From positions 3,989,001 to 4,053,000 of the forward strand of contig NZ_JAGGML010000001.1 in the NCBI RefSeq assembly GCF_017875275.1: a stretch of DNA of 64,000 nucleotides, in the 5' to 3' direction. This stretch comes from Xanthobacter flavus (GTDB lineage Bacteria; Pseudomonadota; Alphaproteobacteria; Rhizobiales; Xanthobacteraceae). The position numbers were made by a program, and so were the translations under genes. Under the pieces are notes generated by a model that saw only the letters and a program-made list of their open reading frames with translations, was not told the DNA's origin and ran no database searches. Shown here one piece after another: positions 1 to 64,000 of the stretch (its first letter is position 1; each line of letters begins with the position of its first letter).

Positions 1-224
1 TAAACCAAATAGCCTCTGGCAAAATCCGGGGCGGTTCAGAGAACTGACCTGCGACCCTAATCCTCCTCCAGATTTGGATCGAGTCCGTCGACACGGAGAC
101 GGACGATTCGTGCCTCACGGTTCACTGAGGAGATGGGGTATTCGGTCCTGATCTCTTGAGCCGTTTGCGGCGTTCGGCGGCGAAGAGGACGATCGGGGCC
201 TGAACCCAGCGCCGGGAGGTCCCC
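1..224. other. Left-edge flank of the IS110 element
   Basis: There is no convincing gene here. The stretch is the upstream flank of the transposase that starts at 225. IS110-family elements often lack obvious terminal inverted repeats, and I could not define a left end by eye. Confidence 0.4.
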
Positions 225-1247
225 ATGGTGTACGTCGGCCTTGATGTCTCTTTGAACTCCGTAGCCGTCTGTGTCATCGACCGGGAAGGTCAAATCCTGA
301 AGGAGGCGAGCGTGGCGTCGGAGGCGTCCGCCATCTCGCAGTGTCTCCAGCCTTGGCGGGATCGGATTGCGAAGATTGGGCTTGAGGCTGGGCCGATGTC
401 GGAATGGCTGACTGCGGGTTTGGCGGAGCTTGGTTTTCCCGCCATCAGCCTGGAGGCGCGGCAGGTGAAGGCGGCGTTGTCGGCAATGCCCGTCAAGACC
501 GATCGGAACGACGCGCGCGGCATTGCCCAGGTGGTCAGGGCTGGTTGGTACAAGGTCGTGCACGTGAAGAGCATCGGCAGCCAGCACGCGCGAACGTTGG
601 TGGCGGCGCGCAAGCACCTGATCCGCTCCATTGCCGCGTCGGAGCAGACACTTCGCGGATTGCTCCGTCCCTTCGGCTTGAAGGTCGGCATCGTGTCGCG
701 GGCCGGATTTGCCTCTCGTGTCCGAGATCTGGTTGGCAACAACGCCATCCTGGCTGAGGTGATGGCTCCCCTATTGGCAGCCCGGGACGCACTGATGCAG
801 GAGTACCAGCGCCTTCATCGCCTGGTCGTCCAGGCTGTCCGGAATGATCCGGTCTGCCGCCTGTTGACGACCATGCCCGGAATCGGGCCGGTTTCCGCTC
901 TGACGTTCAGAGCAACGATCGATGCGCCCGAGCGTTTCGCCCGCTCCCGGTCCGTCGGGGCTTATCTCGGGCTCACACCTCGGCGGTATCAATCGGGCGA
1001 GATCGATCGGACCGGACGGATCACCAAAGTGGGCGACGGGGAGACGCGAACTGCGCTGTTCGAGGCCGCCAACGTCATCCTGCGACCGAGCACACGCTGG
1101 TCACCGATGAAGGCCTGGGCGGTGCGCATTGCTCAGCGTCAGGGAAGTAAGCGGGCGAAGGTCGCTCTGGCTCGCAAGATGGCGGTCGTTCTTCACAGCA
1201 TGTGGCGGAACGGCACGGAATTCCGATGGACTGCGGCCGCGGCGTGA
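225..1247 (+). mobile_element. IS110-family transposase, intact
   Basis: A 340-residue protein of normal IS110 length. The N-terminal RuvC-like DEDD domain opens with VYVGLDVSLNSV (first Asp) and continues through PVKTDRNDARGIAQ near residues 90-100. The C-terminal Transposase_20 domain has the helix-hairpin-helix segment TMPGIGPVSALTF and the serine-containing block GAYLGLTPRRYQSGE (about residues 215-265). IS110 enzymes move elements by a RuvC-like/serine mechanism, and recent work on IS621 shows bridge-RNA guidance, so the flanks could encode such an RNA. The frame is complete, so the element may be active. It sits at the left end of an accessory-looking region beside a dead IS3 element. 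Confidence 0.93.
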
Positions 1248-1383
1248 TCGACCCGGCTGTGGTTCCCTGAACGCCCGTCGCGGGGCGCGGGATGATTGAG
1301 TTCGCATGATCTGTCGTCGCAGCCGCTGACGCGGCCGAGCACGCCGAAGAGCTTGAACCGGTCATTCCATCGAACACCATCAT

Positions 1384-2060
1384 GTGGCGATCCTCGACCA
1401 CGGACAGAAGCAAAGAACCCGCGACGTGCCATCATCGGGGTTGACGACACCGGACCGAATACAGAAACAGATCATTGGGATGCTGAAGGGGCAGGAGGCG
1501 GGAGCAAAGACCGCCGACGTCTGCCGCAAGCACGGCATCTCCTCGGCCACCTTCTACAAGTTCAAGGCGAGGTACGGGGGCATGGACGTGTCCGATGCCC
1601 GCCGGCTGAAGGCGCTTGAGGATGAGAACGCCCGCCTGAAGAAGCTGCTCGCCGAGCAGATGCTGGACAACGCCATCCTGAAGGATGTCGCCGCAAAAAT
1701 GGAGACGCCCGATGCGAGGCGTAAAGCCGTGGCCCTTGCCTGTGCCGAGCACGGGGTGAGCCTGCGTCGGGCGTGCAAGGCCCTGAGCGTCGATCGCGCC
1801 AGCCCGCGCTACCCCACCGGAAGCTGCTGGTGCTGGCGCTGCAACTCCATCACACAGGCGCAAATCCGTGCGTACCGCGCTGGTGGAGGCGCTCAGCCTG
1901 AGGCTCACCTTCCACGGCGTGCATGAGAACGCCGGCCTTGAGGCCGACGCAGCCTTCGCCTGCGAGCGGCAGGTGGACCAGGAGGGTCCGCCGCATCCTC
2001 TCCGACGCTCAGCCGGTGCTGGGCCGTTAGATCCGCTTGCCGGCGACCTGAGCCGGGGCT
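1384..2060 (+). pseudogene. Degraded IS3-family (IS407-like) transposase orfA/orfB remnant
   Basis: The open frame 1384-1926 holds a near-complete OrfA. It has a helix-turn-helix with AKTADVCRKHGISSATFYKF, then a leucine-zipper-like segment LKALEDENARLKKLLAEQ. It runs directly into the start of OrfB (TPDARRKAVALACAEHGVSLRRACKAL) without the normal out-of-phase -1 arrangement. After about 1810 the OrfB sequence decays: the rve DDE integrase core is missing and only scrambled arginine-rich residues remain up to about 2060. This is a dead element. Its 3' end lies only about 100 bp before the next gene, so it may have displaced that gene's native promoter. Confidence 0.8.
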
Positions 2061-2174
2061 GCCTTTCTCCGGAACGGGGGGAGGGACTCACATGGAAGTG
2101 TCGCCGTGGATCTTACCTAAGGGAACATTGTGGCCATCACGTCATTGGCCCCTGTGAAGCGCAGGGAGAATGGC

Positions 2175-4457
2175 ATGACGGAACGGGCCCACCACGAATC
2201 CTACGATCAACCCGTCGGGGGATGGGGTTCCGCAAAGTCGCTCCTGAAACATTCGACCGAGCAGCGCGCGCTTCACACCGTTTCAGCCCTGCTCAAGGAC
2301 CACAACAAGACGGGCGGATACATGTGCACCGGTTGCGCATGGGCCAAGCCTGCTAGTCCCCATACGGCGGAATTCTGCGAAAACGGTGCTAAGGCGACGT
2401 TTTGGGACCTGACATCCAACCGCACCACGCCGGAATTTTTCTCCCGGCGTACGGTGACCGAGTTGCTCGGATGGTCCGACTACGATCTGGAGAATGCCGG
2501 ACGCCTCACCCACCCCATGAGATACGACGCAGTCACCGACAGCTATGTCGCCGTGGACTGGGACGAGGCATTCCGGGAAATCGGAGAGAAGCTCAAGTCC
2601 TACCCACCGGAGGACGTGGTCTTCTATGCCTCCGGGCGTGCGTGCCTCGAAGCCTCCTACATGTATCAGCTGCTTGCGCGCCTGTACGGTAACAACAATC
2701 TGCCCGACAGCTCTAACATGTGCCACGAAACCACATCCGTGGCCCTGCCGCAGAGCATCGGGACTCCCGTTGGTACGGTGCTGCTCAAGGACTTCGAAAA
2801 GACAGACTGCATCTTTTCTTTCGGACAGAACGTGGGCACAAACGCGCCGCGGCTGCTCCACAGCCTCCAAGAGGCGCGAGAGCGCGACGTCCCCATCGTG
2901 GTGTTCAACCCCTTGCGCGAAAAGGGGTGGGAAGAATTCGTCAATCCCCAGCGTCCCGTCCAGATGCTGAAGAACAGCCGGACCACTATCGCCACACAAT
3001 ATTACCAGGTACGCGCCGGCGGCGACATCGCCGCCATGATCGGCATCGCCAAGGCGCTTCTGAAGATGGACGACGAGGCCCGGGAAGCCGGCGCCGCGCG
3101 CGTGTTGGACGTCGGCTTCCTCGCAGACCACACCGACGGCTTCGAGGCCTTCGAAACCCTCGTCCGGACAACCTCCTGGGACGAGATCCTCATCGAATCC
3201 GGCCTGCAGCACGCTGCGCTCGAGGCGGCGGCGCTCACCTTTGCCCGCGCGGAATCAGTGATCGCCATCTATGGCATGGGACTGACCCAGCATCGCCTCG
3301 GCGTGGACAACATCCAGACCCTCGTTAACCTCCTCCTCATGCGCGGGCAGATCGGCAAGCCGGGCGCCGGCATCTGTCCGGTTCGGGGGCATTCCAACGT
3401 GCAGGGGCAGCGGACCGTGGGCATCGCCGAGAAGGCTGAACTGGTGCCGCTCGATCGGCTGGCCGAGCAGTTCGGCTTCGATCCGCCGCGCAAAGACGGG
3501 ATGAACACCGTCGAGGCCTGCGAAGCCATCGTGGAAGGCCGGGTTCGCGCCTTCGTCGGGCTCGGCGGCAATTTCGTGCGGGCGATCCCCGACCGCACGC
3601 TGATGGAGGAGAAGTGGCGCGGGGTGGACCTGTCCGTCCAAGTGGCCACCAAGCTGAACCGGACCCACCTCGTCACGGCCAAGACGACCTACCTGCTGCC
3701 CACGCTCGTGCGATCGGAGATCGATCAGCAGGAGAGCGGCCCGCAGATCGTGACGATCGAGGACTCCACCACCTGTATCCACGGCTCCCACGGCAAGTTC
3801 GAGCCGGCGGCTGACACCCTTCTGTCGGAGCCACGGATCATCGCGGAGATCGCCAAGGCGACGCTGCCGCCAAATCCACGCGTGCCCTGGGACAGTTGGG
3901 TTGGCGATTACGCTCTCGTGCGCGACGCCATTGAGAAGACGTTTCCGGACGACTTCCGCGACTTCAACGCCCGCCTCGACACGCCCGGCGGCTTTCCACG
4001 CCCGGTTCCAGCCCGCGATCGCGAATGGACCACGCCCAACGGCAAGGCAAACTTCAAGCTGCCGGGTGCCTTGTCCTCCAGCTTCGACCGCGGGGAGGAC
4101 GCAGACATTCTGCGGCTGATCACCCTGCGCTCCAACGACCAGTTCAACACCACGATCTACGGCTACGTCGACCGCCTGCGGGGCCTCAGCGGGTCGCGCA
4201 TGATCATCATGATGAACCGTGACGACCGCGTTCGTCTCGGCCTTACCGAAGGCGGCATGGCGCGCATCGAGACCGCCGTCGATGACGGCAGGCACCGCTC
4301 GATGGGCGGCTTTCAGGTGATCGACTACGAAATTCCTCCCGGGACCTGTGCCTCCTATTACCCCGAGTGCAACGCCCTGATTCCGCTGTCCCATCACGAC
4401 GAGCAGAGCAAGACCCCGGCGGCCAAGTCGGTCCCGGTGCGCATCCATCCCGATTGA
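2175..4457 (+). CDS. FdhF/YdeP-family molybdopterin oxidoreductase
   Basis: A 760-residue member of the DMSO-reductase superfamily, closest in pattern to E. coli YdeP and related formate-dehydrogenase-H-like proteins. Near the N terminus is CTGCAW, matching the C-x-x-C-A-W signature of this branch. SSNMCHETTSVAL (about residue 175) contains the likely Mo-ligand cysteine. Later blocks include GMGLTQHRLGVDN and GKPGAGICPVRGHSNVQG. There is no Tat signal, so it is probably cytoplasmic. I chose ATG 2175 because AGGGAG lies just upstream; an in-frame ATG at 2130 is also possible. The physiological substrate of YdeP-type enzymes is poorly defined. A wrecked formate/nitrite channel follows immediately, which hints at a formate link. 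Confidence 0.85.
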   Translation: MTERAHHESYDQPVGGWGSAKSLLKHSTEQRALHTVSALLKDHNKTGGYMCTGCAWAKPASPHTAEFCENGAKATFWDLTSNRTTPEFFSRRTVTELLGWSDYDLENAGRLTHPMRYDAVTDSYVAVDWDEAFREIGEKLKSYPPEDVVFYASGRACLEASYMYQLLARLYGNNNLPDSSNMCHETTSVALPQSIGTPVGTVLLKDFEKTDCIFSFGQNVGTNAPRLLHSLQEARERDVPIVVFNPLREKGWEEFVNPQRPVQMLKNSRTTIATQYYQVRAGGDIAAMIGIAKALLKMDDEAREAGAARVLDVGFLADHTDGFEAFETLVRTTSWDEILIESGLQHAALEAAALTFARAESVIAIYGMGLTQHRLGVDNIQTLVNLLLMRGQIGKPGAGICPVRGHSNVQGQRTVGIAEKAELVPLDRLAEQFGFDPPRKDGMNTVEACEAIVEGRVRAFVGLGGNFVRAIPDRTLMEEKWRGVDLSVQVATKLNRTHLVTAKTTYLLPTLVRSEIDQQESGPQIVTIEDSTTCIHGSHGKFEPAADTLLSEPRIIAEIAKATLPPNPRVPWDSWVGDYALVRDAIEKTFPDDFRDFNARLDTPGGFPRPVPARDREWTTPNGKANFKLPGALSSSFDRGEDADILRLITLRSNDQFNTTIYGYVDRLRGLSGSRMIIMMNRDDRVRLGLTEGGMARIETAVDDGRHRSMGGFQVIDYEIPPGTCASYYPECNALIPLSHHDEQSKTPAAKSVPVRIHPD

Positions 4458-4801
4458 TCTTGCCGCCGCAGGGACTGGCGTATGGCTGGGCTACGCGGGC
4501 CGGACGGTGACGCAGAAGATCGCCGGGCTCGTGCTTCCGATTGCGGCCTTCGTTGCTGTCGGGCTCGAACCCTCCGTCGCCAACATGACCTGCTGCCTTA
4601 CGGCTACATGGTGCAGCTTGCGACGGAGCCGGCGGGGGGCCGCTTTCGATCGCCGCCATGTTCGGCAATATCGCTCCCACGACCCTTGGCAATATGGTCG
4701 GGGGCGCTCTCGTTGCGCTGGCCTAATGGTACGCGTTCGCTGAGTACCTAAAGGCCGAAGCGCCCGGCGGCTTTGCTGCGCGGCAGAAGGCCCCGGCCTA
4801 A
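4458..4801 (+). pseudogene. Formate/nitrite transporter (FNT, FocA/NirC-like) C-terminal remnant
   Basis: Translation of 4471-4580 gives GTGVWLGYAGRTVTQKIAGL followed by LPIAAFVAVGLEPSVANM. This closely follows the FNT consensus around the E/L-H/P-S-V-A-N-M helix of formate channels. The frame is then lost. It resumes at about 4654 as IAAMFGNIAPTTLGNMVGGA, then a TAA stop where FNT proteins have the Tyr of AYWYAF, then WYAFAEYLKAEAPGG to a natural stop at 4801. The first half of the gene is absent. So the sequence shows one frameshift, one nonsense codon and a 5' truncation. It lies 14 bp or less behind the YdeP-like gene, suggesting a former oxidoreductase-channel pair. Confidence 0.82.
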
Positions 4802-4984
4802 ACGCTTTTCTGCGGAACCGGACGGGGCGGCGGATCGTTTCGATGGGAGGCGGTCACGCTCAACCTTCATCGCGGTTGGCGCGAAACCGCTGTGCGTTCG
4901 GGGAAGCTAGGTAACGAGCAGTAGCGGTTCGCTTCGCCGGCGTCGGGCCCGGTCCCAGCATTGTCGTTTGGTCAGGAAACCGCC

Positions 4985-5698
4985 TTGGACGAGATTGTCC
5001 CCTATTGCGGTCCAGCCCCAGAAGTCGTCTCGACGGCCTGGAATTTTGCGCCATTGCCGCTCAGCCTAGCGGCCCTTCCGCTGGTGGCCGCAGCTTTCAT
5101 CCCAGCGTCGCGCCGGGGGGCGGTGGTCTTCGCCTCCGCAATGCTGTTGGTTGCGTTCGTTTCGCCCCTATGCGCGCTAACGGTCGTGCTGTTCGCTGCG
5201 CGGGGTCTGCATCATCTGCTTCTCATTCTCGCCGCGGCGCCAGCGCTGGCCCTGGCCTTCCCCATCCGGCGGTCGGGGACGCACGTGGCCGGGTTCATCG
5301 GCCTTTCGGTGTGCCTTTGGCTGTGGCACCTGCCAGCCGCCTATACTCTGGCCTGGAACGACCCGGCCATCTATTGGCTGATGCAGGCAGGACTGGTCGG
5401 GTCGGCCTGGGCGTTTTGGTCCCATGTTCTCCACGCGGAGCGCCCGCGCGAACGCGTTGCTGCGACCGGCTCTGTCCTGGCATTGACGGGCCAGATGGGC
5501 CTGATCGCCGCCCTGCTTACCTTCTCCCCGCGCATCCTCTACCCGCAACACGCGCCGTTCGTAACCACCTACGGCCTCGATGCCCTCGCCGATCAGCAGC
5601 TTGCGGGCCTTGTCATGTGGGTTCCAGGAATGCTTCCGCTCGCGCTGCTCGGCGCGCTGCTCTTGCGGCACAGTTGGCGGGAGCTGGCCCTACCATGA
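4985..5698 (+). CDS. ctaG: CtaG-type cytochrome c oxidase assembly factor (caa3_CtaG)
   Basis: A membrane protein of about 237 residues with roughly six hydrophobic helices. It begins near PYCGPAP and carries the family pattern LHHLLLILAAAPALAL and CLWLWHLPAAYTLAWND, followed by MQAGLVGSAWAFWSHVL. caa3_CtaG proteins are needed for assembly or copper insertion of the terminal oxidase. I prefer TTG 4985, because AGGAAA ends 5 bases before it; TTG 4961 is an alternative. It is the first gene of the oxidase operon and overlaps the next gene by 4 bases (ATGA). Confidence 0.85.
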   Translation: MDEIVPYCGPAPEVVSTAWNFAPLPLSLAALPLVAAAFIPASRRGAVVFASAMLLVAFVSPLCALTVVLFAARGLHHLLLILAAAPALALAFPIRRSGTHVAGFIGLSVCLWLWHLPAAYTLAWNDPAIYWLMQAGLVGSAWAFWSHVLHAERPRERVAATGSVLALTGQMGLIAALLTFSPRILYPQHAPFVTTYGLDALADQQLAGLVMWVPGMLPLALLGALLLRHSWRELALP

Positions 5699-6201
5699 TC
5701 GCCCTGATGAAGGGTATCCATATCGTCGCGCTAAGCCTGTGGTGCGCCGGCCTGGTGGTGCTCCCGGTCATCCTCCAGATCTATGGCCGGCGCGAAGAAG
5801 TCCGCACGCAGGCGGGGTTTTCCGAATTCCGGCTGCTGGTCCACGCAGCCTATACGCGCATCGTCACCCCGGCCGCCATCGTCGCCATCGCCGCCGGGAC
5901 GGTGTTGATCTTCGCCCGCGGGCTGACGGCGCCCTGGCTGATGGCCAAGCTCGCCGTCGTGGCGGCCATGGTTCTCATCCACGCCTGGCTTGGACATTTG
6001 GCGACGCGCTCTGCAGAAGAGCGCGGATCCTATTCGATGCCGCTGGCGCTCGCCTCTCTGCCGGCGAGTCTCACCTGCATGGCGGCGGTGCTTTACCTCG
6101 TCCTCGCCAAGCCCGATCTGCAGCCCCTGATCGAAGCCCTGCCGCGCGACCTGCGCGTGCCTCAGGGCCGTTCGATCCCCTCGACCCTTGTGCCGATTTG
6201 A
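5695..6201 (+). CDS. CopD-like membrane protein of the oxidase operon
   Basis: 168 residues with about four hydrophobic helices. It opens with MKGIHIVALSLWCAGLVVLP, the His-containing first helix typical of CopD/HemJ-like proteins, and continues with YGRR and AYTRIVTPAAIVAIAAG. The family is linked to copper handling or protoporphyrinogen oxidation; here its place between ctaG and subunit II favours a role in oxidase maturation. The start overlaps the ctaG stop (ATGA), so translation is probably coupled. Its last 40 bp overlap the 3' end of the convergent DUF2231 gene. Confidence 0.75.
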   Translation: MIALMKGIHIVALSLWCAGLVVLPVILQIYGRREEVRTQAGFSEFRLLVHAAYTRIVTPAAIVAIAAGTVLIFARGLTAPWLMAKLAVVAAMVLIHAWLGHLATRSAEERGSYSMPLALASLPASLTCMAAVLYLVLAKPDLQPLIEALPRDLRVPQGRSIPSTLVPI

Positions 6202-6671
6202 TAATCGAAGACCAGCTTGCCGCCATGCCAGCCCGTCAGGGCGGTCATGCCAGCCGAGAGGAGCGACAGAGCGAGCCCGACCGGCAGCACCGCGCCTTCC
6301 GGATCGCCGATGCGGATGATCCAGTTTGCGCCGAGGATCGAGAGCAGCATCACGGCGAGGATGAAATGCGTCCAGCTTGCGGAGCGGTTCCGGATGCCGC
6401 GTACCAACAGCAGTTCGGCCGTGCCGGTGATGCCCGCGAGGACGCCGAGAGCGAAGGCGCCGAAGATCGCGTAGCCGGCCGCCTCCGCCCAGAAGTCGTT
6501 TCCGGTCCACATATAGAGGAGGTCGGCACCGAGCGTGCTGAAGGACAGGGCGATCGGAAAGGAGACGAGCATCGCGTGAAGCGGGTGGCCTGCCAGAGCG
6601 ATCCTGGTTTCGGTATCCTGCAAAGCTCGGCGTTCGGCCAGCGGGTCGGTCAGTTCGGGTCTTGTATCCAT
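6162..6671 (-). CDS. DUF2231 domain membrane protein
   Basis: 169 residues. After a short polar N terminus, the segment IALAGHPLHAMLVSFPIALS carries the G-H-P-(L/I)-H-x-x-L-V-x-F-P signature of DUF2231, followed by three further hydrophobic helices. Biochemical function is unknown; these proteins often sit near respiratory or haem-related genes. It is transcribed against the oxidase operon: it starts 27 bp before the subunit II start and its 3' end overlaps the CopD-like gene by 40 bp. The start region lies back to back with coxB, so the two probably share a divergent control region. Confidence 0.75.
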   Translation of the reverse strand: MDTRPELTDPLAERRALQDTETRIALAGHPLHAMLVSFPIALSFSTLGADLLYMWTGNDFWAEAAGYAIFGAFALGVLAGITGTAELLLVRGIRNRSASWTHFILAVMLLSILGANWIIRIGDPEGAVLPVGLALSLLSAGMTALTGWHGGKLVFDYQIGTRVEGIERP

Positions 6672-6698
6672 AGGAGATCCGCGGCTCCGCCTTCTGCG

Positions 6699-7355
6699 GT
6701 GAAGTATGGAGCCCTGCTGGCGGTTCCCCTTTTGCTGGCAGCATGGCAAGGCCCGTTGTCCACGTTCTCCCCTTCCGGTCCCGTCGCGCAGGAGATCGTC
6801 TGGCTGCTGAGGGTGATGCTCGCGGGCGCCGCGGCGCTCACGCTGCTTGTCCTCGCCATGGTCGCGATCGGCTTCGGCCGCCCGCGCGAAATACCCGACA
6901 AGCGCTGGACCGTGGGGCTCGGCGTCATGTTTTCCCTGACCATCCTGACCGTGCTGCTCGGAGCGGCGCTCTGGGTGGGCGAGCGGATTCTGCCGCACGG
7001 CACCGCGCTCGAAGTGCGCGCCCATGCTCGGCAATGGTCGTGGACGTTCACCCATCCCGGAGCGGGCGGTCCCGTGAACACGGACGCCGTCCTGCACATT
7101 CCGGCCGGCCAACCGGTGGACGTCCTCATCACCTCCGAGGATGTGATCCACTCCTTCTGGGTGCCACAGCTCGGCGGAAAGATGGATGCGATCCCGGGGC
7201 GGCAGAACCGCCTCCGCATCGAGGCGCATCGCCCAGGTACCTACGACGGCGTCTGCGCCGAGTTTTGCGGGCAGGATCATGCGGAGATGCGCTTCCGCGT
7301 CATTGCGCACGATCCCGCCGACTGGCCGCCCCGCGCGCAGGAGGGCCGCCCATGA
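6699..7355 (+). CDS. coxB: Cytochrome c oxidase subunit II
   Basis: 218 residues. Two N-terminal transmembrane helices (about residues 5-20 as signal or anchor, plus VMLAGAAALTLLVLAMVAIG and a third hydrophobic stretch) precede a periplasmic cupredoxin domain. The CuA site is visible: an upstream His in VIHSFWVPQLGGKMD and then CAEFCGQDHAEM, giving Cys-x3-Cys-x3-His-x2-Met. There is no C-terminal haem c motif, so it is an aa3/ba-type rather than caa3-type subunit. GTG 6699 is the only sensible start in this frame and lacks a strong ribosome-binding site. It overlaps the next gene by 4 bases. Confidence 0.9.
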   Translation: MKYGALLAVPLLLAAWQGPLSTFSPSGPVAQEIVWLLRVMLAGAAALTLLVLAMVAIGFGRPREIPDKRWTVGLGVMFSLTILTVLLGAALWVGERILPHGTALEVRAHARQWSWTFTHPGAGGPVNTDAVLHIPAGQPVDVLITSEDVIHSFWVPQLGGKMDAIPGRQNRLRIEAHRPGTYDGVCAEFCGQDHAEMRFRVIAHDPADWPPRAQEGRP

Positions 7356-9895
7356 CGACCCCCGTCTCCGGCGCTACCGGCACGGCTCCCCCCGGCAACG
7401 CGCCCCGCGAGGCCCTGCTCCTGCATCGTGAGCTAGACAGGGTCTGGCGCAACGATCCGGGGCTATGGGGCCAGATCACCGCAGTGAGCCACACCACGCT
7501 CGGGCTGCGCTTCATAGCGACGGCGTTCGTGTTTTTCGGCATCGGTGGCATCCTCGCCATGCTGATCCGGGCGCAACTGTCGACCCAGCACAGCGCCTTC
7601 CTCGACAAGGCCATCTACAACCAGTTCTTCACGATGCACGGCAGCATCATGATGTTCCTGTTCGCCATCCCGCTCCTGGAAGGGTTGGCGATGTATCTGC
7701 TGCCGAAGATGCTCGGCACCCGCGATCTGGCTTTCCCCCGCCTCTCCGCGCTCGGCTACTGGTGCTATCTGCTCGGCGGAACGATCCTCGTCGTGGCCCT
7801 GCTGGCCGGGGTAGCACCCGGAGAAGGCTGGTTCATGTACACGCCTTTGTCGGGGCGCACCTATTCGCCGGGGGTCAATGCCGACATCTGGCTGCTGGGC
7901 GTCACTTTCGTCGAGATTTCCGCCCTCTCGGCGGCGATCGAGCTAATGGTCTCGATCCTGCGCCTCAGGGCGCCCGGCATGAAGCTGACGCAGATGCCGC
8001 TGTTCGCCTGGTACATTTTGGGAACCGCGGCGATGATGCTGGCCGGCTTTCCCCCGCTCATCCTCGGTTCAGTGCTGCTGGAGCTGGAACGCGCATTCGG
8101 CTGGCCCTTCTTCGATCCGGAGCGGGGCGGCGATCCGCTGCTGTGGCAGCACCTCTTCTGGCTGTTCGGCCATCCGGAGGTCTACATCATCTTCCTGCCG
8201 GCCGCGGGCGTGCTCTCCACCGTCATTCCGGCGCTTTGCCGCACGCGGATCGTCGGCTACGGCGCCATCGTCGCCGCGATCCTCGGCATGGTCTTCCTGA
8301 GCTTCGGGCTGTGGGTCCACCACATGTTTACGGTGGGCATCCCGCATCTGGCGCTGGCCTTCTTCTCCGCCGCCTCGATGTTGGTCGCAGTGCCCACCGC
8401 CGTGCAGATCTTCGCCTGGATCGGCACCCTGTGGCGCGGCCGGCCCGAGCTGAAGCTGCCGATGTTCTACGTGCTCGGCTTCTTTCTCACCTTCGTGATG
8501 GGCGGTCTCACCGGCGTGATGCTGGCGGTCGTGCCCTTCAACTGGCAGGCGCATGACACCGCCTTCGTGACGGCGCATCTGCACTACGTCCTGATCGGCG
8601 GCTTCGTGTTCCCGATGATGGCGGGCGTGACCTGGTGGATGCCGCTGATGACCGGCCGGCGGCGCATCCGCGGGCTGGGAGAGGCAGCGTTCTGGATCGT
8701 CCTTGTCGGCTTCCACGGGACCTTCTTCATCATGCACCTGACCGGGCTGATGGGCATGCCGCGTCGCATCCCCACCTATCCCGACAATCCCGAATGGGTC
8801 TGGCTGAACCTCACCTCCTCCTTCTTCGGCTTCGTCATGACCATCGGTTTCGCCGTTTTCCTCATGGATCTCGTGCTGCAGGCGCTGCTGGGCAAGCGCA
8901 GCCCGCGCGACCCATGGGATGCGCCGACGCTGGACTGGGCGATGGCGCTGCCCCCGCCGAACTACAATTTCGCCTCCATTCCCTGCCCCGCACTGCAGGC
9001 GGTGAGCGCCCGGGAGGCCATGCTTCCGCTGGCGCGGGGCGAGGGCTACCTGCCCGGCGCGCCGCGCGGCCAGCGCGAGATCCTCGTGACTTCAGTCGGG
9101 GCAGCACGCCCCGAGCACGTCGCGCTGCTGCCGTCAAACACGGCGTTGCCGCTGGCCCTTGCACTCGTCATCTGCGGCTTCGTGCTTCTGGTTCTGGCGA
9201 GCCTTTATACGGTCGCCGCTCTGGCGCTCGTCCCGGTCGCGGGCCTCATCTGGCTATGGGCCCGGCGGATGCCTGAGGCAGCGAGTGGGGCGGACATCGA
9301 CGTCGCGCCGGGATTAAGCCTGCCGGTCCGTCCCCGCCTTGGAACGACGCTGACGCTGAGCGGCATGCACTGCTTGCTGTTCGCGAACGCGACCTTCTTC
9401 GCCTCGCTCCTGTTCGGGCTGGCCTTTCTCTCGCTTGTCTCTCCTGGTCCCGCCATGCCGCGTTGGGCGCCCGATGTGGCCGTCTTGGGGGCGGGCGCGG
9501 CGATGGTCCTCGCCCTCCTGGCGGCTGGCACGGCCTGCGCCGGATGGGGGCTGGCACGGCTCGATCGCGGCGGGCGAGTCACAGCCATCCTGCGCGCGGC
9601 CGCGGCCGCCAATCTGGTCGCGCTGCTGGTTTTTTCGCTGCTTGTCGTCGGACACCTTCCCGACCCGACCCGCCATGCCGCCGATGCGGTGCGCGCAGCG
9701 ATCGTTGCCTATGCGGGACTGCACATCGCGGTCGCGACGCTGTTCAGCGCCTATGTGGTGGACGAAGCCCGCAGGGGCGAACTGGGGCCGGGCCGAACCG
9801 GCGCTCTGCGGACCTGGAGCGTCTGGCAGGGCTTCACCGTTGTGGTGAGCGGATTGGGCATGGCCGGCATCTGGGCACAGGCGGTGCAGGCATGA
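7352..9895 (+). CDS. Fused cytochrome c oxidase subunits I and III (CoxA-CoxC)
   Basis: 847 residues. Residues 1 to about 600 are a haem-copper oxidase subunit I, with GHPEVYIIFLPAAG (CuB His, crosslinked Tyr and the D-channel Glu of A-type enzymes), WVHHMFTVG (two CuB His) and TAHLHYVLIGG (haem ligands). After a linker at about 600-680, the C terminus has five or so hydrophobic helices and TLTLSGMHCLLFANATFFASL, resembling a subunit III domain. Single-chain I-III fusions are known in some proton-pumping oxidases. It reduces O2 in the inner membrane and is translationally coupled to coxB by a 4-base overlap. Confidence 0.9.
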   Translation: MTTPVSGATGTAPPGNAPREALLLHRELDRVWRNDPGLWGQITAVSHTTLGLRFIATAFVFFGIGGILAMLIRAQLSTQHSAFLDKAIYNQFFTMHGSIMMFLFAIPLLEGLAMYLLPKMLGTRDLAFPRLSALGYWCYLLGGTILVVALLAGVAPGEGWFMYTPLSGRTYSPGVNADIWLLGVTFVEISALSAAIELMVSILRLRAPGMKLTQMPLFAWYILGTAAMMLAGFPPLILGSVLLELERAFGWPFFDPERGGDPLLWQHLFWLFGHPEVYIIFLPAAGVLSTVIPALCRTRIVGYGAIVAAILGMVFLSFGLWVHHMFTVGIPHLALAFFSAASMLVAVPTAVQIFAWIGTLWRGRPELKLPMFYVLGFFLTFVMGGLTGVMLAVVPFNWQAHDTAFVTAHLHYVLIGGFVFPMMAGVTWWMPLMTGRRRIRGLGEAAFWIVLVGFHGTFFIMHLTGLMGMPRRIPTYPDNPEWVWLNLTSSFFGFVMTIGFAVFLMDLVLQALLGKRSPRDPWDAPTLDWAMALPPPNYNFASIPCPALQAVSAREAMLPLARGEGYLPGAPRGQREILVTSVGAARPEHVALLPSNTALPLALALVICGFVLLVLASLYTVAALALVPVAGLIWLWARRMPEAASGADIDVAPGLSLPVRPRLGTTLTLSGMHCLLFANATFFASLLFGLAFLSLVSPGPAMPRWAPDVAVLGAGAAMVLALLAAGTACAGWGLARLDRGGRVTAILRAAAAANLVALLVFSLLVVGHLPDPTRHAADAVRAAIVAYAGLHIAVATLFSAYVVDEARRGELGPGRTGALRTWSVWQGFTVVVSGLGMAGIWAQAVQA

Positions 9896-10221
9896 CCAAC
9901 AACGACGACGGCGTCCGGTGGCTGGCCTGGCTGATCGCGGGCCCGACGGTCTGGGCCGCCACCTTCACGGCGGCATATGGGCTGAACGGGCTCGGCTGCC
10001 AACTGGGCTGGTCGGCTGTCGACCTGGGGCCGTTGAGTGTTCAGACGGCTCTGGTGCTGGCGATCTGGCTGGCCGGGATAGTGACGTGCATTGCCTTGCT
10101 CGGGCAGGTGCACCGGAGTCTGCGCGAGCAGGCCGCGATCCCCCGCATCGGCGTCTGGATCGGTCTTGTAGCGACGGTCTTCACGCTGGCACCGGTGCTG
10201 GTGGCGACGAGTTGCTATTGA
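9892..10221 (+). CDS. Small membrane protein ending the oxidase operon
   Basis: 109 residues with three predicted helices (around WLAWLIAGPTVWAATFTAAY, ALVLAIWLAGIVTCIALLG and WIGLVATVFTLAPVLVAT). I do not recognise a named family. The start overlaps the stop of the fused oxidase subunit (ATGA), so it is the last coupled gene of the operon and plausibly an accessory subunit or assembly protein, in the position where subunit IV-type genes occur. Confidence 0.7.
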   Translation: MTNNDDGVRWLAWLIAGPTVWAATFTAAYGLNGLGCQLGWSAVDLGPLSVQTALVLAIWLAGIVTCIALLGQVHRSLREQAAIPRIGVWIGLVATVFTLAPVLVATSCY

Positions 10222-10252
10222 TCGGCGGCGGCCGGGAAGGGAGCTGCCATCT

Positions 10253-10470
10253 CTAGAACGTGAGCTGAGCTTCGATTCCCGTCTTGTCGATCACAGAAAA
10301 CACCTCGGCGATTTTGCCTCCGACCAAAGTATAAAAGGCGTGCTCATAAAGCACGATGCGCCTTCCGTTTAATGGCAACCCGAGAAATTCGCCGGACGGC
10401 GCGCAATCGAAGCGTATCCTGGACGCGATATGACCTTCATCAGCCACGATGATGTTGTGACGGTGGCCGT
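10253..10470 (-). pseudogene. SnoaL-like/ester-cyclase C-terminal fragment
   Basis: The translation HNIIVADEGHIASRIRFDC, then GEFLGLPLNGRRIV and GGKIAEVFSVIDKTGI, matches the last 60 or so residues of SnoaL-like polyketide/ester cyclases (typical pattern GEFLGIPPTGR...DGKIVEEW). The N-terminal half of the fold is missing. Upstream sequence merges at about 10450-10490 into the broken adhesin gene on the same strand, so the fragment marks a deletion or recombination junction. It is unlikely to be functional. Confidence 0.65.
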
Positions 10471-13305
10471 GGCGAATGTGTTGGTGTCACCGATGTTGAG
10501 GCGCCGTCGTTCTGCATGCTCCCGGCCTGGCCCGCGCTGACGATGCCGCGGGCGGAGCCGACATAGGTGCCGCCCGCCTCGTTGATGAAGCTGTTCACCT
10601 CGCCTGTGCCGCCAAGCGCGAGGTTCACGTCGCCGGTGAGCGTCCCGAAATTGCGCAGCGAGTCCTGCCCCCAGGTGGATTCCACCGTGATGCCCGAGAG
10701 CGCACTGACGGTGGAGCCCGGCCGGAATTCGATGTGGTTTTCAGCGGCTCCGTCGATGAAGAGGGCCGCACCCGCGCCGCTGCCTCCCGTCAATGTTCCA
10801 TCCATGAGAACGCGGATGCTCTTGCCGGTACCCTGCACGACACGACCGGAACCGCCCTGGGCGCCGCTCTGGGCATAGATCCCCATGGCGCCGTCGCCCG
10901 TGGCGGTCACGCTGCCCTTCAGCGCGATCTCGATCAGGCCGCCGCCCTGTTTCTCAAGCCTCCGTCCATCGGTGGTCCCGATGGCGGTCGGCAGCACGAT
11001 GCCGTCTTCCGTGGCGATCGCCCCGCCACCGCCACCGATCGCCTGCGCGAACACGCCATGCGCGTTCTTCCCGGTGGTCGCTATGGTTACGGTGCTTGCG
11101 GGATCGGCCATCTTGATCAGCACGCCGCCGCTGAGGCCCCTGGACGGATCCTTCCGGGCGAGCAGCTTGTCGTAGCTGGCCGTCGTCGTGTCCAGCGCGC
11201 CCGTATAGCCGCCGCCGCCGATGGACTGGGCGAAGATGCCCACCGCACCCTTGCCGGTGGTGGTGATGCTGCCGGTGCCGAGCTCAAGTGCCACAAGTCC
11301 GCCATTGCCGGAGCTGTTCGCCGAACCGCCGAGCCGGCCGGTGACGGCCATCGCGCCGACGCTGGAGCCGCCGCCATCGGAGATCAGGCCGCCGCCGCCG
11401 CCGATGGACTGAGCTATGCTGTCGAAGGCGCCCGCACCAGTCGTCGAAATCTTCCCGGAGTGCTTGACCGTGACCGTGCGGGCATCTCCGGCAGAGCCCC
11501 CCGTCGCGCCAAGCTGGAGCGAGAGCTTCTGTACGGTGGCCGTCTCCGCCTTCTTGGCGGCTTCCGCTTCCTTGATGAGTGCGTCGACGTCGACACCGTA
11601 CTGCCTGAGGGTCGCCTTCTCCTTCGCGGTGAGCGATTTCAGCTCCAGCTCGGTGTAGGGGTCGGCGATGTCGAGCACCAGAACGCCGCCGCCACCGCCG
11701 ATGGATTGCGCGATCACGCCATGCGCTTCGGCGCCACCGGTGGTGATGGTACCGGCATTGGCCACCGTGACCTCGCCGCCGGTGCCGCGCGCCCCATCTC
11801 TACCACCGGAGGTGAGGGCGGGTGAGGACAGCAAGGCCGACGAATAGTCCATCCCGAGCGTGGATTTACCACCGCCGCCGCCAACGGATTGGGCAAGGAT
11901 TCCGAAAGAGGAATCGCCTCCCGGGTCGATCCGGCCTGAGGCTGCGTTCGTCACGGTGACGGTGCCGCCATTGCCGCCAGCCCCGCCGCTCGCGCCATTT
12001 GCCATCTTGATCGAGTTCGTGACGGAAGCGCCGCTCATCGAGGCGGCGCCAGCGTCGCCTCCGCCACCACCGATGGATTGTGCATAGATCCCGGCGGCCA
12101 CCTGACCCTAGGTGTCGATTCCGCCCTCGTTCAGCACCGTGACCGTCTTGCCGTTGCCCCCACTGCCGCCGCTGCCACCGGTGGTGACGTTGCCAGTGAC
12201 ATTGACGGCGACTTCGGCCTTGACACCGATCTTGGCGGAAAACTTCGGCAGCACCTTCATCGCGAGGGCCTTGAAGCCGTTCTTCGCCAGCGATGCACCG
12301 AGCTTGGTGATCGTGGTTTCACCTGCGCCGGCCGCGCTCGATCCACCGGAGCCGCCGCCGCCGCCGATGGACTGGGCCTGGATGCCGTGGGCGCCGTCGC
12401 CGTAGGTGGTGATGGCCGCCGCCGTCGACTGGTTCTTCACGGTCACGTCGCCGCCATCACCAGCGCCGCCGCCTTTCGCGCCGACGCTGACGTTGACCTG
12501 CACCGTATTGGCACCCTGCGTCGTTCCCGCCCCGCCGACACCGCCGCCGCCACCGATCGACTGGGCAAGGACGCCGCGGGCTTCGACCCCGCGCGTCGTG
12601 ACGGTCTTGGTGTTGATCACCTCGACCAATTCTCCGTTGGAGCCGCCGGCGCCATCGCCGCCGACGCCCACGTCCACAACGGCGTTGACCTGGACCTTGT
12701 TGCCGCCCGGGGTTCCGTCCTTCGGTTTCTCCTTGCCGATACCGATGCCGGAGGACGACGCGGCCACCGTGCCCGCACCGCCGTTGCCGCCGCCTCCGCC
12801 CACGCTGAGGGCATGGATCCCGAGCGCGGCATACCCCTCCGTCTCGATGGTGCCGGCGTTCTTGACCTTGACCGTTCCGCCCGCATTCCCGCTGCCGCCC
12901 TTGCCACCCACGGCAACGTTCACGCTGACGTTCCCTTTCGCGCCGGAAGCAGTTCCGCTCGCGTAGGAGCTGCCGCCGGCGCCGCCACCGCCGCCGATGC
13001 TGTAGGCGGCGATTCCGATAGCCTGGTCACCCTTGGTGCTCACGCGTCCGGAGCTGTCGATCTTGACCTCTCCTCCCTTGCCGCCGTCTCCGCCGGTCCC
13101 ACCCACGCTGACGGTGGTGGTGATGGCGACGATCGAAGAGCCGCTGTCCTTCGTGCTCGCGTCGGATAGACGCCCTTTTCCTGGCCCATGAAGAAGAAGC
13201 CGTATTCCCCTTGAGCTTGTAGCTGAACCTTACGTTCACGTCCTCGGCCGCCGCGGCTGCAGTGGCGGCGAGCGCGAGGGCTGCGGCAAGGCCGATGCGG
13301 GCCAT
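10440..13305 (-). pseudogene. Broken glycine-rich autotransporter-type adhesin (repeats, no barrel)
   Basis: A signal-peptide-like start (MARIGLAAALALAATAAAAAEDV) precedes a long passenger. It contains about eleven copies of a unit ending in A-x-G-I-x-A-Q-S-I-G-G-G-G-G, spaced about 50-90 residues apart. This is the repeat style of large autotransporter/haemagglutinin-like surface proteins of Bradyrhizobium-type bacteria. The gene is damaged in three ways. Two apparent 1-base indels lie near 13150-13195, after YKLKG, where the natural reading EYGFFFMGQEKGVYP is in another frame. A TAG in the same frame lies at 12108-12110 (GGIDT-stop-GQVAAGIYAQ). The 3' end is truncated before any C-terminal beta-barrel. 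It therefore could not be displayed as it stands. The long readable pieces are 12108-13106 and 10440-12101. Confidence 0.8.
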
Positions 13306-13436
13306 GCGCCCGATCCGGGCCGAGGGGCGAGTCCAGGCTTCGATTGTAATGGATGGTCTCCGCGGCGCCGGCCGGATCTCCGGGGCGCAATGTTCCCGTT
13401 GAAGGCAATAAGGGCGGAAGGACTTTTGTCCGTTAT

Positions 13437-13457
13437 TGATCTCATAATGTGATCACA
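13437..13457. promoter_or_regulatory. GntR-type operator, copy 1
   Basis: TGATCTCATAATGTGATCA at 13437-13455 is a near-perfect palindrome (three central or degenerate mismatches). On the minus strand a TTGACG box (13468-13473) lies 10 nt upstream, so the site covers the expected -10 of the adhesin pseudogene's promoter. It belongs to a family of four related sites around the GntR regulator at 16298-17041. Confidence 0.7.
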
Positions 13458-13602
13458 AAATTAAGTGCGTCAAGCGCATCTGCCGCTACGGCAGGCTGTC
13501 CTGTGGAGTGATTAAAACAGAGGCAAATGCCCACAATGGGATGCCGATATCGGTAGCTGCGCGCTGCTTTCCGCTGCAGTCTGGCGACGCAGCCGGTTTT
13601 GC

Positions 13603-13637
13603 TTGACAGAGCTATTTGTGATCATTGAATGTGATCA
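13603..13637 (+). promoter_or_regulatory. Promoter with GntR-type operator, copy 2
   Basis: TTGACA (13603-13608) is followed after 10 nt by TGATCATTGAATGTGATCA (13619-13637), which overlaps the -10 position (TTGAAT at 13625-13630, 16-nt spacer). Binding here would block RNA polymerase. The next gene downstream is the octopine-dehydrogenase-like gene at 13714. Confidence 0.75.
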
Positions 13638-13713
13638 AGTTTTTAGGTAAAGCGACGGCAGCGCTATCCGTAGGGCTCAGTCGCGATTGGGCGCGAAGGC
13701 TGAGGGAGTCGGC

Positions 13714-14799
13714 ATGGATGTGACCGTGGTGGGGTGCGGGGCAGGAGCGTGTGCGGCGGCGGTCGAGTTGCTCGCGGCCGGACACCGGGTACGCGTCTGG
13801 TCTCGCTCGCGGGCGACCATCGCTCCGCATCTGGAGCGCGGCGGCATCGTCTATGACGGTGTTCTCGGCGAAGGGCTCGCCATGCCGCAGCGCATGACCA
13901 CGAACCTAGGGGAGGCGCTCGCGGGCGCAGACGCGGCGGTCGTGGTGCTCCCCACCTTCCTGCACGCGGGTGTTGCCCGCGCCATGATCGATGCGGACAT
14001 GCGCGTCGACATGCCGGTCATCCTCAATCCCGGCCACACCGGCGGCGCGCTGGAATTCGTCCAGGCGTTCGTTCAGGCGGGTCGGCGGCCGCCGCCGCTG
14101 GTCGAGTTCTCCACGCTCACCTACGTTGCGCGCAAATACAGCCCGGATTCGGTCACCGTCAGCGGGCGCGCGGGCGTGGTGCGGGCGGCGTCGCTCGGAG
14201 CGCCCCGGGATGTTCTCGATCTGGCCATCGGGCTGTTTCCCGGTGCGACGCCGGTTCCCGACGTCCTCGCCTCAGGGCTTTGCAACGTGAACATGGTGCT
14301 CCACGCGCCCGGTGCCGTGCTGGCGGCGGCCTGGGTGGAGGCGACCGGCGGCAACTTCACCTTCTATGTGGAGGGCATGACCGAGGGGGTGGCCCGTACC
14401 GTCCGCGCTCTCGACTGCGAACGGCTCGCGGTCGCCCGTGCGTTCGGCCACGACCTGCCCAACCTTATGGGCGAGATGCAGAAGATCGGCACGATCGATG
14501 CCTTGGATGATCCCAATGACTATCGCGGTGCAATCTCCGCCGGCTCGGCGAACCAGCGCATTCGCGCGCCGGGATCGTTTGACCATCGCTATTACAAGGA
14601 GGACTTCGGCCACGGCCTGTTGCCCTTCCTTGAGATTGCGCAGATCGCCGGGGTCGACGTTCCGGTGGCGGGCGCGCTGATGCGTCTCGCCGAGACCGCG
14701 GTCGATGTGGACTATCGCGCGGGGGGGCGCACGGCGCAGGCCATGGGTATCGCCGGCCTCTCCTTGGCTGCGCTTCTGGAAAAGGTGAGGGCGGCATGA
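13714..14799 (+). CDS. NAD/NADP octopine/nopaline dehydrogenase family protein
   Basis: 361 residues. The N-terminal Rossmann fold opens with VTVVGCGAGACAAAVELLAAGHRVRVWSRS (G-x-G-x-x-A type). The C-terminal domain contains NVNMVLHAPGAVLAAAWVE and the Asn/His-containing helix typical of opine dehydrogenases, then DHRYYKEDFGHGLLPFLEIA. Such enzymes interconvert an amino acid plus 2-oxo acid with a secondary-amine opine; in a catabolic operon the oxidative direction is likely. The ATG at 13714 follows TGAGGGAG and sits behind the operator-promoter at 13603-13637. It overlaps the next gene by 4 bases. The exact substrate is unknown. Confidence 0.82.
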   Translation: MDVTVVGCGAGACAAAVELLAAGHRVRVWSRSRATIAPHLERGGIVYDGVLGEGLAMPQRMTTNLGEALAGADAAVVVLPTFLHAGVARAMIDADMRVDMPVILNPGHTGGALEFVQAFVQAGRRPPPLVEFSTLTYVARKYSPDSVTVSGRAGVVRAASLGAPRDVLDLAIGLFPGATPVPDVLASGLCNVNMVLHAPGAVLAAAWVEATGGNFTFYVEGMTEGVARTVRALDCERLAVARAFGHDLPNLMGEMQKIGTIDALDDPNDYRGAISAGSANQRIRAPGSFDHRYYKEDFGHGLLPFLEIAQIAGVDVPVAGALMRLAETAVDVDYRAGGRTAQAMGIAGLSLAALLEKVRAA

Positions 14800-15684
14800 G
14801 CTGGCAAGGCCTGACGATCGCTGTGGTGGCGCGCGATCCACGCGAACAAGAGATTGCGCGCTGCGGGCACAAGGGCCGAAGTGCGCGCCTTCGGCTTTCC
14901 CTGGCCTGAGGGCGGCATCGAAGGCGTGCGGCTGGCCCAGGATGCGGCCGACGCGCTCAGCGGGGCGGACATCGCCCTTTTCCCTATTCCCGGCATCACC
15001 AAGGAAGGCGCGCTCTTCGCCCCGAGCTGCCCGCAGAAGATCATCCCCACGCGGGAGATGCTGGCGGGAATGAAGCCGGGCGCACACATCATCCTCGGCT
15101 TGGCCGACGCGAACCTGAAGGCCCATTGTGAGGTGCTCGGCATCACGCTCCACGAATATGAGTGGGATGTGGATCTGATGCTGTTGCGGGCCCTGCCATC
15201 GTGGAAGGGGTGCTCAGGGTGATCATCGAGAACACCCGCATCACCATCCACAAATCAAATATTTGCCTCGTGGGGCAGGGGACCATCGGCTCCCTCACTC
15301 GCACGCTGATCGCCCTCGGTGCCCATGTGCACGTGGCGGCGCGTAATCCCGTCCAGCGGGCGGCGGCCTATGCCGCAGGAGCAGAATCCGCGCCACTTGA
15401 GGCGCTGCCCGAGCTGCTGCCGCGCATGGATATTGTGATCGGCAGCGTGCCCCTTCAGATCCTCGGCGAGGATCTGCTGCGCCTGTTGCCGGCGCATGCT
15501 CTGCTGGTGGATGTGGCGGCCCCGCCCGGCACCATCGATCGCGACGCGGCCGCAGCGCTGGGGCTGAAGTCGATCTGGGCCCGTGGCATGGGCTCGCGGG
15601 CACCGGTCACGGTAGGCCGCAGCCGCCGCCGGATCGCAGAAATCCGCAATGACAGGTCCGGGAGCTGAAGAAGAGCTAAGGTGA
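14796..15684 (+). pseudogene. Frameshifted dipicolinate-synthase-A-like (DpaA/SpoVFA) NAD(P)-binding protein
   Basis: Three overlapping frames together spell one protein. Frame 1 from ATG 14796 reads SWQGLTIAVVARDPREQEIARC. It shifts at about 14855 to a frame reading AEVRAFGFPWPEGG, ADIALFPIPGITKEGALF and LLAGMKPGAHIILGLAD-like segments. It shifts again at about 15195 to a frame reading PAIVEGVL, ITIHKSNICLVGQGTIGSLT and AHALLVDVAAPPGTIDRDA. The order of blocks matches dipicolinate synthase subunit A: an N-terminal domain, TxEG, then G-x-G-x-x-G Rossmann and DxAxxPGG-like. Near 15625 a third shift would extend the protein to a stop at 15682-15684. Either the gene is decayed or the sequence has several single-base deletions. 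It overlaps the preceding gene by ATGA. Confidence 0.72.
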
Positions 15685-15689
15685 ATGCG

Positions 15690-15890
15690 ATGCCACTCGT
15701 AGTCGTCGAGATGTGGGAAGGCCGCTCCGTGGAGCAGAAGCGCAACCTCGTTAAGGCCATCACCAAGGCGATGGTGGAGGAGGCTGCCTGCAAGCCCGAC
15801 CACCTGCACGTGGTGATTCACGAAACCCCGAAGGACAGCTGGGGACGTGGCGGCATCCTGGGCATTGACATGGAAGAGCAGAAGAAATGA
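15690..15890 (+). CDS. 4-oxalocrotonate tautomerase family protein
   Basis: 66 residues, the usual 4-OT length. It starts Met-Pro (MPLVVVEMWEGRSVEQKRNL); after Met removal, Pro1 is the general base. The beta-alpha-beta unit continues with ITKAMVEEAACKPDHLHVVIHE, and the C-terminal part DSWGRGGILGIDME fits the family. The start at 15690 is set by the Met-Pro requirement rather than the in-frame GTG at 15681. It overlaps the next gene by 4 bases and is part of the GntR-controlled cluster. It may tautomerise an enol or enamine intermediate. Confidence 0.85.
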   Translation: MPLVVVEMWEGRSVEQKRNLVKAITKAMVEEAACKPDHLHVVIHETPKDSWGRGGILGIDMEEQKK

Positions 15891-16285
15891 GCGGAGCCAT
15901 GCAGCAGGCCGCGTCTGCGGCGCGGGTTACGGGTTTTGGCCATCAGCTCATCATGGTCGCCGATATCGACAAGTCCGTGGATTTCTACACGCGCCTGCTC
16001 GGCTTCACCAGCCGGCCGGCCAAGCCGCTCGCCGATGGTCGCCCATTCGTCGCGTTCCACCACGGCATTGCGCTGATCGCCCGACGGGAGACGGAACACC
16101 GGCAGATCGACCACATCGCCTTCGAGGTGGACGATGCGCGCGCCATGAGAGAGCGCCTCCGGTCCGCCGGGGTGCCGTTCTTCACGGATCTGCATAATGG
16201 GCCCTACGGCCCCACCATCTATGTGGCAGATCCCGACGGCACCAAGGTTGATCTCTACCAGGTCGGTGCAACGGCCGAGGCGTGA
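15887..16285 (+). CDS. VOC-superfamily (glyoxalase/dioxygenase-like) protein
   Basis: 132 residues making two beta-alpha-beta-beta-beta modules. GFGHQLIMVADIDKSVDFYTRLLGF (His near residue 20) and QIDHIAFEVDDARAMRERL (His near residue 73) supply likely metal ligands. The C-terminal VADPDGTKVDLYQVG has Asp/Tyr where many family members have the Glu ligand (D-P-D-G-x-x-x-E). It could therefore be a lyase, isomerase or binding protein rather than a classical glyoxalase. It overlaps the tautomerase stop and ends 12 bp from the convergent GntR gene. Confidence 0.78.
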   Translation: MSGAMQQAASAARVTGFGHQLIMVADIDKSVDFYTRLLGFTSRPAKPLADGRPFVAFHHGIALIARRETEHRQIDHIAFEVDDARAMRERLRSAGVPFFTDLHNGPYGPTIYVADPDGTKVDLYQVGATAEA

Positions 16286-16297
16286 GCTGCCCAGAGA

Positions 16298-17041
16298 TCA
16301 AGTGTCGAACAGCAGCTCAAGGCCGCGGGTGAAGGGCAATTCGATGCTCTGCCCGCCGCCCACGTTGAGCAGGGCCTGGCCGGTGCGGCGGATGTCGTGC
16401 AGCACGGCGCGCTTGGCCGCGCCGGGATTTTCCGCCTTGAGCGCCTCGATGATCTTGACGTGGCTTGTAGCATCCCACGGCATGGAAGGCACAAGGAACG
16501 ACATGTACATGGTCGGGCCGAACTGGAGCCATAGGGATTCGATCAGCGGCATCAAGACGTCGGAGCCGGAAGCCCCGTACAGGGTGAAGTGGAATTTCTG
16601 ATTCTGCGACAGGCAGTTCATGATGTCGCGCTTCTCGATGGCCTGGAGCAGGCTCTTGTTGATGGCCGTCAGCTCCGAGATCAGCTCTTTCGTGCAAGCC
16701 TTGGCCGCGCGTTCGGTGGCATTACCCTCCAGTTGCTCGCGCACATCGAACAGGTCGGCAATCTTCTCCGGCGTCAGCCGGGGCACTCGAACCGAGCCGC
16801 CCTTCGTCTCCTCCAGCGCATTGGCGGCGACGAGCCGGCTCAGCACCTCGCGAACCGGCATGGGACTGGTGCCGAGGGCGGCCGCGAGCTTTCTGAGGCT
16901 CATGACCTGCCCCGGCAGGAACGCGCCGACCATGAGGCCGCGGTACATGTATCTGGCCACGAGATCGTAGACATGTGCGCGCCCGCGCGTGGCCTTCTCC
17001 TCCGGCGCGGCTGGCGTCTTGTTGGTCTTCGCGTTGGCCAT
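16298..17041 (-). CDS. GntR-family regulator, FadR/FCD subfamily
   Basis: 247 residues. The N-terminal winged helix-turn-helix (about residues 20-90) includes LRKLAAALGTSPMPVREVLSRL, the GntR recognition region, followed by ETKGGSVRVPRLT. The C-terminal all-helical FCD ligand domain includes LFDVREQLEGNATERAA and His-containing metal-site candidates near QNQKFHFTLY. It is the likely owner of the four TGATC-N9-GATCA operators: one lies in its own promoter and others lie before the flanking catabolic genes. By analogy with FCD regulators, a pathway substrate or intermediate would relieve repression. Confidence 0.87.
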   Translation of the reverse strand: MANAKTNKTPAAPEEKATRGRAHVYDLVARYMYRGLMVGAFLPGQVMSLRKLAAALGTSPMPVREVLSRLVAANALEETKGGSVRVPRLTPEKIADLFDVREQLEGNATERAAKACTKELISELTAINKSLLQAIEKRDIMNCLSQNQKFHFTLYGASGSDVLMPLIESLWLQFGPTMYMSFLVPSMPWDATSHVKIIEALKAENPGAAKRAVLHDIRRTGQALLNVGGGQSIELPFTRGLELLFDT

Positions 17042-17108
17042 GGGGTCCTCACCGCCGCCGAGCCGCAGGACGCTTGTCGGAAGCGGCCGGAACGAAAAGC
17101 AGTCGACA

Positions 17109-17134
17109 ATTATATGATCTCAATATGTGATCAA
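17109..17134 (-). promoter_or_regulatory. Autoregulatory promoter of gntR with operator copy 3
   Basis: On the minus strand a perfect TATAAT (17109-17114) lies directly downstream of TGATCACATATTGAGATCA (17115-17133, reverse strand), which sits between it and TTGATC (17129-17134) or the CTATTG just upstream. The operator overlaps the core promoter of the regulator gene, which starts at 17041. This implies negative autoregulation. Confidence 0.7.
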
Positions 17135-17390
17135 TAGTTTAGTCGTCAGGGATCGGCAACCCGGAATGAACGAGCTTGACATTACACCAAGCCGCGCCCG
17201 CCGGAAACGGTCCGATTGAGCAGAGGACGCCGACGCTCCAGTCGCGTGGAGGGGATCTGCCAGGAGGCAAGGATTCTCGCGCGGGAAAGGCGTTTTGAGC
17301 AACGTTGACGTTCAATGCCGTGCCGGCATTTACGCCGCGCGCCCAACGAATGGGCACTAAAAAAACTGCACTGAACTTCATCTGGGGTCG

Positions 17391-17426
17391 TTGACAGCTT
17401 CAAAATGTGATCACACTATGTGCTCA
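17391..17426 (+). promoter_or_regulatory. Promoter with GntR-type operator, copy 4
   Basis: TTGACA (17391-17396) is followed after 11 nt by TGATCACACTATGTGCTCA (17408-17426), another member of the palindrome family. It lies over the -10 position of the promoter for the MLE-like gene that starts at 17442. The arrangement copies that of site 2 in front of the octopine-dehydrogenase-like gene. Confidence 0.74.
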
Positions 17427-17441
17427 CATTGGAGCCAGAAC

Positions 17442-18602
17442 GTGCCGAAAATCGCCAGCATCGAGACCCTTGTCGTCCAGCTCCCCACCCGCCGGAAGCA
17501 TCAATGGACGGGGCTGACGGAGCCCATCGGCCGCTACCTGCTCGTGAAGATGACGGACGACGACGGCCGGACCGGCTGGGGTGAGGCGCCGGCGCTCAAG
17601 GACTGGGGCGGCGAGTTCGGCCGCTATTTCGGCGAGAGCGTCGCCATCGCCGACCTGCTGATCCAGCGCTATTTCGCGCCCGCCCTCGTCGGCGTCGAGC
17701 TTGCCAATCCGGCCGAGCTGCATGCCCGCATGGATGGCGTGCTGAAAGGCTATCCCTATGCCAAGGCGGCGGTGGAGTTCGCCTATTACGACGTGAGCGG
17801 CCGTTGGCTGGGTGTCCCGGTCCACACCCTGCTGGGCGGCAAGTCGCGGTCGCGCGTGCCGGTCACCCATTCCATCGGCCTCATCTCGCTGGAGGACGCC
17901 GCAGCCGAGGCGGAGAAGGTCGCCGCCGAGGGCATACGCACCATCAAGGTGAAGATCGGCGTTGACCCGGACCGCGACGTCGCGGTGGTTGGCGCGGTGC
18001 GGGCCGCCGCGGGCGACAAGGTGGACATCTGCGTAGACGCCAACGAAGGCTACCGCACGCCGGGAGACGCCATCCGCACCATCCGCAAGATGGAGAAATA
18101 CGAGCTGAAGTACGTCGAGCAGCCGGTGATGGGCATCGAGCGGATCGCCGAGGTTGCGCGGGCCATCGATGCGCCGGTGATGGCAGACGAATCCGCCTGG
18201 AATGCCCACGACGCCATCCAGATCATCGAACGCCGCGCCGCCCAGATCGTCTCGATCTACACCACCAAGCCCGGCGGCCTCTACAAGGCGATGGAGGTGG
18301 CCGCGGTGTGCCGCGCGGCGGGCATCGTCTGCAATGTGAACGGCTCGGTGGAAACGGGCGTGGGCAACCTCGCCAACATCCACCTCGCCGCGTCCGCGCC
18401 GGCCGTCACCCTCTCGAACGTCGTACCGGTCTCCACCCCCGCGGCGTTCCAGCAGGGCCAGATCGGCGGCATCTACTACACGGACGATCTGATCTTGCAG
18501 CCGCTCACCCTCGTGGACGGCGCCATCGAGGTGCCCACCGGCCCCGGCATGGGCATCGACATCGATGCCGAGAAGATCGCCCGCTACACCGTTCCGGCCT
18601 GA
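17442..18602 (+). CDS. Enolase-superfamily enzyme, muconate-lactonizing/racemase subgroup
   Basis: 386 residues. The N-terminal capping domain ends near HTLLGGK. The barrel domain has a K-x-K pair in IRTIKVKIG, metal ligands in ICVDANEGY, YVEQPV and VMADESAW, and a second-half lysine in TTKPGGLYKA, as in the MLE/dipeptide epimerase subgroup. Likely chemistry is 1,1-proton transfer, cycloisomerisation or dehydration of a carboxylate; the substrate is unknown. I chose GTG 17442 because GGAG precedes it by 7 nt; upstream in-frame ATGs fall inside the operator. It starts the long rightward operon that runs to RidA. Confidence 0.85.
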   Translation: MPKIASIETLVVQLPTRRKHQWTGLTEPIGRYLLVKMTDDDGRTGWGEAPALKDWGGEFGRYFGESVAIADLLIQRYFAPALVGVELANPAELHARMDGVLKGYPYAKAAVEFAYYDVSGRWLGVPVHTLLGGKSRSRVPVTHSIGLISLEDAAAEAEKVAAEGIRTIKVKIGVDPDRDVAVVGAVRAAAGDKVDICVDANEGYRTPGDAIRTIRKMEKYELKYVEQPVMGIERIAEVARAIDAPVMADESAWNAHDAIQIIERRAAQIVSIYTTKPGGLYKAMEVAAVCRAAGIVCNVNGSVETGVGNLANIHLAASAPAVTLSNVVPVSTPAAFQQGQIGGIYYTDDLILQPLTLVDGAIEVPTGPGMGIDIDAEKIARYTVPA

Positions 18603-18627
18603 GCCGAAGCATCCAGGGATAAGACAC

Positions 18628-19764
18628 ATGCGTGAGGAAATCCTCAGCCGGCAGGCCGCCGCCATGCGCGAGCAGGGCATCGACGCGATCGTCTCCTGCT
18701 CGCCGGAGAACTTCGCCTATGCGGCGGGCTTCGTCGTCCCCTCCCAGCCGCTGCTGCGCCATCGCCACGCCATGGCGGTGGTGAGCGCGGATGCGGCGCT
18801 CAATCTGTTCGTGGTGGACATGGAGGAGAGCACGGTGGTGCGCGAGGCGCCGGGCGTGCCCCTCACCATCTGGAAGGAGTTCTCCGACGACGCCATGAGC
18901 GTGCTCGCTACGATGCTCGGCGGCCTCGGCCTCTCGGGCGGGCGCATCGGCATCGAGATGGACTACCTGCCGGCAGGAGACTTCGCCCGCCTCTCGGCGG
19001 CCCTGCCCGGCGTCACCTTCGTGCCCGCCGAGCATCTCCTCTCGCGCCTCCGGCAGATCAAGACGCCCGGCGAAGTGGCCCTGCTGCGCCGGCTCGCGCG
19101 CATCGCAGACCAGGCCATCGGCGACACGCTCTCGGCCCTCAAGCCCGGCGATACCGAGCTCGACATCGCCGCCCATCTCACCCGCAACATCTACGAATTG
19201 GGCGCGGAGCACTTCAAGCTGCTTATCACCGCCACCGGCGAGCGCAGCCAATTGCCGAATGTCGGTCCCACCGACCGCAAGCTGGTGCGCGGCGACGTCT
19301 GCCGCGTGGAGATCTTCTCCGTCATCGGCGGCTATCAGGCGGGCGTCTGCCGCACCGCCTATGTGGAAGAGCCACCGCCCATGGCCGAAGAGGTCTGGCA
19401 GGTGATGGTGGATTGCAAGTATCGGCTGCTCGACATCGCCAAGCCGGGGGCCGACTGCCTCGAGATCTACAACGACTTCGTGGGGCGGCTGAAGGCCCAC
19501 AACCTGCCGCCGATCTCGTTCGTCGGCCACGGCATCGGCCTCCACCTTCACGAAGACCCCTATCTCGGCGCGACGCCACTCCTCGGCCAGCCCGGGAAGT
19601 CGGCGGCACTCGAGGAGAACATGGTGCTGGGCTTCGAGCCCCTTTGCTACCGCACGGGCTACGGCTTCGGGGTCCAGAACAAGGACCTGATGCTGATCAC
19701 CGCCACCGGCTCGGAGCTGTTGTCGGACTATACCGACACCGACCGACTGATCAGGATCGGTTGA
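18628..19764 (+). CDS. M24-family (creatinase/prolidase-like) hydrolase lacking metal ligands
   Basis: 378 residues: an N-terminal creatinase domain (to about 140) and a C-terminal pita-bread fold. Metallopeptidases of this family use Asp, Asp, His, Glu, Glu. Here the equivalents appear to be Glu228 (VEIF), Gly239 (AGVCRT), His301 (GHGIGLHLHED), Glu337 (GFEP) and Lys352 (NKD), so a dinuclear metal site is improbable. That pattern points to a creatinase-like metal-free C-N hydrolase or another non-peptidase role. It lies 25 bp after the MLE-like gene and 3 bp before the ABC ATPase gene, clearly in one operon. Confidence 0.8.
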   Translation: MREEILSRQAAAMREQGIDAIVSCSPENFAYAAGFVVPSQPLLRHRHAMAVVSADAALNLFVVDMEESTVVREAPGVPLTIWKEFSDDAMSVLATMLGGLGLSGGRIGIEMDYLPAGDFARLSAALPGVTFVPAEHLLSRLRQIKTPGEVALLRRLARIADQAIGDTLSALKPGDTELDIAAHLTRNIYELGAEHFKLLITATGERSQLPNVGPTDRKLVRGDVCRVEIFSVIGGYQAGVCRTAYVEEPPPMAEEVWQVMVDCKYRLLDIAKPGADCLEIYNDFVGRLKAHNLPPISFVGHGIGLHLHEDPYLGATPLLGQPGKSAALEENMVLGFEPLCYRTGYGFGVQNKDLMLITATGSELLSDYTDTDRLIRIG

Positions 19765-19767
19765 GCC

Positions 19768-20583
19768 ATGGCCAAAGCCCCCGGAATATCGATCGAGGAC
19801 CTGTCCGTCGTGTTCAAGACCAGGACGGGCGTCACCACGGCGCTCGACAAGGTCTCGTTCGATATCGCGCCCGGCTCATTCCTCAGCGTGGTGGGACCCT
19901 CGGGCTGCGGCAAGACCACCTTGCTCAAGATCCTCTCCGGCGTGCTCCAGCCCTCGGGCGGCCGCGTCCTGTTCGACGGGGAGCCGCTGGCGCGGACCAA
20001 GGTGCAAGGGCAGGTGGGCTACGTCTTTCAGCGGGCGTTGCTGCTGCCGTGGCGGAGCGCGCTCGACAACGTGATGCTGACCCTGGAAGTCGCCCGCCGC
20101 GGCATGAGCCGGAGCGAGCGCGAGGCCGAGGCCCGGCACTGGCTCCAGGTCGCCGGCCTTGCCGGCTTCGAGCATCGCTTCCCGCATGAGCTGTCCGGCG
20201 GCATGCAGCAGCGCGTCTCCATCTGCCGTGCGCTCGCCTTCCGCCCGAGAATTCTCCTGATGGACGAGCCTTTCGCCGCCCTCGACGAGATCACGCGGGA
20301 GACCCTTCAGGAGGAGTTGCTGCGCATCTGGGCCCAGACGGAGACGACGGTCGTCTTCATCACCCACTCGATCCCCGAGGCGGTGCTCTTGTCCGAACAG
20401 ATCGTCGTGATGTCCGCGCGCCCCGGCCGGGTGCTGGAGCGCATCAACGTGCCCTTCCCTCGCCCACGCACCGAGAAAATCCGCGAGATGCCGGACTTCG
20501 CCGCGCTCGCCTCCCGCATCCGCGGCCTGCTGCGCCCCCGCGATCCGGCATCCGCGCCGGCGCCCGTCATGGCGGAGGTGTGA
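19768..20583 (+). CDS. ABC transporter ATPase, nitrate/sulfonate/taurine (SsuB/TauB) type
   Basis: 271 residues. Walker A GPSGCGKTTLLK, Q-loop VFQRALLLPWRS, signature LSGGMQQRVSICRAL, Walker B RILLMDEPFAALDE and the switch His in FITHSIPEAV are all present. The ARPGRVLERI tail is typical of the SsuB/TauB/NrtD class. It pairs with the permease 3 bp downstream and the binding protein at 21436. This class imports small organic anions, including sulfonates, pyrimidine precursors and aromatic acids; the ligand here should be the pathway substrate. Confidence 0.92.
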   Translation: MAKAPGISIEDLSVVFKTRTGVTTALDKVSFDIAPGSFLSVVGPSGCGKTTLLKILSGVLQPSGGRVLFDGEPLARTKVQGQVGYVFQRALLLPWRSALDNVMLTLEVARRGMSRSEREAEARHWLQVAGLAGFEHRFPHELSGGMQQRVSICRALAFRPRILLMDEPFAALDEITRETLQEELLRIWAQTETTVVFITHSIPEAVLLSEQIVVMSARPGRVLERINVPFPRPRTEKIREMPDFAALASRIRGLLRPRDPASAPAPVMAEV

Positions 20584-20586
20584 ACC

Positions 20587-21375
20587 ATGTCCGGCGCCTC
20601 GCTCTATCGCGTCTCGGTCACCTTCGGCCAGGTGCTCGTCTTCGTCGCATTCTTCGGCCTGTGGGAAGGGCTGGTGGATCTCCTCGGCATCAAGCCGGTG
20701 ATCCTGCCCCCGCCCTCCCGCATCGCCGAGGTGGCGTGGGAGAGCCGGGCCATCCTCATCAAGAACACCTGGCCCACCTTCGTCGCCATCTCGCTCGGCT
20801 TCCTGACGGCGGTGGCCAGCGGCTTCCTCATCGCGGTGGGCATCGCCTATTCGCGGGTGATCCGTGACCTGACCTATCCGTTTCTGGTGGCGGCGCAAAT
20901 CCTGCCCAAGATCGCCTTCGCGCCGCTCTTCCTCATCTGGTTCGGCTTCGGCCTCACGCCCAAGGTGGTGATCGCCGCGCTGATCGCCTTCTTCCCGGTG
21001 GTGATCAACACATCCAAGGGGCTCACCTCGGTCGATTCCGAGCTGCTGCAATACATGGATTCCCTGGGTGCCAGCACCTGGGAGAAATTCACCAAGATCA
21101 GCCTGCCCTGGGCCATGCCCTATTTCTTCGCCGCGCTGAAGATCTCCATTACCCTCGCCATCGTCGGAGCCGTGGTGGGCGAGTTCGTCGCCGCCGGTGA
21201 AGGGCTGGGATACGTCATCAACGCCTCCAACATCACGCTCGATACCGAGCTGATGTTCGCGGCGATCATCTGCCTCAGCGTCCTCGGCATCCTCATGTTC
21301 CTCGCCGTGGTGCTGGCCGAGCGTCTTCTCATTCCGTCCGCCCCGGAAGGCGGCGGGGTGCAGGCCACCATGTGA
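20587..21375 (+). CDS. ABC transporter permease, SsuC/TauC type
   Basis: 262 residues with six or so membrane helices. The EAA-loop region SLGASTWEKFTKISLPWAMPY contacts the ATPase, and GEFVAAGEGLGYVINAS is the conserved distal block of this permease class. It would act as a homodimer in the inner membrane. It is separated from the ATPase gene by 3 bp and is followed 60 bp later by the binding-protein gene. Confidence 0.92.
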   Translation: MSGASLYRVSVTFGQVLVFVAFFGLWEGLVDLLGIKPVILPPPSRIAEVAWESRAILIKNTWPTFVAISLGFLTAVASGFLIAVGIAYSRVIRDLTYPFLVAAQILPKIAFAPLFLIWFGFGLTPKVVIAALIAFFPVVINTSKGLTSVDSELLQYMDSLGASTWEKFTKISLPWAMPYFFAALKISITLAIVGAVVGEFVAAGEGLGYVINASNITLDTELMFAAIICLSVLGILMFLAVVLAERLLIPSAPEGGGVQATM

Positions 21376-21435
21376 GCGGCGGGGCCGCAGACCTTGTGTT
21401 GAAAACGAACCTTCCAGTGACAAAGGGGAACGGAC

Positions 21436-22428
21436 ATGTGGACGGAACGCAGGTCTCTTCTGAAACTCACGGCCGCCGCCGGCATCGCGCTGTCGGGGCT
21501 TCTGGCACCGGTAGTGGCGCAGGCGGCCGACAAGGTGAAGCTGCGGCTCGACTGGGTGTTCGGTGCCGAGCACGCGCCGATCTTCCTCGCCATGGAGCGC
21601 GGCTACTTCCGCGACGAGGGCATCGATGTCGATCTCCTGCCCGGTGAGGGCTCGTCCGTCACCGTGAAGCTGGTGGGCAACCGGGACGCGGAATTCGGCT
21701 ATGCCACCGCCGATCAGATCCTGATCGGCGCCCAGCGCGGGCTGGATCTGGTCGCAACAGCAGTGGTGCTCCAGCAAAATCCCACGGCCTTCATCTTCAA
21801 GACGTCCCAGAACATCAAGGACGTCAAGACCGACCTCTACGGCAAGACCATCGGTGTCCAGCTCAAGAGCAACACCGGGCGCCAGTGGGAGGCGATGAAG
21901 AAGGACCTCAAGCTCGATGCCGCCAAGCTGCGCGAGGTGCCGGCCGACGGCGCGCTCGTCGCCATGATCGCCTCCAACCGGATCGATGTGGGCGTCGGCT
22001 TCTATTTCAACGACGCGCTGAAGCTGAGGGCGACAGGCGAGGATGTCAGCTGGATCCTCTTCGAGGACCTCGGCATGAAGATGTATTCCACCTCCCTGCT
22101 CACCAACCCGGCCCTGGTGAAGGAGAAGCCGGACCTCGTGAAGCGCTTCACTCGCGCCTTCCTGAAGGGCTGGCAGGCGGCCATCGATGATCCCAAGGCG
22201 GCCTACGCGGCCTTCATCAAGGCCAATCCCAGCACCGACAAGGTGTATGCGGAGCTGAAGCTGCCCGAGGTTCTCAAACTCACCCAGTCGCCGGACGTGA
22301 AGCAGAACGGTCTCGGCCACTCGACCGCCGCGGCCTGGGAGAACCTTCAGGCGCAGCTGATCGCCATGGAGATGATGAAGGATAAGACCGACATCTCCAA
22401 GGTGTTCACCAACGATTTCCTGAAGTGA
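21436..22428 (+). CDS. ABC transporter substrate-binding protein, NMT1/THI5-like
   Basis: 330 residues. A signal peptide with twin arginine (MWTERRSLLKLTAAAGIAL ... AQAA) suggests periplasmic export. The mature domain opens with KVKLRLDWVFGAEHAPIFLA and ERGYFRDEGIDVDLLPGEGS, the NMT1/THI5-like fold that binds pyrimidine- or aromatic-type ligands, and continues with FGYATADQILIGAQRGLDLV. There is no cysteine lipobox. The similarity to THI5-like binders suggests a heteroaromatic or amino-carboxylate ligand, but this cannot be settled from sequence. Confidence 0.88.
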   Translation: MWTERRSLLKLTAAAGIALSGLLAPVVAQAADKVKLRLDWVFGAEHAPIFLAMERGYFRDEGIDVDLLPGEGSSVTVKLVGNRDAEFGYATADQILIGAQRGLDLVATAVVLQQNPTAFIFKTSQNIKDVKTDLYGKTIGVQLKSNTGRQWEAMKKDLKLDAAKLREVPADGALVAMIASNRIDVGVGFYFNDALKLRATGEDVSWILFEDLGMKMYSTSLLTNPALVKEKPDLVKRFTRAFLKGWQAAIDDPKAAYAAFIKANPSTDKVYAELKLPEVLKLTQSPDVKQNGLGHSTAAAWENLQAQLIAMEMMKDKTDISKVFTNDFLK

Positions 22429-22451
22429 CCCTCGAGCACGAAGGGCAGACC

Positions 22452-23528
22452 ATGGCCAACAGCGACATTCTCATCATCGGAACCGGCTATTTCGCCGAGA
22501 TCATGATCGGTGACCTGGCGGCCACGGCGCGCGGGCCCGTCAGGGTCACCATCGGCGGGCGCAATCGCGAGCGCATGACGTGGCTGGCGCAGGCGGGCAA
22601 CGCGCGCGCCGCCATTTTCGGCACGACGGCCACCTTCGATACCCTCGCGGTCGACCAGTCCTCGGCGGAGACGGTGGGCGAAGCCATCGCCGCCGCCGCG
22701 CCCCGCGTGTTGGTCCAGTCGGCCTCGCTCCAGTCCCCCTGGAAGGTGGACCGGTTGGACAGCGCGTGGTCGAAGCTGGTGGCGGAGGCCGGCTTCGGCA
22801 TGACCATCGCGTTCCATGCGTTGCTGCCGTCAAGATCGGCGCGTGCGGTGAAGGCCAGCGGTGCCGACATTGCCTTCGTCAACACCTGCTATCCGGATGG
22901 GGTGAACCAGGTTCTGGCGGCGTCCGGCCTGCCAATCACCTGCGGCGTAGGCAATATCGGGATCTTCTCGTCCATCATCGAGGCTCTGGTCCCTCCCGAG
23001 CGGCGTGCCAGCGTTCGCGTCCTTGGCCATCACCAGCATCTCGTCCAGTGGCGGAAGCCTGGCACCGAGCGTACCGGCGCCCCCGTGCGCTCCTGGATCG
23101 GCGGCGAGGAGGTCGAGGACGTGGACGGCTGGACCCGCCATGTCCAGCTCCCCTACCGCGATCTCAACGCCATCTCCGGCGCCGCCGCCGTTCCCGTGCT
23201 GCTGGCGCTTGCCGGCCACGGCGAAATTGGCGCCCACGTGCCGGGGCCTGCGGGCCTGCCGGGCGGGTATCCGGTCAGGGTCGATCGCGGCCGAGTGACG
23301 CTCGACCTGCCGGACGGGATGACCGAGACGGAAGCCATCGCCTGGAACCGTGGCTTCGAAGCGGCGGACGGGGTCAGCGTGACCGGGGACGGACGGGTGG
23401 TCTATTCCGAGGCTGCGCGGCGCGCGCTGGCGGCTCACAGCCCGGACCTCGCGGCCGGCTTCAAGGTGGGCGAGGTGGAAGCGGCGGCCGCGGCGCTGGG
23501 CGAGCTGCGCGCACGGCTCGGCGGCTGA
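22452..23528 (+). CDS. Rossmann-fold NAD(P)-binding protein, saccharopine-dehydrogenase-like, function unknown
   Basis: 358 residues. It opens with ILIIGTGYFAEIMIGDLAA (G-x-G-x-x-A) followed by VTIGGRNRERM, as in saccharopine reductase-type and homospermidine-synthase-type folds. Later conserved-looking blocks are VLVQSASLQSPW, NTCYPDGVNQVL and GNIGIFSSIIEAL. The second half does not resemble a family I can name. It lies between the importer and an SDR gene in the same operon, so it probably handles a pathway intermediate, possibly an imino or amino acid. ATG 22452 is preferred over earlier in-frame starts. Confidence 0.6.
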   Translation: MANSDILIIGTGYFAEIMIGDLAATARGPVRVTIGGRNRERMTWLAQAGNARAAIFGTTATFDTLAVDQSSAETVGEAIAAAAPRVLVQSASLQSPWKVDRLDSAWSKLVAEAGFGMTIAFHALLPSRSARAVKASGADIAFVNTCYPDGVNQVLAASGLPITCGVGNIGIFSSIIEALVPPERRASVRVLGHHQHLVQWRKPGTERTGAPVRSWIGGEEVEDVDGWTRHVQLPYRDLNAISGAAAVPVLLALAGHGEIGAHVPGPAGLPGGYPVRVDRGRVTLDLPDGMTETEAIAWNRGFEAADGVSVTGDGRVVYSEAARRALAAHSPDLAAGFKVGEVEAAAAALGELRARLGG

Positions 23529-23531
23529 GGC

Positions 23532-24305
23532 ATGGCCCTGCCTCCGCTGCCGGAAACGCCGTCCTTCCGCCTGGAGGGACGCCGCGCCCTCGTCACCGGT
23601 GCCGGTCGCGGCATCGGGCTCGGGGCGGCCGCGGCCCTGGCGCGGGCGGGCGCCCATGTGACCCTGTGCGCGCGGACGGTGGAGGAGGTGGAGGCCGGGG
23701 CCGAAGCCATCCGGTCGGCCGGCGGCGCGGCATCCGCGCTGCCCCTCGACATCACTGACCTGCGGGCGATGCAGGACGTGCTGGAGCGGTTCGAGCCGTT
23801 CGACATTCTGGTGAGCAATGCCGGCACCAATCGCCCGCGCCCACTGCTCGACACGACGCCGGAGGATTTCGACGCCGTTTTCGATCTGAACGTGAAGGCC
23901 GCCTACTTCCTCGCCCGGAGCGTCGCCGGCGCGCTCATCGCGACTGGACGACCGGGATCGATCATCCACATCTCGTCGCAGCTTGGGCATGTGGGCGCGG
24001 CCAACAGGTCGCTTTATGTCGCCTCGAAATTCGCGATCGAGGGCCTTACCAAAGCGCTGGCGGTTGAGCTTGGGCCGCACGATATCCGTGTCAACGCCAT
24101 CGCGCCCACCTTCATCGATACGCCGCTGACCCGCTCCTACGGACTGAACGACGACGCGCTGGCTGCAGTCCGTGCGCGCATCAAGCTCGGTCGCATCGGC
24201 CGGGTCGAGGATGTGATGGGCGCCGTCCTGTTCCTCGCCGGCGATGCCGCCGCGCTCGTGACCGGGGCATCACTCCTCGTCGATGGCGGTTGGACCGCTG
24301 ATTGA
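23532..24305 (+). CDS. Short-chain dehydrogenase/reductase (SDR)
   Basis: 257 residues. Cofactor loop VTGAGRGIGLGAAAAL, NAG motif as VSNAGTNRPRP, catalytic Ser in IHISSQLG and the Y-x-x-x-K in LYVASKFAIEG are all present. The closing segment TGASLLVDGGWTAD is the standard tetramer-interface end. The pattern is of the gluconate-5-dehydrogenase/3-oxoacyl reductase-like classical SDRs, so an alcohol-ketone interconversion in the pathway is likely. It starts 3 bp after the preceding gene. Confidence 0.88.
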   Translation: MALPPLPETPSFRLEGRRALVTGAGRGIGLGAAAALARAGAHVTLCARTVEEVEAGAEAIRSAGGAASALPLDITDLRAMQDVLERFEPFDILVSNAGTNRPRPLLDTTPEDFDAVFDLNVKAAYFLARSVAGALIATGRPGSIIHISSQLGHVGAANRSLYVASKFAIEGLTKALAVELGPHDIRVNAIAPTFIDTPLTRSYGLNDDALAAVRARIKLGRIGRVEDVMGAVLFLAGDAAALVTGASLLVDGGWTAD

Positions 24306-24330
24306 TCCTCACCGAGCGCGAGTTGCCCCG

Positions 24331-25509
24331 ATGTTTTCGACCGGACGCAGACGCTTGTCATCCCTTCTCACCATCGACGACATGCGCGCTGCCGCGCGTC
24401 GAACGCTCCCGCGCATGCTGTTCGATTTCGTCGACGGTGGATCCGGGGACGAGTCGACGCTCAGGCGGAACGCCGGCGGCTTCGCCAACTACGCGCTCAT
24501 GGCGCGGGCACTCACCGGCGGGGAAACTCGGGAACAGGGCCGCACGCTGTTCGGCCGGCGCATCTTGACACCTGTCCTGATTGCGCCGACGGGCTCTTCG
24601 GGCCTGCTCTGGCCGCGAGGGGAGGCGGACGTCGCCCGCGCCGCCGCGGCCGAAGGCACCATCATGGAAGTAAGCGCCGGCGCGACACTCTCCATCGAGG
24701 AGGTCGCCGGGGCCGGGGAGGGGGGCCGCTGGCTCCAGCTGTTCATTTATCGGGACCGCGGCATCACGCGGGACTTCGCGGCGCGGGCCAGGGCCGCACG
24801 CTATGAGGCCCTCGTCCTGACCGTCGACTGTCCCGTACTCGGCCGGCGCGAGCGGGACATCCGCAACGGCTTCACCATCGACCCGCGCCTGTCGCTCGGC
24901 ACGCTGGCCGATGCGGCCCTTCACGCGGGCTGGTGGATGCGCATGGCGCGCACGCCGCGCGTCACCTTCCGCAATTTCGAGCCCTATGGCGGCGGCGGGG
25001 TGGTGGACATGGCGCGCTACATCTCGACGCTGATCGACCCCGCTGTGTCCTGGAAGGACGTGGAATGGCTGCGCGGCATCTGGGATGGCCCGCTGATCAT
25101 CAAGGGCATTCTGCGGGCCCAGGATGCGCGCCATGCCGTGTCTCTCGGCTGCGATGGGGTGCAGGTCTCCAACCATGGCGGCCGCCAGTTCGATGGGACC
25201 CTGGGCGCAATCGAGGCCCTCGCGGAGGTCGTCGACGCGGTAGCGGGCGAAGTTCCCGTGCTTCTCGACGGCGGGGTCCGCCGAGGCTCGGATGTTTTAA
25301 AGGCCATCGCACTCGGTGCCAGTGCGGTCCTCATCGGCCGGAGCCATCTGTGGGGCCTCGCCATCGCAGGAGAAGCGGGCGTCCGTCACGCCCTTGCACT
25401 GCTGAAGGCGGAGATCGACCTGGCCATGGCCATCGGCGGCTGGAGGTCTCTCGACGACATCAACCGTGACAGCATCCGCAGGGTGGTGCCGTTGCCGACC
25501 GCAGCTTGA
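24331..25509 (+). CDS. FMN-dependent alpha-hydroxy-acid oxidase/dehydrogenase
   Basis: 392 residues of the lactate/mandelate/glycolate oxidase family. FDFVDGGSGDESTLRRN opens the barrel. LIAPTGSSGLLWPRGE, VLTVDCPVLGRRERD and the Lys of LIIKGIL bind FMN and substrate. SNHGGRQFDG supplies the catalytic His and the Arg that holds the carboxylate. Phosphate is held by LLDGGVRRGSDVLKA and AVLIGR. It would oxidise a 2-hydroxy acid to a 2-oxo acid. ATG 24331 avoids overlap with the SDR; an in-frame ATG at 24283 would overlap it. Confidence 0.9.
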   Translation: MFSTGRRRLSSLLTIDDMRAAARRTLPRMLFDFVDGGSGDESTLRRNAGGFANYALMARALTGGETREQGRTLFGRRILTPVLIAPTGSSGLLWPRGEADVARAAAAEGTIMEVSAGATLSIEEVAGAGEGGRWLQLFIYRDRGITRDFAARARAARYEALVLTVDCPVLGRRERDIRNGFTIDPRLSLGTLADAALHAGWWMRMARTPRVTFRNFEPYGGGGVVDMARYISTLIDPAVSWKDVEWLRGIWDGPLIIKGILRAQDARHAVSLGCDGVQVSNHGGRQFDGTLGAIEALAEVVDAVAGEVPVLLDGGVRRGSDVLKAIALGASAVLIGRSHLWGLAIAGEAGVRHALALLKAEIDLAMAIGGWRSLDDINRDSIRRVVPLPTAA

Positions 25510-25529
25510 AGACAGGAGGTCCGAAACCC

Positions 25530-26000
25530 ATGAGCAAGATCGCAGACCGCCTCGCGCAACTTGGCATCGTGCTTCCCGATGCCGCCGTCCCTTCGGCCAA
25601 TTACGTGCCGACCCGGCGCATTGGGACGTGCCTCTACGTGGCCGGCCAGGTGCCCACCCGCGACGGACAGGATCAGTTCACCGGCAAGCTCGGCGACACA
25701 GTGTCCCTCGCCGACGGTCAGGCCGCGGCGCGCCTTTGCGCCATCAACCTGCTCGCACAGCTGTCGAAGGCACTAGGTGGCGATCTGGGCCAGGTGGCTG
25801 GCGTTGTGCGCCTCGGAGGCTTCGTGAACGCCGTGCCTGAGTTCGGTGATCACCCCAAGGTCATCAACGGTGCCTCGGACCTTATGGTCGAGGTATTCGG
25901 CGACGCCGGGCGTCACGTACGCATCGCAGTCGGCAGTTCGTCGTTGCCGCGTAATGTGCCGGTCGAGGTGGAAGGGGTGTTCGAGATCCACGAGAGGTAG
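25530..26000 (+). CDS. RidA-family (YjgF/YER057c) protein
   Basis: 156 residues, somewhat longer than canonical RidA, matching the longer AtzF/Rid-like branch. Blocks include NYVPTRRIGTCLYVAGQVP, GFVNAVPEFGDHPKVINGASDL and HVRIAVGSSSLPRNVPVEVEG. The usual catalytic Arg region is replaced by ARIAV/SSSLPRN in this branch. RidA proteins hydrolyse reactive enamines/imines released by PLP enzymes or amine oxidation, which fits a pathway starting with opine-like oxidation. An AGGAGGT site precedes ATG 25530. It ends the operon; a terminator follows. Confidence 0.86.
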   Translation: MSKIADRLAQLGIVLPDAAVPSANYVPTRRIGTCLYVAGQVPTRDGQDQFTGKLGDTVSLADGQAAARLCAINLLAQLSKALGGDLGQVAGVVRLGGFVNAVPEFGDHPKVINGASDLMVEVFGDAGRHVRIAVGSSSLPRNVPVEVEGVFEIHER

Positions 26001-26078
26001 TCCTGCACCAACGGCGTTCGCAGACCCACTCCAAAGCCGCACAGGCGGACACGCGCTGTTTGGAGCCCAAAACGCAAC

Positions 26079-26106
26079 GGCTCCTGCACATGGCAGGAGC
26101 CTTTTT
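26079..26106 (+). terminator. Rho-independent terminator of the GntR-cluster operon
   Basis: A perfect 9-bp stem GGCTCCTGC (26079-26087) / GCAGGAGCC (26093-26101) with loop ACATG is followed by TTTTT. It lies about 80 bp after the RidA stop. Confidence 0.9.
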
Positions 26107-26180
26107 CGTTTGTCTGCAAGGACAGTTCATGTGACGCTGGCGGTGCCAGGGCTTCGCCGGCGCCGCGACCCGACCTTTCG

Positions 26181-26395
26181 TCAGTTGTTCGGGGTCTTGT
26201 CGCCGCTGAGGATCTGCTCGGCATAGCGGCCGTCCACCACCGTGGCGAAATCCACCGGGCAGGGATAGAAGCCGGCCTTCACCAGCTTTTCGGTCGCCGC
26301 GATCTCCTTCTCGAAGCCGGGGCTGCCGGGGTTCACGGGAATGAGGGTCACGGCCTTCGCCCGCGCCGTGACGGGCGCGATGCGCGGATAGGGAT
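26181..26395 (-). pseudogene. Orphan C-terminal protein fragment beside the GlxA-type gene
   Basis: A minus-strand frame of about 71 codons ending at 26181 reads VTLIPVNPGSPGFEKEIAAT and EKLVKAGFYPCPVDFATVVD with good codon usage, but has no start. It abuts the stop of the regulator gene in another frame. It looks like the tail of a longer gene, perhaps a binding protein, that was lost. I cannot name the family. Confidence 0.35.
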
Positions 26396-27390
26396 CAGCG
26401 TACGTCGCCGCCGGCTTCGATCGATCCGAACTTGCCGCGGTAGTCCTGCGGGTTCACGCCCAATCGGCGGCGAAAGGCGCGCCTCATCCTCTCTTCGTCG
26501 ACGAAGCCGCAGCGAACCGCGATCTCCTTGATGCTCTGCCGTGTCTCCTCGAGAGCGCGGCGGGCAGCCTCGATCCGCAACTCCTCCACCACCTTGGCCG
26601 GCGTGCGCCCCGTCCGCGCCACATAGAGCCGGGCGAAAGTGCGCGGGCTCATGGAAACGCGCTCGGCGAGGGTCTCGACCCGGAGGTCCTGGTCGAGGTG
26701 ATCGCTGATCCAGCTGTGCAGGGCCTCGAAGCCGCCGTCATCGGCCTCCTGTAGGGCCAGCGGGACGCTGAACTGAGTCTGTCCTCCACCACGCTTCAAG
26801 AAGACGACCAGCCGCTTGGCCACCCTGATGGCCTCGGCTCGGCCGCGGTCGTCCTCGATCAGGGCGAGCGCCAGATCGATGCCCGCGGTCACGCCTGCGG
26901 AGGTCCAGACGGGACCGTCATGCTCGTAGATCGCATCGGCCGACACCATGAGATCCGGATAGCGATCCTGAAGGAGCCGGCAGGAACCCCAGTGCGTCAC
27001 CACCCGCCGCCCCCCGAGTAACCCGGCCGCCGCAAGCACAAAAGTGCCTGTGCAGACGGAGCAGACCCGGCGGATGCCCCCGGCGCGTTCCGAGAGCCAC
27101 GCCAGCAGGAGCGGCTCGCGTGCGGCGATATGCACCCCAGGCCCGCCCACGATCACCAACGTGTCCACCTCGCCCACACCCGCGAGCGGTTGGCTCATCA
27201 GCTCCAGGCCCGACGACGTGCGCACCAGCCCGCCTGCCACCGACGCCACCGTCAGGCGGTAGGGCGGCGCGGCGCCTTCGGAGGTCTCGCAGGACAGTTC
27301 AAACGCTGCCAGTGGACCGGAGAGGTCGAGCACCAGGGCATCGGGGAACACCACGAAGACGACATGTCGCTGCTGCAAGCCGCCCCCCAT
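26395..27390 (-). CDS. GlxA-family AraC regulator with DJ-1/PfpI-like domain (A)
   Basis: 331 residues. The N-terminal DJ-1/PfpI-like domain (to about 190) has VVFPDALVLDLSGPLAAFEL, LVIVGGPGVHIA and a Cys in VCSVCTGTFVLAAAGLLGG at the nucleophile-elbow position. The C-terminal AraC/XylS region (about 210-325) has two helix-turn-helices: VETLAERVSMSPRTFARLY and IKEIAVRCGFVDEERMRRAF. This is the architecture of GlxA-type activators. It is divergent from the DJ-1 gene at 27488, with 97 bp between, and so is the likely regulator of the rightward block. It shares its fold with its probable target gene. Confidence 0.88.
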   Translation of the reverse strand: MGGGLQQRHVVFVVFPDALVLDLSGPLAAFELSCETSEGAAPPYRLTVASVAGGLVRTSSGLELMSQPLAGVGEVDTLVIVGGPGVHIAAREPLLLAWLSERAGGIRRVCSVCTGTFVLAAAGLLGGRRVVTHWGSCRLLQDRYPDLMVSADAIYEHDGPVWTSAGVTAGIDLALALIEDDRGRAEAIRVAKRLVVFLKRGGGQTQFSVPLALQEADDGGFEALHSWISDHLDQDLRVETLAERVSMSPRTFARLYVARTGRTPAKVVEELRIEAARRALEETRQSIKEIAVRCGFVDEERMRRAFRRRLGVNPQDYRGKFGSIEAGGDVR

Positions 27391-27487
27391 CCCGTTGCCG
27401 GTCGTTGGCAGGAAAGGTGGGTAGAATGTCGTTTCCGCCGCGCCCTGTCATGCCCAATCTCATGCCGCAGCATCGAGAGGGAACGAC

Positions 27488-28234
27488 GTGAATAAAACAA
27501 CGCTGGATATCGGACTTCTCTTTTTCCCCGGCATGACCCAATTGGATGTCACGGGACCGTTCGAAGTCTTCGCCCGCCTGCCCGGCGCCCGGATGCATCT
27601 GCTTTGGAAGTCCATCGAGCCGATCACGAGCGACGTGGGGCTCACTCTCATGCCGACGACCACTTTCGCGGACTGTCCGCAACTGGACGTGCTCTGCGTC
27701 GGTGGTGGTCCGGGGCAGATGGCGCTGATGGATAACGAGGAGGTGATGGCTTTCGTCGCCCAGGCGGGCGCGCGCGCGCGCTATGTAACGTCCGTGTGCG
27801 CCGGGTGTTTCATCCTCGCGGGTGCCGGGCTGCTCGATGGCTACAAGTCCGCGTGCCATTGGCTGTCGCGCGATCAGCTCGCGATCCTCGGCGCCATCCC
27901 GGTCAAGGAACGCATCGTGGTGGACCGCAACCGCATCTCCGGAGGCGGCGTCACGGCGGGGATCGACTTCGCCTTCCAGGTGGCGGCCGAGCTGTGCGGC
28001 GACGAGGTCGCGAAGCGCGTCCAGCTGATGCTGGAGTATGACCCGAAGCCACCCTTCGACATCACCGAGGACAACGCTCCGGCCGAGCTTATAGCCGAGG
28101 TCCGGTCCGCCGCCCGCCCGCTGCTCGAGGAGCGGCTTCGCTCCAGCCAGCGGGCGGTCGCGCGAATGCAGCACGGCACGGGCCCGCAGGGGGCTGATTC
28201 CGCCGCGCTTCCCTCCTGCAGCGGGGCATCGTGA
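27488..28234 (+). CDS. DJ-1/PfpI protein, isonitrile-hydratase-like (A)
   Basis: 248 residues of the isonitrile hydratase (InhA) group. Asp20 in GMTQLDVTGPFEVFARLPG and Cys104 in RYVTSVCAGCFILAGAGLLDG align with the Asp17/Cys101 pair of Pseudomonas InhA as I recall it. The Thr after the Cys is Ala here (Cys-Ala), so activity may differ. GGGVTAGIDFAFQVAAEL and LMLEYDPKPPFD complete the pattern. InhA adds water to R-NC giving N-substituted formamides. A GTG start follows GAGAGGGA. It overlaps the dehydrogenase gene by one base. The C-terminal 40 residues beyond DITEDNAP are extra or variable. Confidence 0.8.
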   Translation: MNKTTLDIGLLFFPGMTQLDVTGPFEVFARLPGARMHLLWKSIEPITSDVGLTLMPTTTFADCPQLDVLCVGGGPGQMALMDNEEVMAFVAQAGARARYVTSVCAGCFILAGAGLLDGYKSACHWLSRDQLAILGAIPVKERIVVDRNRISGGGVTAGIDFAFQVAAELCGDEVAKRVQLMLEYDPKPPFDITEDNAPAELIAEVRSAARPLLEERLRSSQRAVARMQHGTGPQGADSAALPSCSGAS

Positions 28235-29310
28235 TGACCTTGCAACTGACCCGCATGGAGGAAGGCGGCCAGAGCATCTTCCGGTTCGAGGATCCCGACA
28301 GCGACCTGTCGGGGGTCATCGTGGTGGACTCGCTGGCGCTGGGGCCGGCGACCGGGGGCTGCCGCTTCTGGCACTATGACGACGAAGCCGCCATGCTCTC
28401 GGATGCCCGGCGCCTTGCCCGCGGCATGAGCTACAAGAACGCGATGGCAGGCCTGCCTTTGGGCGGCGGCAAGTCCGTCATCCGGCGGCCCGTTGGCGCC
28501 TTCGATCGAGCTGCGCTGTTCCGGGCATTCGGGCGGGTTCTGGACGAGATCGGAGGCGATTATCTGGCCGCCGAAGACGTGGGCACCACGCCGCGCGACA
28601 TGGAAGTCGCGCGCTCGCAGACGCCTTTCGTCTTCGGGCTTCCGGCCGATGCGGACCAGGCCGGCGGCGATCCTTCGCCGTGGACCGCACTCGGCGTCTT
28701 TCTCAGCATCGCCCATGTGTGTGCACGGCGGGGCCGTCCGCTGTCGGAGAGTCGGATCGCGGTGCAGGGCCTCGGCAGCGTCGGTGCGGACCTCTGCCGC
28801 CGCCTGCATGACGCTGGCGCCTCGCTGGTGGTCGCCGACGTGCACCCGGAGGCGGCAGAGCGTCTGCGCGCGACGACCCCCGTGGAGGTGGTCTCGCCGG
28901 AGGAAATCCATGCGTCAGACGTCGACCTTTTCGCCCCCTGTGCGCTCGGTGCCGGGCTCAACGAGGTCACCATTCCGCAGCTGCGCGCGCGTCTCGTCGC
29001 TGGCGCCGCGAACAACCAGCTCGCCACCGAGGCGGATGCGGGCCGCCTGCACGAGCGGGGCATACTCTACGTGCCCGACTTCGTCGCCAATGCCGGAGGC
29101 ATCATCAACGTGGCGGCAGAATACCTCGGGCACGACCGCGGTATGGTCCACGACGCCGTACACCGTACTCCCGGCCGCCTCGGGCAGGTGCTCGACCGGG
29201 CGGAGGCAAGCAGGACGTCGCCGGCGCTGGTCGCCGACGTCATGGCCCGGGAGCTGATCGTGCGGGCCGCCGGGGCCATGGCAGAAAACGAGGGAAAACG
29301 GCCGTTGTAG
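28234..29310 (+). CDS. Leucine/phenylalanine/valine dehydrogenase-type amino acid dehydrogenase
   Basis: 358 residues. The ELFV dimerisation and catalytic domain contains GPATGGCRFWHY, RLARGMSYKNAMAGLPLGGGK (two catalytic Lys) and YLAAEDVGTTPRDME. The Rossmann domain has VQGLGSVGADLCRRLHDAG. NNQLATEADAGRLHERG and FVANAGGIINVA are family hallmarks. It would oxidatively deaminate a hydrophobic amino acid to a 2-oxo acid with NAD+. The start is GTG 28231 or ATG 28234; ATG is chosen. Placed directly behind an InhA-like gene, it may act on an amino acid released by the pathway. Confidence 0.88.
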   Translation: MTLQLTRMEEGGQSIFRFEDPDSDLSGVIVVDSLALGPATGGCRFWHYDDEAAMLSDARRLARGMSYKNAMAGLPLGGGKSVIRRPVGAFDRAALFRAFGRVLDEIGGDYLAAEDVGTTPRDMEVARSQTPFVFGLPADADQAGGDPSPWTALGVFLSIAHVCARRGRPLSESRIAVQGLGSVGADLCRRLHDAGASLVVADVHPEAAERLRATTPVEVVSPEEIHASDVDLFAPCALGAGLNEVTIPQLRARLVAGAANNQLATEADAGRLHERGILYVPDFVANAGGIINVAAEYLGHDRGMVHDAVHRTPGRLGQVLDRAEASRTSPALVADVMARELIVRAAGAMAENEGKRPL

Positions 29311-29432
29311 CCTTTCACCTCCAAGAGCAGGATTTGCAAAAGAACAGGCGAGGGCGAGCCACTCCGCGCGGCTGCGTCCGTCGCCCGCAATCAATCCAGG
29401 AAGCCGATACGGCTCGCAGGGGAATACTCGAA

Positions 29433-30692
29433 ATGACGTACGATCAAGGCATGCAGAAACGCAGAAGTTGCTTGCGGGCGCTTTGGGTATCCGGTGTCGG
29501 CGCCATCATGGCTCTCGCGCTCGCGGCGACGCCCTCGGCGGCGGAGATATCCGAGGGCGTTGTCAAGATTGGCATCATCAATGACCAATCCGGTCCCTTG
29601 TCCGATCTCTCCGGCAAGGGATCGGTGGTGGCCGCCAGGCTTGCCGTGGAGGATTTCAAGAAACTCTCGCCCAACATCAAGGTGGAACTCCTCGTCGCCG
29701 ATCACCAGAACAAGGCTGACGTGGGAGCCCAGATCGTGCGGCGCTGGTTCTCCGAAGGCGTCGACATGGTGGCCGACATCGGAAATTCGGCAGTTGCCCT
29801 GGCCATCCAGTCTCTCGGGCGAGAAAAGAACAAGCTGGTGATGTACTCCGCCGTGGGCACGGTGGAGATCACCGGAAAGCAGTGCGCTCCGACCGGGCTC
29901 GCATGGCTGCACGACAACTACAACCTGGTCGCCGGCCCCATCCGCAAGCTCGTCGGCCAGGGGCAGGACAAATGGTTCTTCATCGCTGCCGACTACGCCT
30001 TCGGGCGCAACATGGTGGCTGAGTCCGAACGGATGCTCGGCACCGTCGGCGGCAAGTCCGTCGGCTCGGTGTTCCACCCGCTTGGCAATGCGGATTATTC
30101 CTCCTTCCTCCTCCAGGCGCAAAGCTCGGGTGCCAAGGTCGTCGCCTTTGCCAACGCCGGAGAGCAACTCGTTTCTTCCATCAAGCAGTGGAACGAGTTC
30201 AACATGAATGCCGGCCCCCAGACGCCGGTCGCGCTGCTCATGTTCCTCACCGACATCCACGGCATGGGCCTGGAGATGGCGAAGGGGCTGACGGGCGTCA
30301 CGGCCTGGTATTGGGACTTGAACGACAGCACCCGCGCCTTCGCCAAGCGTTTCTATGCCCTGCACGGCGCCATGCCGACGGCGCCGCAGGCCGCGGTCTA
30401 TTCCGCCGTGTTCCACTATCTGAAGGCGGTCGCGGCCATCGAGTCGGATGACACGGATCGCGTTCTCGAAAAGATGCGCGCGACGCCGGTCGATGACTTC
30501 TACGCACCGGGTGCCAAGCTCAGGGCCGACAACAAGCTGATCCACGATTTCTATCTGGTTCAAGTGAAGGAGCCGAAAGAGCTGGAAAAGCCTTGGGCTT
30601 ACTACAAGGTCCAGGAGACGATCTCCGCCGAAGTCGCCTATCGCCCCCTGAGCGAGAGCGACTGTCCGCTGGTTGCCGGCAAAGCGAAATAG
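29433..30692 (+). CDS. Periplasmic binding protein, branched-chain amino acid (LivK/Peripla_BP_6) type, orphan
   Basis: 419 residues. Signal peptide MQKRRSCLRALWVSGVGAIM...TPSAAE, then VVKIGIINDQSGPLSDLSGKGS, the start of the Peripla_BP_6 fold, with DHQNKADVGAQIVRRWF and WFFIAADYAFGRNM. It resembles the binding protein at 45363-46604 throughout, including a C-terminal SDCPL. No permease or ATPase genes are adjacent, so it must use the LivHMGF set at 60-63 kb or one elsewhere. ATG 29433 is preceded by AGGGGA. Confidence 0.88.
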   Translation: MTYDQGMQKRRSCLRALWVSGVGAIMALALAATPSAAEISEGVVKIGIINDQSGPLSDLSGKGSVVAARLAVEDFKKLSPNIKVELLVADHQNKADVGAQIVRRWFSEGVDMVADIGNSAVALAIQSLGREKNKLVMYSAVGTVEITGKQCAPTGLAWLHDNYNLVAGPIRKLVGQGQDKWFFIAADYAFGRNMVAESERMLGTVGGKSVGSVFHPLGNADYSSFLLQAQSSGAKVVAFANAGEQLVSSIKQWNEFNMNAGPQTPVALLMFLTDIHGMGLEMAKGLTGVTAWYWDLNDSTRAFAKRFYALHGAMPTAPQAAVYSAVFHYLKAVAAIESDDTDRVLEKMRATPVDDFYAPGAKLRADNKLIHDFYLVQVKEPKELEKPWAYYKVQETISAEVAYRPLSESDCPLVAGKAK

Positions 30693-30772
30693 GCTGAGCG
30701 CCACCCCTGCCCTGACCGGCGCGAACATGGTTGGGGCAGGACGGGGCTTATCGACGGGGGAGGCGGAGCGTC

Positions 30773-32293
30773 GTGCCGAGCAAAGCTTTCGATGTCATCA
30801 TTTCCGGAGGGCGGGTGATCGATCCCGAGACCGGCCGCGACGAGGTCGCGGACGTCGGCATCAGGGGCGGCGGCATCGTGCGGATCGGGCGCATCCCGGA
30901 AGCGAACGGGACGCGCCTGATCGATGCGACCGGACGCGTCGTGTGCCCCGGCTTCATCGATCTCCACGCCCACGGCCAGTGCGTCGCCGCGGACTGGATG
31001 CAGGCATTCGATGGCGTGACGACGACGCTGGAGCTCGAGGTCGGCGTTCTTCCCGTCGGAACCTGGTACGAGCGGCAGGAGCAAGTCGGGCGGGTACTGA
31101 ATTATGGTGCTTCGGCGAGCTGGATCTTCGCCCGCAAGCAGGTGATGGCCGGCATCGTGCCTGATCCGGGCCGGCATCCGATGGAAATGATGGGGGAGGG
31201 GGCCGATAATCGCGGCGGGTGGTCGAGCGACGTTGCGGGCGCGCGCGCGGTCGAGGAGATCTGCTCCGTCATCGAGGCCGGACTGCGGGAAGGGGGGATC
31301 GGCATCGGCATCGCCCACGGCTACGCCCCCGGCGCCGGGATCAAGGAGATGACGCGGGTCTGCGAGCTTGCCGCCCGCCATGCGGCTCCAACCTTCACGC
31401 ACATCGCCAACATGGCCAACGCGGATCCGCTGAGTTCCGAAGATTCCTATGTCCGCATCGTCGGCCTGGCAGCCGCCACCGGCGCGCGCATGCACATCTG
31501 CCATCTCAACTCGACATCGCTGCACGACATCGCGCGGTGCCGGGCGCTGATCCAGCACGCACAGGCGTGCGGTCTCCCGGTCACGGTTGAGGCCTACCCC
31601 TACGGGACAGGCTCGACGGTAATTTCGGCGAGCTTCTTCGCGGCCTTGGATTTTCCGGATCGAACCGGGTCCGGATACAACAGCATCGAATTGATCCACA
31701 ATGGCGCGCACTTGAAGGACAGGGCGGACCTTCTGTCGGCCCGGGAAGCGGACCCCGCCGCCTTGGTGGCATGGCATTTCCTTGATATCGAGAACGAACC
31801 GGCCTTTCAGGATCTACTAGATCTGTCGGTCCTCTACCCCGGCGGCATTATCGCCTCGGATGGAATGCCATGGGTGGAACCCGACGGCGCCATCTATCGC
31901 GGGGAGGAATGGCCGCTGCCGAAGCGCCTGTCGTCCCACCCGCGCTCAGCCGGAACCTTCACGAAGTTCATCGGCGAGTATTGGCGCGACCGTGGCAGGA
32001 TCGCGCTCGTGGACGCGCTCGCCAAATGCACGGTGTTGCCGGCCCGCCTGATTGAAAGTTGCTTGCCCGGAATGAAGCGGAAGGGGCGCCTCCAGGAGGG
32101 GTGCGACGCGGATATCCTTGTGTTTGATCCCGCGACCATCGCCTCTCGGGCCAGCTTTTCCGACATGACGGCGCCGGCCGCAGGTGTCGACGCGTTGCTG
32201 GTGTGCGGGCGACCGGTCCTTCTGGGGGGCCGGCTTGACGCGCGCGCCCGGCCGGGGCGTCCGCTGCGTGCCCGAGGACCGGCGCATGCATGA
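30773..32293 (+). CDS. Amidohydrolase, N-acyl-D-amino-acid deacylase/D-aminoacylase-like
   Basis: 506 residues. The urease-like beta-sandwich start FDVIISGGRVIDPETG leads to the metal-binding H-x-H in PGFIDLHAHGQ. Further ligands are probable in TLELEVG (Glu where D-aminoacylases have Cys), FTHIANMA (His), MHICHLNSTS (His) and IIASDGMPW (Asp). The fold hydrolyses amide bonds of N-acyl or N-formyl amines; N-substituted formamide deformylase belongs to the same superfamily. GTG 30773 follows GGGGGAGG. The 3' end overlaps the CobW-type gene by 8 bases, suggesting metal supply to this enzyme. Confidence 0.85.
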   Translation: MPSKAFDVIISGGRVIDPETGRDEVADVGIRGGGIVRIGRIPEANGTRLIDATGRVVCPGFIDLHAHGQCVAADWMQAFDGVTTTLELEVGVLPVGTWYERQEQVGRVLNYGASASWIFARKQVMAGIVPDPGRHPMEMMGEGADNRGGWSSDVAGARAVEEICSVIEAGLREGGIGIGIAHGYAPGAGIKEMTRVCELAARHAAPTFTHIANMANADPLSSEDSYVRIVGLAAATGARMHICHLNSTSLHDIARCRALIQHAQACGLPVTVEAYPYGTGSTVISASFFAALDFPDRTGSGYNSIELIHNGAHLKDRADLLSAREADPAALVAWHFLDIENEPAFQDLLDLSVLYPGGIIASDGMPWVEPDGAIYRGEEWPLPKRLSSHPRSAGTFTKFIGEYWRDRGRIALVDALAKCTVLPARLIESCLPGMKRKGRLQEGCDADILVFDPATIASRASFSDMTAPAAGVDALLVCGRPVLLGGRLDARARPGRPLRARGPAHA

Positions 32294-33209
32294 TGGCGAA
32301 GCCGCGCTTCCTGTTCCCGTCGTCATCATCGCAGGCGCGCTGGGGGCCGGAAAGACGAGCCTGATCAATGCTATGCTGGTCGGTGACGTGGATCTGCCCT
32401 TGGCCGTCATCGTCAATGACTTCGGCGCCATCGCCATCGACGAGGCCATCCTCTCCGCCACCGGCCTGCCGGTCTTCGCGCTGAAGAATGGATGCATCTG
32501 CTGCTCGCTGCAGGGCGACCTGCTGCGTACCCTTGCAGGGGTGCTGTCAGCCGGCCGGCCAATCGGTGCCATCGTGATCGAGGCGAGCGGCGTGTCCGAC
32601 CCGCGCGGGATCATCGAAGCGCTGCATGATCCAGTCTTGCGGAGGGCGGTGCGGCTCGACGCCGTGGTGACGGTGGTGGACGTCGAGATGCATGATGTGG
32701 CCGACGACCTCTGGCAGGCCCAGGTCCGGGCCGCCGACATCATCGTTCTCGCCAAAGCCGGCGAGACGGCCGCCGTCGATGATCTGCGGGCGAGACTTGC
32801 GGGCAGGGGCAAGACGCTGGTCGTCGTTGCGGACGAGAGCGGGGGCATTCCGCTGGAGCTTCTCGTCGGCCAGCCCTTTCAGCGCGAGGGGGTGCCTCTC
32901 ACCGAGGCCTCCTTGATCTCCGACGATCGCTTCGTCCATGTCGAGTGGACGTCGCCGCGTCCGCTGGCCCTCCCGCGGTTCAGGGCCATCATAGAGAACC
33001 TTGCGCCGCGTCTCGTGCGGGCCAAGGGGCTCATCCGCGTCGTCGAGCGGCCGGGCCAGACCTTCCTGTTCCAGCTCGTCGGCCGCCGCGCCAGCCTGCT
33101 GCCCTCGGATCTGCCCGTGGAGGGTGCGCGCCTGGTGCTGATTGGACGCGCAGGCAATCTTGACGCAGCAGGGGCAAAGGCCGAGCTCGAAGCGATGGTT
33201 CAAGAATAA
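32286..33209 (+). CDS. CobW/COG0523-family GTPase metallochaperone
   Basis: 307 residues. Walker A GALGAGKTSLINAM, switch region VNDFGAIAIDEAIL, the hallmark metal motif C-x-C-C in NGCICCSLQGDLLRTL, and IEASGVSDPRGI are all visible. A C-terminal CobW_C-like domain covers about residues 220-300. Such GTPases insert zinc, iron or cobalt into specific client enzymes, and the client is often the neighbouring metallohydrolase. It overlaps the amidohydrolase gene by 8 bases. The guanine-specificity motif is not the usual NKxD (LAKAGE), a mild oddity. Confidence 0.88.
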   Translation: MHDGEAALPVPVVIIAGALGAGKTSLINAMLVGDVDLPLAVIVNDFGAIAIDEAILSATGLPVFALKNGCICCSLQGDLLRTLAGVLSAGRPIGAIVIEASGVSDPRGIIEALHDPVLRRAVRLDAVVTVVDVEMHDVADDLWQAQVRAADIIVLAKAGETAAVDDLRARLAGRGKTLVVVADESGGIPLELLVGQPFQREGVPLTEASLISDDRFVHVEWTSPRPLALPRFRAIIENLAPRLVRAKGLIRVVERPGQTFLFQLVGRRASLLPSDLPVEGARLVLIGRAGNLDAAGAKAELEAMVQE

Positions 33210-33254
33210 CATGATTGTCTGCGGCCTTCACGCGGCGGTTCTCAGGGAAGCAGC

Positions 33255-34469
33255 ATGGCTGAAATTGCAGTTCTCGGTGCCGGCATGGTCGGCGTCGCCA
33301 CGGCGCTGGCTCTGCAGGAGCGGGGACACGACTGTGTCGTCATCGATCGCGCGCGCCCCGGTTCGGAGACGAGCTACGGCAATGCGGGCATCATCCAGGC
33401 CGAAGCTGTCGAGCCGTACGCGCTGCCGACAAGTCCGCTGGCGCTCCTCGCGATGGCGGGCGGCGCCAGGAATGCCGTCAACCTGCACTGGCCGTCTTTG
33501 CCCGGGCAGGCGCCCGCGCTCTTCGGCTACTGGCGATCATCCCTGCCCGGTCCCTTGGGCCGGGTCATTCCGCTCTGGCGCCAGCTGGTGTCGGAGGCTG
33601 TGCCCCGACACGCCGCCCTCATCGAGGCGGCGGGCGCCGAGGAACTGATCCGTCGGGACGGCTATTGGGAGGTCCATGACACAGAGCCTGGCCTTGCTGC
33701 CGCCGTGCGCGAGGCCGAGCGAAAGGGGCGTGAGCATGGTGTCCCCTTCTCTGTCGCCGACCGGGCGGGGCTTGCCGCAGCCGAGCCTGCCTTGCGGCGC
33801 GCGCCGGCAGGGGCCGTTCACTGGACTGCGCCCTGGACCTGCCTTGCACCGGGAGGGCTGGTGGACGCCTACGCGCGGCTGTTCGAGGAGCGCGGCGGTC
33901 GGCTCGCCACTGGCGATGCACGGACCCTCCAGCGTGCCGGTGCCGGCTGGCAGGTCGCGGGAATGGACGTGAAGATCGTCGTCGTGGCACTCGGGCCCTG
34001 GTCGCCGGAGTTGCTCCGGCCGCTCGGCTATCGCGTGCCGATGGTGCGCAAGCGCGGCTATCATCGCCACTATGGCGGCACCCACCGCCTCACCCGGCCC
34101 ATGCTGCTCGCGGACCACTCGGTGGTCCTGTCGCCGATGCGCGACGGCCTGCGCATCGCAACCGCCGCGGAGCTTTCCGCCGTGGAGCCGGCCGCCAGTC
34201 CACGCCAGCTCGCGCGGGGCGAGGCCGCAGCCCGGTCCTTCGTGGATCTGGGATTGCCCGTGGAAGCAACGCCCTGGTCCGGCACGCGCCCCTGCCTGCC
34301 GGGCCTGTTGCCGCTCGTCTGCCCGGCGAAGCGCCACGCCGGCCTGTGGTTCCACTTCGGCCACGGCCATCAGGGTTTCACCCTTGGGCCGGTAACGGCC
34401 GAGCGTCTGGCACGGTCCATCGACGGCGATGCGGCCGCGGTCGATGGTCTCGACCGCGGCGTGAACTAG
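33255..34469 (+). CDS. FAD-dependent amine/D-amino-acid oxidase (DAO, DadA-like)
   Basis: 404 residues. An N-terminal FAD Rossmann motif VLGAGMVGVATALALQERGH is followed by SYGNAGIIQAEAVEPYALP, as in DadA. WTCLAPGGLVDAYARLFEERGG lies before the substrate domain. C-terminal GTRPCLPGLLPLV and FHFGHGHQGFTLGPVTAERLA are typical of D-amino acid dehydrogenases and glycine-oxidase-like enzymes. It would oxidise an amine or D-amino acid to an imine, probably feeding electrons to the respiratory chain. AGGGAAGCAGC precedes ATG 33255. It is the last gene of the rightward block. Confidence 0.87.
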   Translation: MAEIAVLGAGMVGVATALALQERGHDCVVIDRARPGSETSYGNAGIIQAEAVEPYALPTSPLALLAMAGGARNAVNLHWPSLPGQAPALFGYWRSSLPGPLGRVIPLWRQLVSEAVPRHAALIEAAGAEELIRRDGYWEVHDTEPGLAAAVREAERKGREHGVPFSVADRAGLAAAEPALRRAPAGAVHWTAPWTCLAPGGLVDAYARLFEERGGRLATGDARTLQRAGAGWQVAGMDVKIVVVALGPWSPELLRPLGYRVPMVRKRGYHRHYGGTHRLTRPMLLADHSVVLSPMRDGLRIATAAELSAVEPAASPRQLARGEAAARSFVDLGLPVEATPWSGTRPCLPGLLPLVCPAKRHAGLWFHFGHGHQGFTLGPVTAERLARSIDGDAAAVDGLDRGVN

Positions 34470-34484
34470 CAATCGTTGGGCGCC

Positions 34485-35171
34485 TCAGGATGCGCGGGCC
34501 GCTGCCGCTTTGGCAAGGTCGAGCCGGCGCGCCTTGGCCACCTTCATCCTCTCTTGGAGCAGCGCCAGAACATCGGCCGGGGCCGTCTCTGGCGATCCCG
34601 CATTGAAGGGGGGCGCGGGATTGTATTCCAGGCGCAGCTGGATGGCTTCGGCGGTCCTGCGATCCACCAATTCGGAAATCACGGTCAGGCCGAGATCGAT
34701 GCCGGCGGTGATGCCGCCGCCCGTGATGCGGTTTCCGTCAATGCACACCCGCTCGCGGCTCGCAGTCACGCCAAAGACGGGCAGGACATCGATGGCGCTC
34801 CAGTGAGTCGCGGCCTTGCGCCCCTCCAGCAGCCGGGCTGCGGCAAGCACCAGCGAGCCCGTGCAGACCGAGGTGACGAACTTGGCGCCGGCCGCCTGCG
34901 TGCGAAGGAAATTCAGCACCTCGTCGTCGCCCATCAGGTCATCGGTGCCGTAGCCGCCGGGAACACAGATGACGTCGAGTCGGGGACAATCAGCGAAGGT
35001 GGTGGTGGGCAGGATGGAGAGCACGGTGTCGCTCTGCACTGCCTCGATGCGCTTCCAGACCAGATGGACCTCGGCGCCGGGCAGGCTGGAGAACACCTGC
35101 AGGGGTCCGGTCATGTCGAGCTGCGTGATGCGGGGAAAGACGAGCAAGCCGAATTGCAGGGATGAGGACAT
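34485..35171 (-). CDS. Isonitrile-hydratase-like DJ-1/PfpI protein (B)
   Basis: 228 residues, the same length as Pseudomonas isonitrile hydratase InhA as I recall it. The match is strong across the protein: VFPRITQLDMTGPLQVF (Asp19), VTSVCTGSLVLAAARLLEG (Cys103, Thr104), GGGITAGIDLGLT and LEYNPAPPFNAGSPETAP. Unlike copy A it keeps the Cys-Thr pair expected for activity. It would hydrate isonitriles to N-substituted formamides in the cytoplasm. It is divergent from the GlxA-type regulator at 35260, with 88 bp between, and convergent with the FAD oxidase gene. ATG 35169-35171 is chosen over an upstream in-frame start. Confidence 0.87.
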   Translation of the reverse strand: MSSSLQFGLLVFPRITQLDMTGPLQVFSSLPGAEVHLVWKRIEAVQSDTVLSILPTTTFADCPRLDVICVPGGYGTDDLMGDDEVLNFLRTQAAGAKFVTSVCTGSLVLAAARLLEGRKAATHWSAIDVLPVFGVTASRERVCIDGNRITGGGITAGIDLGLTVISELVDRRTAEAIQLRLEYNPAPPFNAGSPETAPADVLALLQERMKVAKARRLDLAKAAAARAS

Positions 35172-35259
35172 TCTACGACCTTCGGGGTCCGATCTTGACC
35201 CGCCGAGCATGGCATGGTGCGATCATATGTAGAATGTCACGGTTCCCTCGTTTTCAGCC

Positions 35260-36204
35260 ATGGCGATGATCGGCATCCTGATCTTCCCGGATTTCCAGCT
35301 TTTGGACGCTTCGGGTCCGGCATCGGTGTTCGAGATCGCGCGCCGCCTGGTTTCCACCGCACCGAACGTGCAGATGATCGCGGCACAGCCCGGGCCGGTC
35401 CGTAGCTCCTGTGGGGTTGAGGTGGTGGCCTCCAGCCTCACGTCGGCCAAGTCCATCACGACGCTTGTCGTCGCCGGCGGGCTGGGTGTCGAGGCCGCCA
35501 TCGACTGCCGGACGACCCTGGCCTTCGTCCGCCGCAATGCCGCGCGCGGCGTGCGGGTGGCGAGCGTTTGCTCCGGCGCCTACGTCCTGGCGGCGGCGGG
35601 GCTGCTGGACGGTCGCAAGGCAACGACCCACTGGTGCCGCACGCAGGATTTCGTCTCTCGCTATCCGAAGGTGAGGCTTGATCCGGACCGCATCTTCCTG
35701 CGCGACGGCAACGTCTGGACCTCTGCCGGTATCACCGCCGGGATCGATCTCGCGCTGGCCATCGCGGCGGAGGAGCATGGGGATGCGGTTGCAAAGCACA
35801 TCGCCTGCCAGCTGGTGCTCTACCATCGCCGCAGCGGGGGGCAGTCACAATTCTCCTCGCTTCTGGAACTGAAGACTCCGAATGGGCGGTTCGGCGCCCT
35901 GCTCACCTGGGTGCGGGAGCATCTGGACAAACCCCTTACCGTCGACATGCTCGCCGACCGGGCGGGGCTGAGCCCCCGCCATTTCGCGCGCATTTTCACC
36001 GCGGAGACCGGGACGACGCCCTCCAAGGCCATCGAGCGCTTGCGCCTGGAGGTCGCCCGAGAGCACGTACAGTCATCGTCGGAACCCATCGAACGTGTCG
36101 CTGAAGTGACCGGCTTTCGGGATCCGGAGCGCATGCGCCGCGCCTTCGTCCGCGCCTTCGGCCAAGCGCCACAATCACTGCGGCGCGCGGCTCGGACCAT
36201 TTAG
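35260..36204 (+). CDS. GlxA-family AraC regulator with DJ-1/PfpI-like domain (B)
   Basis: 314 residues, same architecture as the regulator at 26395. The DJ-1-like N terminus has ILIFPDFQLLDASGPASVFE and VASVCSGAYVLAAAGLLDG with a conserved Cys. The C-terminal AraC region has VDMLADRAGLSPRHFARIF and IERVAEVTGFRDPERMRRAF. It is divergently placed from InhA-like copy B, mirroring the A pair (regulator A with InhA-like A), so the two pairs look like a duplicated regulator-enzyme module. The start codon region MAMIGILIFPDF lacks an obvious ribosome-binding site. Confidence 0.87.
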   Translation: MAMIGILIFPDFQLLDASGPASVFEIARRLVSTAPNVQMIAAQPGPVRSSCGVEVVASSLTSAKSITTLVVAGGLGVEAAIDCRTTLAFVRRNAARGVRVASVCSGAYVLAAAGLLDGRKATTHWCRTQDFVSRYPKVRLDPDRIFLRDGNVWTSAGITAGIDLALAIAAEEHGDAVAKHIACQLVLYHRRSGGQSQFSSLLELKTPNGRFGALLTWVREHLDKPLTVDMLADRAGLSPRHFARIFTAETGTTPSKAIERLRLEVAREHVQSSSEPIERVAEVTGFRDPERMRRAFVRAFGQAPQSLRRAARTI

Positions 36205-36361
36205 GCCGAGCTCAAACTCAACCCCGGGCTTGCATTGGCGTTCCAGATTCGGACGCCAGTGTCCCACCGCACTTCGGTTCCCGATGCACCTGTGGCCAAT
36301 CGCTCATCCTGGGCACCGCCGCGCGTCCGTCCCCGCGGCGGCTCCAGGGGTTCGAACGCGA

Positions 36362-37357
36362 CTATGGCTTGGCACTCGCGGCCATGGCGGTGCGGGCCTG
36401 CTCCACGAGATCGAGGCCGATCTTTTTGCTGTACTCTGTCACGACGGGTGCAACACGTTCGCTCATTGCTTTCAGCGCTTCGGGTGTCGGGCGGGTAATC
36501 TTGAAGCCCTTAGCCTGGAGCTCGACTTCCAGCTGTTCTGCCGCCTTGCGAGAAATATCCCGTTGGAAGGCGGCCGATTCCTTCGCGGCCTCCATGACCG
36601 CCGCCCGGTCCTTTTCTGAAAGACTGCCAAACCATTTGGGGCTGGCAAGAAGAACAAACGGCGTATAGACGTGCCCTGTCTTGGCCAGATGGCTCTGCAC
36701 CTCATAGAATCTTGCGGTGTAGATCAGAGCGTATGGCGTCTCCTGAGCGTCTACAGCACGATTTTCGAGTGCACTGAACAGTTCTGGCCAGGGAAGAGGT
36801 GTCGGATTTGTTCCCAGCGCCGTCCAAGTCGCGATGAAGAGCGGGTTGGGTATGACGCGGATATTGAGCCCGGCCATATCTTGCACCGTGTTGACGGGGC
36901 GTTTTGCGTTGGTCATATGGCGGAAGCCATTGTCCCACCAGGCCAACCCGACAATGCCGGTCTTTTCCTTCAACTGTGCGAACAGCTTTTCGCCGACCGC
37001 GCCGTCCATGACGGCATCCGCCGCGGCAAAGTCCTTATAGAAAAACGGGAGGTCGAAGATCATGAACTGGGGGACGACGCCGACCAGATTTGGCGTAGGG
37101 CCAACCATGATGTCGATGAAACCCGCCTGAGCCGACGCCTGCATCTCGGGCTCGCTCCCGAGTAAGCCGTTGCCGAATGTTTCGATCTTGATGCGGCCAT
37201 CGGTCTTCACTTCCACCAGCTTCGCAAAATAACGCGAAGCTTGTCCAACCGGATGATCATCGACAGGAACGTATCCCAGGCGGGGGTTCTGAGCCGCGGC
37301 TGGCGTGGCGGCCAGAAGAGATCCCAGAAGCGCTGCAGTAATAATCCGAGTTGTCAT
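36362..37357 (-). CDS. dctP: TRAP transporter solute-binding protein (DctP family)
   Basis: 331 residues. A signal peptide (MTTRIITAALLGSLLAATPAAAQ) is followed by a DctP fold: GQASRYFAKLVEVKTDGRI, then GNGLLGSEPEMQASAQAGFI, WWDNGFRHMTNAKRPV (the conserved Arg-containing block that binds carboxylate is close to NIRVIPNPL), and GTNPTPLPWPELFSALENRAVDAQE. The TRAP ligand is probably a carboxylate. The membrane subunits lie 3-5 kb away (41832-42377 and 40558-41835), separated by two rightward enzyme genes. GGGAGGA precedes the start. Confidence 0.92.
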   Translation of the reverse strand: MTTRIITAALLGSLLAATPAAAQNPRLGYVPVDDHPVGQASRYFAKLVEVKTDGRIKIETFGNGLLGSEPEMQASAQAGFIDIMVGPTPNLVGVVPQFMIFDLPFFYKDFAAADAVMDGAVGEKLFAQLKEKTGIVGLAWWDNGFRHMTNAKRPVNTVQDMAGLNIRVIPNPLFIATWTALGTNPTPLPWPELFSALENRAVDAQETPYALIYTARFYEVQSHLAKTGHVYTPFVLLASPKWFGSLSEKDRAAVMEAAKESAAFQRDISRKAAEQLEVELQAKGFKITRPTPEALKAMSERVAPVVTEYSKKIGLDLVEQARTAMAASAKP

Positions 37358-37718
37358 AGTTTTCCTCCCGATACTTTTTATTGGACCAAGGACCCAGCAT
37401 CTGCCGTCAAGAAGGGGCCATGGCTGTCACTTTGTTATGTATATTCAGCCTGGTAGACAGGTGGCGCGCCATCTACGCTGAAGCAAAGATCTCGTGACCT
37501 ATGGTGGCCTCCATTTGAAGATGACGCCGACGGTAGTTTGATCCTCGAATGTCTGGATTTACGATGGGCGTAATCTGAGGGGAAATTGCCCGAAGTCCGC
37601 CCGCGGCCAACGGAGGCAAGGCCCACAGCTCGCCCTCGAGCGTGCGAACCATAGGGAAATCACTCCAAGCATCCCTCGGACTCGATGCGAACCAATGATC
37701 GAGATGCTTGCCCACAAT

Positions 37719-37750
37719 ATGGACGGTATGTCCATTACGTTATTCTGGAC
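37719..37750. promoter_or_regulatory. Operator A, ATGGAC-N5-GTCCAT
   Basis: ATGGACGGTATGTCCAT (37719-37735) is an inverted repeat with 6-bp arms. A further half-site, CTGGAC, follows at 37745-37750. The same palindrome occurs before the Fe-alcohol dehydrogenase at 38172. The IclR regulator at 43066 is the best candidate to bind it. Confidence 0.65.
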
Positions 37751-37889
37751 AGACCTAGAATTGATTGTCAATGCTTCATCGCCGCTCTCGGGTCCTTGCG
37801 ATCGGGTGTTTGTCAGCTTGATTCACATCGCAGCTCTCGTCAGTGGTCGGTGTAGAAAATCAATGCCCATCGCATGCGAACAATAATTC

Positions 37890-38075
37890 CTCAGGATTTT
37901 CTGCACCGCATCCGGTGTTTGGAAGCGCGCGCACATTTGATCTGCTTACGAATGTCATGAGAGAGCCGACGTGAGAGGGCGTCGATTGCGCGCTCGGCCT
38001 TTGCGCGGAGCAATGCCGTCAGCTCCGAAAATGCTTTCGTGACGATATTAGCGTCGAAACTGCAGGACGGCAGGC
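37890..38075 (-). pseudogene. IS630-family transposase C-terminal remnant
   Basis: The minus-strand translation LPSCSFDANIVTKAFSELTALLR aligns without gaps to the IS630 consensus LPPYSPDFNPIEKAFSKLKALLR, given here as two blocks LPSCSFDANIV and TKAFSELTALLR. RAKAERAIDALSRRL follows as in the family tail. The catalytic Glu position of the DDE triad (the E of NPIE) is changed, and the rest of the gene is missing. Confidence 0.65.
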
Positions 38076-38171
38076 AGAGCAGGCTCTCAAGCCATGGCCC
38101 TGAGGGGTGGGGTAATGACCGGAATCCGGCGGAGGTGCTTGACAAGATAAGACTTCCGCATACACCTGTAT

Positions 38172-38197
38172 ATGGACATAACGTCCATATTATGGAC
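38172..38197. promoter_or_regulatory. Operator B, ATGGAC-N5-GTCCAT
   Basis: ATGGACATAACGTCCAT (38172-38188) repeats the architecture of operator A. GTCCATATTATGGAC (38183-38197) overlaps it as a second near-perfect palindrome, giving three half-sites in 26 bp. It lies 108 bp before the Fe-alcohol dehydrogenase start and about 28 bp after a TTGACA box (38139-38144). Confidence 0.68.
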
Positions 38198-38304
38198 AAA
38201 AATGATGCGGGCGTGCGTTGGATGCGCCGGCTAAACGACGACGTGCCGGAAGCCAAGATTGCTGGAGCGATGCAGGCAGGCGGAACACGAGGGAGGTCGG
38301 AGGC

Positions 38305-39432
38305 GTGTATACCATTACCTATCTCACAAACATCAATTTCGGGCTGGGAGCGTCCGACTCGCTGGCGGAGACGCTGCGCGAACTCGGCATGTCGCGCCCT
38401 CTGGTGATCAGCGATCACGGCATCAAAGCTGCCGGCATACTCGACCGTCCGGGCTTTGCCTTTCTAAGTTCGGCTCCGGTCTTCTTGGACGTTCCCACCA
38501 ACCCGACCGAAAGCGCGGTTGCTGCTGGTCTCGAACTGTACAGGCAAGTGGGCTGCGATGGCGTCGTGGCGATCGGCGGGGGATCTCCCATCGACCTGGC
38601 CAAGGGCGTGGCTCTTCTCGCCACACATGAAGGCGAACTGGAGCGCTATGCGGCGATTCTGGGCGGCGTAGCCCGAATAACAAGTGCGGTCGCGCCACTC
38701 GTGGCCATTCCGACCACGGCTGGCACCGGCTCCGAAGTTGGCCGCGCGGCGCTGATCACCCTGAATGACGGCCGAAAGCTCGGCTTCATCAGCCCGTTCC
38801 TGATCCCACGCAGAGCGGTCTGTGACCCAGCGCTGACGATGGGGCTTCCTCCGGCTCTGACCGCGTCGACAGGTCTCGACGCGCTGTCGCACTGTATCGA
38901 GACATACATTTCGCCCCGCTTCAACCCCCCTGCCGAGGCAATTGCCACTGACGGATTCAAGCGCATCTGGAAGGCTTTGCCTGTTGCCTACGCCGATGGC
39001 ACGAACGCGGAGGCGCGGACCGAACTCATGATGGGCGCGCTTGAAGGCGGCATGACATTCCAGAAGGGTCTCGGAGCCGTCCATGCGCTGAGCCATGCCC
39101 TGGGGGGGCTTAAGGAGGCGAAGCTTCATCATGGAACACTCAACGCCATCCTGATGCCGACCGTCCTTCGGTGGAATGTGGAAGTTGAACCGGTTGCCGA
39201 GAAGGTGCGCCACCTTGAAAGCCTTGCAGGGCTTGAAGCAACAACCCTCCCGGACGCACTGGACGAGTTGAACAGTCGATTGAGCATCACACCGAAACTG
39301 TCCGATCTTGGGGTGCCCCGCCACGTCCTCGATTGGGTGTGCGAGCGAGCCATCGCAGACCATAGCCATCCGACCAATCCACGTCCTTTGACCAAGGAAG
39401 ACTACGCCGCGATCCTCGAGACCGTCTTTTGA
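38305..39432 (+). CDS. Iron-containing (group III) alcohol dehydrogenase / maleylacetate-reductase-like
   Basis: 375 residues. The NAD-binding block GVVAIGGGSPIDLAKGVALL and AIPTTAGTGSEVGRAALIT are standard. The metal ligands are provided by DALSHCIETY, VHALSHALGG and HHGTLNA. Members reduce aldehydes or ketones or act as 4-hydroxybutyrate dehydrogenase or maleylacetate reductase. GTG 38305 follows GAGGGAGG with 8-nt spacing. Its promoter region carries operator B, so it probably belongs to the same regulon as the TRAP transporter. Confidence 0.88.
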   Translation: MYTITYLTNINFGLGASDSLAETLRELGMSRPLVISDHGIKAAGILDRPGFAFLSSAPVFLDVPTNPTESAVAAGLELYRQVGCDGVVAIGGGSPIDLAKGVALLATHEGELERYAAILGGVARITSAVAPLVAIPTTAGTGSEVGRAALITLNDGRKLGFISPFLIPRRAVCDPALTMGLPPALTASTGLDALSHCIETYISPRFNPPAEAIATDGFKRIWKALPVAYADGTNAEARTELMMGALEGGMTFQKGLGAVHALSHALGGLKEAKLHHGTLNAILMPTVLRWNVEVEPVAEKVRHLESLAGLEATTLPDALDELNSRLSITPKLSDLGVPRHVLDWVCERAIADHSHPTNPRPLTKEDYAAILETVF

Positions 39433-39470
39433 TCTCAGAACACCCGGAGACGGTCTAAGGAGGGAGTTAC

Positions 39471-40217
39471 GTGAGACCGATCGTGATCGTGACGGGTGCA
39501 AGCCACGGCATCGGTGCTGCAACGGCCAGGCTGTTCGCCGCCGACGGCTATGATGTTTGCATAAACTATTTGTCGGACGGCGCCGCGGCGTCCGAAGTCG
39601 TCGACGCCTGCCTTGCCACGGGCGCAAGGGCCATCGCGGTCCAGGGAGACGTGGGCGACAAAGAGGACATAGAAGCTCTGTTCAGAGCCTGCGATGATGA
39701 ACTCGGGAGAGTGACCTGCCTGGTCAACAATGCCGGCATCATTGGGAAGGCCGGCAGGATAGAGGATTTACAGCCCGAGGTGCTGGAAACCGCCTTCAGG
39801 ATAAACGTCTTCGGCGCCATGTATTGTATCCAGGAGGCCGCGAGACGCATGTCCACCCGCAAGGGCGGCCAAGGCGGCACGATTGTGAACATGTCGTCGC
39901 TTGCCGCCTTGCTTGGCAGCCCCAACGAATATGTCCACTATGCCGCCACCAAGGGGGCGTTGGAATCGATGACTTTCGGTGCGGGCAAGGAGCTGGCCCC
40001 GGAGGGCATCCGCGTCAATGCCATCCGCGTCGGGACCACCAACACGCGGATACACTCCCAAGGTGGAAACCCCGAGCGCCCGGCCAGGATTGCCGCGTTA
40101 ACCCCCATGGGGCGTATCGCGGAACCCGAGGATATCGCGCGCGCTGCCCTGATGCTCGCGTCTCCCGGCTCCGGCTTCATGACAGGCACGTTGATCACGG
40201 TCGCCGGAGGGCTCTGA
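39471..40217 (+). CDS. Short-chain dehydrogenase/reductase (SDR)
   Basis: 248 residues. VTGASHGIGAATARLFAADGYD is the cofactor loop and LVNNAGIIGKAG the NNAG motif. VNMSSLAALLGSPNEYVHYAATKGALE carries the Ser and the Y-x-x-x-K. FMTGTLITVAGGL closes the fold. GTG 39471 is preceded by AAGGAGGGAG. It sits 38 bp after the Fe-alcohol dehydrogenase, so the two form an operon, probably acting on the carboxylate imported by the TRAP system. Confidence 0.88.
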   Translation: MRPIVIVTGASHGIGAATARLFAADGYDVCINYLSDGAAASEVVDACLATGARAIAVQGDVGDKEDIEALFRACDDELGRVTCLVNNAGIIGKAGRIEDLQPEVLETAFRINVFGAMYCIQEAARRMSTRKGGQGGTIVNMSSLAALLGSPNEYVHYAATKGALESMTFGAGKELAPEGIRVNAIRVGTTNTRIHSQGGNPERPARIAALTPMGRIAEPEDIARAALMLASPGSGFMTGTLITVAGGL

Positions 40218-40557
40218 TCCTTTGCGCTCGCGAAGTGTCAGAAGGGCGTGGCGGCCGTGCAATGCCCGTCAGCCACTCTGTCGGCGCCTCGTCCGCATTC
40301 GGTTCAGGCGCCAATCCATCGCACGTTTCGATGGAGCGACCGACTGCCGGATCGTCCTGAGAGCGCTTCGCCGACTGGTCGAGTTCTTCGCGAAACTGAC
40401 ACGAAGTCGCCGCCCGACGACGTGCGGGCACTCAGGCTTGCGCTGCGTCGGCGCCCGCAACTTCCCTTCAGGATTTTGCTGCCGTCCTCGCCAGAACTGC
40501 GGAGCGGCCGTCGTTGATGGCCAGTTCGCCTTCCCAGTATAGAGCGCGATCCGACCC
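40218..40557. other. Intergenic, no feature recognised
   Basis: 340 bp between the convergent SDR and dctM. I see no gene, terminator hairpin with T-run, or repeat that I could support. Confidence 0.5.
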
Positions 40558-41835
40558 TCAATGGAGCCACTTCGCCGGAACGGTCACCAATGCTGGGAAC
40601 AGAACCAAGAGCAGAATGAGCAGCATCTGAGCCAGAAGATAGGGCATGGCGCCCTTCGTTGCCTCATCCATTGAAACTCCGCTGATTCCGCACACTGTGT
40701 TGAGGACCGTTCCGACAGGAGGTGTGATCAGGCCGACCGCGTTGACCATCATGAATATGACGCCGAAGTAAACCGGGTCGATACCGGCCGCTTTGACGAT
40801 CGGCATCAGGAGGGGGACGAGAATGGTGATGGATGGTGCGAAATCGAGTGCCGTGCCGACGACGAAGACTGCAATAACGATCATGCCCATCAGCAGGATC
40901 GGGGAGCCGATAAATGGCTGAAGGAGACTGACGAGCTGGGCAGGCATGTTCGAGATCGTCAGCATGAAGCCGGAGATCGTGGAGGCTGCGACCAGCAGCA
41001 TGATCACCGCCGTCAAGCGCCCGGCCGCGAGCAGCGCCTCATAGAGCCCCCGCAGCGTCAGCTCGCGATACACAAATAGTCCCACGAACATTGCATAGGC
41101 GGCCGCAACAACGCCGGCCTCGGTTGGCGTGAAGATGCCGAACCGCAGGCCCGCCAGGATGATCACCGGCATCATCAACGCCCAGCCGGCGGTCACGATA
41201 GTTCTCGGGATGTCCCTGCGCGGCAATTTGAGCCGAACCGACGCCGTCTCCTTCTTGGAGAGGAACCACCAGGCAACCATGAGACTGAGCCCCATCATCA
41301 CGCCTGGCACGATTCCGGCAAAGAACAGGCCGACGATGGAAATATTCGCGGTAACGCCCAGAATGATGAAGCCGACAGATGGCGGGATCACGGGTGCGAT
41401 AATGCCTGTCGCCGCCATCAGGCCCGATGCTCGACCCATGTGGTAGCCGGCATCCCGCATCAGCGGGACCAGCATGACAGCGAGCGTCGCCGTATCCGCG
41501 ATTGCGGAGCCGGAGACGCTGGCAAGGATGAGACCCGTGCCGATGACCACGTAGCCGAGGCCGCCACGGACGTGGCCGACCAGCGCCAATGCCACGTTCA
41601 CGATGCGGCGCGAGAGGCCGCCCGCGTTCATGAGCTCGCCCGCGATGAGGAAGAAGGGGATCGCCATCAGCGGATAGCTGTCTGCGCCATTGACCAGGCG
41701 TTGCGCCAGGATGTTGGCATCCAGATTTCCCATCAGCAGCATCATCGCAACGCCCGACAGCATCAGGGCGAACGCAATGGGAATCCCGATGCCCATCGCG
41801 CCGAGGAGCGAGGCGACGAATACCAGGCCGGTCAT
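40558..41835 (-). CDS. dctM: TRAP transporter large permease (DctM)
   Basis: 425 residues with twelve or so hydrophobic helices. It opens GLVFVASLLGAMGIGIPIAFAL. It contains LVNGADSYPLMAIPFFLIAGELMNAGGLSRR and GSAIADTATLAVMLVPLM (S-G-S-x-x-A-x-x-A pattern of DctM), and ATGIIAPVIPPSVGFIILG. It is the ion-coupled transport subunit and overlaps the dctQ stop by 4 bases. Confidence 0.93.
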   Translation of the reverse strand: MTGLVFVASLLGAMGIGIPIAFALMLSGVAMMLLMGNLDANILAQRLVNGADSYPLMAIPFFLIAGELMNAGGLSRRIVNVALALVGHVRGGLGYVVIGTGLILASVSGSAIADTATLAVMLVPLMRDAGYHMGRASGLMAATGIIAPVIPPSVGFIILGVTANISIVGLFFAGIVPGVMMGLSLMVAWWFLSKKETASVRLKLPRRDIPRTIVTAGWALMMPVIILAGLRFGIFTPTEAGVVAAAYAMFVGLFVYRELTLRGLYEALLAAGRLTAVIMLLVAASTISGFMLTISNMPAQLVSLLQPFIGSPILLMGMIVIAVFVVGTALDFAPSITILVPLLMPIVKAAGIDPVYFGVIFMMVNAVGLITPPVGTVLNTVCGISGVSMDEATKGAMPYLLAQMLLILLLVLFPALVTVPAKWLH

Positions 41836-42377
41836 GGCGTTTCCTCCGAAGTGCGCGGGGGAACCACGACCGGCAGGGGCTCAACATGCTCGACCCCCGA
41901 CCAGGGGGCCGGCAGGATGCCGCGCAGCGAGCGCCACAGATCAAGAAGAAGAACGAGGGCCATCAGGATCGCGGCGACGAAACCCGCTGCATAGATGGCA
42001 CCGACGGGAATCCCAGACAGGGCCTGGACGTTGCTCCACTCGATGAGGGTCAGCGACCAGCTGCCTTCGCCCATGAGCCAGCAGCACCACAGCATCAGGC
42101 CGTAGGAAGCAAGAAAGCAGACCCAACGCATCCTTGGCGGCAAGCGGACGACCAGGGACTCGACGCCGAGATGCGCGCCCTTGGCCAGAGCCACCACGGA
42201 TCCCATGAAGATGACCCAGACGAGGACGACACGGGACACCTCGACTGCAAATGGAATGCCTGAGCTGAAACCATAGCGCAGCACGACGTTTGTAAAGATT
42301 AGGAGGCTGATGACTGCCATTCCGATGACGATGAAGACGTCAAAGGCCTTGAATAACCAGTGCAACGCTGAAGACAT
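41832..42377 (-). CDS. dctQ: TRAP transporter small permease (DctQ)
   Basis: 181 residues with four helices. FDVFIVIGMAVISLLIFTNVVLRYGF is the characteristic first helix, and RVVLVWVIFMGSVVALAKGAHLGVESLV carries the conserved W-x-x-F-x-G and H-x-x-v motifs. It overlaps dctM (ATGA). It forms the membrane unit with DctM for the DctP binding protein encoded at 36362. Confidence 0.92.
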   Translation of the reverse strand: MSSALHWLFKAFDVFIVIGMAVISLLIFTNVVLRYGFSSGIPFAVEVSRVVLVWVIFMGSVVALAKGAHLGVESLVVRLPPRMRWVCFLASYGLMLWCCWLMGEGSWSLTLIEWSNVQALSGIPVGAIYAAGFVAAILMALVLLLDLWRSLRGILPAPWSGVEHVEPLPVVVPPRTSEETP

Positions 42378-42526
42378 GGCCGCTCACAAAGGTTGTGCGC
42401 GCATGCGGCTTGCGCCGCACTCCAACGAGGATCCGGAGATTTTGAGCCGAGCACGTCCAGCAGGCTGGGTGGGTAAAGCTCGCCTAACTATCCGATCGAA
42501 CTGCGCGCGAGGTGAAGGTAACCGTT

Positions 42527-42549
42527 CCTCCTGCCGGTATGGCAGGAGG
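42527..42549. other. Perfect hairpin between the DUF1330 gene and dctQ
   Basis: CCTCCTGCC (42527-42535) and GGCAGGAGG (42541-42549) form a perfect 9-bp stem with a 5-base loop (GGTAT). It lies 21 bp downstream of the DUF1330 stop on the minus strand. There is no T-run, so it may be an mRNA-stabilising or attenuating hairpin rather than a full terminator. Confidence 0.6.
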
Positions 42550-42570
42550 CACCAGGCAATTCGTCCGGTG

Positions 42571-42861
42571 TCAGACACCTTCCACCACGGCCAGATGCAC
42601 CTTGGCGTGCTTCTGTCGGGCCTCGATAGCCCTCTGATACTCGGGCGAGTTGTAGCAGGCGAGGGCGGTATCGTAATCCTTGAACTCGATTACTGCGAGG
42701 CGGTTCGCGTCAGGGCCTTCCATAACCTGGCTCTGTCCGGCGCGAACGACAAAGGTCGCGCCGTATTTGTCGAACGCCGCCTTGTTCAACGAAATGTATT
42801 CTTTGTAACCCTCATGGCTTGCAATATCGACCATTGCAACCCAGTAGCCTTTCTTGGTCAT
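42571..42861 (-). CDS. DUF1330 domain protein
   Basis: 96 residues. YWVAMVDIASHEGYKEYISL and FDKYGATFVVRAGQSQVMEG, then RLAVIEFKDYDTALACYNSPEYQRA, are the DUF1330 ferredoxin-like fold, related to the EthD/Dabb dimeric alpha-beta barrels. Function is not established; similar small proteins accompany catabolic clusters. ATG 42859-42861 has GGGAGGAAG upstream. It is first in the leftward dctQM group and divergent from the IclR gene. Confidence 0.83.
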   Translation of the reverse strand: MTKKGYWVAMVDIASHEGYKEYISLNKAAFDKYGATFVVRAGQSQVMEGPDANRLAVIEFKDYDTALACYNSPEYQRAIEARQKHAKVHLAVVEGV

Positions 42862-42995
42862 TTGCTTCCTCCCAGCATGAACTTCCCGCCATCTCTTACG
42901 GACGGCGTGGAAGCCTCTAACCATTCACATTCAGCGTTGAGAGTTTGTCGTTGAACCTCCCCGATCGCGGGGCTAGAACCGACGAAGAGTATTGA

Positions 42996-43027
42996 CTACA
43001 ATGTGGACACTCTGCCCAAATTTGTAG
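42996..43027. promoter_or_regulatory. Possible IclR autoregulatory inverted repeat
   Basis: CTACAA (42996-43001) and TTGTAG (43022-43027) form an inverted repeat over 32 bp just upstream of the IclR start (43066). The arms are short, so this is tentative. Confidence 0.35.
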
Positions 43028-43065
43028 TGCCGCGATGGTCCGATGTCAAGTTGCGAGGTATTTCC

Positions 43066-43875
43066 GTGACCCAGAATGAGCTGCAGGGCGAGGGCGATGC
43101 TGGAGCGCCTCATCATGTGCAGGGAGCCGCCTCGTTCTCGAAGTTCATGGCGGTGCTGCAGATCATCGCCGAGGCACCGGGAATGCTGAACATTGCGCAG
43201 CTTACAAAGCGCGCGCCGTTTCCCCGCGGTACGGTCTACCGCCTCGTTTCGGCGCTCATGGCGGAGGGGCTCGTCACGCAGGCAGGAGAGAATGGAACGT
43301 TTCGTCTGGGGCCACGTCTTCTGCAGTTTGCTGCAAAGACATGGGAGGATTCCGACTTGCGGACGATCGCGAGGGATTTTCTGGTTTCGCTTCGCGACGC
43401 GACGGACGAGACCGTGCATCTTGCGGTGCCGAGCAATAACCGGATGGTCTACATAGACAAGTTGGTGGGCTCTAACAGGGTGCAGATGAAAACCAGTATC
43501 GGTGGCCAGGTGGAACTGCACTCCACGTCCGTGGGAAAGGCGTGGCTGTCCGGGCTGCCACAGCAGCGGCTCCTGGAGGTTCTCAAGGGACTTGACCTGA
43601 GGCGCCACACCGCCAGGACGTTCACGACACCCGCAGCGCTGTTGGAGGAATTGAAGCGGGCGCGTGAGCAGGGGTTTGCGTTCGACGACGAGGAAAACGA
43701 ACCGGACATCCGCTGTTTCGGTAGCCCGATTTTCAATCGTTCGCGGGAGCCGGTTGGTGCGGTGAGTATCAGTATGCCGGTGTACCGGCACGATGAGCGG
43801 CGTCACGAACTCTGCGGAAGGCTGGTGCGTGAAACGGCGCAACGTATCAGTGCCGAATTGTCCAGGATGCTCTAG
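43066..43875 (+). CDS. IclR-family transcriptional regulator
   Basis: 269 residues. The winged helix-turn-helix includes MAVLQIIAEAPGMLNIAQLTKRAPFPRGTVYRLVSAL, and the ligand domain includes ETVHLAVPSNNRMVYIDKLVGSNRVQM, LHSTSVGKAWLSGLPQ and the C-terminal CFGSPIFNRSREPVGAVSISM. GTG 43066 is chosen for GAGG at 43055; an earlier GTG at 43003 would overlap the inverted repeat. It is the only regulator in the 36-43 kb block and so the best candidate for the ATGGAC-N5-GTCCAT operators. Confidence 0.88.
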   Translation: MTQNELQGEGDAGAPHHVQGAASFSKFMAVLQIIAEAPGMLNIAQLTKRAPFPRGTVYRLVSALMAEGLVTQAGENGTFRLGPRLLQFAAKTWEDSDLRTIARDFLVSLRDATDETVHLAVPSNNRMVYIDKLVGSNRVQMKTSIGGQVELHSTSVGKAWLSGLPQQRLLEVLKGLDLRRHTARTFTTPAALLEELKRAREQGFAFDDEENEPDIRCFGSPIFNRSREPVGAVSISMPVYRHDERRHELCGRLVRETAQRISAELSRML

Positions 43876-44209
43876 CCTCTGTCCGCTCCTGGTGCCCAGC
43901 ACGACACCGGGTCGACCTGATCTCGGCCGTCCCCGTCATCAAGGCCGCCGCCGTCGGGGGGCATGTCTCCGGATGCCGTCACCACAAGCACGTGATATTT
44001 CGCCATGAAGGCGCAATGATTGATTGAGTAAAGATAATTGTGAAGTTTATTTGTAGATGAATGCGATGATTGGTTGCCGCAGCGCTTCTAAGTCGCAGTG
44101 GCATCGGCGCGGCATCCAAGGGCGCTCAGGCCCATCGATATGCGCACGACGCGCGGAATCATTGGTACTATAGTTGGACTGAACATGATCACATGGAGTG
44201 CGCGGCCAA
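43876..44209. other. Intergenic, AT-rich promoter region for the HxlR gene
   Basis: About 330 bp; 43990-44080 is clearly AT-richer than the surroundings. An 8-bp palindrome, ACTATAGT (44167-44174), in TTGGTACTATAGTTGGAC, lies 36 bp before the HxlR-type start and resembles the operators often seen before HxlR-family genes. No gene is visible. Confidence 0.45.
44167..44174. promoter_or_regulatory. Candidate HxlR operator palindrome ACTATAGT
   Basis: A perfect 8-bp palindrome within TTGGTACTATAGTTGGAC, just upstream of the tandem HxlR gene. HxlR-family regulators are known to recognise short GTACTAxxxTAGTAC-like palindromes. The resemblance is partial. Confidence 0.4.
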
Positions 44210-45373
44210 ATGCCGAACGAGAAGCGTGCGGGCCCTGGAGCGAATGCGAAGACCGCATCCAGGAGCCAGGCGGTGCCTCAACTGTTTGAACGCAACTGCT
44301 CGGTCGGACGCACAATCTCCATCATGTCGGATGCGTGGAGCTTCCTCGTCATACGCGAGGCGTTCTTTGGTGCGCAGCGGTTTGAACAGTTCCGGACCGC
44401 GCTCGGGCTGCCGCGCGGCACGCTTGCGGAACGGCTGAAGCGCCTCACCGTACGCGGCATTTTCCGTCAGGTGCACTATTCGGCGAACTCAAGCCGGGCC
44501 GAATATCATCTCACCCGCTGTGGAATGGAGTTGTACCCGAGCTTCGTCGCGCTGATCCGATTCGGCGACCGGTGGCTGTCGGGGCCGGAAGGGCCGCCGC
44601 TGCGATTGATCCACGCCACATGCGGCGCGGAGTGCGAGCCCTATGTGGCCTGTTCCCACTGCCTCGGCGAGGTGAAGGCGAACCGCGTGCGCTACCGCGA
44701 CGGACCGGGCGCCGGCCGCACCCCCGTGGAGCCGGCCAAGCGGGCGCGACGGACGGCGGAATCCGCGAGCTTCTCGCGCGGGCGCCCGAGTTCGGTGTCA
44801 AGGTCGCTGGAAATCATCGGCGACCGCTGGAGCTTTCTCATCCTGCGCGAGGCGTTCTTCGGCGTGCGGCGCTTCGACCAGATGCAGACCGAGCTGCGGA
44901 TCGCGCCCAATATTCTCACCGAACGGCTCGGCCGGCTGGTCACGCGCGGGGTGTTCGCGCGGGTCAAGTACCAGGATCTGCCTGACCGCTACGAATATCG
45001 GCTCACCGAAATGGGCAAGGATCTCTACGGCGCATTCATCACCATGGGCGCGTGGGGCGACCGATGGCTTTCAGCCGGGGATCCCCCGCTGGTCCTCACG
45101 CATCTCGATTGCGGGCACGATTTTTCGGCGGTGGTGGTCTGTGACAAGTGCCGCAAGCCCATCGAGGCGCCCGACATGCGCTACCGCCTCAATTACGATC
45201 CGGCGCAGTATGGCGCGCCTTTGGCCGGTGATCGGACGGTGGATATTCTGGTGTCAGGCGAGGATGCGCCTGCTCCGGATGCGCCCGGCCAAGATCGGGC
45301 GCAAGAGGATGAGGCCAAGCCGGGGAAGCGGGCAGCGCCTCGTCGGCGCCGCCCGGCGACCGTTACTTCTTGA
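44210..45373 (+). CDS. Tandem HxlR-family regulator with zinc-ribbon-like linkers
   Basis: 387 residues holding two complete HxlR winged-helix domains. Domain 1 (about 28-110) has CSVGRTISIMSDAWSFLVIREAFFG, and domain 2 (about 195-275) has SLEIIGDRWSFLILREAFFGVRR. Each is followed by a cysteine cluster (ATCGAECEPYVACSHC and LDCGHDFSAVVVCDKC), like small zinc ribbons. HxlR proteins normally act as dimers of single domains, so this is an intramolecular dimer. The tail is basic and Pro/Ala-rich. GGAG precedes ATG 44210. It probably controls the 45-60 kb catabolic block. Its 3' end overlaps the convergent binding-protein gene by 11 bp. Confidence 0.85.
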   Translation: MPNEKRAGPGANAKTASRSQAVPQLFERNCSVGRTISIMSDAWSFLVIREAFFGAQRFEQFRTALGLPRGTLAERLKRLTVRGIFRQVHYSANSSRAEYHLTRCGMELYPSFVALIRFGDRWLSGPEGPPLRLIHATCGAECEPYVACSHCLGEVKANRVRYRDGPGAGRTPVEPAKRARRTAESASFSRGRPSSVSRSLEIIGDRWSFLILREAFFGVRRFDQMQTELRIAPNILTERLGRLVTRGVFARVKYQDLPDRYEYRLTEMGKDLYGAFITMGAWGDRWLSAGDPPLVLTHLDCGHDFSAVVVCDKCRKPIEAPDMRYRLNYDPAQYGAPLAGDRTVDILVSGEDAPAPDAPGQDRAQEDEAKPGKRAAPRRRRPATVTS

Positions 45374-46604
45374 TCAGCGGGCACTGGCTCTGCGACAGCG
45401 GACGGAAGGCCTGTTCGCCCGGAATGACCTGCACAAGCTTGTAATAGTCCCATGGGCCCTTCGATTCCGAAGGGCTCTTCACCTGATAGACGTACATGTC
45501 GTGGATGAAGCGGCCATCGGCGCGGATGTAGCCGTTCTTGGCGAAGAAGTCGTTGACCTTCATCTCGCGCATCTTGGCCATCACGGCCTGTGCTTCGTCG
45601 GTGCCGGCAGCCTCGACAGCCTTCAGATAGTGCATGGTGGAAGAATAGTCGCCCGCATCGCCCATGTGCGGCTTGCGGCCCATGCGCGCCTCGAAGCGCT
45701 TGGAGAAGGCGCGAGTCTCGTCGTCCCGATCCCAGTAGAAGGCATTGGTGAGCACGAGGCCCTGGGCGTTCTCAAGGCCCATGGAGTGGATGTCGGAGAT
45801 CCACACCAGGAGCCCGGCGAGGGACTGCTTGCCGGACTGCCCCAGCCCGAAATCGTGCGCGGCCTTCACGGCGTTGATGAACACGGTGCCGGAGCCGGCA
45901 ACGGCGATCACGTCCGCGCCCGATCCCTGCGCCTGAAGCATGAAGGAACCGTGGTCGAGGGTGTTGATGGGGTAGCGCACGGAGCCCACCACGTTGCCTC
46001 CGCCCGCCTTCACCACCGACGCGGTGTCGGCCTCCAGAGCATGACCGAAGGCATAGTCCGCGGTCAGGAAGAACCAGTTCTTCTTGCCCTGCTTGATGAG
46101 CGCATTTCCGGTGCCGACAGCCAGCGCGTAGGTGTCGTAGGCATAGTGGATCGAGTTCGGCGTGCACATGTCGCCGGTGAGGCGGGAGGAGCCCGAGCCG
46201 TTGATGATGGCGATGCCGTTCTTCTCCTTGGCAACGCCGGCGACACCGATGGCGACGGCCGAATTGATCAGGTTGGCGATCATGTCGACCTTGTCCACGT
46301 CGAACCATTCCTTCGCCTTGGCAATGGCGACTTCGGTCTTGTTCTGGTGGTCGGCGACAATGACCTCGATGGGCTTGCCGAGAACCTTCCCGCCGAAGTC
46401 CTCCACGGCCATCTTCACCGCCGTGACCGACCCCTCGCCCGATTCGTGGGAGAACTGACCGGACATGTCGGTGAGAACGCCGATCTTCACCAGGTCATTG
46501 GAAATCTTGCCGGCCGCGGGCGGTGCCGCCGGGCTCTGAGCATAGGCCGGCAGCGACATGGCGAACGCGGCGCAGATCGTCGCCACGTGTGCAATTCTGG
46601 ACAT
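45363..46604 (-). CDS. Periplasmic binding protein, branched-chain amino acid (LivK) type
   Basis: 413 residues. A signal peptide (to AYAQ) is followed by KIGVLTDMSGQFSHESGEGSV, VIVADHQNKTEVAIAKAKEWF and NWFFLTADYAFGHALEAD. It ends RPLSQSQCPLIKK. The Peripla_BP_6 fold binds amino acids but also aromatic acids and amides in catabolic clusters. It is homologous to the orphan binding protein at 29433. The matching LivHMGF permease and ATPase genes are at 60313-63677. AGGAGGA precedes ATG 46604. Confidence 0.9.
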   Translation of the reverse strand: MSRIAHVATICAAFAMSLPAYAQSPAAPPAAGKISNDLVKIGVLTDMSGQFSHESGEGSVTAVKMAVEDFGGKVLGKPIEVIVADHQNKTEVAIAKAKEWFDVDKVDMIANLINSAVAIGVAGVAKEKNGIAIINGSGSSRLTGDMCTPNSIHYAYDTYALAVGTGNALIKQGKKNWFFLTADYAFGHALEADTASVVKAGGGNVVGSVRYPINTLDHGSFMLQAQGSGADVIAVAGSGTVFINAVKAAHDFGLGQSGKQSLAGLLVWISDIHSMGLENAQGLVLTNAFYWDRDDETRAFSKRFEARMGRKPHMGDAGDYSSTMHYLKAVEAAGTDEAQAVMAKMREMKVNDFFAKNGYIRADGRFIHDMYVYQVKSPSESKGPWDYYKLVQVIPGEQAFRPLSQSQCPLIKK

Positions 46605-46951
46605 CCGTCTTCCTCCTGCGTGATCCGGCGCGCCTTTCCGGCTTAGCGTCCGGGTGGTCTGTCCCTGCGCCGACTGATTTCTTGCATAAATGGACGTTTC
46701 AATTGCCGCATATCGGTGGCGTTATCCCGCAATGCAGTACGGATCTGCGCTCGCTGCGGGAAATGCTGTCGAAGGCCGGGCAATTTGTCCCGTGTCGGTC
46801 GGTGCGACATTGACAACAGCACTTTCAGTCTATTAATGCAAGTTACGAATTGATCGGCAGATCCGATTGCCGCGGCCGTGGTCGGTCGGGTTGGGCGCCG
46901 GTCAAGGCTGCTGGTGCCCGTCCGCGGGCCGTCCTTGAAGGGAGGCGTGAG
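46605..46951. promoter_or_regulatory. Divergent promoter region with 17-bp motif
   Basis: The 347 bp between the binding protein and the thioesterase gene include TTGACA (46810-46815) and a possible -10 near 46831-46838, pointing to the thioesterase. Over this -10 lies the 17-bp motif AGTCTATTAATGCAAGT (46827-46843). Its reverse complement is repeated with one mismatch at 55247-55263. No gene is present. Confidence 0.6.
46827..46843. promoter_or_regulatory. Shared 17-bp regulatory motif, copy 1
   Basis: AGTCTATTAATGCAAGT. The reverse complement, ACTTGCATTAATAGACT, differs by one base from copy 2 at 55247. It covers the predicted -10 of the rightward promoter and lies between two divergent operons. 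It may be an operator for the tandem HxlR regulator or another regulator of the block. Confidence 0.62.
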
Positions 46952-47419
46952 GTGAGCGCGCGCACAACGCCGGACCGGCGGCAGGACTATCGCCACTTTC
47001 GGGAGATCACGACGCGGTGGATGGACAACGACGTCTACCAGCACGTGAACAACGTGGTTTACTACTCGTTCTTCGATACGGCTGTGGGCCATTACCTGAT
47101 CGAGACGGGGGCGCTGGATGTCCAGGCGAGCCCGATTATCGGCCTCGTGGTGGAGACGCGCTGCCAGTATTTCTCGTCGCTGTCGTTTCCCTCAAAGGTG
47201 CATGCGGGCCTGCGTGTCGGGCGGCTCGGAACCACCAGCGTGCGATACGAGATCGGCATCTTTCGCGATGCGGACGATGTGGCGGCCGCGCAGGGGCATT
47301 TCATCCATGTCTACGTGGATCGCGCCACGAACCGGCCGGTTCCGCTCCCCGACAAGCTGCGCCATGTTCTTGCGCCCCTCGTCGTCGGCGAGGCGGGCGT
47401 CGGGACCAGGGAGGGCTGA
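46952..47419 (+). CDS. 4HBT-type acyl-CoA thioesterase (hotdog fold)
   Basis: 155 residues. TRWMDNDVYQHVNNVVYYSFFDTAVGHYL contains the Asp-x-x-x-His-x-N active-site pattern of 4-hydroxybenzoyl-CoA thioesterase-like proteins (Asp in MDND). LVVETRCQYFSSLSFP and VHVGLR-like strands follow. It would release CoA from an aryl- or acyl-CoA intermediate. GTG 46952 is chosen because AAGGGAGG lies 6 nt upstream. It begins a rightward operon: thioesterase, crotonase-fold protein, MBL hydrolase, SDR, acyl-CoA ligase. Confidence 0.86.
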   Translation: MSARTTPDRRQDYRHFREITTRWMDNDVYQHVNNVVYYSFFDTAVGHYLIETGALDVQASPIIGLVVETRCQYFSSLSFPSKVHAGLRVGRLGTTSVRYEIGIFRDADDVAAAQGHFIHVYVDRATNRPVPLPDKLRHVLAPLVVGEAGVGTREG

Positions 47420-48193
47420 ATGGCTGATATTGAAGTCGCCGTCGCGGACCACATCGCCACCGTCACGCTGAATCGTCCGGCGCAACGCAATGCCATGACG
47501 CTTGCCATGTGGCGGGGTGTGGCGCGCATATTCTCCGACCTTGGCGCGGACCGCGACGTGCGGGCGATCCTGCTTGTCGGAGCTGGCGCGGATTTCAGCG
47601 TCGGGGCGGACATTTCCGAATTCCCCGTGGTGCGCCACACGCTGGAGCAGAGCGTCGAGTATGAGGTCGCGGTGGATGCGTCGTCCGACGCCATCGCCGG
47701 CGCCGGTAAACCGACCATCGCGGTGGTCTCCGGCTATTGCCTCGGCGGCGGCTGCCACCTCTCCATGTCCTGCGATTTCCGCATCGCCGCGCCAACCGCC
47801 ATCTTCGGCATCCCGGCGGCGAAGCTCTCCATCGTCTATGGCGTGCGCAGCACCCAGCGCCTGCTCTCCCTCGTCGGGCTCACACAGGCGAAGCGCATCC
47901 TCTATACCGCGGATCGCATCCCCGCCGAGGAGGCGCTGCGCATCGGCTTCGCGGACGAGATGGCCGACGATCCGATGGCGGCAGCCCGTAACCTCGCCGG
48001 GCGCATCGCGGCGAATGCGCCGCTCTCGGTGAGTGGCGCGAAGTTCATCCTCGACGGCATCGCCATGGGGGCCGGGGCGCTCGATCTCGATGCCGCCCAG
48101 GCACGCATCGACGGCGCATCCCGCAGCTTCGACTATCAGGAGGGTCGCAACGCCTTCGCCGAGAAGCGCCCGCCGCGCTTCGAGGGGCGGTAA
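47420..48193 (+). CDS. Crotonase-fold (enoyl-CoA hydratase/isomerase family) protein
   Basis: 257 residues. Typical elements: TVTLNRPAQRNAMTLAMW, the oxyanion-hole block DFSVGADISEF and GYCLGGGCHLSMSCDFRIAA. The two hydratase glutamates are not conserved: the first is His113 (GGGCHL instead of GGGCEL) and the second lies in GIPAAK, where hydratases have GxPE. It is therefore unlikely to be a simple enoyl-CoA hydratase; isomerase, decarboxylase, hydrolase or other crotonase chemistry is possible. It starts immediately after the thioesterase stop. Confidence 0.84.
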   Translation: MADIEVAVADHIATVTLNRPAQRNAMTLAMWRGVARIFSDLGADRDVRAILLVGAGADFSVGADISEFPVVRHTLEQSVEYEVAVDASSDAIAGAGKPTIAVVSGYCLGGGCHLSMSCDFRIAAPTAIFGIPAAKLSIVYGVRSTQRLLSLVGLTQAKRILYTADRIPAEEALRIGFADEMADDPMAAARNLAGRIAANAPLSVSGAKFILDGIAMGAGALDLDAAQARIDGASRSFDYQEGRNAFAEKRPPRFEGR

Positions 48194-48219
48194 GCGGTCC
48201 CGCACGGGAGGAAACAGCA

Positions 48220-48981
48220 ATGAAGATGCACGTGCTTTCCGGCGGCCGCCTCCGGATGAAGCGTCATATCTATCAGCCCGATGCCGACCGCAGCGAGACC
48301 ATCGAGCTGCCGGTTGCCTCCATCCTGCTGCGCCATGCCCAGGGCAACGTTCTGTTCGACACGGGCTGCCACCCGTCCGTCGTGGACGATGCCGAAGCGC
48401 GCTGGGGCGGCGTGGCGCGGGCCATGACGCCGATCATGGGGCGTGAGGACAACGTGGTTTCGCAACTCGCCTGCGTGGGCCTCGGGGCCGACGACATCGA
48501 CGTGGTGGTCTGCTCGCATTTCCATCCCGACCATTGCGGCTGCAACGGTTTCTTCCGCAAGGCGACGGTCGTCGTGCATGCGGCGGAGCTGGCCGCGGCG
48601 AAGGCCGAGAATGCGGCTTCGGCGGGCTATCTTCCGGTGGAGTGGGACCAGGGCAATCCGCTCGACCTGATTGAAGGAGAGAAGGATCTGTTCGGTGACG
48701 GCCGCGTCACCCTCATCCCATTTCCCGGTCACACGCCGGGGCTTACGGGCGCTCTCGTCTCGCTCGACCGGGATGGCGCCTTCCTGCTGGCCTCGGACGC
48801 GGTGAGCCTGCGCACCAGCCTCGATACGGACGTGGTGCCGAAGAACACCTGGAACGTCGATCAGCATCATCGCTCCATCGCGGAAATCCGCAGGATCGAG
48901 GCGGGCGGTGCCACCGTGCTGTGCGGCCATGACGACGCCCAATGGCAGAGCCTTCGGAAGGGGGCGGACGCCTACGAATAA
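48220..48981 (+). CDS. Metallo-beta-lactamase-fold hydrolase, N-acyl-homoserine-lactonase-like
   Basis: 253 residues. The dinuclear zinc motif H-x-H-x-D-H appears as SHFHPDHCG, with further His/Asp ligands in FPGHTPGL, LASDAV and LCGHDD. The start MKMHVLSGGRLRMKRHIY, lacking a signal peptide, resembles AHL lactonases (AttM/AiiA type), so lactone hydrolysis is likely. In this context it may open a lactone intermediate rather than quench signals. It lies between the crotonase-fold and SDR genes in the operon. Confidence 0.85.
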   Translation: MKMHVLSGGRLRMKRHIYQPDADRSETIELPVASILLRHAQGNVLFDTGCHPSVVDDAEARWGGVARAMTPIMGREDNVVSQLACVGLGADDIDVVVCSHFHPDHCGCNGFFRKATVVVHAAELAAAKAENAASAGYLPVEWDQGNPLDLIEGEKDLFGDGRVTLIPFPGHTPGLTGALVSLDRDGAFLLASDAVSLRTSLDTDVVPKNTWNVDQHHRSIAEIRRIEAGGATVLCGHDDAQWQSLRKGADAYE

Positions 48982-49028
48982 GGCGCGGCCCCGTTTCCAT
49001 CCATCATCTCACGCAAGGCGGATTTTCC

Positions 49029-49781
49029 ATGGATCTCAATCTCAAGGGCAAGGTTGCGCTGGTCACCGGCGGGGCGCGCGACGTAGGGCGCGAAATATCG
49101 CTCGCTCTCGCCGCCGAGGGCGCGACGGTCGCCTTGAACTATCGCAATTCTGCCGAGGAGGCGCAGGCCGTCGTGGACGAGATCCGCGCGCTGGGTGGCG
49201 AGGCGAAGGCCTACAAGGCGGACGTCGCCGATTTCACGAGCGTCAAGGCGATGGTCGACGCCATCGTCACGGATTTCGGCGGGCTCAACATCGTCGTCAA
49301 TAACGCCGGCCTCGCCATCCGGCAGCGGTTCACCGACTCCACGGAGAAGGAGTGGAAGGCGCAGATCGACACCTGCCTTTATGGCGCCATCCATCTTGCG
49401 CACGCGGCCATCCCGCATCTTGAAAAGGCGGGCGACGGGCGCCTCATCGCCATCGTCGGCGACTCCTCGCGTGTGGGCGAATCCGGCCTCGCCATCGTGG
49501 CGGCGGCGCGGGCGGGCACCATCGCCCTCATGAAGTCGCTGGCCCGGGAACTGGGCCGCAGCGGCGTGACGGCCAACACGGTTTCCCTGGGTCTCGTCGA
49601 GACCGCCCATGATCGCTCCTGGGTGGAAGCCAATCGCGACAAGCTCACCAAATTCTATCCACTGCGCCGTCTCGGCCAGCCGGAGGACATAGCGCCCACG
49701 GTGGCCCTGCTCGCCTCGCCGAAGGGGTCGTGGATCACCGGGCAGGTGATCTCCATCTCCGGCGGCTTCTGCATGGTGTGA
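49029..49781 (+). CDS. SDR-family protein lacking the catalytic Tyr/Lys
   Basis: 250 residues with a clear cofactor fold: VTGGARDVGREISLAL and VVNNAGLAIRQRF. In the active-site region, IVGDSSRVGESGLAIVAAARAG stands where classical SDRs have Ser...Tyr-x-x-x-Lys. The Tyr position is Val157 and the Lys position is Arg161, so standard hydride-transfer catalysis is doubtful. It closes with ITGQVISISGGFCMV. It may be a divergent enzyme using other residues or a non-catalytic partner. ATG 49029 is the first sensible start; the frame is open further upstream. Confidence 0.84.
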   Translation: MDLNLKGKVALVTGGARDVGREISLALAAEGATVALNYRNSAEEAQAVVDEIRALGGEAKAYKADVADFTSVKAMVDAIVTDFGGLNIVVNNAGLAIRQRFTDSTEKEWKAQIDTCLYGAIHLAHAAIPHLEKAGDGRLIAIVGDSSRVGESGLAIVAAARAGTIALMKSLARELGRSGVTANTVSLGLVETAHDRSWVEANRDKLTKFYPLRRLGQPEDIAPTVALLASPKGSWITGQVISISGGFCMV

Positions 49782-49825
49782 CGACAGCCGCGCACAAGAA
49801 CGCGGTGATCGAAGGGGAGGAATCG

Positions 49826-51370
49826 ATGCTCAAGGCGGAACTGATTGCTCCGGTGCCGGAGCTGTTGCGGCGGCATGCGACGGAGCGGGGCGCGAAGGTC
49901 GCGTTCCGCGACGCCCGGCGATCGGTCACCTATGCCGAGCTGGAGCGGCGCACGGCGAACCTTGCCGGGCATCTCGCCGGCCTCGGCGTCGGTCCCGGCG
50001 ATCGCGTCGCGATCCTGCTGCCGAACAGCGTCTCCTGGGTGGAGGCCTGCCTCGCCATTGTCCGGGCTGGGGCGGTCGCGGTGCCCATCAGCGCCGAGGC
50101 AGCGCCCGGTGAGGTGTCGTACCGCCTGTCCGACGCCGCATGCCGGATCGTCATCACCACGGCTGCCCGCGCGGAGATGGTGGAGGCACTGCGCGGCGAG
50201 GCGCCCAGCGTCGCCGGCCTCCTGCTGGTGGAGGCGGCGGCGGGCGATCTTCGCAGCTTCGAGGCGTTGGCGGAGCTGCCGTCCGCGGCGCCTGCGCGCG
50301 ATCCCGCGGACATCGATGCCGCTGCCTTCATCATCTACACATCAGGGACCACCGGGCGCGCCAAGGGCGTGCTGCTGACCTGCCGCAGCATGTTGTGGGT
50401 GACGGCGGCCTGCTGGGGGCCGATCGTCGGGTTGAGCTGCGGGGACAATGTGCTCTCGCCGCTGCCCCTGTTCCACTCCTACGCGCTGAACTTCTCGGTG
50501 CTGTCCATCCTCGCCACCGGGGCGAGCGAGTACATCCTGGACAAATACTCGACCCGCGAGGCCATGCGCCTGCTCGAGACTGGCGAGTTCACGGTCTTCC
50601 CCGGCGTGCCCACCATGTTCCATTACCTGATCGAGGCGGCGCAGGCGGAGGGACGAAAGACCCTGCCGGGACTGCGTGTCTGCGTCTCCGCGGGGGCGAT
50701 CATGCCGGCGACGCTGAACACCGCTTTCGAGGCTCAATTCGGCGTGCCGCTGCTGGATGGCTACGGCATCACCGAAACCTCCACCATGGTCACGATGAAC
50801 GCGGCCTCCTCGTCCCGCGTCATGGGCTCGTGCGGCCTTCCCCTGCCGGGCGTGGCGCTCCGTATCGTCGATCCCGCGAGTGTGCGCGATCTCGATGCCG
50901 GCGAGGAGGGCGAGCTGATCGTGCGCGGGCCGAACGTGATGCTCGGCTATCACAACAAGCCGGAGGAGACGGCCAAGGCCCTGCGCAACGGCTGGTACCA
51001 CACCGGCGACCTCGCCCGCGCCGACCGCAACGGCTTCGTCACCATCACCGGCCGGCTGAAGGAACTGATCATCCGCGGCGGGCAGAACATCGCCCCTGCG
51101 GAGATCGAGGAGGTGGTGCTGCTGTTCCCGAGCGTACTCGATTGCGCGGTGGCGGGGATCTCCCATCCCCAGCTCGGCGAGGTCCCGGCGTTGTACGTGG
51201 TGCCACGCGACGCGAGCTTCGATGCGGACCGGCTGCTCGACCACTGCCGGCATCACCTCTCGTCCTACAAGGTGCCCCATGTGGTGCATCAGCTGGACGA
51301 GATCCCGCGCACCGGGTCCGGCAAGATCATCCGCTTCCGGCTGAAGGAGATGGTGCAGTCGCAGCCCTGA
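49826..51370 (+). CDS. AMP-dependent acyl-CoA ligase (ANL superfamily)
   Basis: 514 residues. The P-loop-like AMP motif is FIIYTSGTTGRAKGVLLT. LLDGYGITETSTMVTMN and GELIVRGPNVMLGYHNKPEET follow. The hinge and C-terminal domain have GWYHTGDLARADRNGFVTITGRLKELIIRGGQNI, with the catalytic Lys in RTGSGKIIRFRLKEM. It activates a carboxylate to its CoA thioester and should feed the crotonase/SDR/thioesterase set upstream. GGGGAGG precedes ATG 49826. A strong terminator follows 34 bp after the stop. Confidence 0.92.
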   Translation: MLKAELIAPVPELLRRHATERGAKVAFRDARRSVTYAELERRTANLAGHLAGLGVGPGDRVAILLPNSVSWVEACLAIVRAGAVAVPISAEAAPGEVSYRLSDAACRIVITTAARAEMVEALRGEAPSVAGLLLVEAAAGDLRSFEALAELPSAAPARDPADIDAAAFIIYTSGTTGRAKGVLLTCRSMLWVTAACWGPIVGLSCGDNVLSPLPLFHSYALNFSVLSILATGASEYILDKYSTREAMRLLETGEFTVFPGVPTMFHYLIEAAQAEGRKTLPGLRVCVSAGAIMPATLNTAFEAQFGVPLLDGYGITETSTMVTMNAASSSRVMGSCGLPLPGVALRIVDPASVRDLDAGEEGELIVRGPNVMLGYHNKPEETAKALRNGWYHTGDLARADRNGFVTITGRLKELIIRGGQNIAPAEIEEVVLLFPSVLDCAVAGISHPQLGEVPALYVVPRDASFDADRLLDHCRHHLSSYKVPHVVHQLDEIPRTGSGKIIRFRLKEMVQSQP

Positions 51371-51403
51371 CACGGCTGCACCTCGGCCTTCCCGCGAAGG
51401 GAC

Positions 51404-51442
51404 GGGCGCCGGGTCCTCCAGGAGCCGGCGCCCGCTCTTTTT
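51404..51442 (+). terminator. Rho-independent terminator after the acyl-CoA ligase gene
   Basis: A 9-bp stem GGGCGCCGG (51404-51412) / CCGGCGCCC (51425-51433) with a 12-base loop is followed by a T-run (51437-51442). It separates this operon from the convergent molybdenum hydroxylase operon. Confidence 0.88.
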
Positions 51443-51460
51443 ACGGGATACCCCACGCCT

Positions 51461-53845
51461 TCAGGCGGATCGGGAGACCCGCGCGGCTTGCACCAGCCGG
51501 AACAGGCGATCCGGCGTCACAGGCAGGGTGTCCACCTCGATGCCGAGCGGCGCGAGCGCGTCCGACACCGCATTGGCGATGGCGGCCGGCGCGCCGATGG
51601 TGCCGCCCTCTCCCATGCCACGGAAGCCGCCGATGTTGTTGGGCAGCTCCGCCTCCACATGCAGGATCTCGATCTGCGGCATGGTGCTGGCGATGGGCAC
51701 GAGATAGTCGGCGAGGCTTGCCGTCAGCAATTGCCCGCCCTCGTCGTGCACCACCTCTTCCAGCAGGGCGGCCCCGATGCCCTGCGCCACCGCGCCGTGT
51801 ACCTGCCCATCCACGATCAGCGGATTGATGATGCGCCCGCAATCCTCCGCCACCGCAAAGCGCGTCACCGTGACGGCAAAGGTCGCCGGGTCGATCTCCA
51901 CCATGGCGAGGTGGGTGGAGGCGCAGGCCGTGCCGAGATAGGGATCGTAGCTCTCGGAGGCGACGAGGTCCTCGCGCTGCTCATGGGGGATGCGCCCCAT
52001 CTGCGCATAGACCGCATGCGCGACCTCCCGGAACGTCATTGTTCCATTGGAGGAGCGGGCGCGGATGACCCCGCCTTCGGCCTCCAGGTCTTCCGCCGGA
52101 ACATCCATCAGGAAGGCGGCCGCTTTCAACACCTTCGCCTTCACCACCCGGGCGGACTTTGTGGCGGCGCCGCCACCGAGCACGGCCGAGCGGCTGGCAT
52201 ACGTGCCGGTCCCCATGGGCACCAAAGCGCTGTCGCCATGCTGGATCTCGATATCCTCCATGCGGCAGCCCAGCTCGTCGGCCACCACCTGGGCCAGCGT
52301 CGTCTCAAGCCCCTGTCCGTGGGAGGAGATGCCGAATGCGGCCGTAACGGCGCCGGTCGCGTCGATGCGGATGGAGGCGGTCTCGGTGCCGGTATTGATG
52401 GGCATGCCGGGCGCGACGGCGATGCGCGAGCCGATGCCTGTCAGCTCCGCATAGCTCGCGAAGCCGATGCCGACCCAGCGTCCTTCGGCCCGCGCCGCAT
52501 CGCGCTGGCGCACCAGGGCCGGATAGTCCACCAGGTCGCACACACCCTGGAGGCATTCCTGGAAGGCGGAGCGGTCCCAGATGATGCCGGAGCCGGTGCG
52601 GTAGGGAAACTCCTCGGCCGTCACCAGATTGCGGCGACGGATTTCCGCCGGGTCCATGCCGAGCCTGCGCGCGGCCATGTCCATCAGCCGTTCCATGGCG
52701 AAAGTGGAGGAGGGGCGGCCGACGCCGCGATAAGGGCCTGTCGGCGGCTTGGGGGTGAGCACGCCACGCACCCGGCCGCGATAATGCTCCATGCGATACG
52801 GGCCGGGCAGGAAGCTCACCACCTGCACCGGCTCAAGCGCGCCGGTCCATGGGTAGATCGAGTAGGCCCCGATATCGCCGATCACGTCCGCCCGAAGGCC
52901 GAGCAGGTGCCCCTCCCCATCCACCGCCAGCTCGGCCTCGATGGTCTCGTCGAAGGCCTGGCTCATGGCGGTGAGATCCTCCATGCGGTCGGCGACGAAC
53001 TTCACCGGCCGCTCCAGCTTGCGCGCGAGCACGCAGACCAGCATCTCCTCATGGTTCAGCGATCCCTTGCCGCCGAAGCTGCCGCCCACGTCGGGCGCCA
53101 CCACGCGGACGCGGTTGCCGGGCAGGTCGAGGCAGGTGCCGAGCACGTCGCAGATGATGCCGGGGATATTGGTGGAGGAATGCAGCGTCAGGGCCTGCCG
53201 CCGCCGGTCCCACTCGGCGAGGTAGGAGCGGGTCTCCATGGGCATGGGCGTCTTGCGCGTCATGCGGAAGCGCCCCTTCACCACGACCGGCGCCGAAGCG
53301 ATGGCCGCATCCACGTCGCCGCGGGCGAAGGTTCGGGAAATGATGACGTTGGTGCCGGCCTCATCGTGGAGGAGGGGGGCGCCGTCCACCGCCGCGTCGT
53401 CCTTCGCCACGGCGACGGGCAACGGTTCGTAATCGATGGAGATCAGCTCCAGCGCGTCCTCGGCGGCGTACCGGCTCTCCGCCACCACGGCGACCACCGG
53501 CTCGCCGACATAGCGCACCTTGCCCTCGGCAAGGGGGCGGAAGGGCGTCGCGTAATAGCCTTTCATGCGGGACGTGGGGATCGCGGGCTTAAAGTCACCG
53601 GCAATGTCTCCCGCGTCGAAGATGGCGACGACGCCCGGCACCGCAAAGGCTTCGCCCACATCGATGGACCGGATGCGCGCATGGGGCTGGTCGCTGCGCA
53701 GCAGGGCGACGTGGAGGAGGCCGGCGGGTGCCATATCGTCCACGTAGCGGCCCGAGCCCGTCAGGAGGCGCGGGTCCTCGGTGCGCTTGATGCGCTGGCC
53801 GACCAGCCTGGGGCGCATCTCCACGGAGGCATCGAAGGCGGTCAC
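51461..53845 (-). CDS. Molybdenum hydroxylase large subunit (CoxL/XdhB-like)
   Basis: 794 residues. The N terminus VGQRIKRTEDPRLLTGSGRYVDDM is standard for CoxL/Ndh-L. PDVGGSFGGKGSLNHEE binds molybdopterin. The active-site loop is PYRGVGRPSSTFAMERL, resembling the AYRGAGR of form II enzymes and not the AYXCSFR of true CO dehydrogenase. The catalytic Glu lies in GMGEGGTIGAP. It likely hydroxylates an aldehyde, N-heterocycle or CoA ester. It is third in the leftward M-S-L operon; the GTG start overlaps the small-subunit stop by 4 bases. Confidence 0.9.
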   Translation of the reverse strand: MTAFDASVEMRPRLVGQRIKRTEDPRLLTGSGRYVDDMAPAGLLHVALLRSDQPHARIRSIDVGEAFAVPGVVAIFDAGDIAGDFKPAIPTSRMKGYYATPFRPLAEGKVRYVGEPVVAVVAESRYAAEDALELISIDYEPLPVAVAKDDAAVDGAPLLHDEAGTNVIISRTFARGDVDAAIASAPVVVKGRFRMTRKTPMPMETRSYLAEWDRRRQALTLHSSTNIPGIICDVLGTCLDLPGNRVRVVAPDVGGSFGGKGSLNHEEMLVCVLARKLERPVKFVADRMEDLTAMSQAFDETIEAELAVDGEGHLLGLRADVIGDIGAYSIYPWTGALEPVQVVSFLPGPYRMEHYRGRVRGVLTPKPPTGPYRGVGRPSSTFAMERLMDMAARRLGMDPAEIRRRNLVTAEEFPYRTGSGIIWDRSAFQECLQGVCDLVDYPALVRQRDAARAEGRWVGIGFASYAELTGIGSRIAVAPGMPINTGTETASIRIDATGAVTAAFGISSHGQGLETTLAQVVADELGCRMEDIEIQHGDSALVPMGTGTYASRSAVLGGGAATKSARVVKAKVLKAAAFLMDVPAEDLEAEGGVIRARSSNGTMTFREVAHAVYAQMGRIPHEQREDLVASESYDPYLGTACASTHLAMVEIDPATFAVTVTRFAVAEDCGRIINPLIVDGQVHGAVAQGIGAALLEEVVHDEGGQLLTASLADYLVPIASTMPQIEILHVEAELPNNIGGFRGMGEGGTIGAPAAIANAVSDALAPLGIEVDTLPVTPDRLFRLVQAARVSRSA

Positions 53846-54324
53846 GTCAGCGGCCCTCTCTCGCGCGCCAACTCGCGCACGGCGTCGACGATGTGCTGGT
53901 AGCCGGTGCAGCGGCAAATGTTGCCGGACAGGGCTTCGCGGATCTCATCGTCGCTTTCCAAAGCGTGGTTGCGCAGCATGTCGGTGATGGTCATCAGGAA
54001 GCCCGGCGTGCAGAAGCCGCATTGCAGTCCGTGATGGTCGCGGAACGCCTGCTGCACGCGGCCGAGATCGCCCATGCGGCCGAGCCCTTCCACCGTCTCG
54101 ATGGTCGCACCGTCCGCCTGGATGGCGAGGGTGAGGCAGGAGCGGGCGCTGCGTCCGTCCAGGAGGATGGTGCAGGCGCCGCACACCCCGTGCTCGCAGC
54201 CCACATGGGTGCCGGTGAGGCCGAGGTCGTGGCGCAGGAAATCGCTCAGCAGGACGCGCGCGTCCACCGCCCGGGTATGGGTCAGCCCGTTGACGGTGAG
54301 CGTGATGGTGGCGCGGTCTTTCAT
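53842..54324 (-). CDS. Molybdenum hydroxylase [2Fe-2S] small subunit (CoxS-like)
   Basis: 160 residues. A plant-type [2Fe-2S] domain with CEHGVCGACTILLDG and a downstream Cys in ARSCLTLAIQ, and a helical [2Fe-2S] domain with GLQCGFCTPGFL and GNICRCTGYQHIV. All eight cysteines expected for CoxS are present. It overlaps the genes on both sides by 4 bases, so expression is coupled. Confidence 0.95.
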   Translation of the reverse strand: MKDRATITLTVNGLTHTRAVDARVLLSDFLRHDLGLTGTHVGCEHGVCGACTILLDGRSARSCLTLAIQADGATIETVEGLGRMGDLGRVQQAFRDHHGLQCGFCTPGFLMTITDMLRNHALESDDEIREALSGNICRCTGYQHIVDAVRELARERGPLT

Positions 54325-55208
54325 CAGGCCGCTTCCCCCCGCGTTTCGCGGGCGCGGTCCCAGGCCTCGGCGAGGGCACGGCGCGCCAGCGCGCCAGCGA
54401 GGTGGCGTCGATAGTCGGCGGAGGCGCTGAGATCGGAATTCGGTTCGATGCAGGCCTGCAGGCGGGTCGCCGCTTCGTCGAAGGACGCGGGAGTGCCCTC
54501 TCGCCCCTCGAGCGCCGCTTCCACATCGCTGAACCGCAAGGCCGTGTCGGCGATGCCCATCATGGCGATGCGCACATTGCGCATTCGTCCATCCACCCGC
54601 GTCATGAGCACCGCGACGGCCGCCAGCGCATAGTCGCCGTGGCGGCGGGAGAATTCCTCGAATGCCCAGCCGGTGCCGTCCTCGGGTATGGCGAGATCGA
54701 CGGCCGTGACCATCTCGTCCGGCTCCAGCGCGGTGGCAAGGGAGCCTGTGAGGAAGTCCCGCGCCGGCATGGCGCGTCCGCCGCGCGGCGAGGCGATATG
54801 GATCGTCCCGTCGAGCAGCAGCGTCATCATGGGCATCTCGGCGGCGGGGTCGGCATGGCACACGCTGCCGCAGAAGGTGCCGCGGTTGCGCACGGTGAGA
54901 TGCGCCACGTGCTTCATGGCGGCGTGCAGCACCGGGACATGCCGCGCCACCAGCGCATCCTCGGCGGTCATGCGGTGGCGCACCAGCGCGCCGAGGCGCA
55001 GCGCGCCGGCTTCGAGCGTGATGCGGTCGAGGTCCGGGATGCGGTTGATGTCCACCAGAACCGACGGCTTCACGAGGCGAAAATTCATCATGGGCATGAG
55101 GCTCTGCCCGCCGGCGAGCACCTTCCCGTCGCCGCCGGCGCCTGCGAGCACCTCCACCGCATGGGCGATGCTCTCGGCGCGGACATAGTCGAACCGGGCG
55201 GGCTTCAT
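54324..55208 (-). CDS. Molybdenum hydroxylase FAD-binding subunit (CoxM-like)
   Basis: 294 residues. FAD-binding blocks AGGQSLMPMMNFRLVKPSVLVDI, VAHLTVRNRGTFCGSVCHADPAAEMP (the T-x-G-G/S-N-like loop) and EDGTGWAFEEFSRRHGDYALAAVAVL identify CoxM/XdhC-like flavoproteins. The final helix bundle continues to the end. It is first in the leftward operon and divergent from the alcohol dehydrogenase gene. Its upstream region carries the 17-bp motif at 55247-55263. Confidence 0.92.
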   Translation of the reverse strand: MKPARFDYVRAESIAHAVEVLAGAGGDGKVLAGGQSLMPMMNFRLVKPSVLVDINRIPDLDRITLEAGALRLGALVRHRMTAEDALVARHVPVLHAAMKHVAHLTVRNRGTFCGSVCHADPAAEMPMMTLLLDGTIHIASPRGGRAMPARDFLTGSLATALEPDEMVTAVDLAIPEDGTGWAFEEFSRRHGDYALAAVAVLMTRVDGRMRNVRIAMMGIADTALRFSDVEAALEGREGTPASFDEAATRLQACIEPNSDLSASADYRRHLAGALARRALAEAWDRARETRGEAA

Positions 55209-55246
55209 CGGCGCATTTCCGGCATCTCGGTTTCCGTTCCCTAGTG

Positions 55247-55263
55247 ACTTGCATTATTAGACT
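55247..55263. promoter_or_regulatory. Shared 17-bp regulatory motif, copy 2
   Basis: ACTTGCATTATTAGACT. It matches the reverse complement of the motif at 46827-46843 in 16 of 17 positions. It lies in the 128-bp divergent region between the CoxMSL-type operon and the alcohol dehydrogenase operon, whose start lies 74 bp downstream. The flanking ATTAGACTATGTTAAT is partly palindromic. Confidence 0.62.
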
Positions 55264-55336
55264 ATGTTAATCGGTGTCAAGCTGCCCGGCCCAGAGGCGG
55301 CATGCGCCGTCGAAGGACACAAGGGAGGATCACGCC

Positions 55337-56467
55337 ATGAAGATCAAAGCCGCCGTCCTGCGCAGCATGGGCGCGCCGATGCCCTACGCGCAGAGCCAGC
55401 CGCTCCATATCGAGGAGATCGAACTCGATCGGCCGGGCCGGGACGAGGTGCTGGTGAAGATCGCGGCCGCCGGTCTCTGCCACTCCGATCTTTCCGTCAT
55501 CAACGGCAGCCGCCCCCGGCCCATGCCCATGGCCATCGGACACGAGGCGGCGGGCGTGGTGGTCGAGGCCGGCGATGGGGTGGACGATCTGAAGCCGGGC
55601 GATCACGTTGTCATGGTGTTCATGCCCAGTTGCGGCCATTGCCAGCCTTGCTCGCAGGGCCGACCCGCCTTGTGCGAGCCGGGCGCGGTGGCCAACGGCA
55701 AGGGCGAATTGCTGACCGGCGCGATCCGGCTGCACGAGGGCGAGGAGACCATCCATCATCATCTGGGATGCTCCGCCTTCGCAGACCATGCGGTCGTGTC
55801 GCGCCGCTCATTGGTTCGAATAGACAAGGATGTCCCCCTCGACGTCGCCGCGCTGTTTGGCTGCGCCGTGCTGACGGGGGTCGGCGCGGTGGTGAACACA
55901 GCCCGTGTGCAGGCCGGCGAGACGGTGGCTGTGGTCGGGCTCGGCGGCGTGGGCCTCGCCGCCGTCCTCGGCTCTCTGGCGGCGGGCGCCGCACGGGTGG
56001 TCGCGGTGGACCTGTCGCCGGAAAAGCTGCAGCTCGCCAGGGACCTCGGCGCCACCGGCGTCGTCGATGCGCGGGCCCCCGACGCCATCGAGCAGGTGCG
56101 GGCGCTGACGGGCGGCGGCGCGGATTTCGTGTTCGAGTTCGCCGGCTCCGCGCGGGCGCTTGAGAATGCGTACAACATGACGAAGCGCGGCGGCACCACC
56201 GTCACCGCCGGCCTGCCCCCACCGGATGCGGTGCTGCCGGTGAACATCGTGAGCCTCGTCGCGGAAGAGCGCACGGTGAAGGGCAGCTATATCGGCACCT
56301 GCGTGCCGGTGCGCGACGTGCCGCGCTACATCGAGCTTTACAAGGCGGGTCGTCTTCCCGTGGACCGCCTGATGAGCGGGCGCATCCCGCTCGAAGACAT
56401 CAACGACGGCTTCGATCGGCTGCATGACGGTTCCGTCGTGCGTCTCGTCGTCGACTTCCAGGGCTGA
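55337..56467 (+). CDS. Zinc-dependent alcohol dehydrogenase (MDR family)
   Basis: 376 residues. The catalytic Zn ligands are Cys in GLCHSDL and His in IGHEAAGVV. A structural Zn is bound by CGHCQPCSQGRPALC, and the cofactor fold is VAVVGLGGVGLAAVLGSLA. It is of the class III/aryl-alcohol type that oxidises primary alcohols to aldehydes with NAD+. It begins the rightward operon with the aldehyde dehydrogenase and CoxG. ATG 55337 is set by AAGGGAGG upstream. Confidence 0.92.
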   Translation: MKIKAAVLRSMGAPMPYAQSQPLHIEEIELDRPGRDEVLVKIAAAGLCHSDLSVINGSRPRPMPMAIGHEAAGVVVEAGDGVDDLKPGDHVVMVFMPSCGHCQPCSQGRPALCEPGAVANGKGELLTGAIRLHEGEETIHHHLGCSAFADHAVVSRRSLVRIDKDVPLDVAALFGCAVLTGVGAVVNTARVQAGETVAVVGLGGVGLAAVLGSLAAGAARVVAVDLSPEKLQLARDLGATGVVDARAPDAIEQVRALTGGGADFVFEFAGSARALENAYNMTKRGGTTVTAGLPPPDAVLPVNIVSLVAEERTVKGSYIGTCVPVRDVPRYIELYKAGRLPVDRLMSGRIPLEDINDGFDRLHDGSVVRLVVDFQG

Positions 56468-56476
56468 GAGGGCGCA

Positions 56477-57967
56477 ATGACCGACAAGAATCTCGCCGCG
56501 ACGCTCGGGCTCGCAGATCCGAGCCTCTTCCGAGAGGCGAACCTGATTGGCGGCGAATGGGTGTTCGCCGTCAGCGGTGCGACCATCGCCGTCACCAATC
56601 CGGCGGATGGCACGCTCATCGGCCATGTGCCCGCCCTGTCGCGCGCGGAAGTGGCGCGCGCCATCGATGCGGCCTCTGCCGCGCAAAAGGGGTGGCGGGC
56701 AAGGACGGGGAAGGAGCGCGCTGCGATCCTGCGGCGCCTGTTCGATCTGATGATGGCGAACCAGGACGATCTCGCCCGCATCATGACCGCCGAACAGGGC
56801 AAGCCCTTCCCCGAAGCCAAGGGCGAGATCGCCTACGCGGCCGGCTTCATCGAATGGTTCGCCGAGGAGGCGAAGCGAGTCTATGGCGACACCATTCCCG
56901 CTCCCCTGCCGGGCCGACGCATCATCGTCCAGAAGGAGCCCATCGGCGTCTTCGCCGCCATCACCCCCTGGAACTTCCCATCGGCCATGATCACCCGCAA
57001 GGCCGGGCCGGGCTGGGCCGCCGGCTGCACCGGGGTGATCCGCCCTGCGAGCGAAACGCCCTTCTCCGCCCTCGCGCTGGGTGTGCTGGCCGAGCGCGCG
57101 GGGCTGCCGCCTGGTGTCTGCAATATCATCACCGGCCCCTCTTCCGAGACGGGCAAGGAGCTGTGCGAGAACCCGCTCGTGCGCAAGCTCTCCTTCACCG
57201 GGTCCACCCGGGTGGGCGCGCTGCTCCTCGCCCAGTGCGCGCCGACGGTGAAGAAGACCAGCATGGAGCTTGGCGGCAACGCGCCCTTCATCGTCTTCGA
57301 CGACGCCGACCTCGATGAGGCGGTCAAGGGGGCCATGGCCTCCAAATATCGCAACACCGGGCAGACCTGCGTGTGCGCCAACCGCTTCCTGGTGCAGGCC
57401 GGCGTCTACGACGCCTTCGCCGCAAAGCTGTCTGATGCGGTAGAGCGGCTGAAGGTCGGCCCCGGCATGGCGGATGGCGTCACCCAGGGGCCGCTCATCA
57501 ATGCTGCCGCGGTTGCCAAGGTGGAGGAGCACATCGCCGACGCGGTGTCGAAAGGCGCCCGCATCGTCATCGGCGGGCGGCCTCACCCTCTCGGCCACAG
57601 CTTCTTCGAGCCGACCGTCCTGGCCGACGTGCCGAAGGATGCGCTTATCTTCTCGGAGGAGACATTCGGGCCAGTCGCTCCGCTGATCCGTTTCGAGACG
57701 GAGGCCGAGGCGATCGCGCTCGCCAATGCCACAGAGTTCGGCCTCGCCGCCTATTTCTACAGCCGGGACGTGGGCCGCATTTTCCGCGTCGCCGAGGCCA
57801 TCGAGGCGGGCATCGTCGGCATCAACGAGGGCATCATCTCCACCGAGGTCGCGCCGTTCGGTGGCGTGAAGTCCTCCGGGCTCGGGCGCGAGGGCTCCAA
57901 ATACGGCATCGAGGACTATCTGGAGATCAAATATCTCTGCCTCGGCGGTATCGACACGCCAGCCTGA
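56477..57967 (+). CDS. Aldehyde dehydrogenase, NAD-dependent (GabD/SSADH-like)
   Basis: 496 residues. ITPWNFPSAMITRKAGPGWAAG (NAD site), KKTSMELGGNAPFIVFDDAD (catalytic Glu), GQTCVCANRFLVQAG (catalytic Cys) and EETFGPVAPLIRFE are all present. SSADH-like enzymes share this pattern. It would oxidise the aldehyde from the adjacent alcohol dehydrogenase to a carboxylate. It starts 9 bp after that gene. Confidence 0.92.
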   Translation: MTDKNLAATLGLADPSLFREANLIGGEWVFAVSGATIAVTNPADGTLIGHVPALSRAEVARAIDAASAAQKGWRARTGKERAAILRRLFDLMMANQDDLARIMTAEQGKPFPEAKGEIAYAAGFIEWFAEEAKRVYGDTIPAPLPGRRIIVQKEPIGVFAAITPWNFPSAMITRKAGPGWAAGCTGVIRPASETPFSALALGVLAERAGLPPGVCNIITGPSSETGKELCENPLVRKLSFTGSTRVGALLLAQCAPTVKKTSMELGGNAPFIVFDDADLDEAVKGAMASKYRNTGQTCVCANRFLVQAGVYDAFAAKLSDAVERLKVGPGMADGVTQGPLINAAAVAKVEEHIADAVSKGARIVIGGRPHPLGHSFFEPTVLADVPKDALIFSEETFGPVAPLIRFETEAEAIALANATEFGLAAYFYSRDVGRIFRVAEAIEAGIVGINEGIISTEVAPFGGVKSSGLGREGSKYGIEDYLEIKYLCLGGIDTPA

Positions 57968-57988
57968 AGCCGAAGGGAGACAACGCAC

Positions 57989-58783
57989 ATGGACATGAGC
58001 GGCGAACAGCGTATCCCGGCTCCGCGCGACGTGGTCTGGCAGGCGCTCAACGACCCCGAGATCCTGAAGCTCTGCATTCCGGGCTGCCAGGAGCTGGTGA
58101 AAAGCTCCGACACGCAGATGAGCGCGAAGGTGGTGCTCAAGGTGGGGCCGGTCAGCGCGCGCTTCGAGGGCGCGGTGACACTCTCCGACCTCGATCCGCC
58201 GAACAGCTACCGCATCAGCGGCGAAGGCCAGGGCGGCATGGCAGGCTTCGCCAAGGGCGAGGCGATGGTGCGCCTGGAGGCGGATGGCGAAGGGACAATA
58301 TTGCTGTACGAGGTCGAGGCCCAGGTCGGCGGCAAGCTCGCCCAGCTCGGCGCCCGGCTCATCGACGCGACGGCGAAGCAAATGTCCGGCGCCTTCTTCA
58401 AGCGCTTCGCCCAGGAGATCGTCGCGCGCCGGGACGGAGGGCAGGGGGATGCGCCATCCTCGCCTGCGGTGTCCGGAATGCCGGCCAGCGCAAAACCCCA
58501 TGCCATCCCATCGCCTGGCGTCTTTCCCGCCGCGATACCCGGGCCTCAGACAGGGGCAGGCGCCATCCGTCTCGCTGGCCTCGGCATCGTCGCTGCTGCG
58601 CTCGTGGCTTCGGCCTATTTTCTGTCCGGATCCATGGTCAGCGGGCAAAGTGGTCGAATCGGAACCTCGCCTGACTTCGTCGCGGCGGTGGTCCTCATCC
58701 TGACCGCAAGTCTGGGCTACCTCTTCGGCCGCCTCCACGGCGCTGTGACGACCGTCGTGACCATCAGGCAAGACGCAGGGTGA
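57989..58783 (+). CDS. CoxG-like SRPBCC protein with C-terminal membrane anchor
   Basis: 264 residues. An SRPBCC/CoxG domain (residues 1 to about 150, with GEQRIPAPRDVVWQALNDPE, GSPQ-type loop and ISGEGQGGMAGFAKGEA) is followed by a Pro/Ala-rich linker and two hydrophobic helices (around RLAGLGIVAAALVASAYFLS and FVAAVVLILTASLGYLFG). CoxG recruits CO-dehydrogenase-type molybdenum hydroxylases to the inner membrane, so this protein probably anchors the enzyme encoded at 51461-55208, though it lies in the divergent operon. It is 21 bp after the ALDH gene. Confidence 0.87.
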   Translation: MDMSGEQRIPAPRDVVWQALNDPEILKLCIPGCQELVKSSDTQMSAKVVLKVGPVSARFEGAVTLSDLDPPNSYRISGEGQGGMAGFAKGEAMVRLEADGEGTILLYEVEAQVGGKLAQLGARLIDATAKQMSGAFFKRFAQEIVARRDGGQGDAPSSPAVSGMPASAKPHAIPSPGVFPAAIPGPQTGAGAIRLAGLGIVAAALVASAYFLSGSMVSGQSGRIGTSPDFVAAVVLILTASLGYLFGRLHGAVTTVVTIRQDAG

Positions 58784-58963
58784 GCCGGGGCCGTTGACCC
58801 GAAAGCTCAGAGGTCCACGAACGTGTCTCGCGTCTGACGGCCCGCGCCGGAGGCGTTGTCCGTCACCATCATAAGTGCGGCGCCCTCCCCGGGGCTTGGG
58901 GCATTCCGTTCCGCCGGAAAGCGGGATATCAGCCTTGGCGAATGACTTCAGAGCGGAACGCCG

Positions 58964-59764
58964 ATGGCTGACACCCCCACCTCCCCAGATCTTAAGGTTG
59001 CCCTCGTCACGGGCGCGGCGCGCGGGATCGGGCTCGCCGTCGCGCGCAAATTCCTCGCCGAAGGTTGGCGGGTGGCGCTGCTCGATATCGAGGCCCTGCT
59101 GCTGCAGGAGGCGGTCGCCGCGCTGGCGGACCCCGAGCGGACGCTCGCGCTCGTCTGCGACGTGGCCGACCCGATCGCGGTTTCAGCCGCGATAGAGGCC
59201 ATCGAAACGCGGTTTGGCCGGCTCGACGCGCTGGTCAACAATGCCGGCATCGCCGTGTTCAAGCCGATTCTGGAGACCACGGGCGCCGAGTGGAGTCGTG
59301 TGCTGGACGTCAACCTGTCCGGCCCGTTCCACTGCACCAAGGCCGCTGCGCCGCTGATCGCGCGGCAGGGCGGAGGGGCGGTCGTCAACATCACGTCCAT
59401 CTCGGGCCTTCGGGCCTCCACCCTGCGGGCAGCCTACGGCACCAGCAAGGCCGCCCTGGCGCATCTCACCAGACAGCTCGCCGTGGAACTCGCGGGCATC
59501 GGGATACGCGTCAACGCGGTGGCGCCGGGGCCGGTGGACACGGCGATGGCGAAAGAGGTTCATTCGCCGGCCATCCGCGCCGACTATCACGATGCCATTC
59601 CGCTCGCCCGCTACGGGCTGGAGGAAGAACTCGCCGAGGCGGTGCTCTTCCTGTGCAGTGACAAGGCGAGCTACATCACCGGGCAGGAGCTTGCGGTGGA
59701 TGGCGGCTTCGACGCCGCCGGCATTGGTCTTCCGACCCTGCGCGGCGCTGTCCGCAAAGGTTGA
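58964..59764 (+). CDS. Short-chain dehydrogenase/reductase (SDR)
   Basis: 266 residues. VTGAARGIGLAVARKFLAEGWR and LVNNAGIAVFKPIL, catalytic Ser in NITSISGLR and Y-x-x-x-K in AAYGTSKAALAHL are all intact, ending GQELAVDGGFDAAGI. It is a classical SDR with full catalytic residues, in contrast to that at 49029. A 180-bp gap separates it from CoxG, so it may have its own promoter. Confidence 0.9.
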   Translation: MADTPTSPDLKVALVTGAARGIGLAVARKFLAEGWRVALLDIEALLLQEAVAALADPERTLALVCDVADPIAVSAAIEAIETRFGRLDALVNNAGIAVFKPILETTGAEWSRVLDVNLSGPFHCTKAAAPLIARQGGGAVVNITSISGLRASTLRAAYGTSKAALAHLTRQLAVELAGIGIRVNAVAPGPVDTAMAKEVHSPAIRADYHDAIPLARYGLEEELAEAVLFLCSDKASYITGQELAVDGGFDAAGIGLPTLRGAVRKG

Positions 59765-59882
59765 GCCCGACCGCCAGATCGCGCTGCGCCGCGCATTGAC
59801 GGCGACACGGGAACGAGGCCCATAATCGACGCCACACCAGCAAAGCTCTTGCGGGCGATCTGCACGGCTGGGGCGAACCTCC

Positions 59883-60269
59883 ATGGCGTACATTGTCCTG
59901 ATAGCGGTCACAGGCGTTCTGCTGCTGCAGTGGAGCGGTCTCATCCCGCTGGATGGCGTTGGGGGCGCGCTGGTGATCGCAGCGGCCGTCATTCTTGGCG
60001 TGCTCGTCATGGCGATCTACGAGGCATGGACGAAAAGGCGGGGTGTCCTCGGCTGGATCGTCAACATCGTCGTCTCGTTCGCAGCCGCGTTGCTGGTCGC
60101 TCCTCTCGCCGGCGGCGCGATGGTGGCGTTGCTCCTGCCGTTCATGGACGACGGATCGTCGCTGGCTGAGGCGGGCGGCGCGAGGATGTCGATCGCGCTC
60201 GCCGGCCAGACGGCCATCACGCTCGCTGGGTCGTGGGGCGCGCTGTGGCTCGTCAATCGTTGGCGATGA
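59883..60269 (+). CDS. Small polytopic membrane protein, unknown
   Basis: 128 residues. Four hydrophobic helices (IVLIAVTGVLLLQWSG, GGALVIAAAVILGVLVMAIY, GWIVNIVVSFAAALLVAPLA and MSIALAGQTAITLAGSWGAL) with little polar sequence. No family is recognised. It lies between the SDR and the convergent livF gene. It may be a lone gene, because the gap on each side lacks a clear promoter. Confidence 0.5.
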   Translation: MAYIVLIAVTGVLLLQWSGLIPLDGVGGALVIAAAVILGVLVMAIYEAWTKRRGVLGWIVNIVVSFAAALLVAPLAGGAMVALLLPFMDDGSSLAEAGGARMSIALAGQTAITLAGSWGALWLVNRWR

Positions 60270-60312
60270 GGCCGCTCCAGGGGGCGGGGGCCCAGGCCCG
60301 CGCTCTGAGAAG

Positions 60313-61013
<701 letters not shown>

Positions 61014-61017
<4 letters not shown>

Positions 61018-62768
61018 GCCGCATCCTCCACGGCGCCGAGATAGGCGCGGATGACATTCGGATCCTTCTGCACCTCGGCCGGCGTGCCGCAGGCGATGCG
61101 ATTGCCGAAATCGAGCACCGTCACGCGGTCGGCGAGGCCCATCACGAACTCCATGTTGTGCTCGACCAGAAGCACGCTGATGCCGGCATCGCGCAGCTTC
61201 GCCACGATCCGCGCGACCTCGCGCGCTTCCTGCGGGTTCACGCCGGCAACCGGCTCGTCCAGCAGCAGGATGGCGGGCTTCTGGGCGATGGCGCGGGCCA
61301 GCTCGACCAGCTTGCGGTGGCCGTAGGACAGATCCCTGGGCTTCATGTCGGCGAGGTGGCCGATGCCAAGGAAGCCGAGGATGGAGGCCGCCTCCGCCCG
61401 CTCGCGCGCCTCGTGGCCGGCGCCGAGGAGAAAGGCGAGTGCGTCCGCGACCAGTCCCTGGCGCCGCCGCATCCCCAGCATCACGTTTTCCAGCACGCTC
61501 ACGCTTTGGATGAGCTGGAGGTTCTGGAAGGTCCGCACCAGCCCCAGGCGGGCGCGTCGGTGGGCCGGCAGGTCGGTCACATCGACGCCACCGATCCGGA
61601 TGCGGCCGGAGGTCGGAGCGTAGAGGCCGGCCACCACATTGATGAAGGTGGACTTGCCTGCGCCGTTCGGGCCGATCAGCGCGTGGATGGTTCCGGGCTC
61701 GACCGAGACCGTCGCATCGCGCAGCGCCACCACGCCGGCATAGCTCTTGGTGACGCTTTCCACGTCGAGCCGTCCGCCGGCGTCGCCGCGTCCGCTGATG
61801 GCGGGCTGGAAGGCGGGCGCGGCTTCGGGCGCGGAGCTGGCCTTCGAGCGCGGACGGCCGAACAGGCCGATGGCGCCCTCGGGGAAGACAAGGAGCACCA
61901 CGAGCAGGATGCCGCCATAGAGCATCAGGCCGATGTCATGGACGGCCGCGATCGCTTCCGCGATGCCGATCAGGATGGCGGTTCCCAGGAGCGGCCCGGC
62001 CGAGCGGCCGAGCCCGCCGATGACCGTTGCAATGAGCAGAGAGATGGTGAGGCGGATGTTGAACGCGTCGGAGGAGACGAAACCGCTCTGGTGGGCGAAC
62101 AGAACGCCGGCCAGGCCCGCCAGCGCAGCGCTCGCGGCAAACACGCCGATGCGCCAGAGCGGCACGTTGAGCCCCACCGTCGCCGCGAAGGATTCGCTCT
62201 CCTTCACCGCGTTGAGGCGGCGGCCGATGGACGAGCCGAACACGTAGTCGCTGGCGATCTGCACCATCAGGAGGATGCCGGCGGCCACCCAGAAGAAATA
62301 GGTCGGCCCCATGCGGAAGTTGCCGAAGTCGATCTGCGGCACGCCCATGAGGCCCATGGTGCCGCCGGTGACGCTCACCCAGCGCTGGGCCACGATCTCC
62401 ACGATGAAGCCGAAGGCGAGCGTCGCCATGGCGAGGTAGAGCCCGCGCGTGCGAAGCGCCACCGCGCCCACCAGCAGGCCGGCGAGCAGACAGGCAGCGA
62501 GCGCCACACCCATGGAGAGGGTGAGCGGCCAGCCATAGGTGGTGGTGAGAATGGCGGAGACATAGGCGCCGACCGCGTAGAAGCCGCCATGGCCCAGCGA
62601 CATCTGCCCGGACAGGCCGAGCAGGATGTTCAGCCCGATCACCGCGATGGCGGTGTAGGCGAAGGTCTGGCCCACATGGACGAAGAACGGATTGGGCGCG
62701 ACGAGCGGGAAGACCGCGATGACGGCGGCGGCGAGGCCATAGGCCACGAGGCGCGGGATGCGGGGCAT
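61014..62768 (-). CDS. Fused LivM permease and LivG ATPase
   Basis: 584 residues. Residues 1 to about 320 form a LivM-type permease: LGLSGQMSLGHGGFYAVGAYVSAIL, TLAFGFIVEIVAQRWVSVTGG and ATVIGGLGRSAGPLLG. After a linker (about 320-345), a LivG ATPase follows with Walker A GPNGAGKSTFINVVAGLY, RTFQNLQLIQSVSVLENV, signature DLSYGHRKLVELARAIAQ and Walker B ILLLDEPVAGVNPQE. LivM and LivG are usually separate; this single chain is a real in-frame fusion with good codon usage on both sides. It is coupled to livF by overlap and follows livH by 12 bp. Confidence 0.92.
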
Positions 62769-62780
62769 GATCGAGCCTCC

Positions 62781-63677
62781 TCAGCGCACGTCGGCGCGTC
62801 GCTCGCCGAACAGCCCGGACGGGCGGAAGGCGAGGAGAGCCATGACGAAGAGCAGCGGGTAGAGATCACCGAAGGCGCTGTCCCAATAGTTGGAGAAGGC
62901 CTCGGCGACGCCGAACAGGAGCCCGCCCAGCAGGATGCCGACCGGATTGGTGAAGCCGCCCACTGCCGCGACAGCAAGCGCCTTGATGGTGAAGATGAGA
63001 CCCATGTGTGGATGCACCGACACCAGCGGCCCGACGAGCACGCCGGAGATGCCGGCCATGAGCGCGGCCAGCACGAACACCAGCACCACCACGCCGCGCA
63101 CGTCGATGCCGAACAGGGAGGCGGCTTCCGGATTGAAGGCGACGGCATAGACCGCCTTGCCCCAGCGCGAGCCGAACAGGAACCAGTAGAAGGCGCCCAC
63201 GACGACGAAGGCGGTGATGATGATCGCCGCTTCCTCAAAGAAGATGCCGACACCGAGGATGTTGATGACGTTGTCGCGGGTCTTGGAGAACAGGGGCGGC
63301 GCATATTGCGCGGACTTGCCGAAGCCAAGCTCGACGATGTTCTGCAGGATCAGAGCGGCCCCGGCGGTGGTGAGCACCCAGGAATAGGCGCCGGCGCGAT
63401 CGCCCAGCCGGTCGAGGGGGCGGATGGTGAAGCGCTCGAGCAGATAGCCGAGCACGCCCATGAGGACGAGCACGCCCAGCACGGCGAGCGGAGCGGGCAC
63501 CCCCGCGGTCAGCATGCCGATGGAGGCGAAGGCGCCCACCATGAGGAAATCACCCTGGCCAAAGTTCAGCCGGTGGGTCGCAAGATGGGTGATGAACAGG
63601 CCCTTCGCGGTGAGCGTGTAGATCGCGCCCATGGCGATGCCGCTCACGAGCAGCTGGAAGAAATTGAGCAGCGTCAT
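62781..63677 (-). CDS. livH: Branched-chain-amino-acid-type ABC transporter permease LivH
   Basis: 298 residues with about eight helices. QLLVSGIAMGAIYTLTAKGLFITHLATHRLNFGQGDFLMVGAF is the LivH start, then AVLGVLVLMGVLGYLLERFTIRPL and GLIFTIKALAVAAVGGFTNPVGILLGG. GGAGGGGC lies just upstream of the ATG. The start overlaps the stop of a 20-codon upstream frame (63674-63736). Confidence 0.92.
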   Translation of the reverse strand: MTLLNFFQLLVSGIAMGAIYTLTAKGLFITHLATHRLNFGQGDFLMVGAFASIGMLTAGVPAPLAVLGVLVLMGVLGYLLERFTIRPLDRLGDRAGAYSWVLTTAGAALILQNIVELGFGKSAQYAPPLFSKTRDNVINILGVGIFFEEAAIIITAFVVVGAFYWFLFGSRWGKAVYAVAFNPEAASLFGIDVRGVVVLVFVLAALMAGISGVLVGPLVSVHPHMGLIFTIKALAVAAVGGFTNPVGILLGGLLFGVAEAFSNYWDSAFGDLYPLLFVMALLAFRPSGLFGERRADVR

Positions 63678-63736
63678 GACGCCCCTCCCGCTCCGGGCGG
63701 ATCGGACGGACGCACTGCGGATGGTCTCTTGGACAT
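63674..63736 (-). CDS. Possible 20-codon leader coupled to livH
   Basis: A short frame from ATG 63736 with GGGAGA upstream encodes 20 residues (MSKRPSAVRPSDPPGAGGAS) and ends in TGA overlapping the livH ATG. The coupling geometry copies that of real operon overlaps. It may equally be chance. Confidence 0.25.
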   Translation of the reverse strand: MSKRPSAVRPSDPPGAGGAS

Positions 63737-63791
63737 GCGTTCTCCCGAAAGTCTTTTCGGGCCGGTCTGGCGCCGGCCTCGTTGCCCGAAC

Positions 63792-64000
63792 TCAGCGCCC
63801 GGAGTCGGCCGGCGCAAACTGGGTGATGCCTGCGGTGTCACACACGCGCATCCGGGCGCCGAGCGGCGGCGCATCGGCGTCGTCCACCGGCACGTGCGCG
63901 AGCCGCCCGGTCAGGCGCACGCCGCAATCGAGGTCCACCACGGCCACGGCATAGGGCCCGTCCGCCTGGAAACGGGTGGGTGGGCGGCGCACCAGCGTCC
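63792..64000 (-). CDS. DUF35/OB-fold acyl-CoA-associated protein, C-terminal part
   Basis: The frame is open to the window edge. VRRPPTRFQADGPYAVAVVDLDCGVRLTGRLAHVP and LGARMRVCD resemble the OB-fold half of DUF35 proteins, which have a rubredoxin-like zinc ribbon N-terminally (beyond the edge). These pair with thiolase or lipid-transfer proteins that act on CoA esters. It would precede livH in a leftward operon, implying a thiolase-like gene just outside the window. Confidence 0.68.
   Translation of the reverse strand, partial: TLVRRPPTRFQADGPYAVAVVDLDCGVRLTGRLAHVPVDDADAPPLGARMRVCDTAGITQFAPADSGR

Follow-up and report, generated by a model that had tools for sequence, protein, structure and literature searches.

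Nine genes in the window, that is, the whole 64,000-nucleotide stretch of Xanthobacter flavus DNA that was analysed, form a cluster whose probable task is to strip amino acids of a blocking group and then to oxidise the remainder. The reading favoured here, a tentative one, is an inducible cluster for the use of amino acids blocked at the nitrogen, perhaps by a formyl group, with isocyanide hydratase (ICH) probably feeding it. The gene content, its conservation and linkage, the co-occurrence of the genes among relatives and a promoter motif common to both cluster ends are direct observations.

Gene content of the cluster

All nine genes described in the earlier note are present at its coordinates and with its domains (Table 1), and two starts have been revised. 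The overlap of the CobW gene with the amidohydrolase gene stands, but it probably amounts to 8 bases and not to about 110, the likely CobW start being 32286, from which both CobW domains (cobW GTPase and CobW_C; Pfam) are complete; DJ1b is also present, its start being probably 35171. DJ1a opens the row of genes, with an overlap into the dehydrogenase gene. The carrier of this regulated gene set is a soil bacterium.

The TRAP transporter genes next to the cluster form a possible uptake system, although their membership of the cluster is uncertain. They occur at the same position in Aquabacter (L040), and a DctM relative (56% identical) adjoins the amidohydrolase in L094 and L095. In the window, the plus strand carries an iron-type alcohol dehydrogenase gene and an SDR gene between the TRAP genes. 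The operon upstream of the cluster (18565-26000) was rejected as a part of it because the two are not side by side in the covered parts of L039 to L043.

Table 1. Features of the cluster and its surroundings, in window positions.
Feature	Position	Strand	Evidence or remark
GlxA-type regulator 1	26395..27390	-	HTH_18 83 bits, DJ-1_PfpI 60 bits (Pfam); divergent from DJ1a
Divergent promoter, putative regulator site	27391..27487	.	holds block TGGCAGGAAAGGNGGGYAGAATGTCGTTTCCGCC
DJ1a, isocyanide hydratase-like	27488..28234	+	PDB 3non 239 bits
Leucine/phenylalanine/valine-type amino acid dehydrogenase	28231..29310, start 28231 or 28234	+	PDB matches
ABC-type periplasmic binding protein	29433..30692	+	Peripla_BP_6 307 bits
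Amidohydrolase, PRK09061/NF006560 subfamily	30773..32293	+	NF006560 655 bits
CobW-type GTPase, probable dedicated metallochaperone	32286..33209 (probable start)	+	cobW 137 bits from start 32286
FAD-dependent amino-acid oxidase/dehydrogenase (DAO fold)	33255..34469	+	Pfam DAO 170 bits
DJ1b, isocyanide hydratase-like	34485..35210, likely start 35171	-	PDB 3non 251 bits
Divergent promoter DJ1b/regulator 2	35167..35259	.	carries GTAGAATGTC on both strands
GlxA-type regulator 2	35260..36204	+	HTH_18 78 bits, DJ-1_PfpI 77 bits (Pfam)
TRAP transporter genes	36362..42377	-	DctP 36362-37357, DctM 40558-41835, DctQ 41832-42377

Conservation across related loci

X. aminoxidans has all nine genes in unchanged order, and so, as far as their flanks are covered, do three of four further close loci (L040, L042 and L043); L041 is without DJ1b and both regulators within the flanks covered, and in Azospirillum only part of the gene set is found. 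The recurrence of this order is more than chance. On a wider scale, 42 loci with a related amidohydrolase were compared by tblastn, since the gene caller misses genes. These loci are interdependent, with Rhodobacteraceae, Azospirillum and Acetobacteraceae making up much of them. They leave aside the window, L096, which has no amidohydrolase, L068 and L069, which are 37-38% identical and have short flanks, the 24-35% identical L071 to L081, and L097 to L101, which are stretches from genomes that are already represented. An ICH gene is present within 10 kb of the amidohydrolase in 14 of the 42 loci, an M81 peptidase gene in 17, and both in one; the 28 loci without ICH within 10 kb, some of which might have lost it from view because several contigs are short on one side, include 16 with an M81 peptidase gene.

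The linkage of DJ-1 and amidohydrolase genes that had been proposed is a conserved one, and it has most simply arisen twice. A single clade of ICH-linked amidohydrolases was rejected (p-AU 5.2e-6) in a 42-row tree that is without L055, L065 and L088 and includes the window, L068 and L069, the last two labelled ICH-free although their flanks are largely uncovered; one gain followed by several losses is the alternative account. In L094 and L095 the DJ-1 gene comes behind CobW and apart from the regulator gene, and in Acuticoccus it precedes the amidohydrolase by 23 bases, which indicates that its position is not simply that of a companion to its regulator.

The amidohydrolase and its CobW partner

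In 40 of the 42 loci, the gene immediately after the amidohydrolase is a CobW relative, and the two genes form a conserved core. Based on this adjacency, CobW is probably a dedicated metallochaperone that would deliver metal to the amidohydrolase. It contains a GCICC sequence, read by eye, that fits the CxCC motif of CobW/COG0523 metallochaperones.

The amidohydrolase is a member of the NCBIfam family NF006560 (654.8 bits, cut-off 340). The superfamily assignment of the earlier note, one that includes N-substituted formamide deformylase (NfdA), is retained, but a particular link to NfdA is not, the nearest solved folds being D-aminoacylases. The nine best Foldseek matches of the structure model (pLDDT 91.7) are all D-aminoacylase, N-acyl-D-Glu deacylase, Klebsiella D-acylase or OngB, and no match named NfdA appears among the 50 listed.

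These folds are the starting point of the main rival explanation, the use of N-acyl-D-amino acids or D-peptides without isonitriles. According to it, the amidohydrolase would free D-amino acids, the FAD enzyme would oxidise them, the leucine-type dehydrogenase would make an L-amino acid of the 2-oxo acid, and the DJ-1 proteins would carry out some other thiol chemistry. Elsewhere the amidohydrolase has peptidases (M81 or M20) or an MslH-epimerase-like protein as neighbours, which is in line with this rival. So is the congeneric, ICH-bearing L095, where a D-amino acid dehydrogenase reaches 702 bits (cut-off 494) and is accompanied by a D-serine-dehydratase-like gene; in Acetobacteraceae, the NCS1-permease, M20-peptidase and epimerase-like neighbours indicate no single substrate. 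On the other hand, the D-aminoacylase metal Cys is replaced (Val in the window), and all 45 rows (40 distinct) have Glu89 in the preceding column; in the same 45 rows Asn246 takes the place of the carboxylate-binding Lys (Lys252). The reference for that Lys is OngB Lys254, and a Cys/His/His metal site is given for subtype V amidohydrolases, both according to PMC12017989. Catalytic Asp363, whose column was assigned by motif because X filled the middle of the reference sequence, and carboxylate-binding Arg391 are kept in all 45 rows. Since this rival also leaves the ICH linkage in two clades and the two ICH genes of the window unaccounted for, it is regarded as a serious possibility that is somewhat doubtful.

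Predicted amino-acid-oxidising enzymes and binding protein

PDB matches of the dehydrogenase are a Glu/Leu/Phe/Val dehydrogenase (8gxd, 279 bits) and a leucine dehydrogenase (6acf, 275 bits). Its role as a partner, suggested before, has been strengthened by co-occurrence: 8 of 150 relatives, counting the genome of the window, have a leucine-type dehydrogenase with an identity of 68% or higher, a bound set after the gap between 68% and 50% had been seen, and these 8 all belong to the 12 that have the amidohydrolase. At E 1e-70, 21 of the 150 genomes have a match. Within the genus, both genes occur together in the same 3 of 14 genomes, on different contigs in G007. Half of the ICH loci (7/14) are without this dehydrogenase.

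The supposed FAD amine oxidase is a FAD enzyme of DAO fold, but a generic one; as a true D-amino acid dehydrogenase (DadA) it was rejected, with 116.8 bits for a cut-off of 383 (NCBIfam). Its fold is nearest to glycine oxidase and L-amino acid deaminase, but the fold search yields a wide range of oxidases of amines and amino acids and points to no substrate. Relatives are found within 10 kb of the amidohydrolase in 27 of the 42 loci. Relatives of the periplasmic binding protein are present in 13 of the 14 ICH-bearing loci and in none of the other 28.

The isocyanide hydratase-like proteins

The DJ-1 enzymes had been called InhA-like, and this has been borne out: DJ1a and DJ1b are close ICH relatives, with 51% (221 residues) and 53% (223 residues) identity to the solved ICH (PDB 3non). 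Two proteins are indeed ICH-like, but DJ-1 domains number four in all, both regulators included. Hydration of isonitriles to N-formamides is a possible, predicted step of DJ1a and DJ1b. The catalytic residues were discarded as proof of ICH activity, for which they are weak evidence, because Asp17 and Cys101 are also kept by both GlxA regulators; Gly149 and Gly150 proved a weak marker of enzymes versus regulators, being absent from 17 and 11 of 65 enzyme rows, respectively. ICH-like genes are widespread (70 of 150 relatives), many without the amidohydrolase and some beside a GlxA gene.

ICH has been regarded as a protection from isocyanide natural products (PMC10792529), and valine isocyanide, which is made by fungi and inhibited E. 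coli and S. aureus, gives rise to N-formylvaline (PMC9381783). The existence of such natural substrates was counted in favour of ICH as a feeder of N-formyl amino acids. The defensive role and the abundance of ICH-like genes could also mean that ICH only detoxifies isonitriles of neighbours, while the adjacent amino acid operon serves another purpose; this is improbable given that DJ1a leads the gene row, overlaps the dehydrogenase gene and belongs to a linkage seen in two clades.

Regulators and promoter motif

The claim of dedicated regulators has been upheld, as GlxA-type proteins, consisting of a DJ-1 domain and an AraC helix-turn-helix, flank the cluster at both ends, and a promoter motif is common to both ends in the window and near relatives. 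The block TGGCAGGAAAGGNGGGYAGAATGTCGTTTCCGCC of the DJ1a promoter is kept in all seven aligned loci, the window and L039 being nearly identical. GTAGAATGTC, a pattern chosen after being seen, lies at 35167-35176 (minus strand, overlapping the likely DJ1b start) and at 35229-35238 (plus strand). With one mismatch allowed it has 4 matches against 1.35 expected, and 4 of 100 shuffles gave as many; what stands out is solely where the three exact matches lie. At the DJ1a promoter it is exact in L039, L042, L094 and L096 and has one mismatch in L040 and L043; the search gave no match at the DJ-1 promoters of L044 to L047, L059, L063, L084 and L095 (Azospirillum and Acuticoccus included).

It is very unlikely that the DJ-1 proteins serve the GlxA regulators as ligand sensors or accessory partners instead of being enzymes, as the shared Asp17 and Cys101 and a GlxA gene in 13 of the 14 ICH-bearing loci, often divergent from the DJ-1 gene, might suggest, because the regulators already have a DJ-1 domain of their own, Tyr181 and Pro183 are kept in 65 of 65 enzyme rows and altered in both window regulators, and DJ1a and DJ1b group with the solved ICH, away from these regulators, in a quick tree whose forks are weak and in which both regulator branches are very long.

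A proposed pathway for N-blocked amino acids

In the scheme that we infer, which extends to each reaction, the inducer, the transported substrate and the metal delivery, the CobW-loaded, metal-dependent amidohydrolase would take a formyl or other acyl group off the nitrogen. The freed amino acid would then be converted to its 2-oxo acid, by the FAD oxidase in the case of a D-form or unusual amine and/or by the leucine-type dehydrogenase in that of an L-form. DJ1a and DJ1b would probably feed this core by hydrating amino-acid-derived isonitriles to N-formyl amino acids, and the two GlxA regulators would govern both ends via the common promoter site. The ICH kinship of the DJ-1 proteins, the two-clade linkage, the co-occurrence of the dehydrogenase, the frequency of FAD oxidase relatives and the common motif argue for this use of N-blocked amino acids. 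Against it, or against its ICH feeder, stand the ICH-free majority of loci, the ICH loci without dehydrogenase, the D-aminoacylase-like fold, the D-amino-acid enzymes of L095, the many ICH-like genes without the amidohydrolase and the motif missing from the Azospirillum, Acuticoccus and L095 DJ-1 promoters; a FAD oxidase and a NAD-type dehydrogenase in one operon are left without reason.

The full isonitrile route proposed earlier fits the gene content, linkage and co-occurrence and is opposed by the 28 ICH-free loci, 16 of them with M81; isonitrile catabolism by the cluster is a possible function, predicted from sequence. Its complete form, in which amino-acid-derived isonitriles such as fungal valine isocyanide would serve as food, to be turned into N-formyl amino acids, deformylated by a CobW-served Glu-type amidohydrolase and converted to 2-oxo acids under isonitrile-sensing GlxA control, is unlikely as a whole. 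Among the open-access PubMed Central papers listed by the literature searches, no catabolic operon for isocyanide hydratases appeared. The conserved operon, with ICH, the amidohydrolase, two amino-acid-oxidising enzymes and regulators of its own, makes a catabolic role of ICH testable, and CobW right behind the amidohydrolase offers a clean case for the cargo and recipient of a COG0523 protein.

Comparison with known systems

The D-aminoacylase and N-acyl-D-glutamate deacylase structures (1m7j, 3gip) have the fold of the amidohydrolase (TM 0.73-0.77 by query length), which also keeps their HxH, two more His, the catalytic Asp and an Arg near position 377; it differs in its 24% identity and in having a CobW gene of its own. 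The NF006560/PRK09061 model gives no function past 'amidohydrolase family protein', and the CobW link is added here. With NfdA, compared by family only, the amidohydrolase has the Pfam family PF07969 in common, which PMC13081902 gives for NfdA. Leucine dehydrogenase and the tryptophan dehydrogenase ScyB have the family and length of the window dehydrogenase, which is below the ScyB cut-off (275 of 600 bits). The M81-peptidase clusters of Rhodobacteraceae have the amidohydrolase-CobW pair, a TRAP transporter and a FAD oxidase in common with the window cluster, but carry the M81 gene, whose protein reaches 325 bits against the microcystinase MlrC (cut-off 999), where the window has ICH and GlxA. 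Finally, Asp17, Cys101, Gly150 and Tyr181 of Pseudomonas ICH/InhA (3non and variants) are retained in both DJ1a and DJ1b, with Thr102 changed to Ala and Ile152 to Val in DJ1a; unlike ICH/InhA, DJ1a and DJ1b sit in an amino acid operon.

Cluster layout

The window (C1:3989001-4053000) belongs to a genome of 5.35 Mb, and the closest named relative found for the cluster is Xanthobacter aminoxidans, which shares 91% identity in the amidohydrolase and 84 to 97% in the other eight genes. Gene coordinates and domain searches bear out the gene list of the earlier note. With a CobW start at 32286, the amidohydrolase and CobW genes share 8 bases rather than about 110. From left to right, the cluster consists of GlxA-type regulator 1 (DJ-1 domain plus AraC HTH; minus strand), a plus-strand row of six genes in the order of the table (DJ1a to the FAD enzyme), DJ1b, which forms a divergent pair with the plus-strand GlxA-type regulator 2, and minus-strand TRAP genes. 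Because the gaps within the row are -1, 122, 80, -8, and 45 bases, these genes are probably read as one or two transcripts.

Coordinates of cluster genes and of other features observed in the window and in related loci
Locus	Position	Strand	Feature
Window	18565-26000		Separate gene row: M24 peptidase, ABC transporter with NMT1-type binding protein, SDR, FMN-dependent dehydrogenase, RidA
Window	22425-23528		Gene of that row (367 aa), no Pfam match
Window	27488-28234	+	DJ1a, ICH-like
Window	28231-29310	+	Leucine-type dehydrogenase
Window	29433-30692	+	ABC binding protein
Window	30773-32293	+	Amidohydrolase
Window	32286-33209	+	CobW
Window	33255-34469	+	FAD enzyme
Window	34485-35210	-	DJ1b, ICH-like
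Window	38305-39432	opposite	Iron-type alcohol dehydrogenase, within the TRAP gene group
L060	8677-9996		MslH-like protein (lasso-peptide C-terminal Trp epimerase; 391 bits, cut-off 700), immediately upstream of the amidohydrolase in Acetobacter
L065	10001-11484		Nitratireductor aquibiodomus amidohydrolase; match split into two overlapping parts that do not share a frame
L095	13225-15879		D-amino acid dehydrogenase, then D-serine-dehydratase-like gene (Ala_racemase_N + D-ser_dehydrat), behind amidohydrolase, CobW, DJ-1, and TRAP genes (congeneric genome)

A conserved pair with varying partners

The conserved unit in Alphaproteobacteria is the amidohydrolase-CobW pair (window 30773-33209), and its partners vary: isocyanide hydratase (ICH) with GlxA, an M81 peptidase, an M20 peptidase, or an MslH-epimerase-like protein. 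CobW directly follows the amidohydrolase in 40 of 42 related loci; at L065, where the amidohydrolase lies in two frames, the CobW gene is farther along, and at the Photobacterium locus L088 (45% identity) none was found. Within 10 kb, an ICH-like gene is present at 14/42 loci (13 of these with a GlxA gene) and an M81 peptidase gene at 17/42, L059 being the only locus with both. FAD oxidases of three kinds occur within the same distance at 27/42 loci, including 12 of the 14 with ICH; half of the latter (7/14) carry the leucine-type dehydrogenase. The ABC binding protein is found at 13/14 ICH loci versus 0/28 others. In Acuticoccus, the DJ-1 gene lies 23 bases ahead of the amidohydrolase, and nearby annotations include formamidase family, ArgE, and Glu/Leu/Phe/Val dehydrogenase; the formamidase-like protein (76 bits) falls far short of the NCBIfam cut-off of 500.

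Tree and co-occurrence

In a tree of 42 amidohydrolases, the ICH-linked members, labeled from gene neighborhood before tree building, do not form a single clade, and constraining them to one was rejected (p-AU 5.2e-6). The simplest account is that ICH joined the amidohydrolase twice, although one gain followed by several losses is possible; in the second ICH clade (L094, L095) the DJ-1 gene follows CobW in the amidohydrolase row. The amidohydrolase belongs to NF006560 (654.8 bits, cut-off 340), a family uncommon among the relatives: 12/150, counting the own genome, exceed the cut-off. The leucine-type dehydrogenase (at least 68% identity) occurs in eight relatives, all among these 12 (hypergeometric 9e-11, uncorrected for kinship), and within the genus both proteins occur in the same 3/14 genomes. 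The other four amidohydrolase-bearing genomes (G037, G076, G086, G108) have no such dehydrogenase and no ICH gene within 10 kb. One genome (G007) has the amidohydrolase on a different contig from the dehydrogenase module, so linkage alone is insufficient to explain the co-occurrence.

DJ-1 proteins and their promoters

The top matches of DJ1a and DJ1b are the solved Pseudomonas ICH and its variants (3non: 239 and 251 bits; 51 and 53% identity). In ICH, Cys101 acts as nucleophile, and Asp17 has been proposed as the acid/base (PMC10971408). Both residues are present in DJ1a and DJ1b, and likewise in the two GlxA regulators, and therefore do not discriminate enzyme from regulator; Tyr181 and Pro183 occur in 65/65 enzyme rows (60 without second copies of a locus) and are altered in both regulators. 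Gly150 is present in 54/65 enzyme rows, and DJ1a has Ala at Thr102. ICH-like genes are common (70/150 relatives at E 1e-40 or better, own genome included). At L102 to L114, in other genomes of the family, a partly conserved stretch from which the amidohydrolase is absent carries a related DJ-1 gene, in many cases accompanied by GlxA.

The sequence GTAGAATGTC, a pattern selected after being seen, has three exact copies in the 64-kb window, all inside the two divergent promoters. Seven aligned DJ1a promoters (two nearly identical) share an almost invariant block of 34 bases that surrounds it, and the DJ1b promoter keeps AATGTC at one side and, at the other, CATTCT, which is AGAATG inverted, both in 6/6. 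These observations support joint control of both cluster ends in Xanthobacter and near relatives; GTAGAATGTC is absent from the DJ-1 promoters searched in Azospirillum, Acuticoccus, and L095.

Proposed function

The fold of the FAD enzyme resembles glycine oxidase and L-amino acid deaminase and, together with the leucine-type dehydrogenase, makes an alpha-amino acid the most likely compound handled by these two enzymes. The amidohydrolase would most likely release it by removing an N-acyl or N-formyl group, and N-formyl amino acids would be made from isonitriles by ICH. Such substrates exist, since valine isocyanide, a fungal product that inhibited E. coli and S. aureus, yields N-formylvaline (PMC9381783). 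Tentatively, then, the cluster may use N-blocked amino acids with ICH as feeder. Use of D-amino acids without isonitriles is only slightly less likely. The lack of ICH at most amidohydrolase loci counts against isonitrile feeding, and the added D-amino acid dehydrogenase and D-serine-dehydratase-like protein of L095 favor D-amino acids. In the available portions of open-access papers on isonitrile/isocyanide hydratase, N-substituted formamide deformylase, and isonitrile catabolism no such operon was found, nor, judging by title, did open-access papers on COG0523/CobW and amidohydrolases deal with this pair.

Comparison with D-aminoacylases

The nine best fold matches of the predicted amidohydrolase model (pLDDT 91.7) are N-acyl-D-glutamate deacylase, D-aminoacylases, Klebsiella D-acylase, and OngB, at 20 to 24% identity. 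An alignment of 45 rows, covering 40 distinct proteins, shows no variation at His65, His67, His210, His244, Asp363, and Arg391; in a wider set (n = 30) the same His, Asp, and Arg are invariant, and Glu89 and Asn246 occur in at least 90%. D-aminoacylases are of subtype V (Cys/His/His), and subtype IV has Glu/His/His with HxH (PMC12017989); Glu89 may be a metal ligand. The amidohydrolase is thus like the D-aminoacylases in its predicted fold but lacks two features of that family: the metal Cys is substituted, with an invariant Glu89 one column before, and Asn246 occupies the column of the Lys responsible for binding the carboxylate of the substrate (both in the 45 rows).
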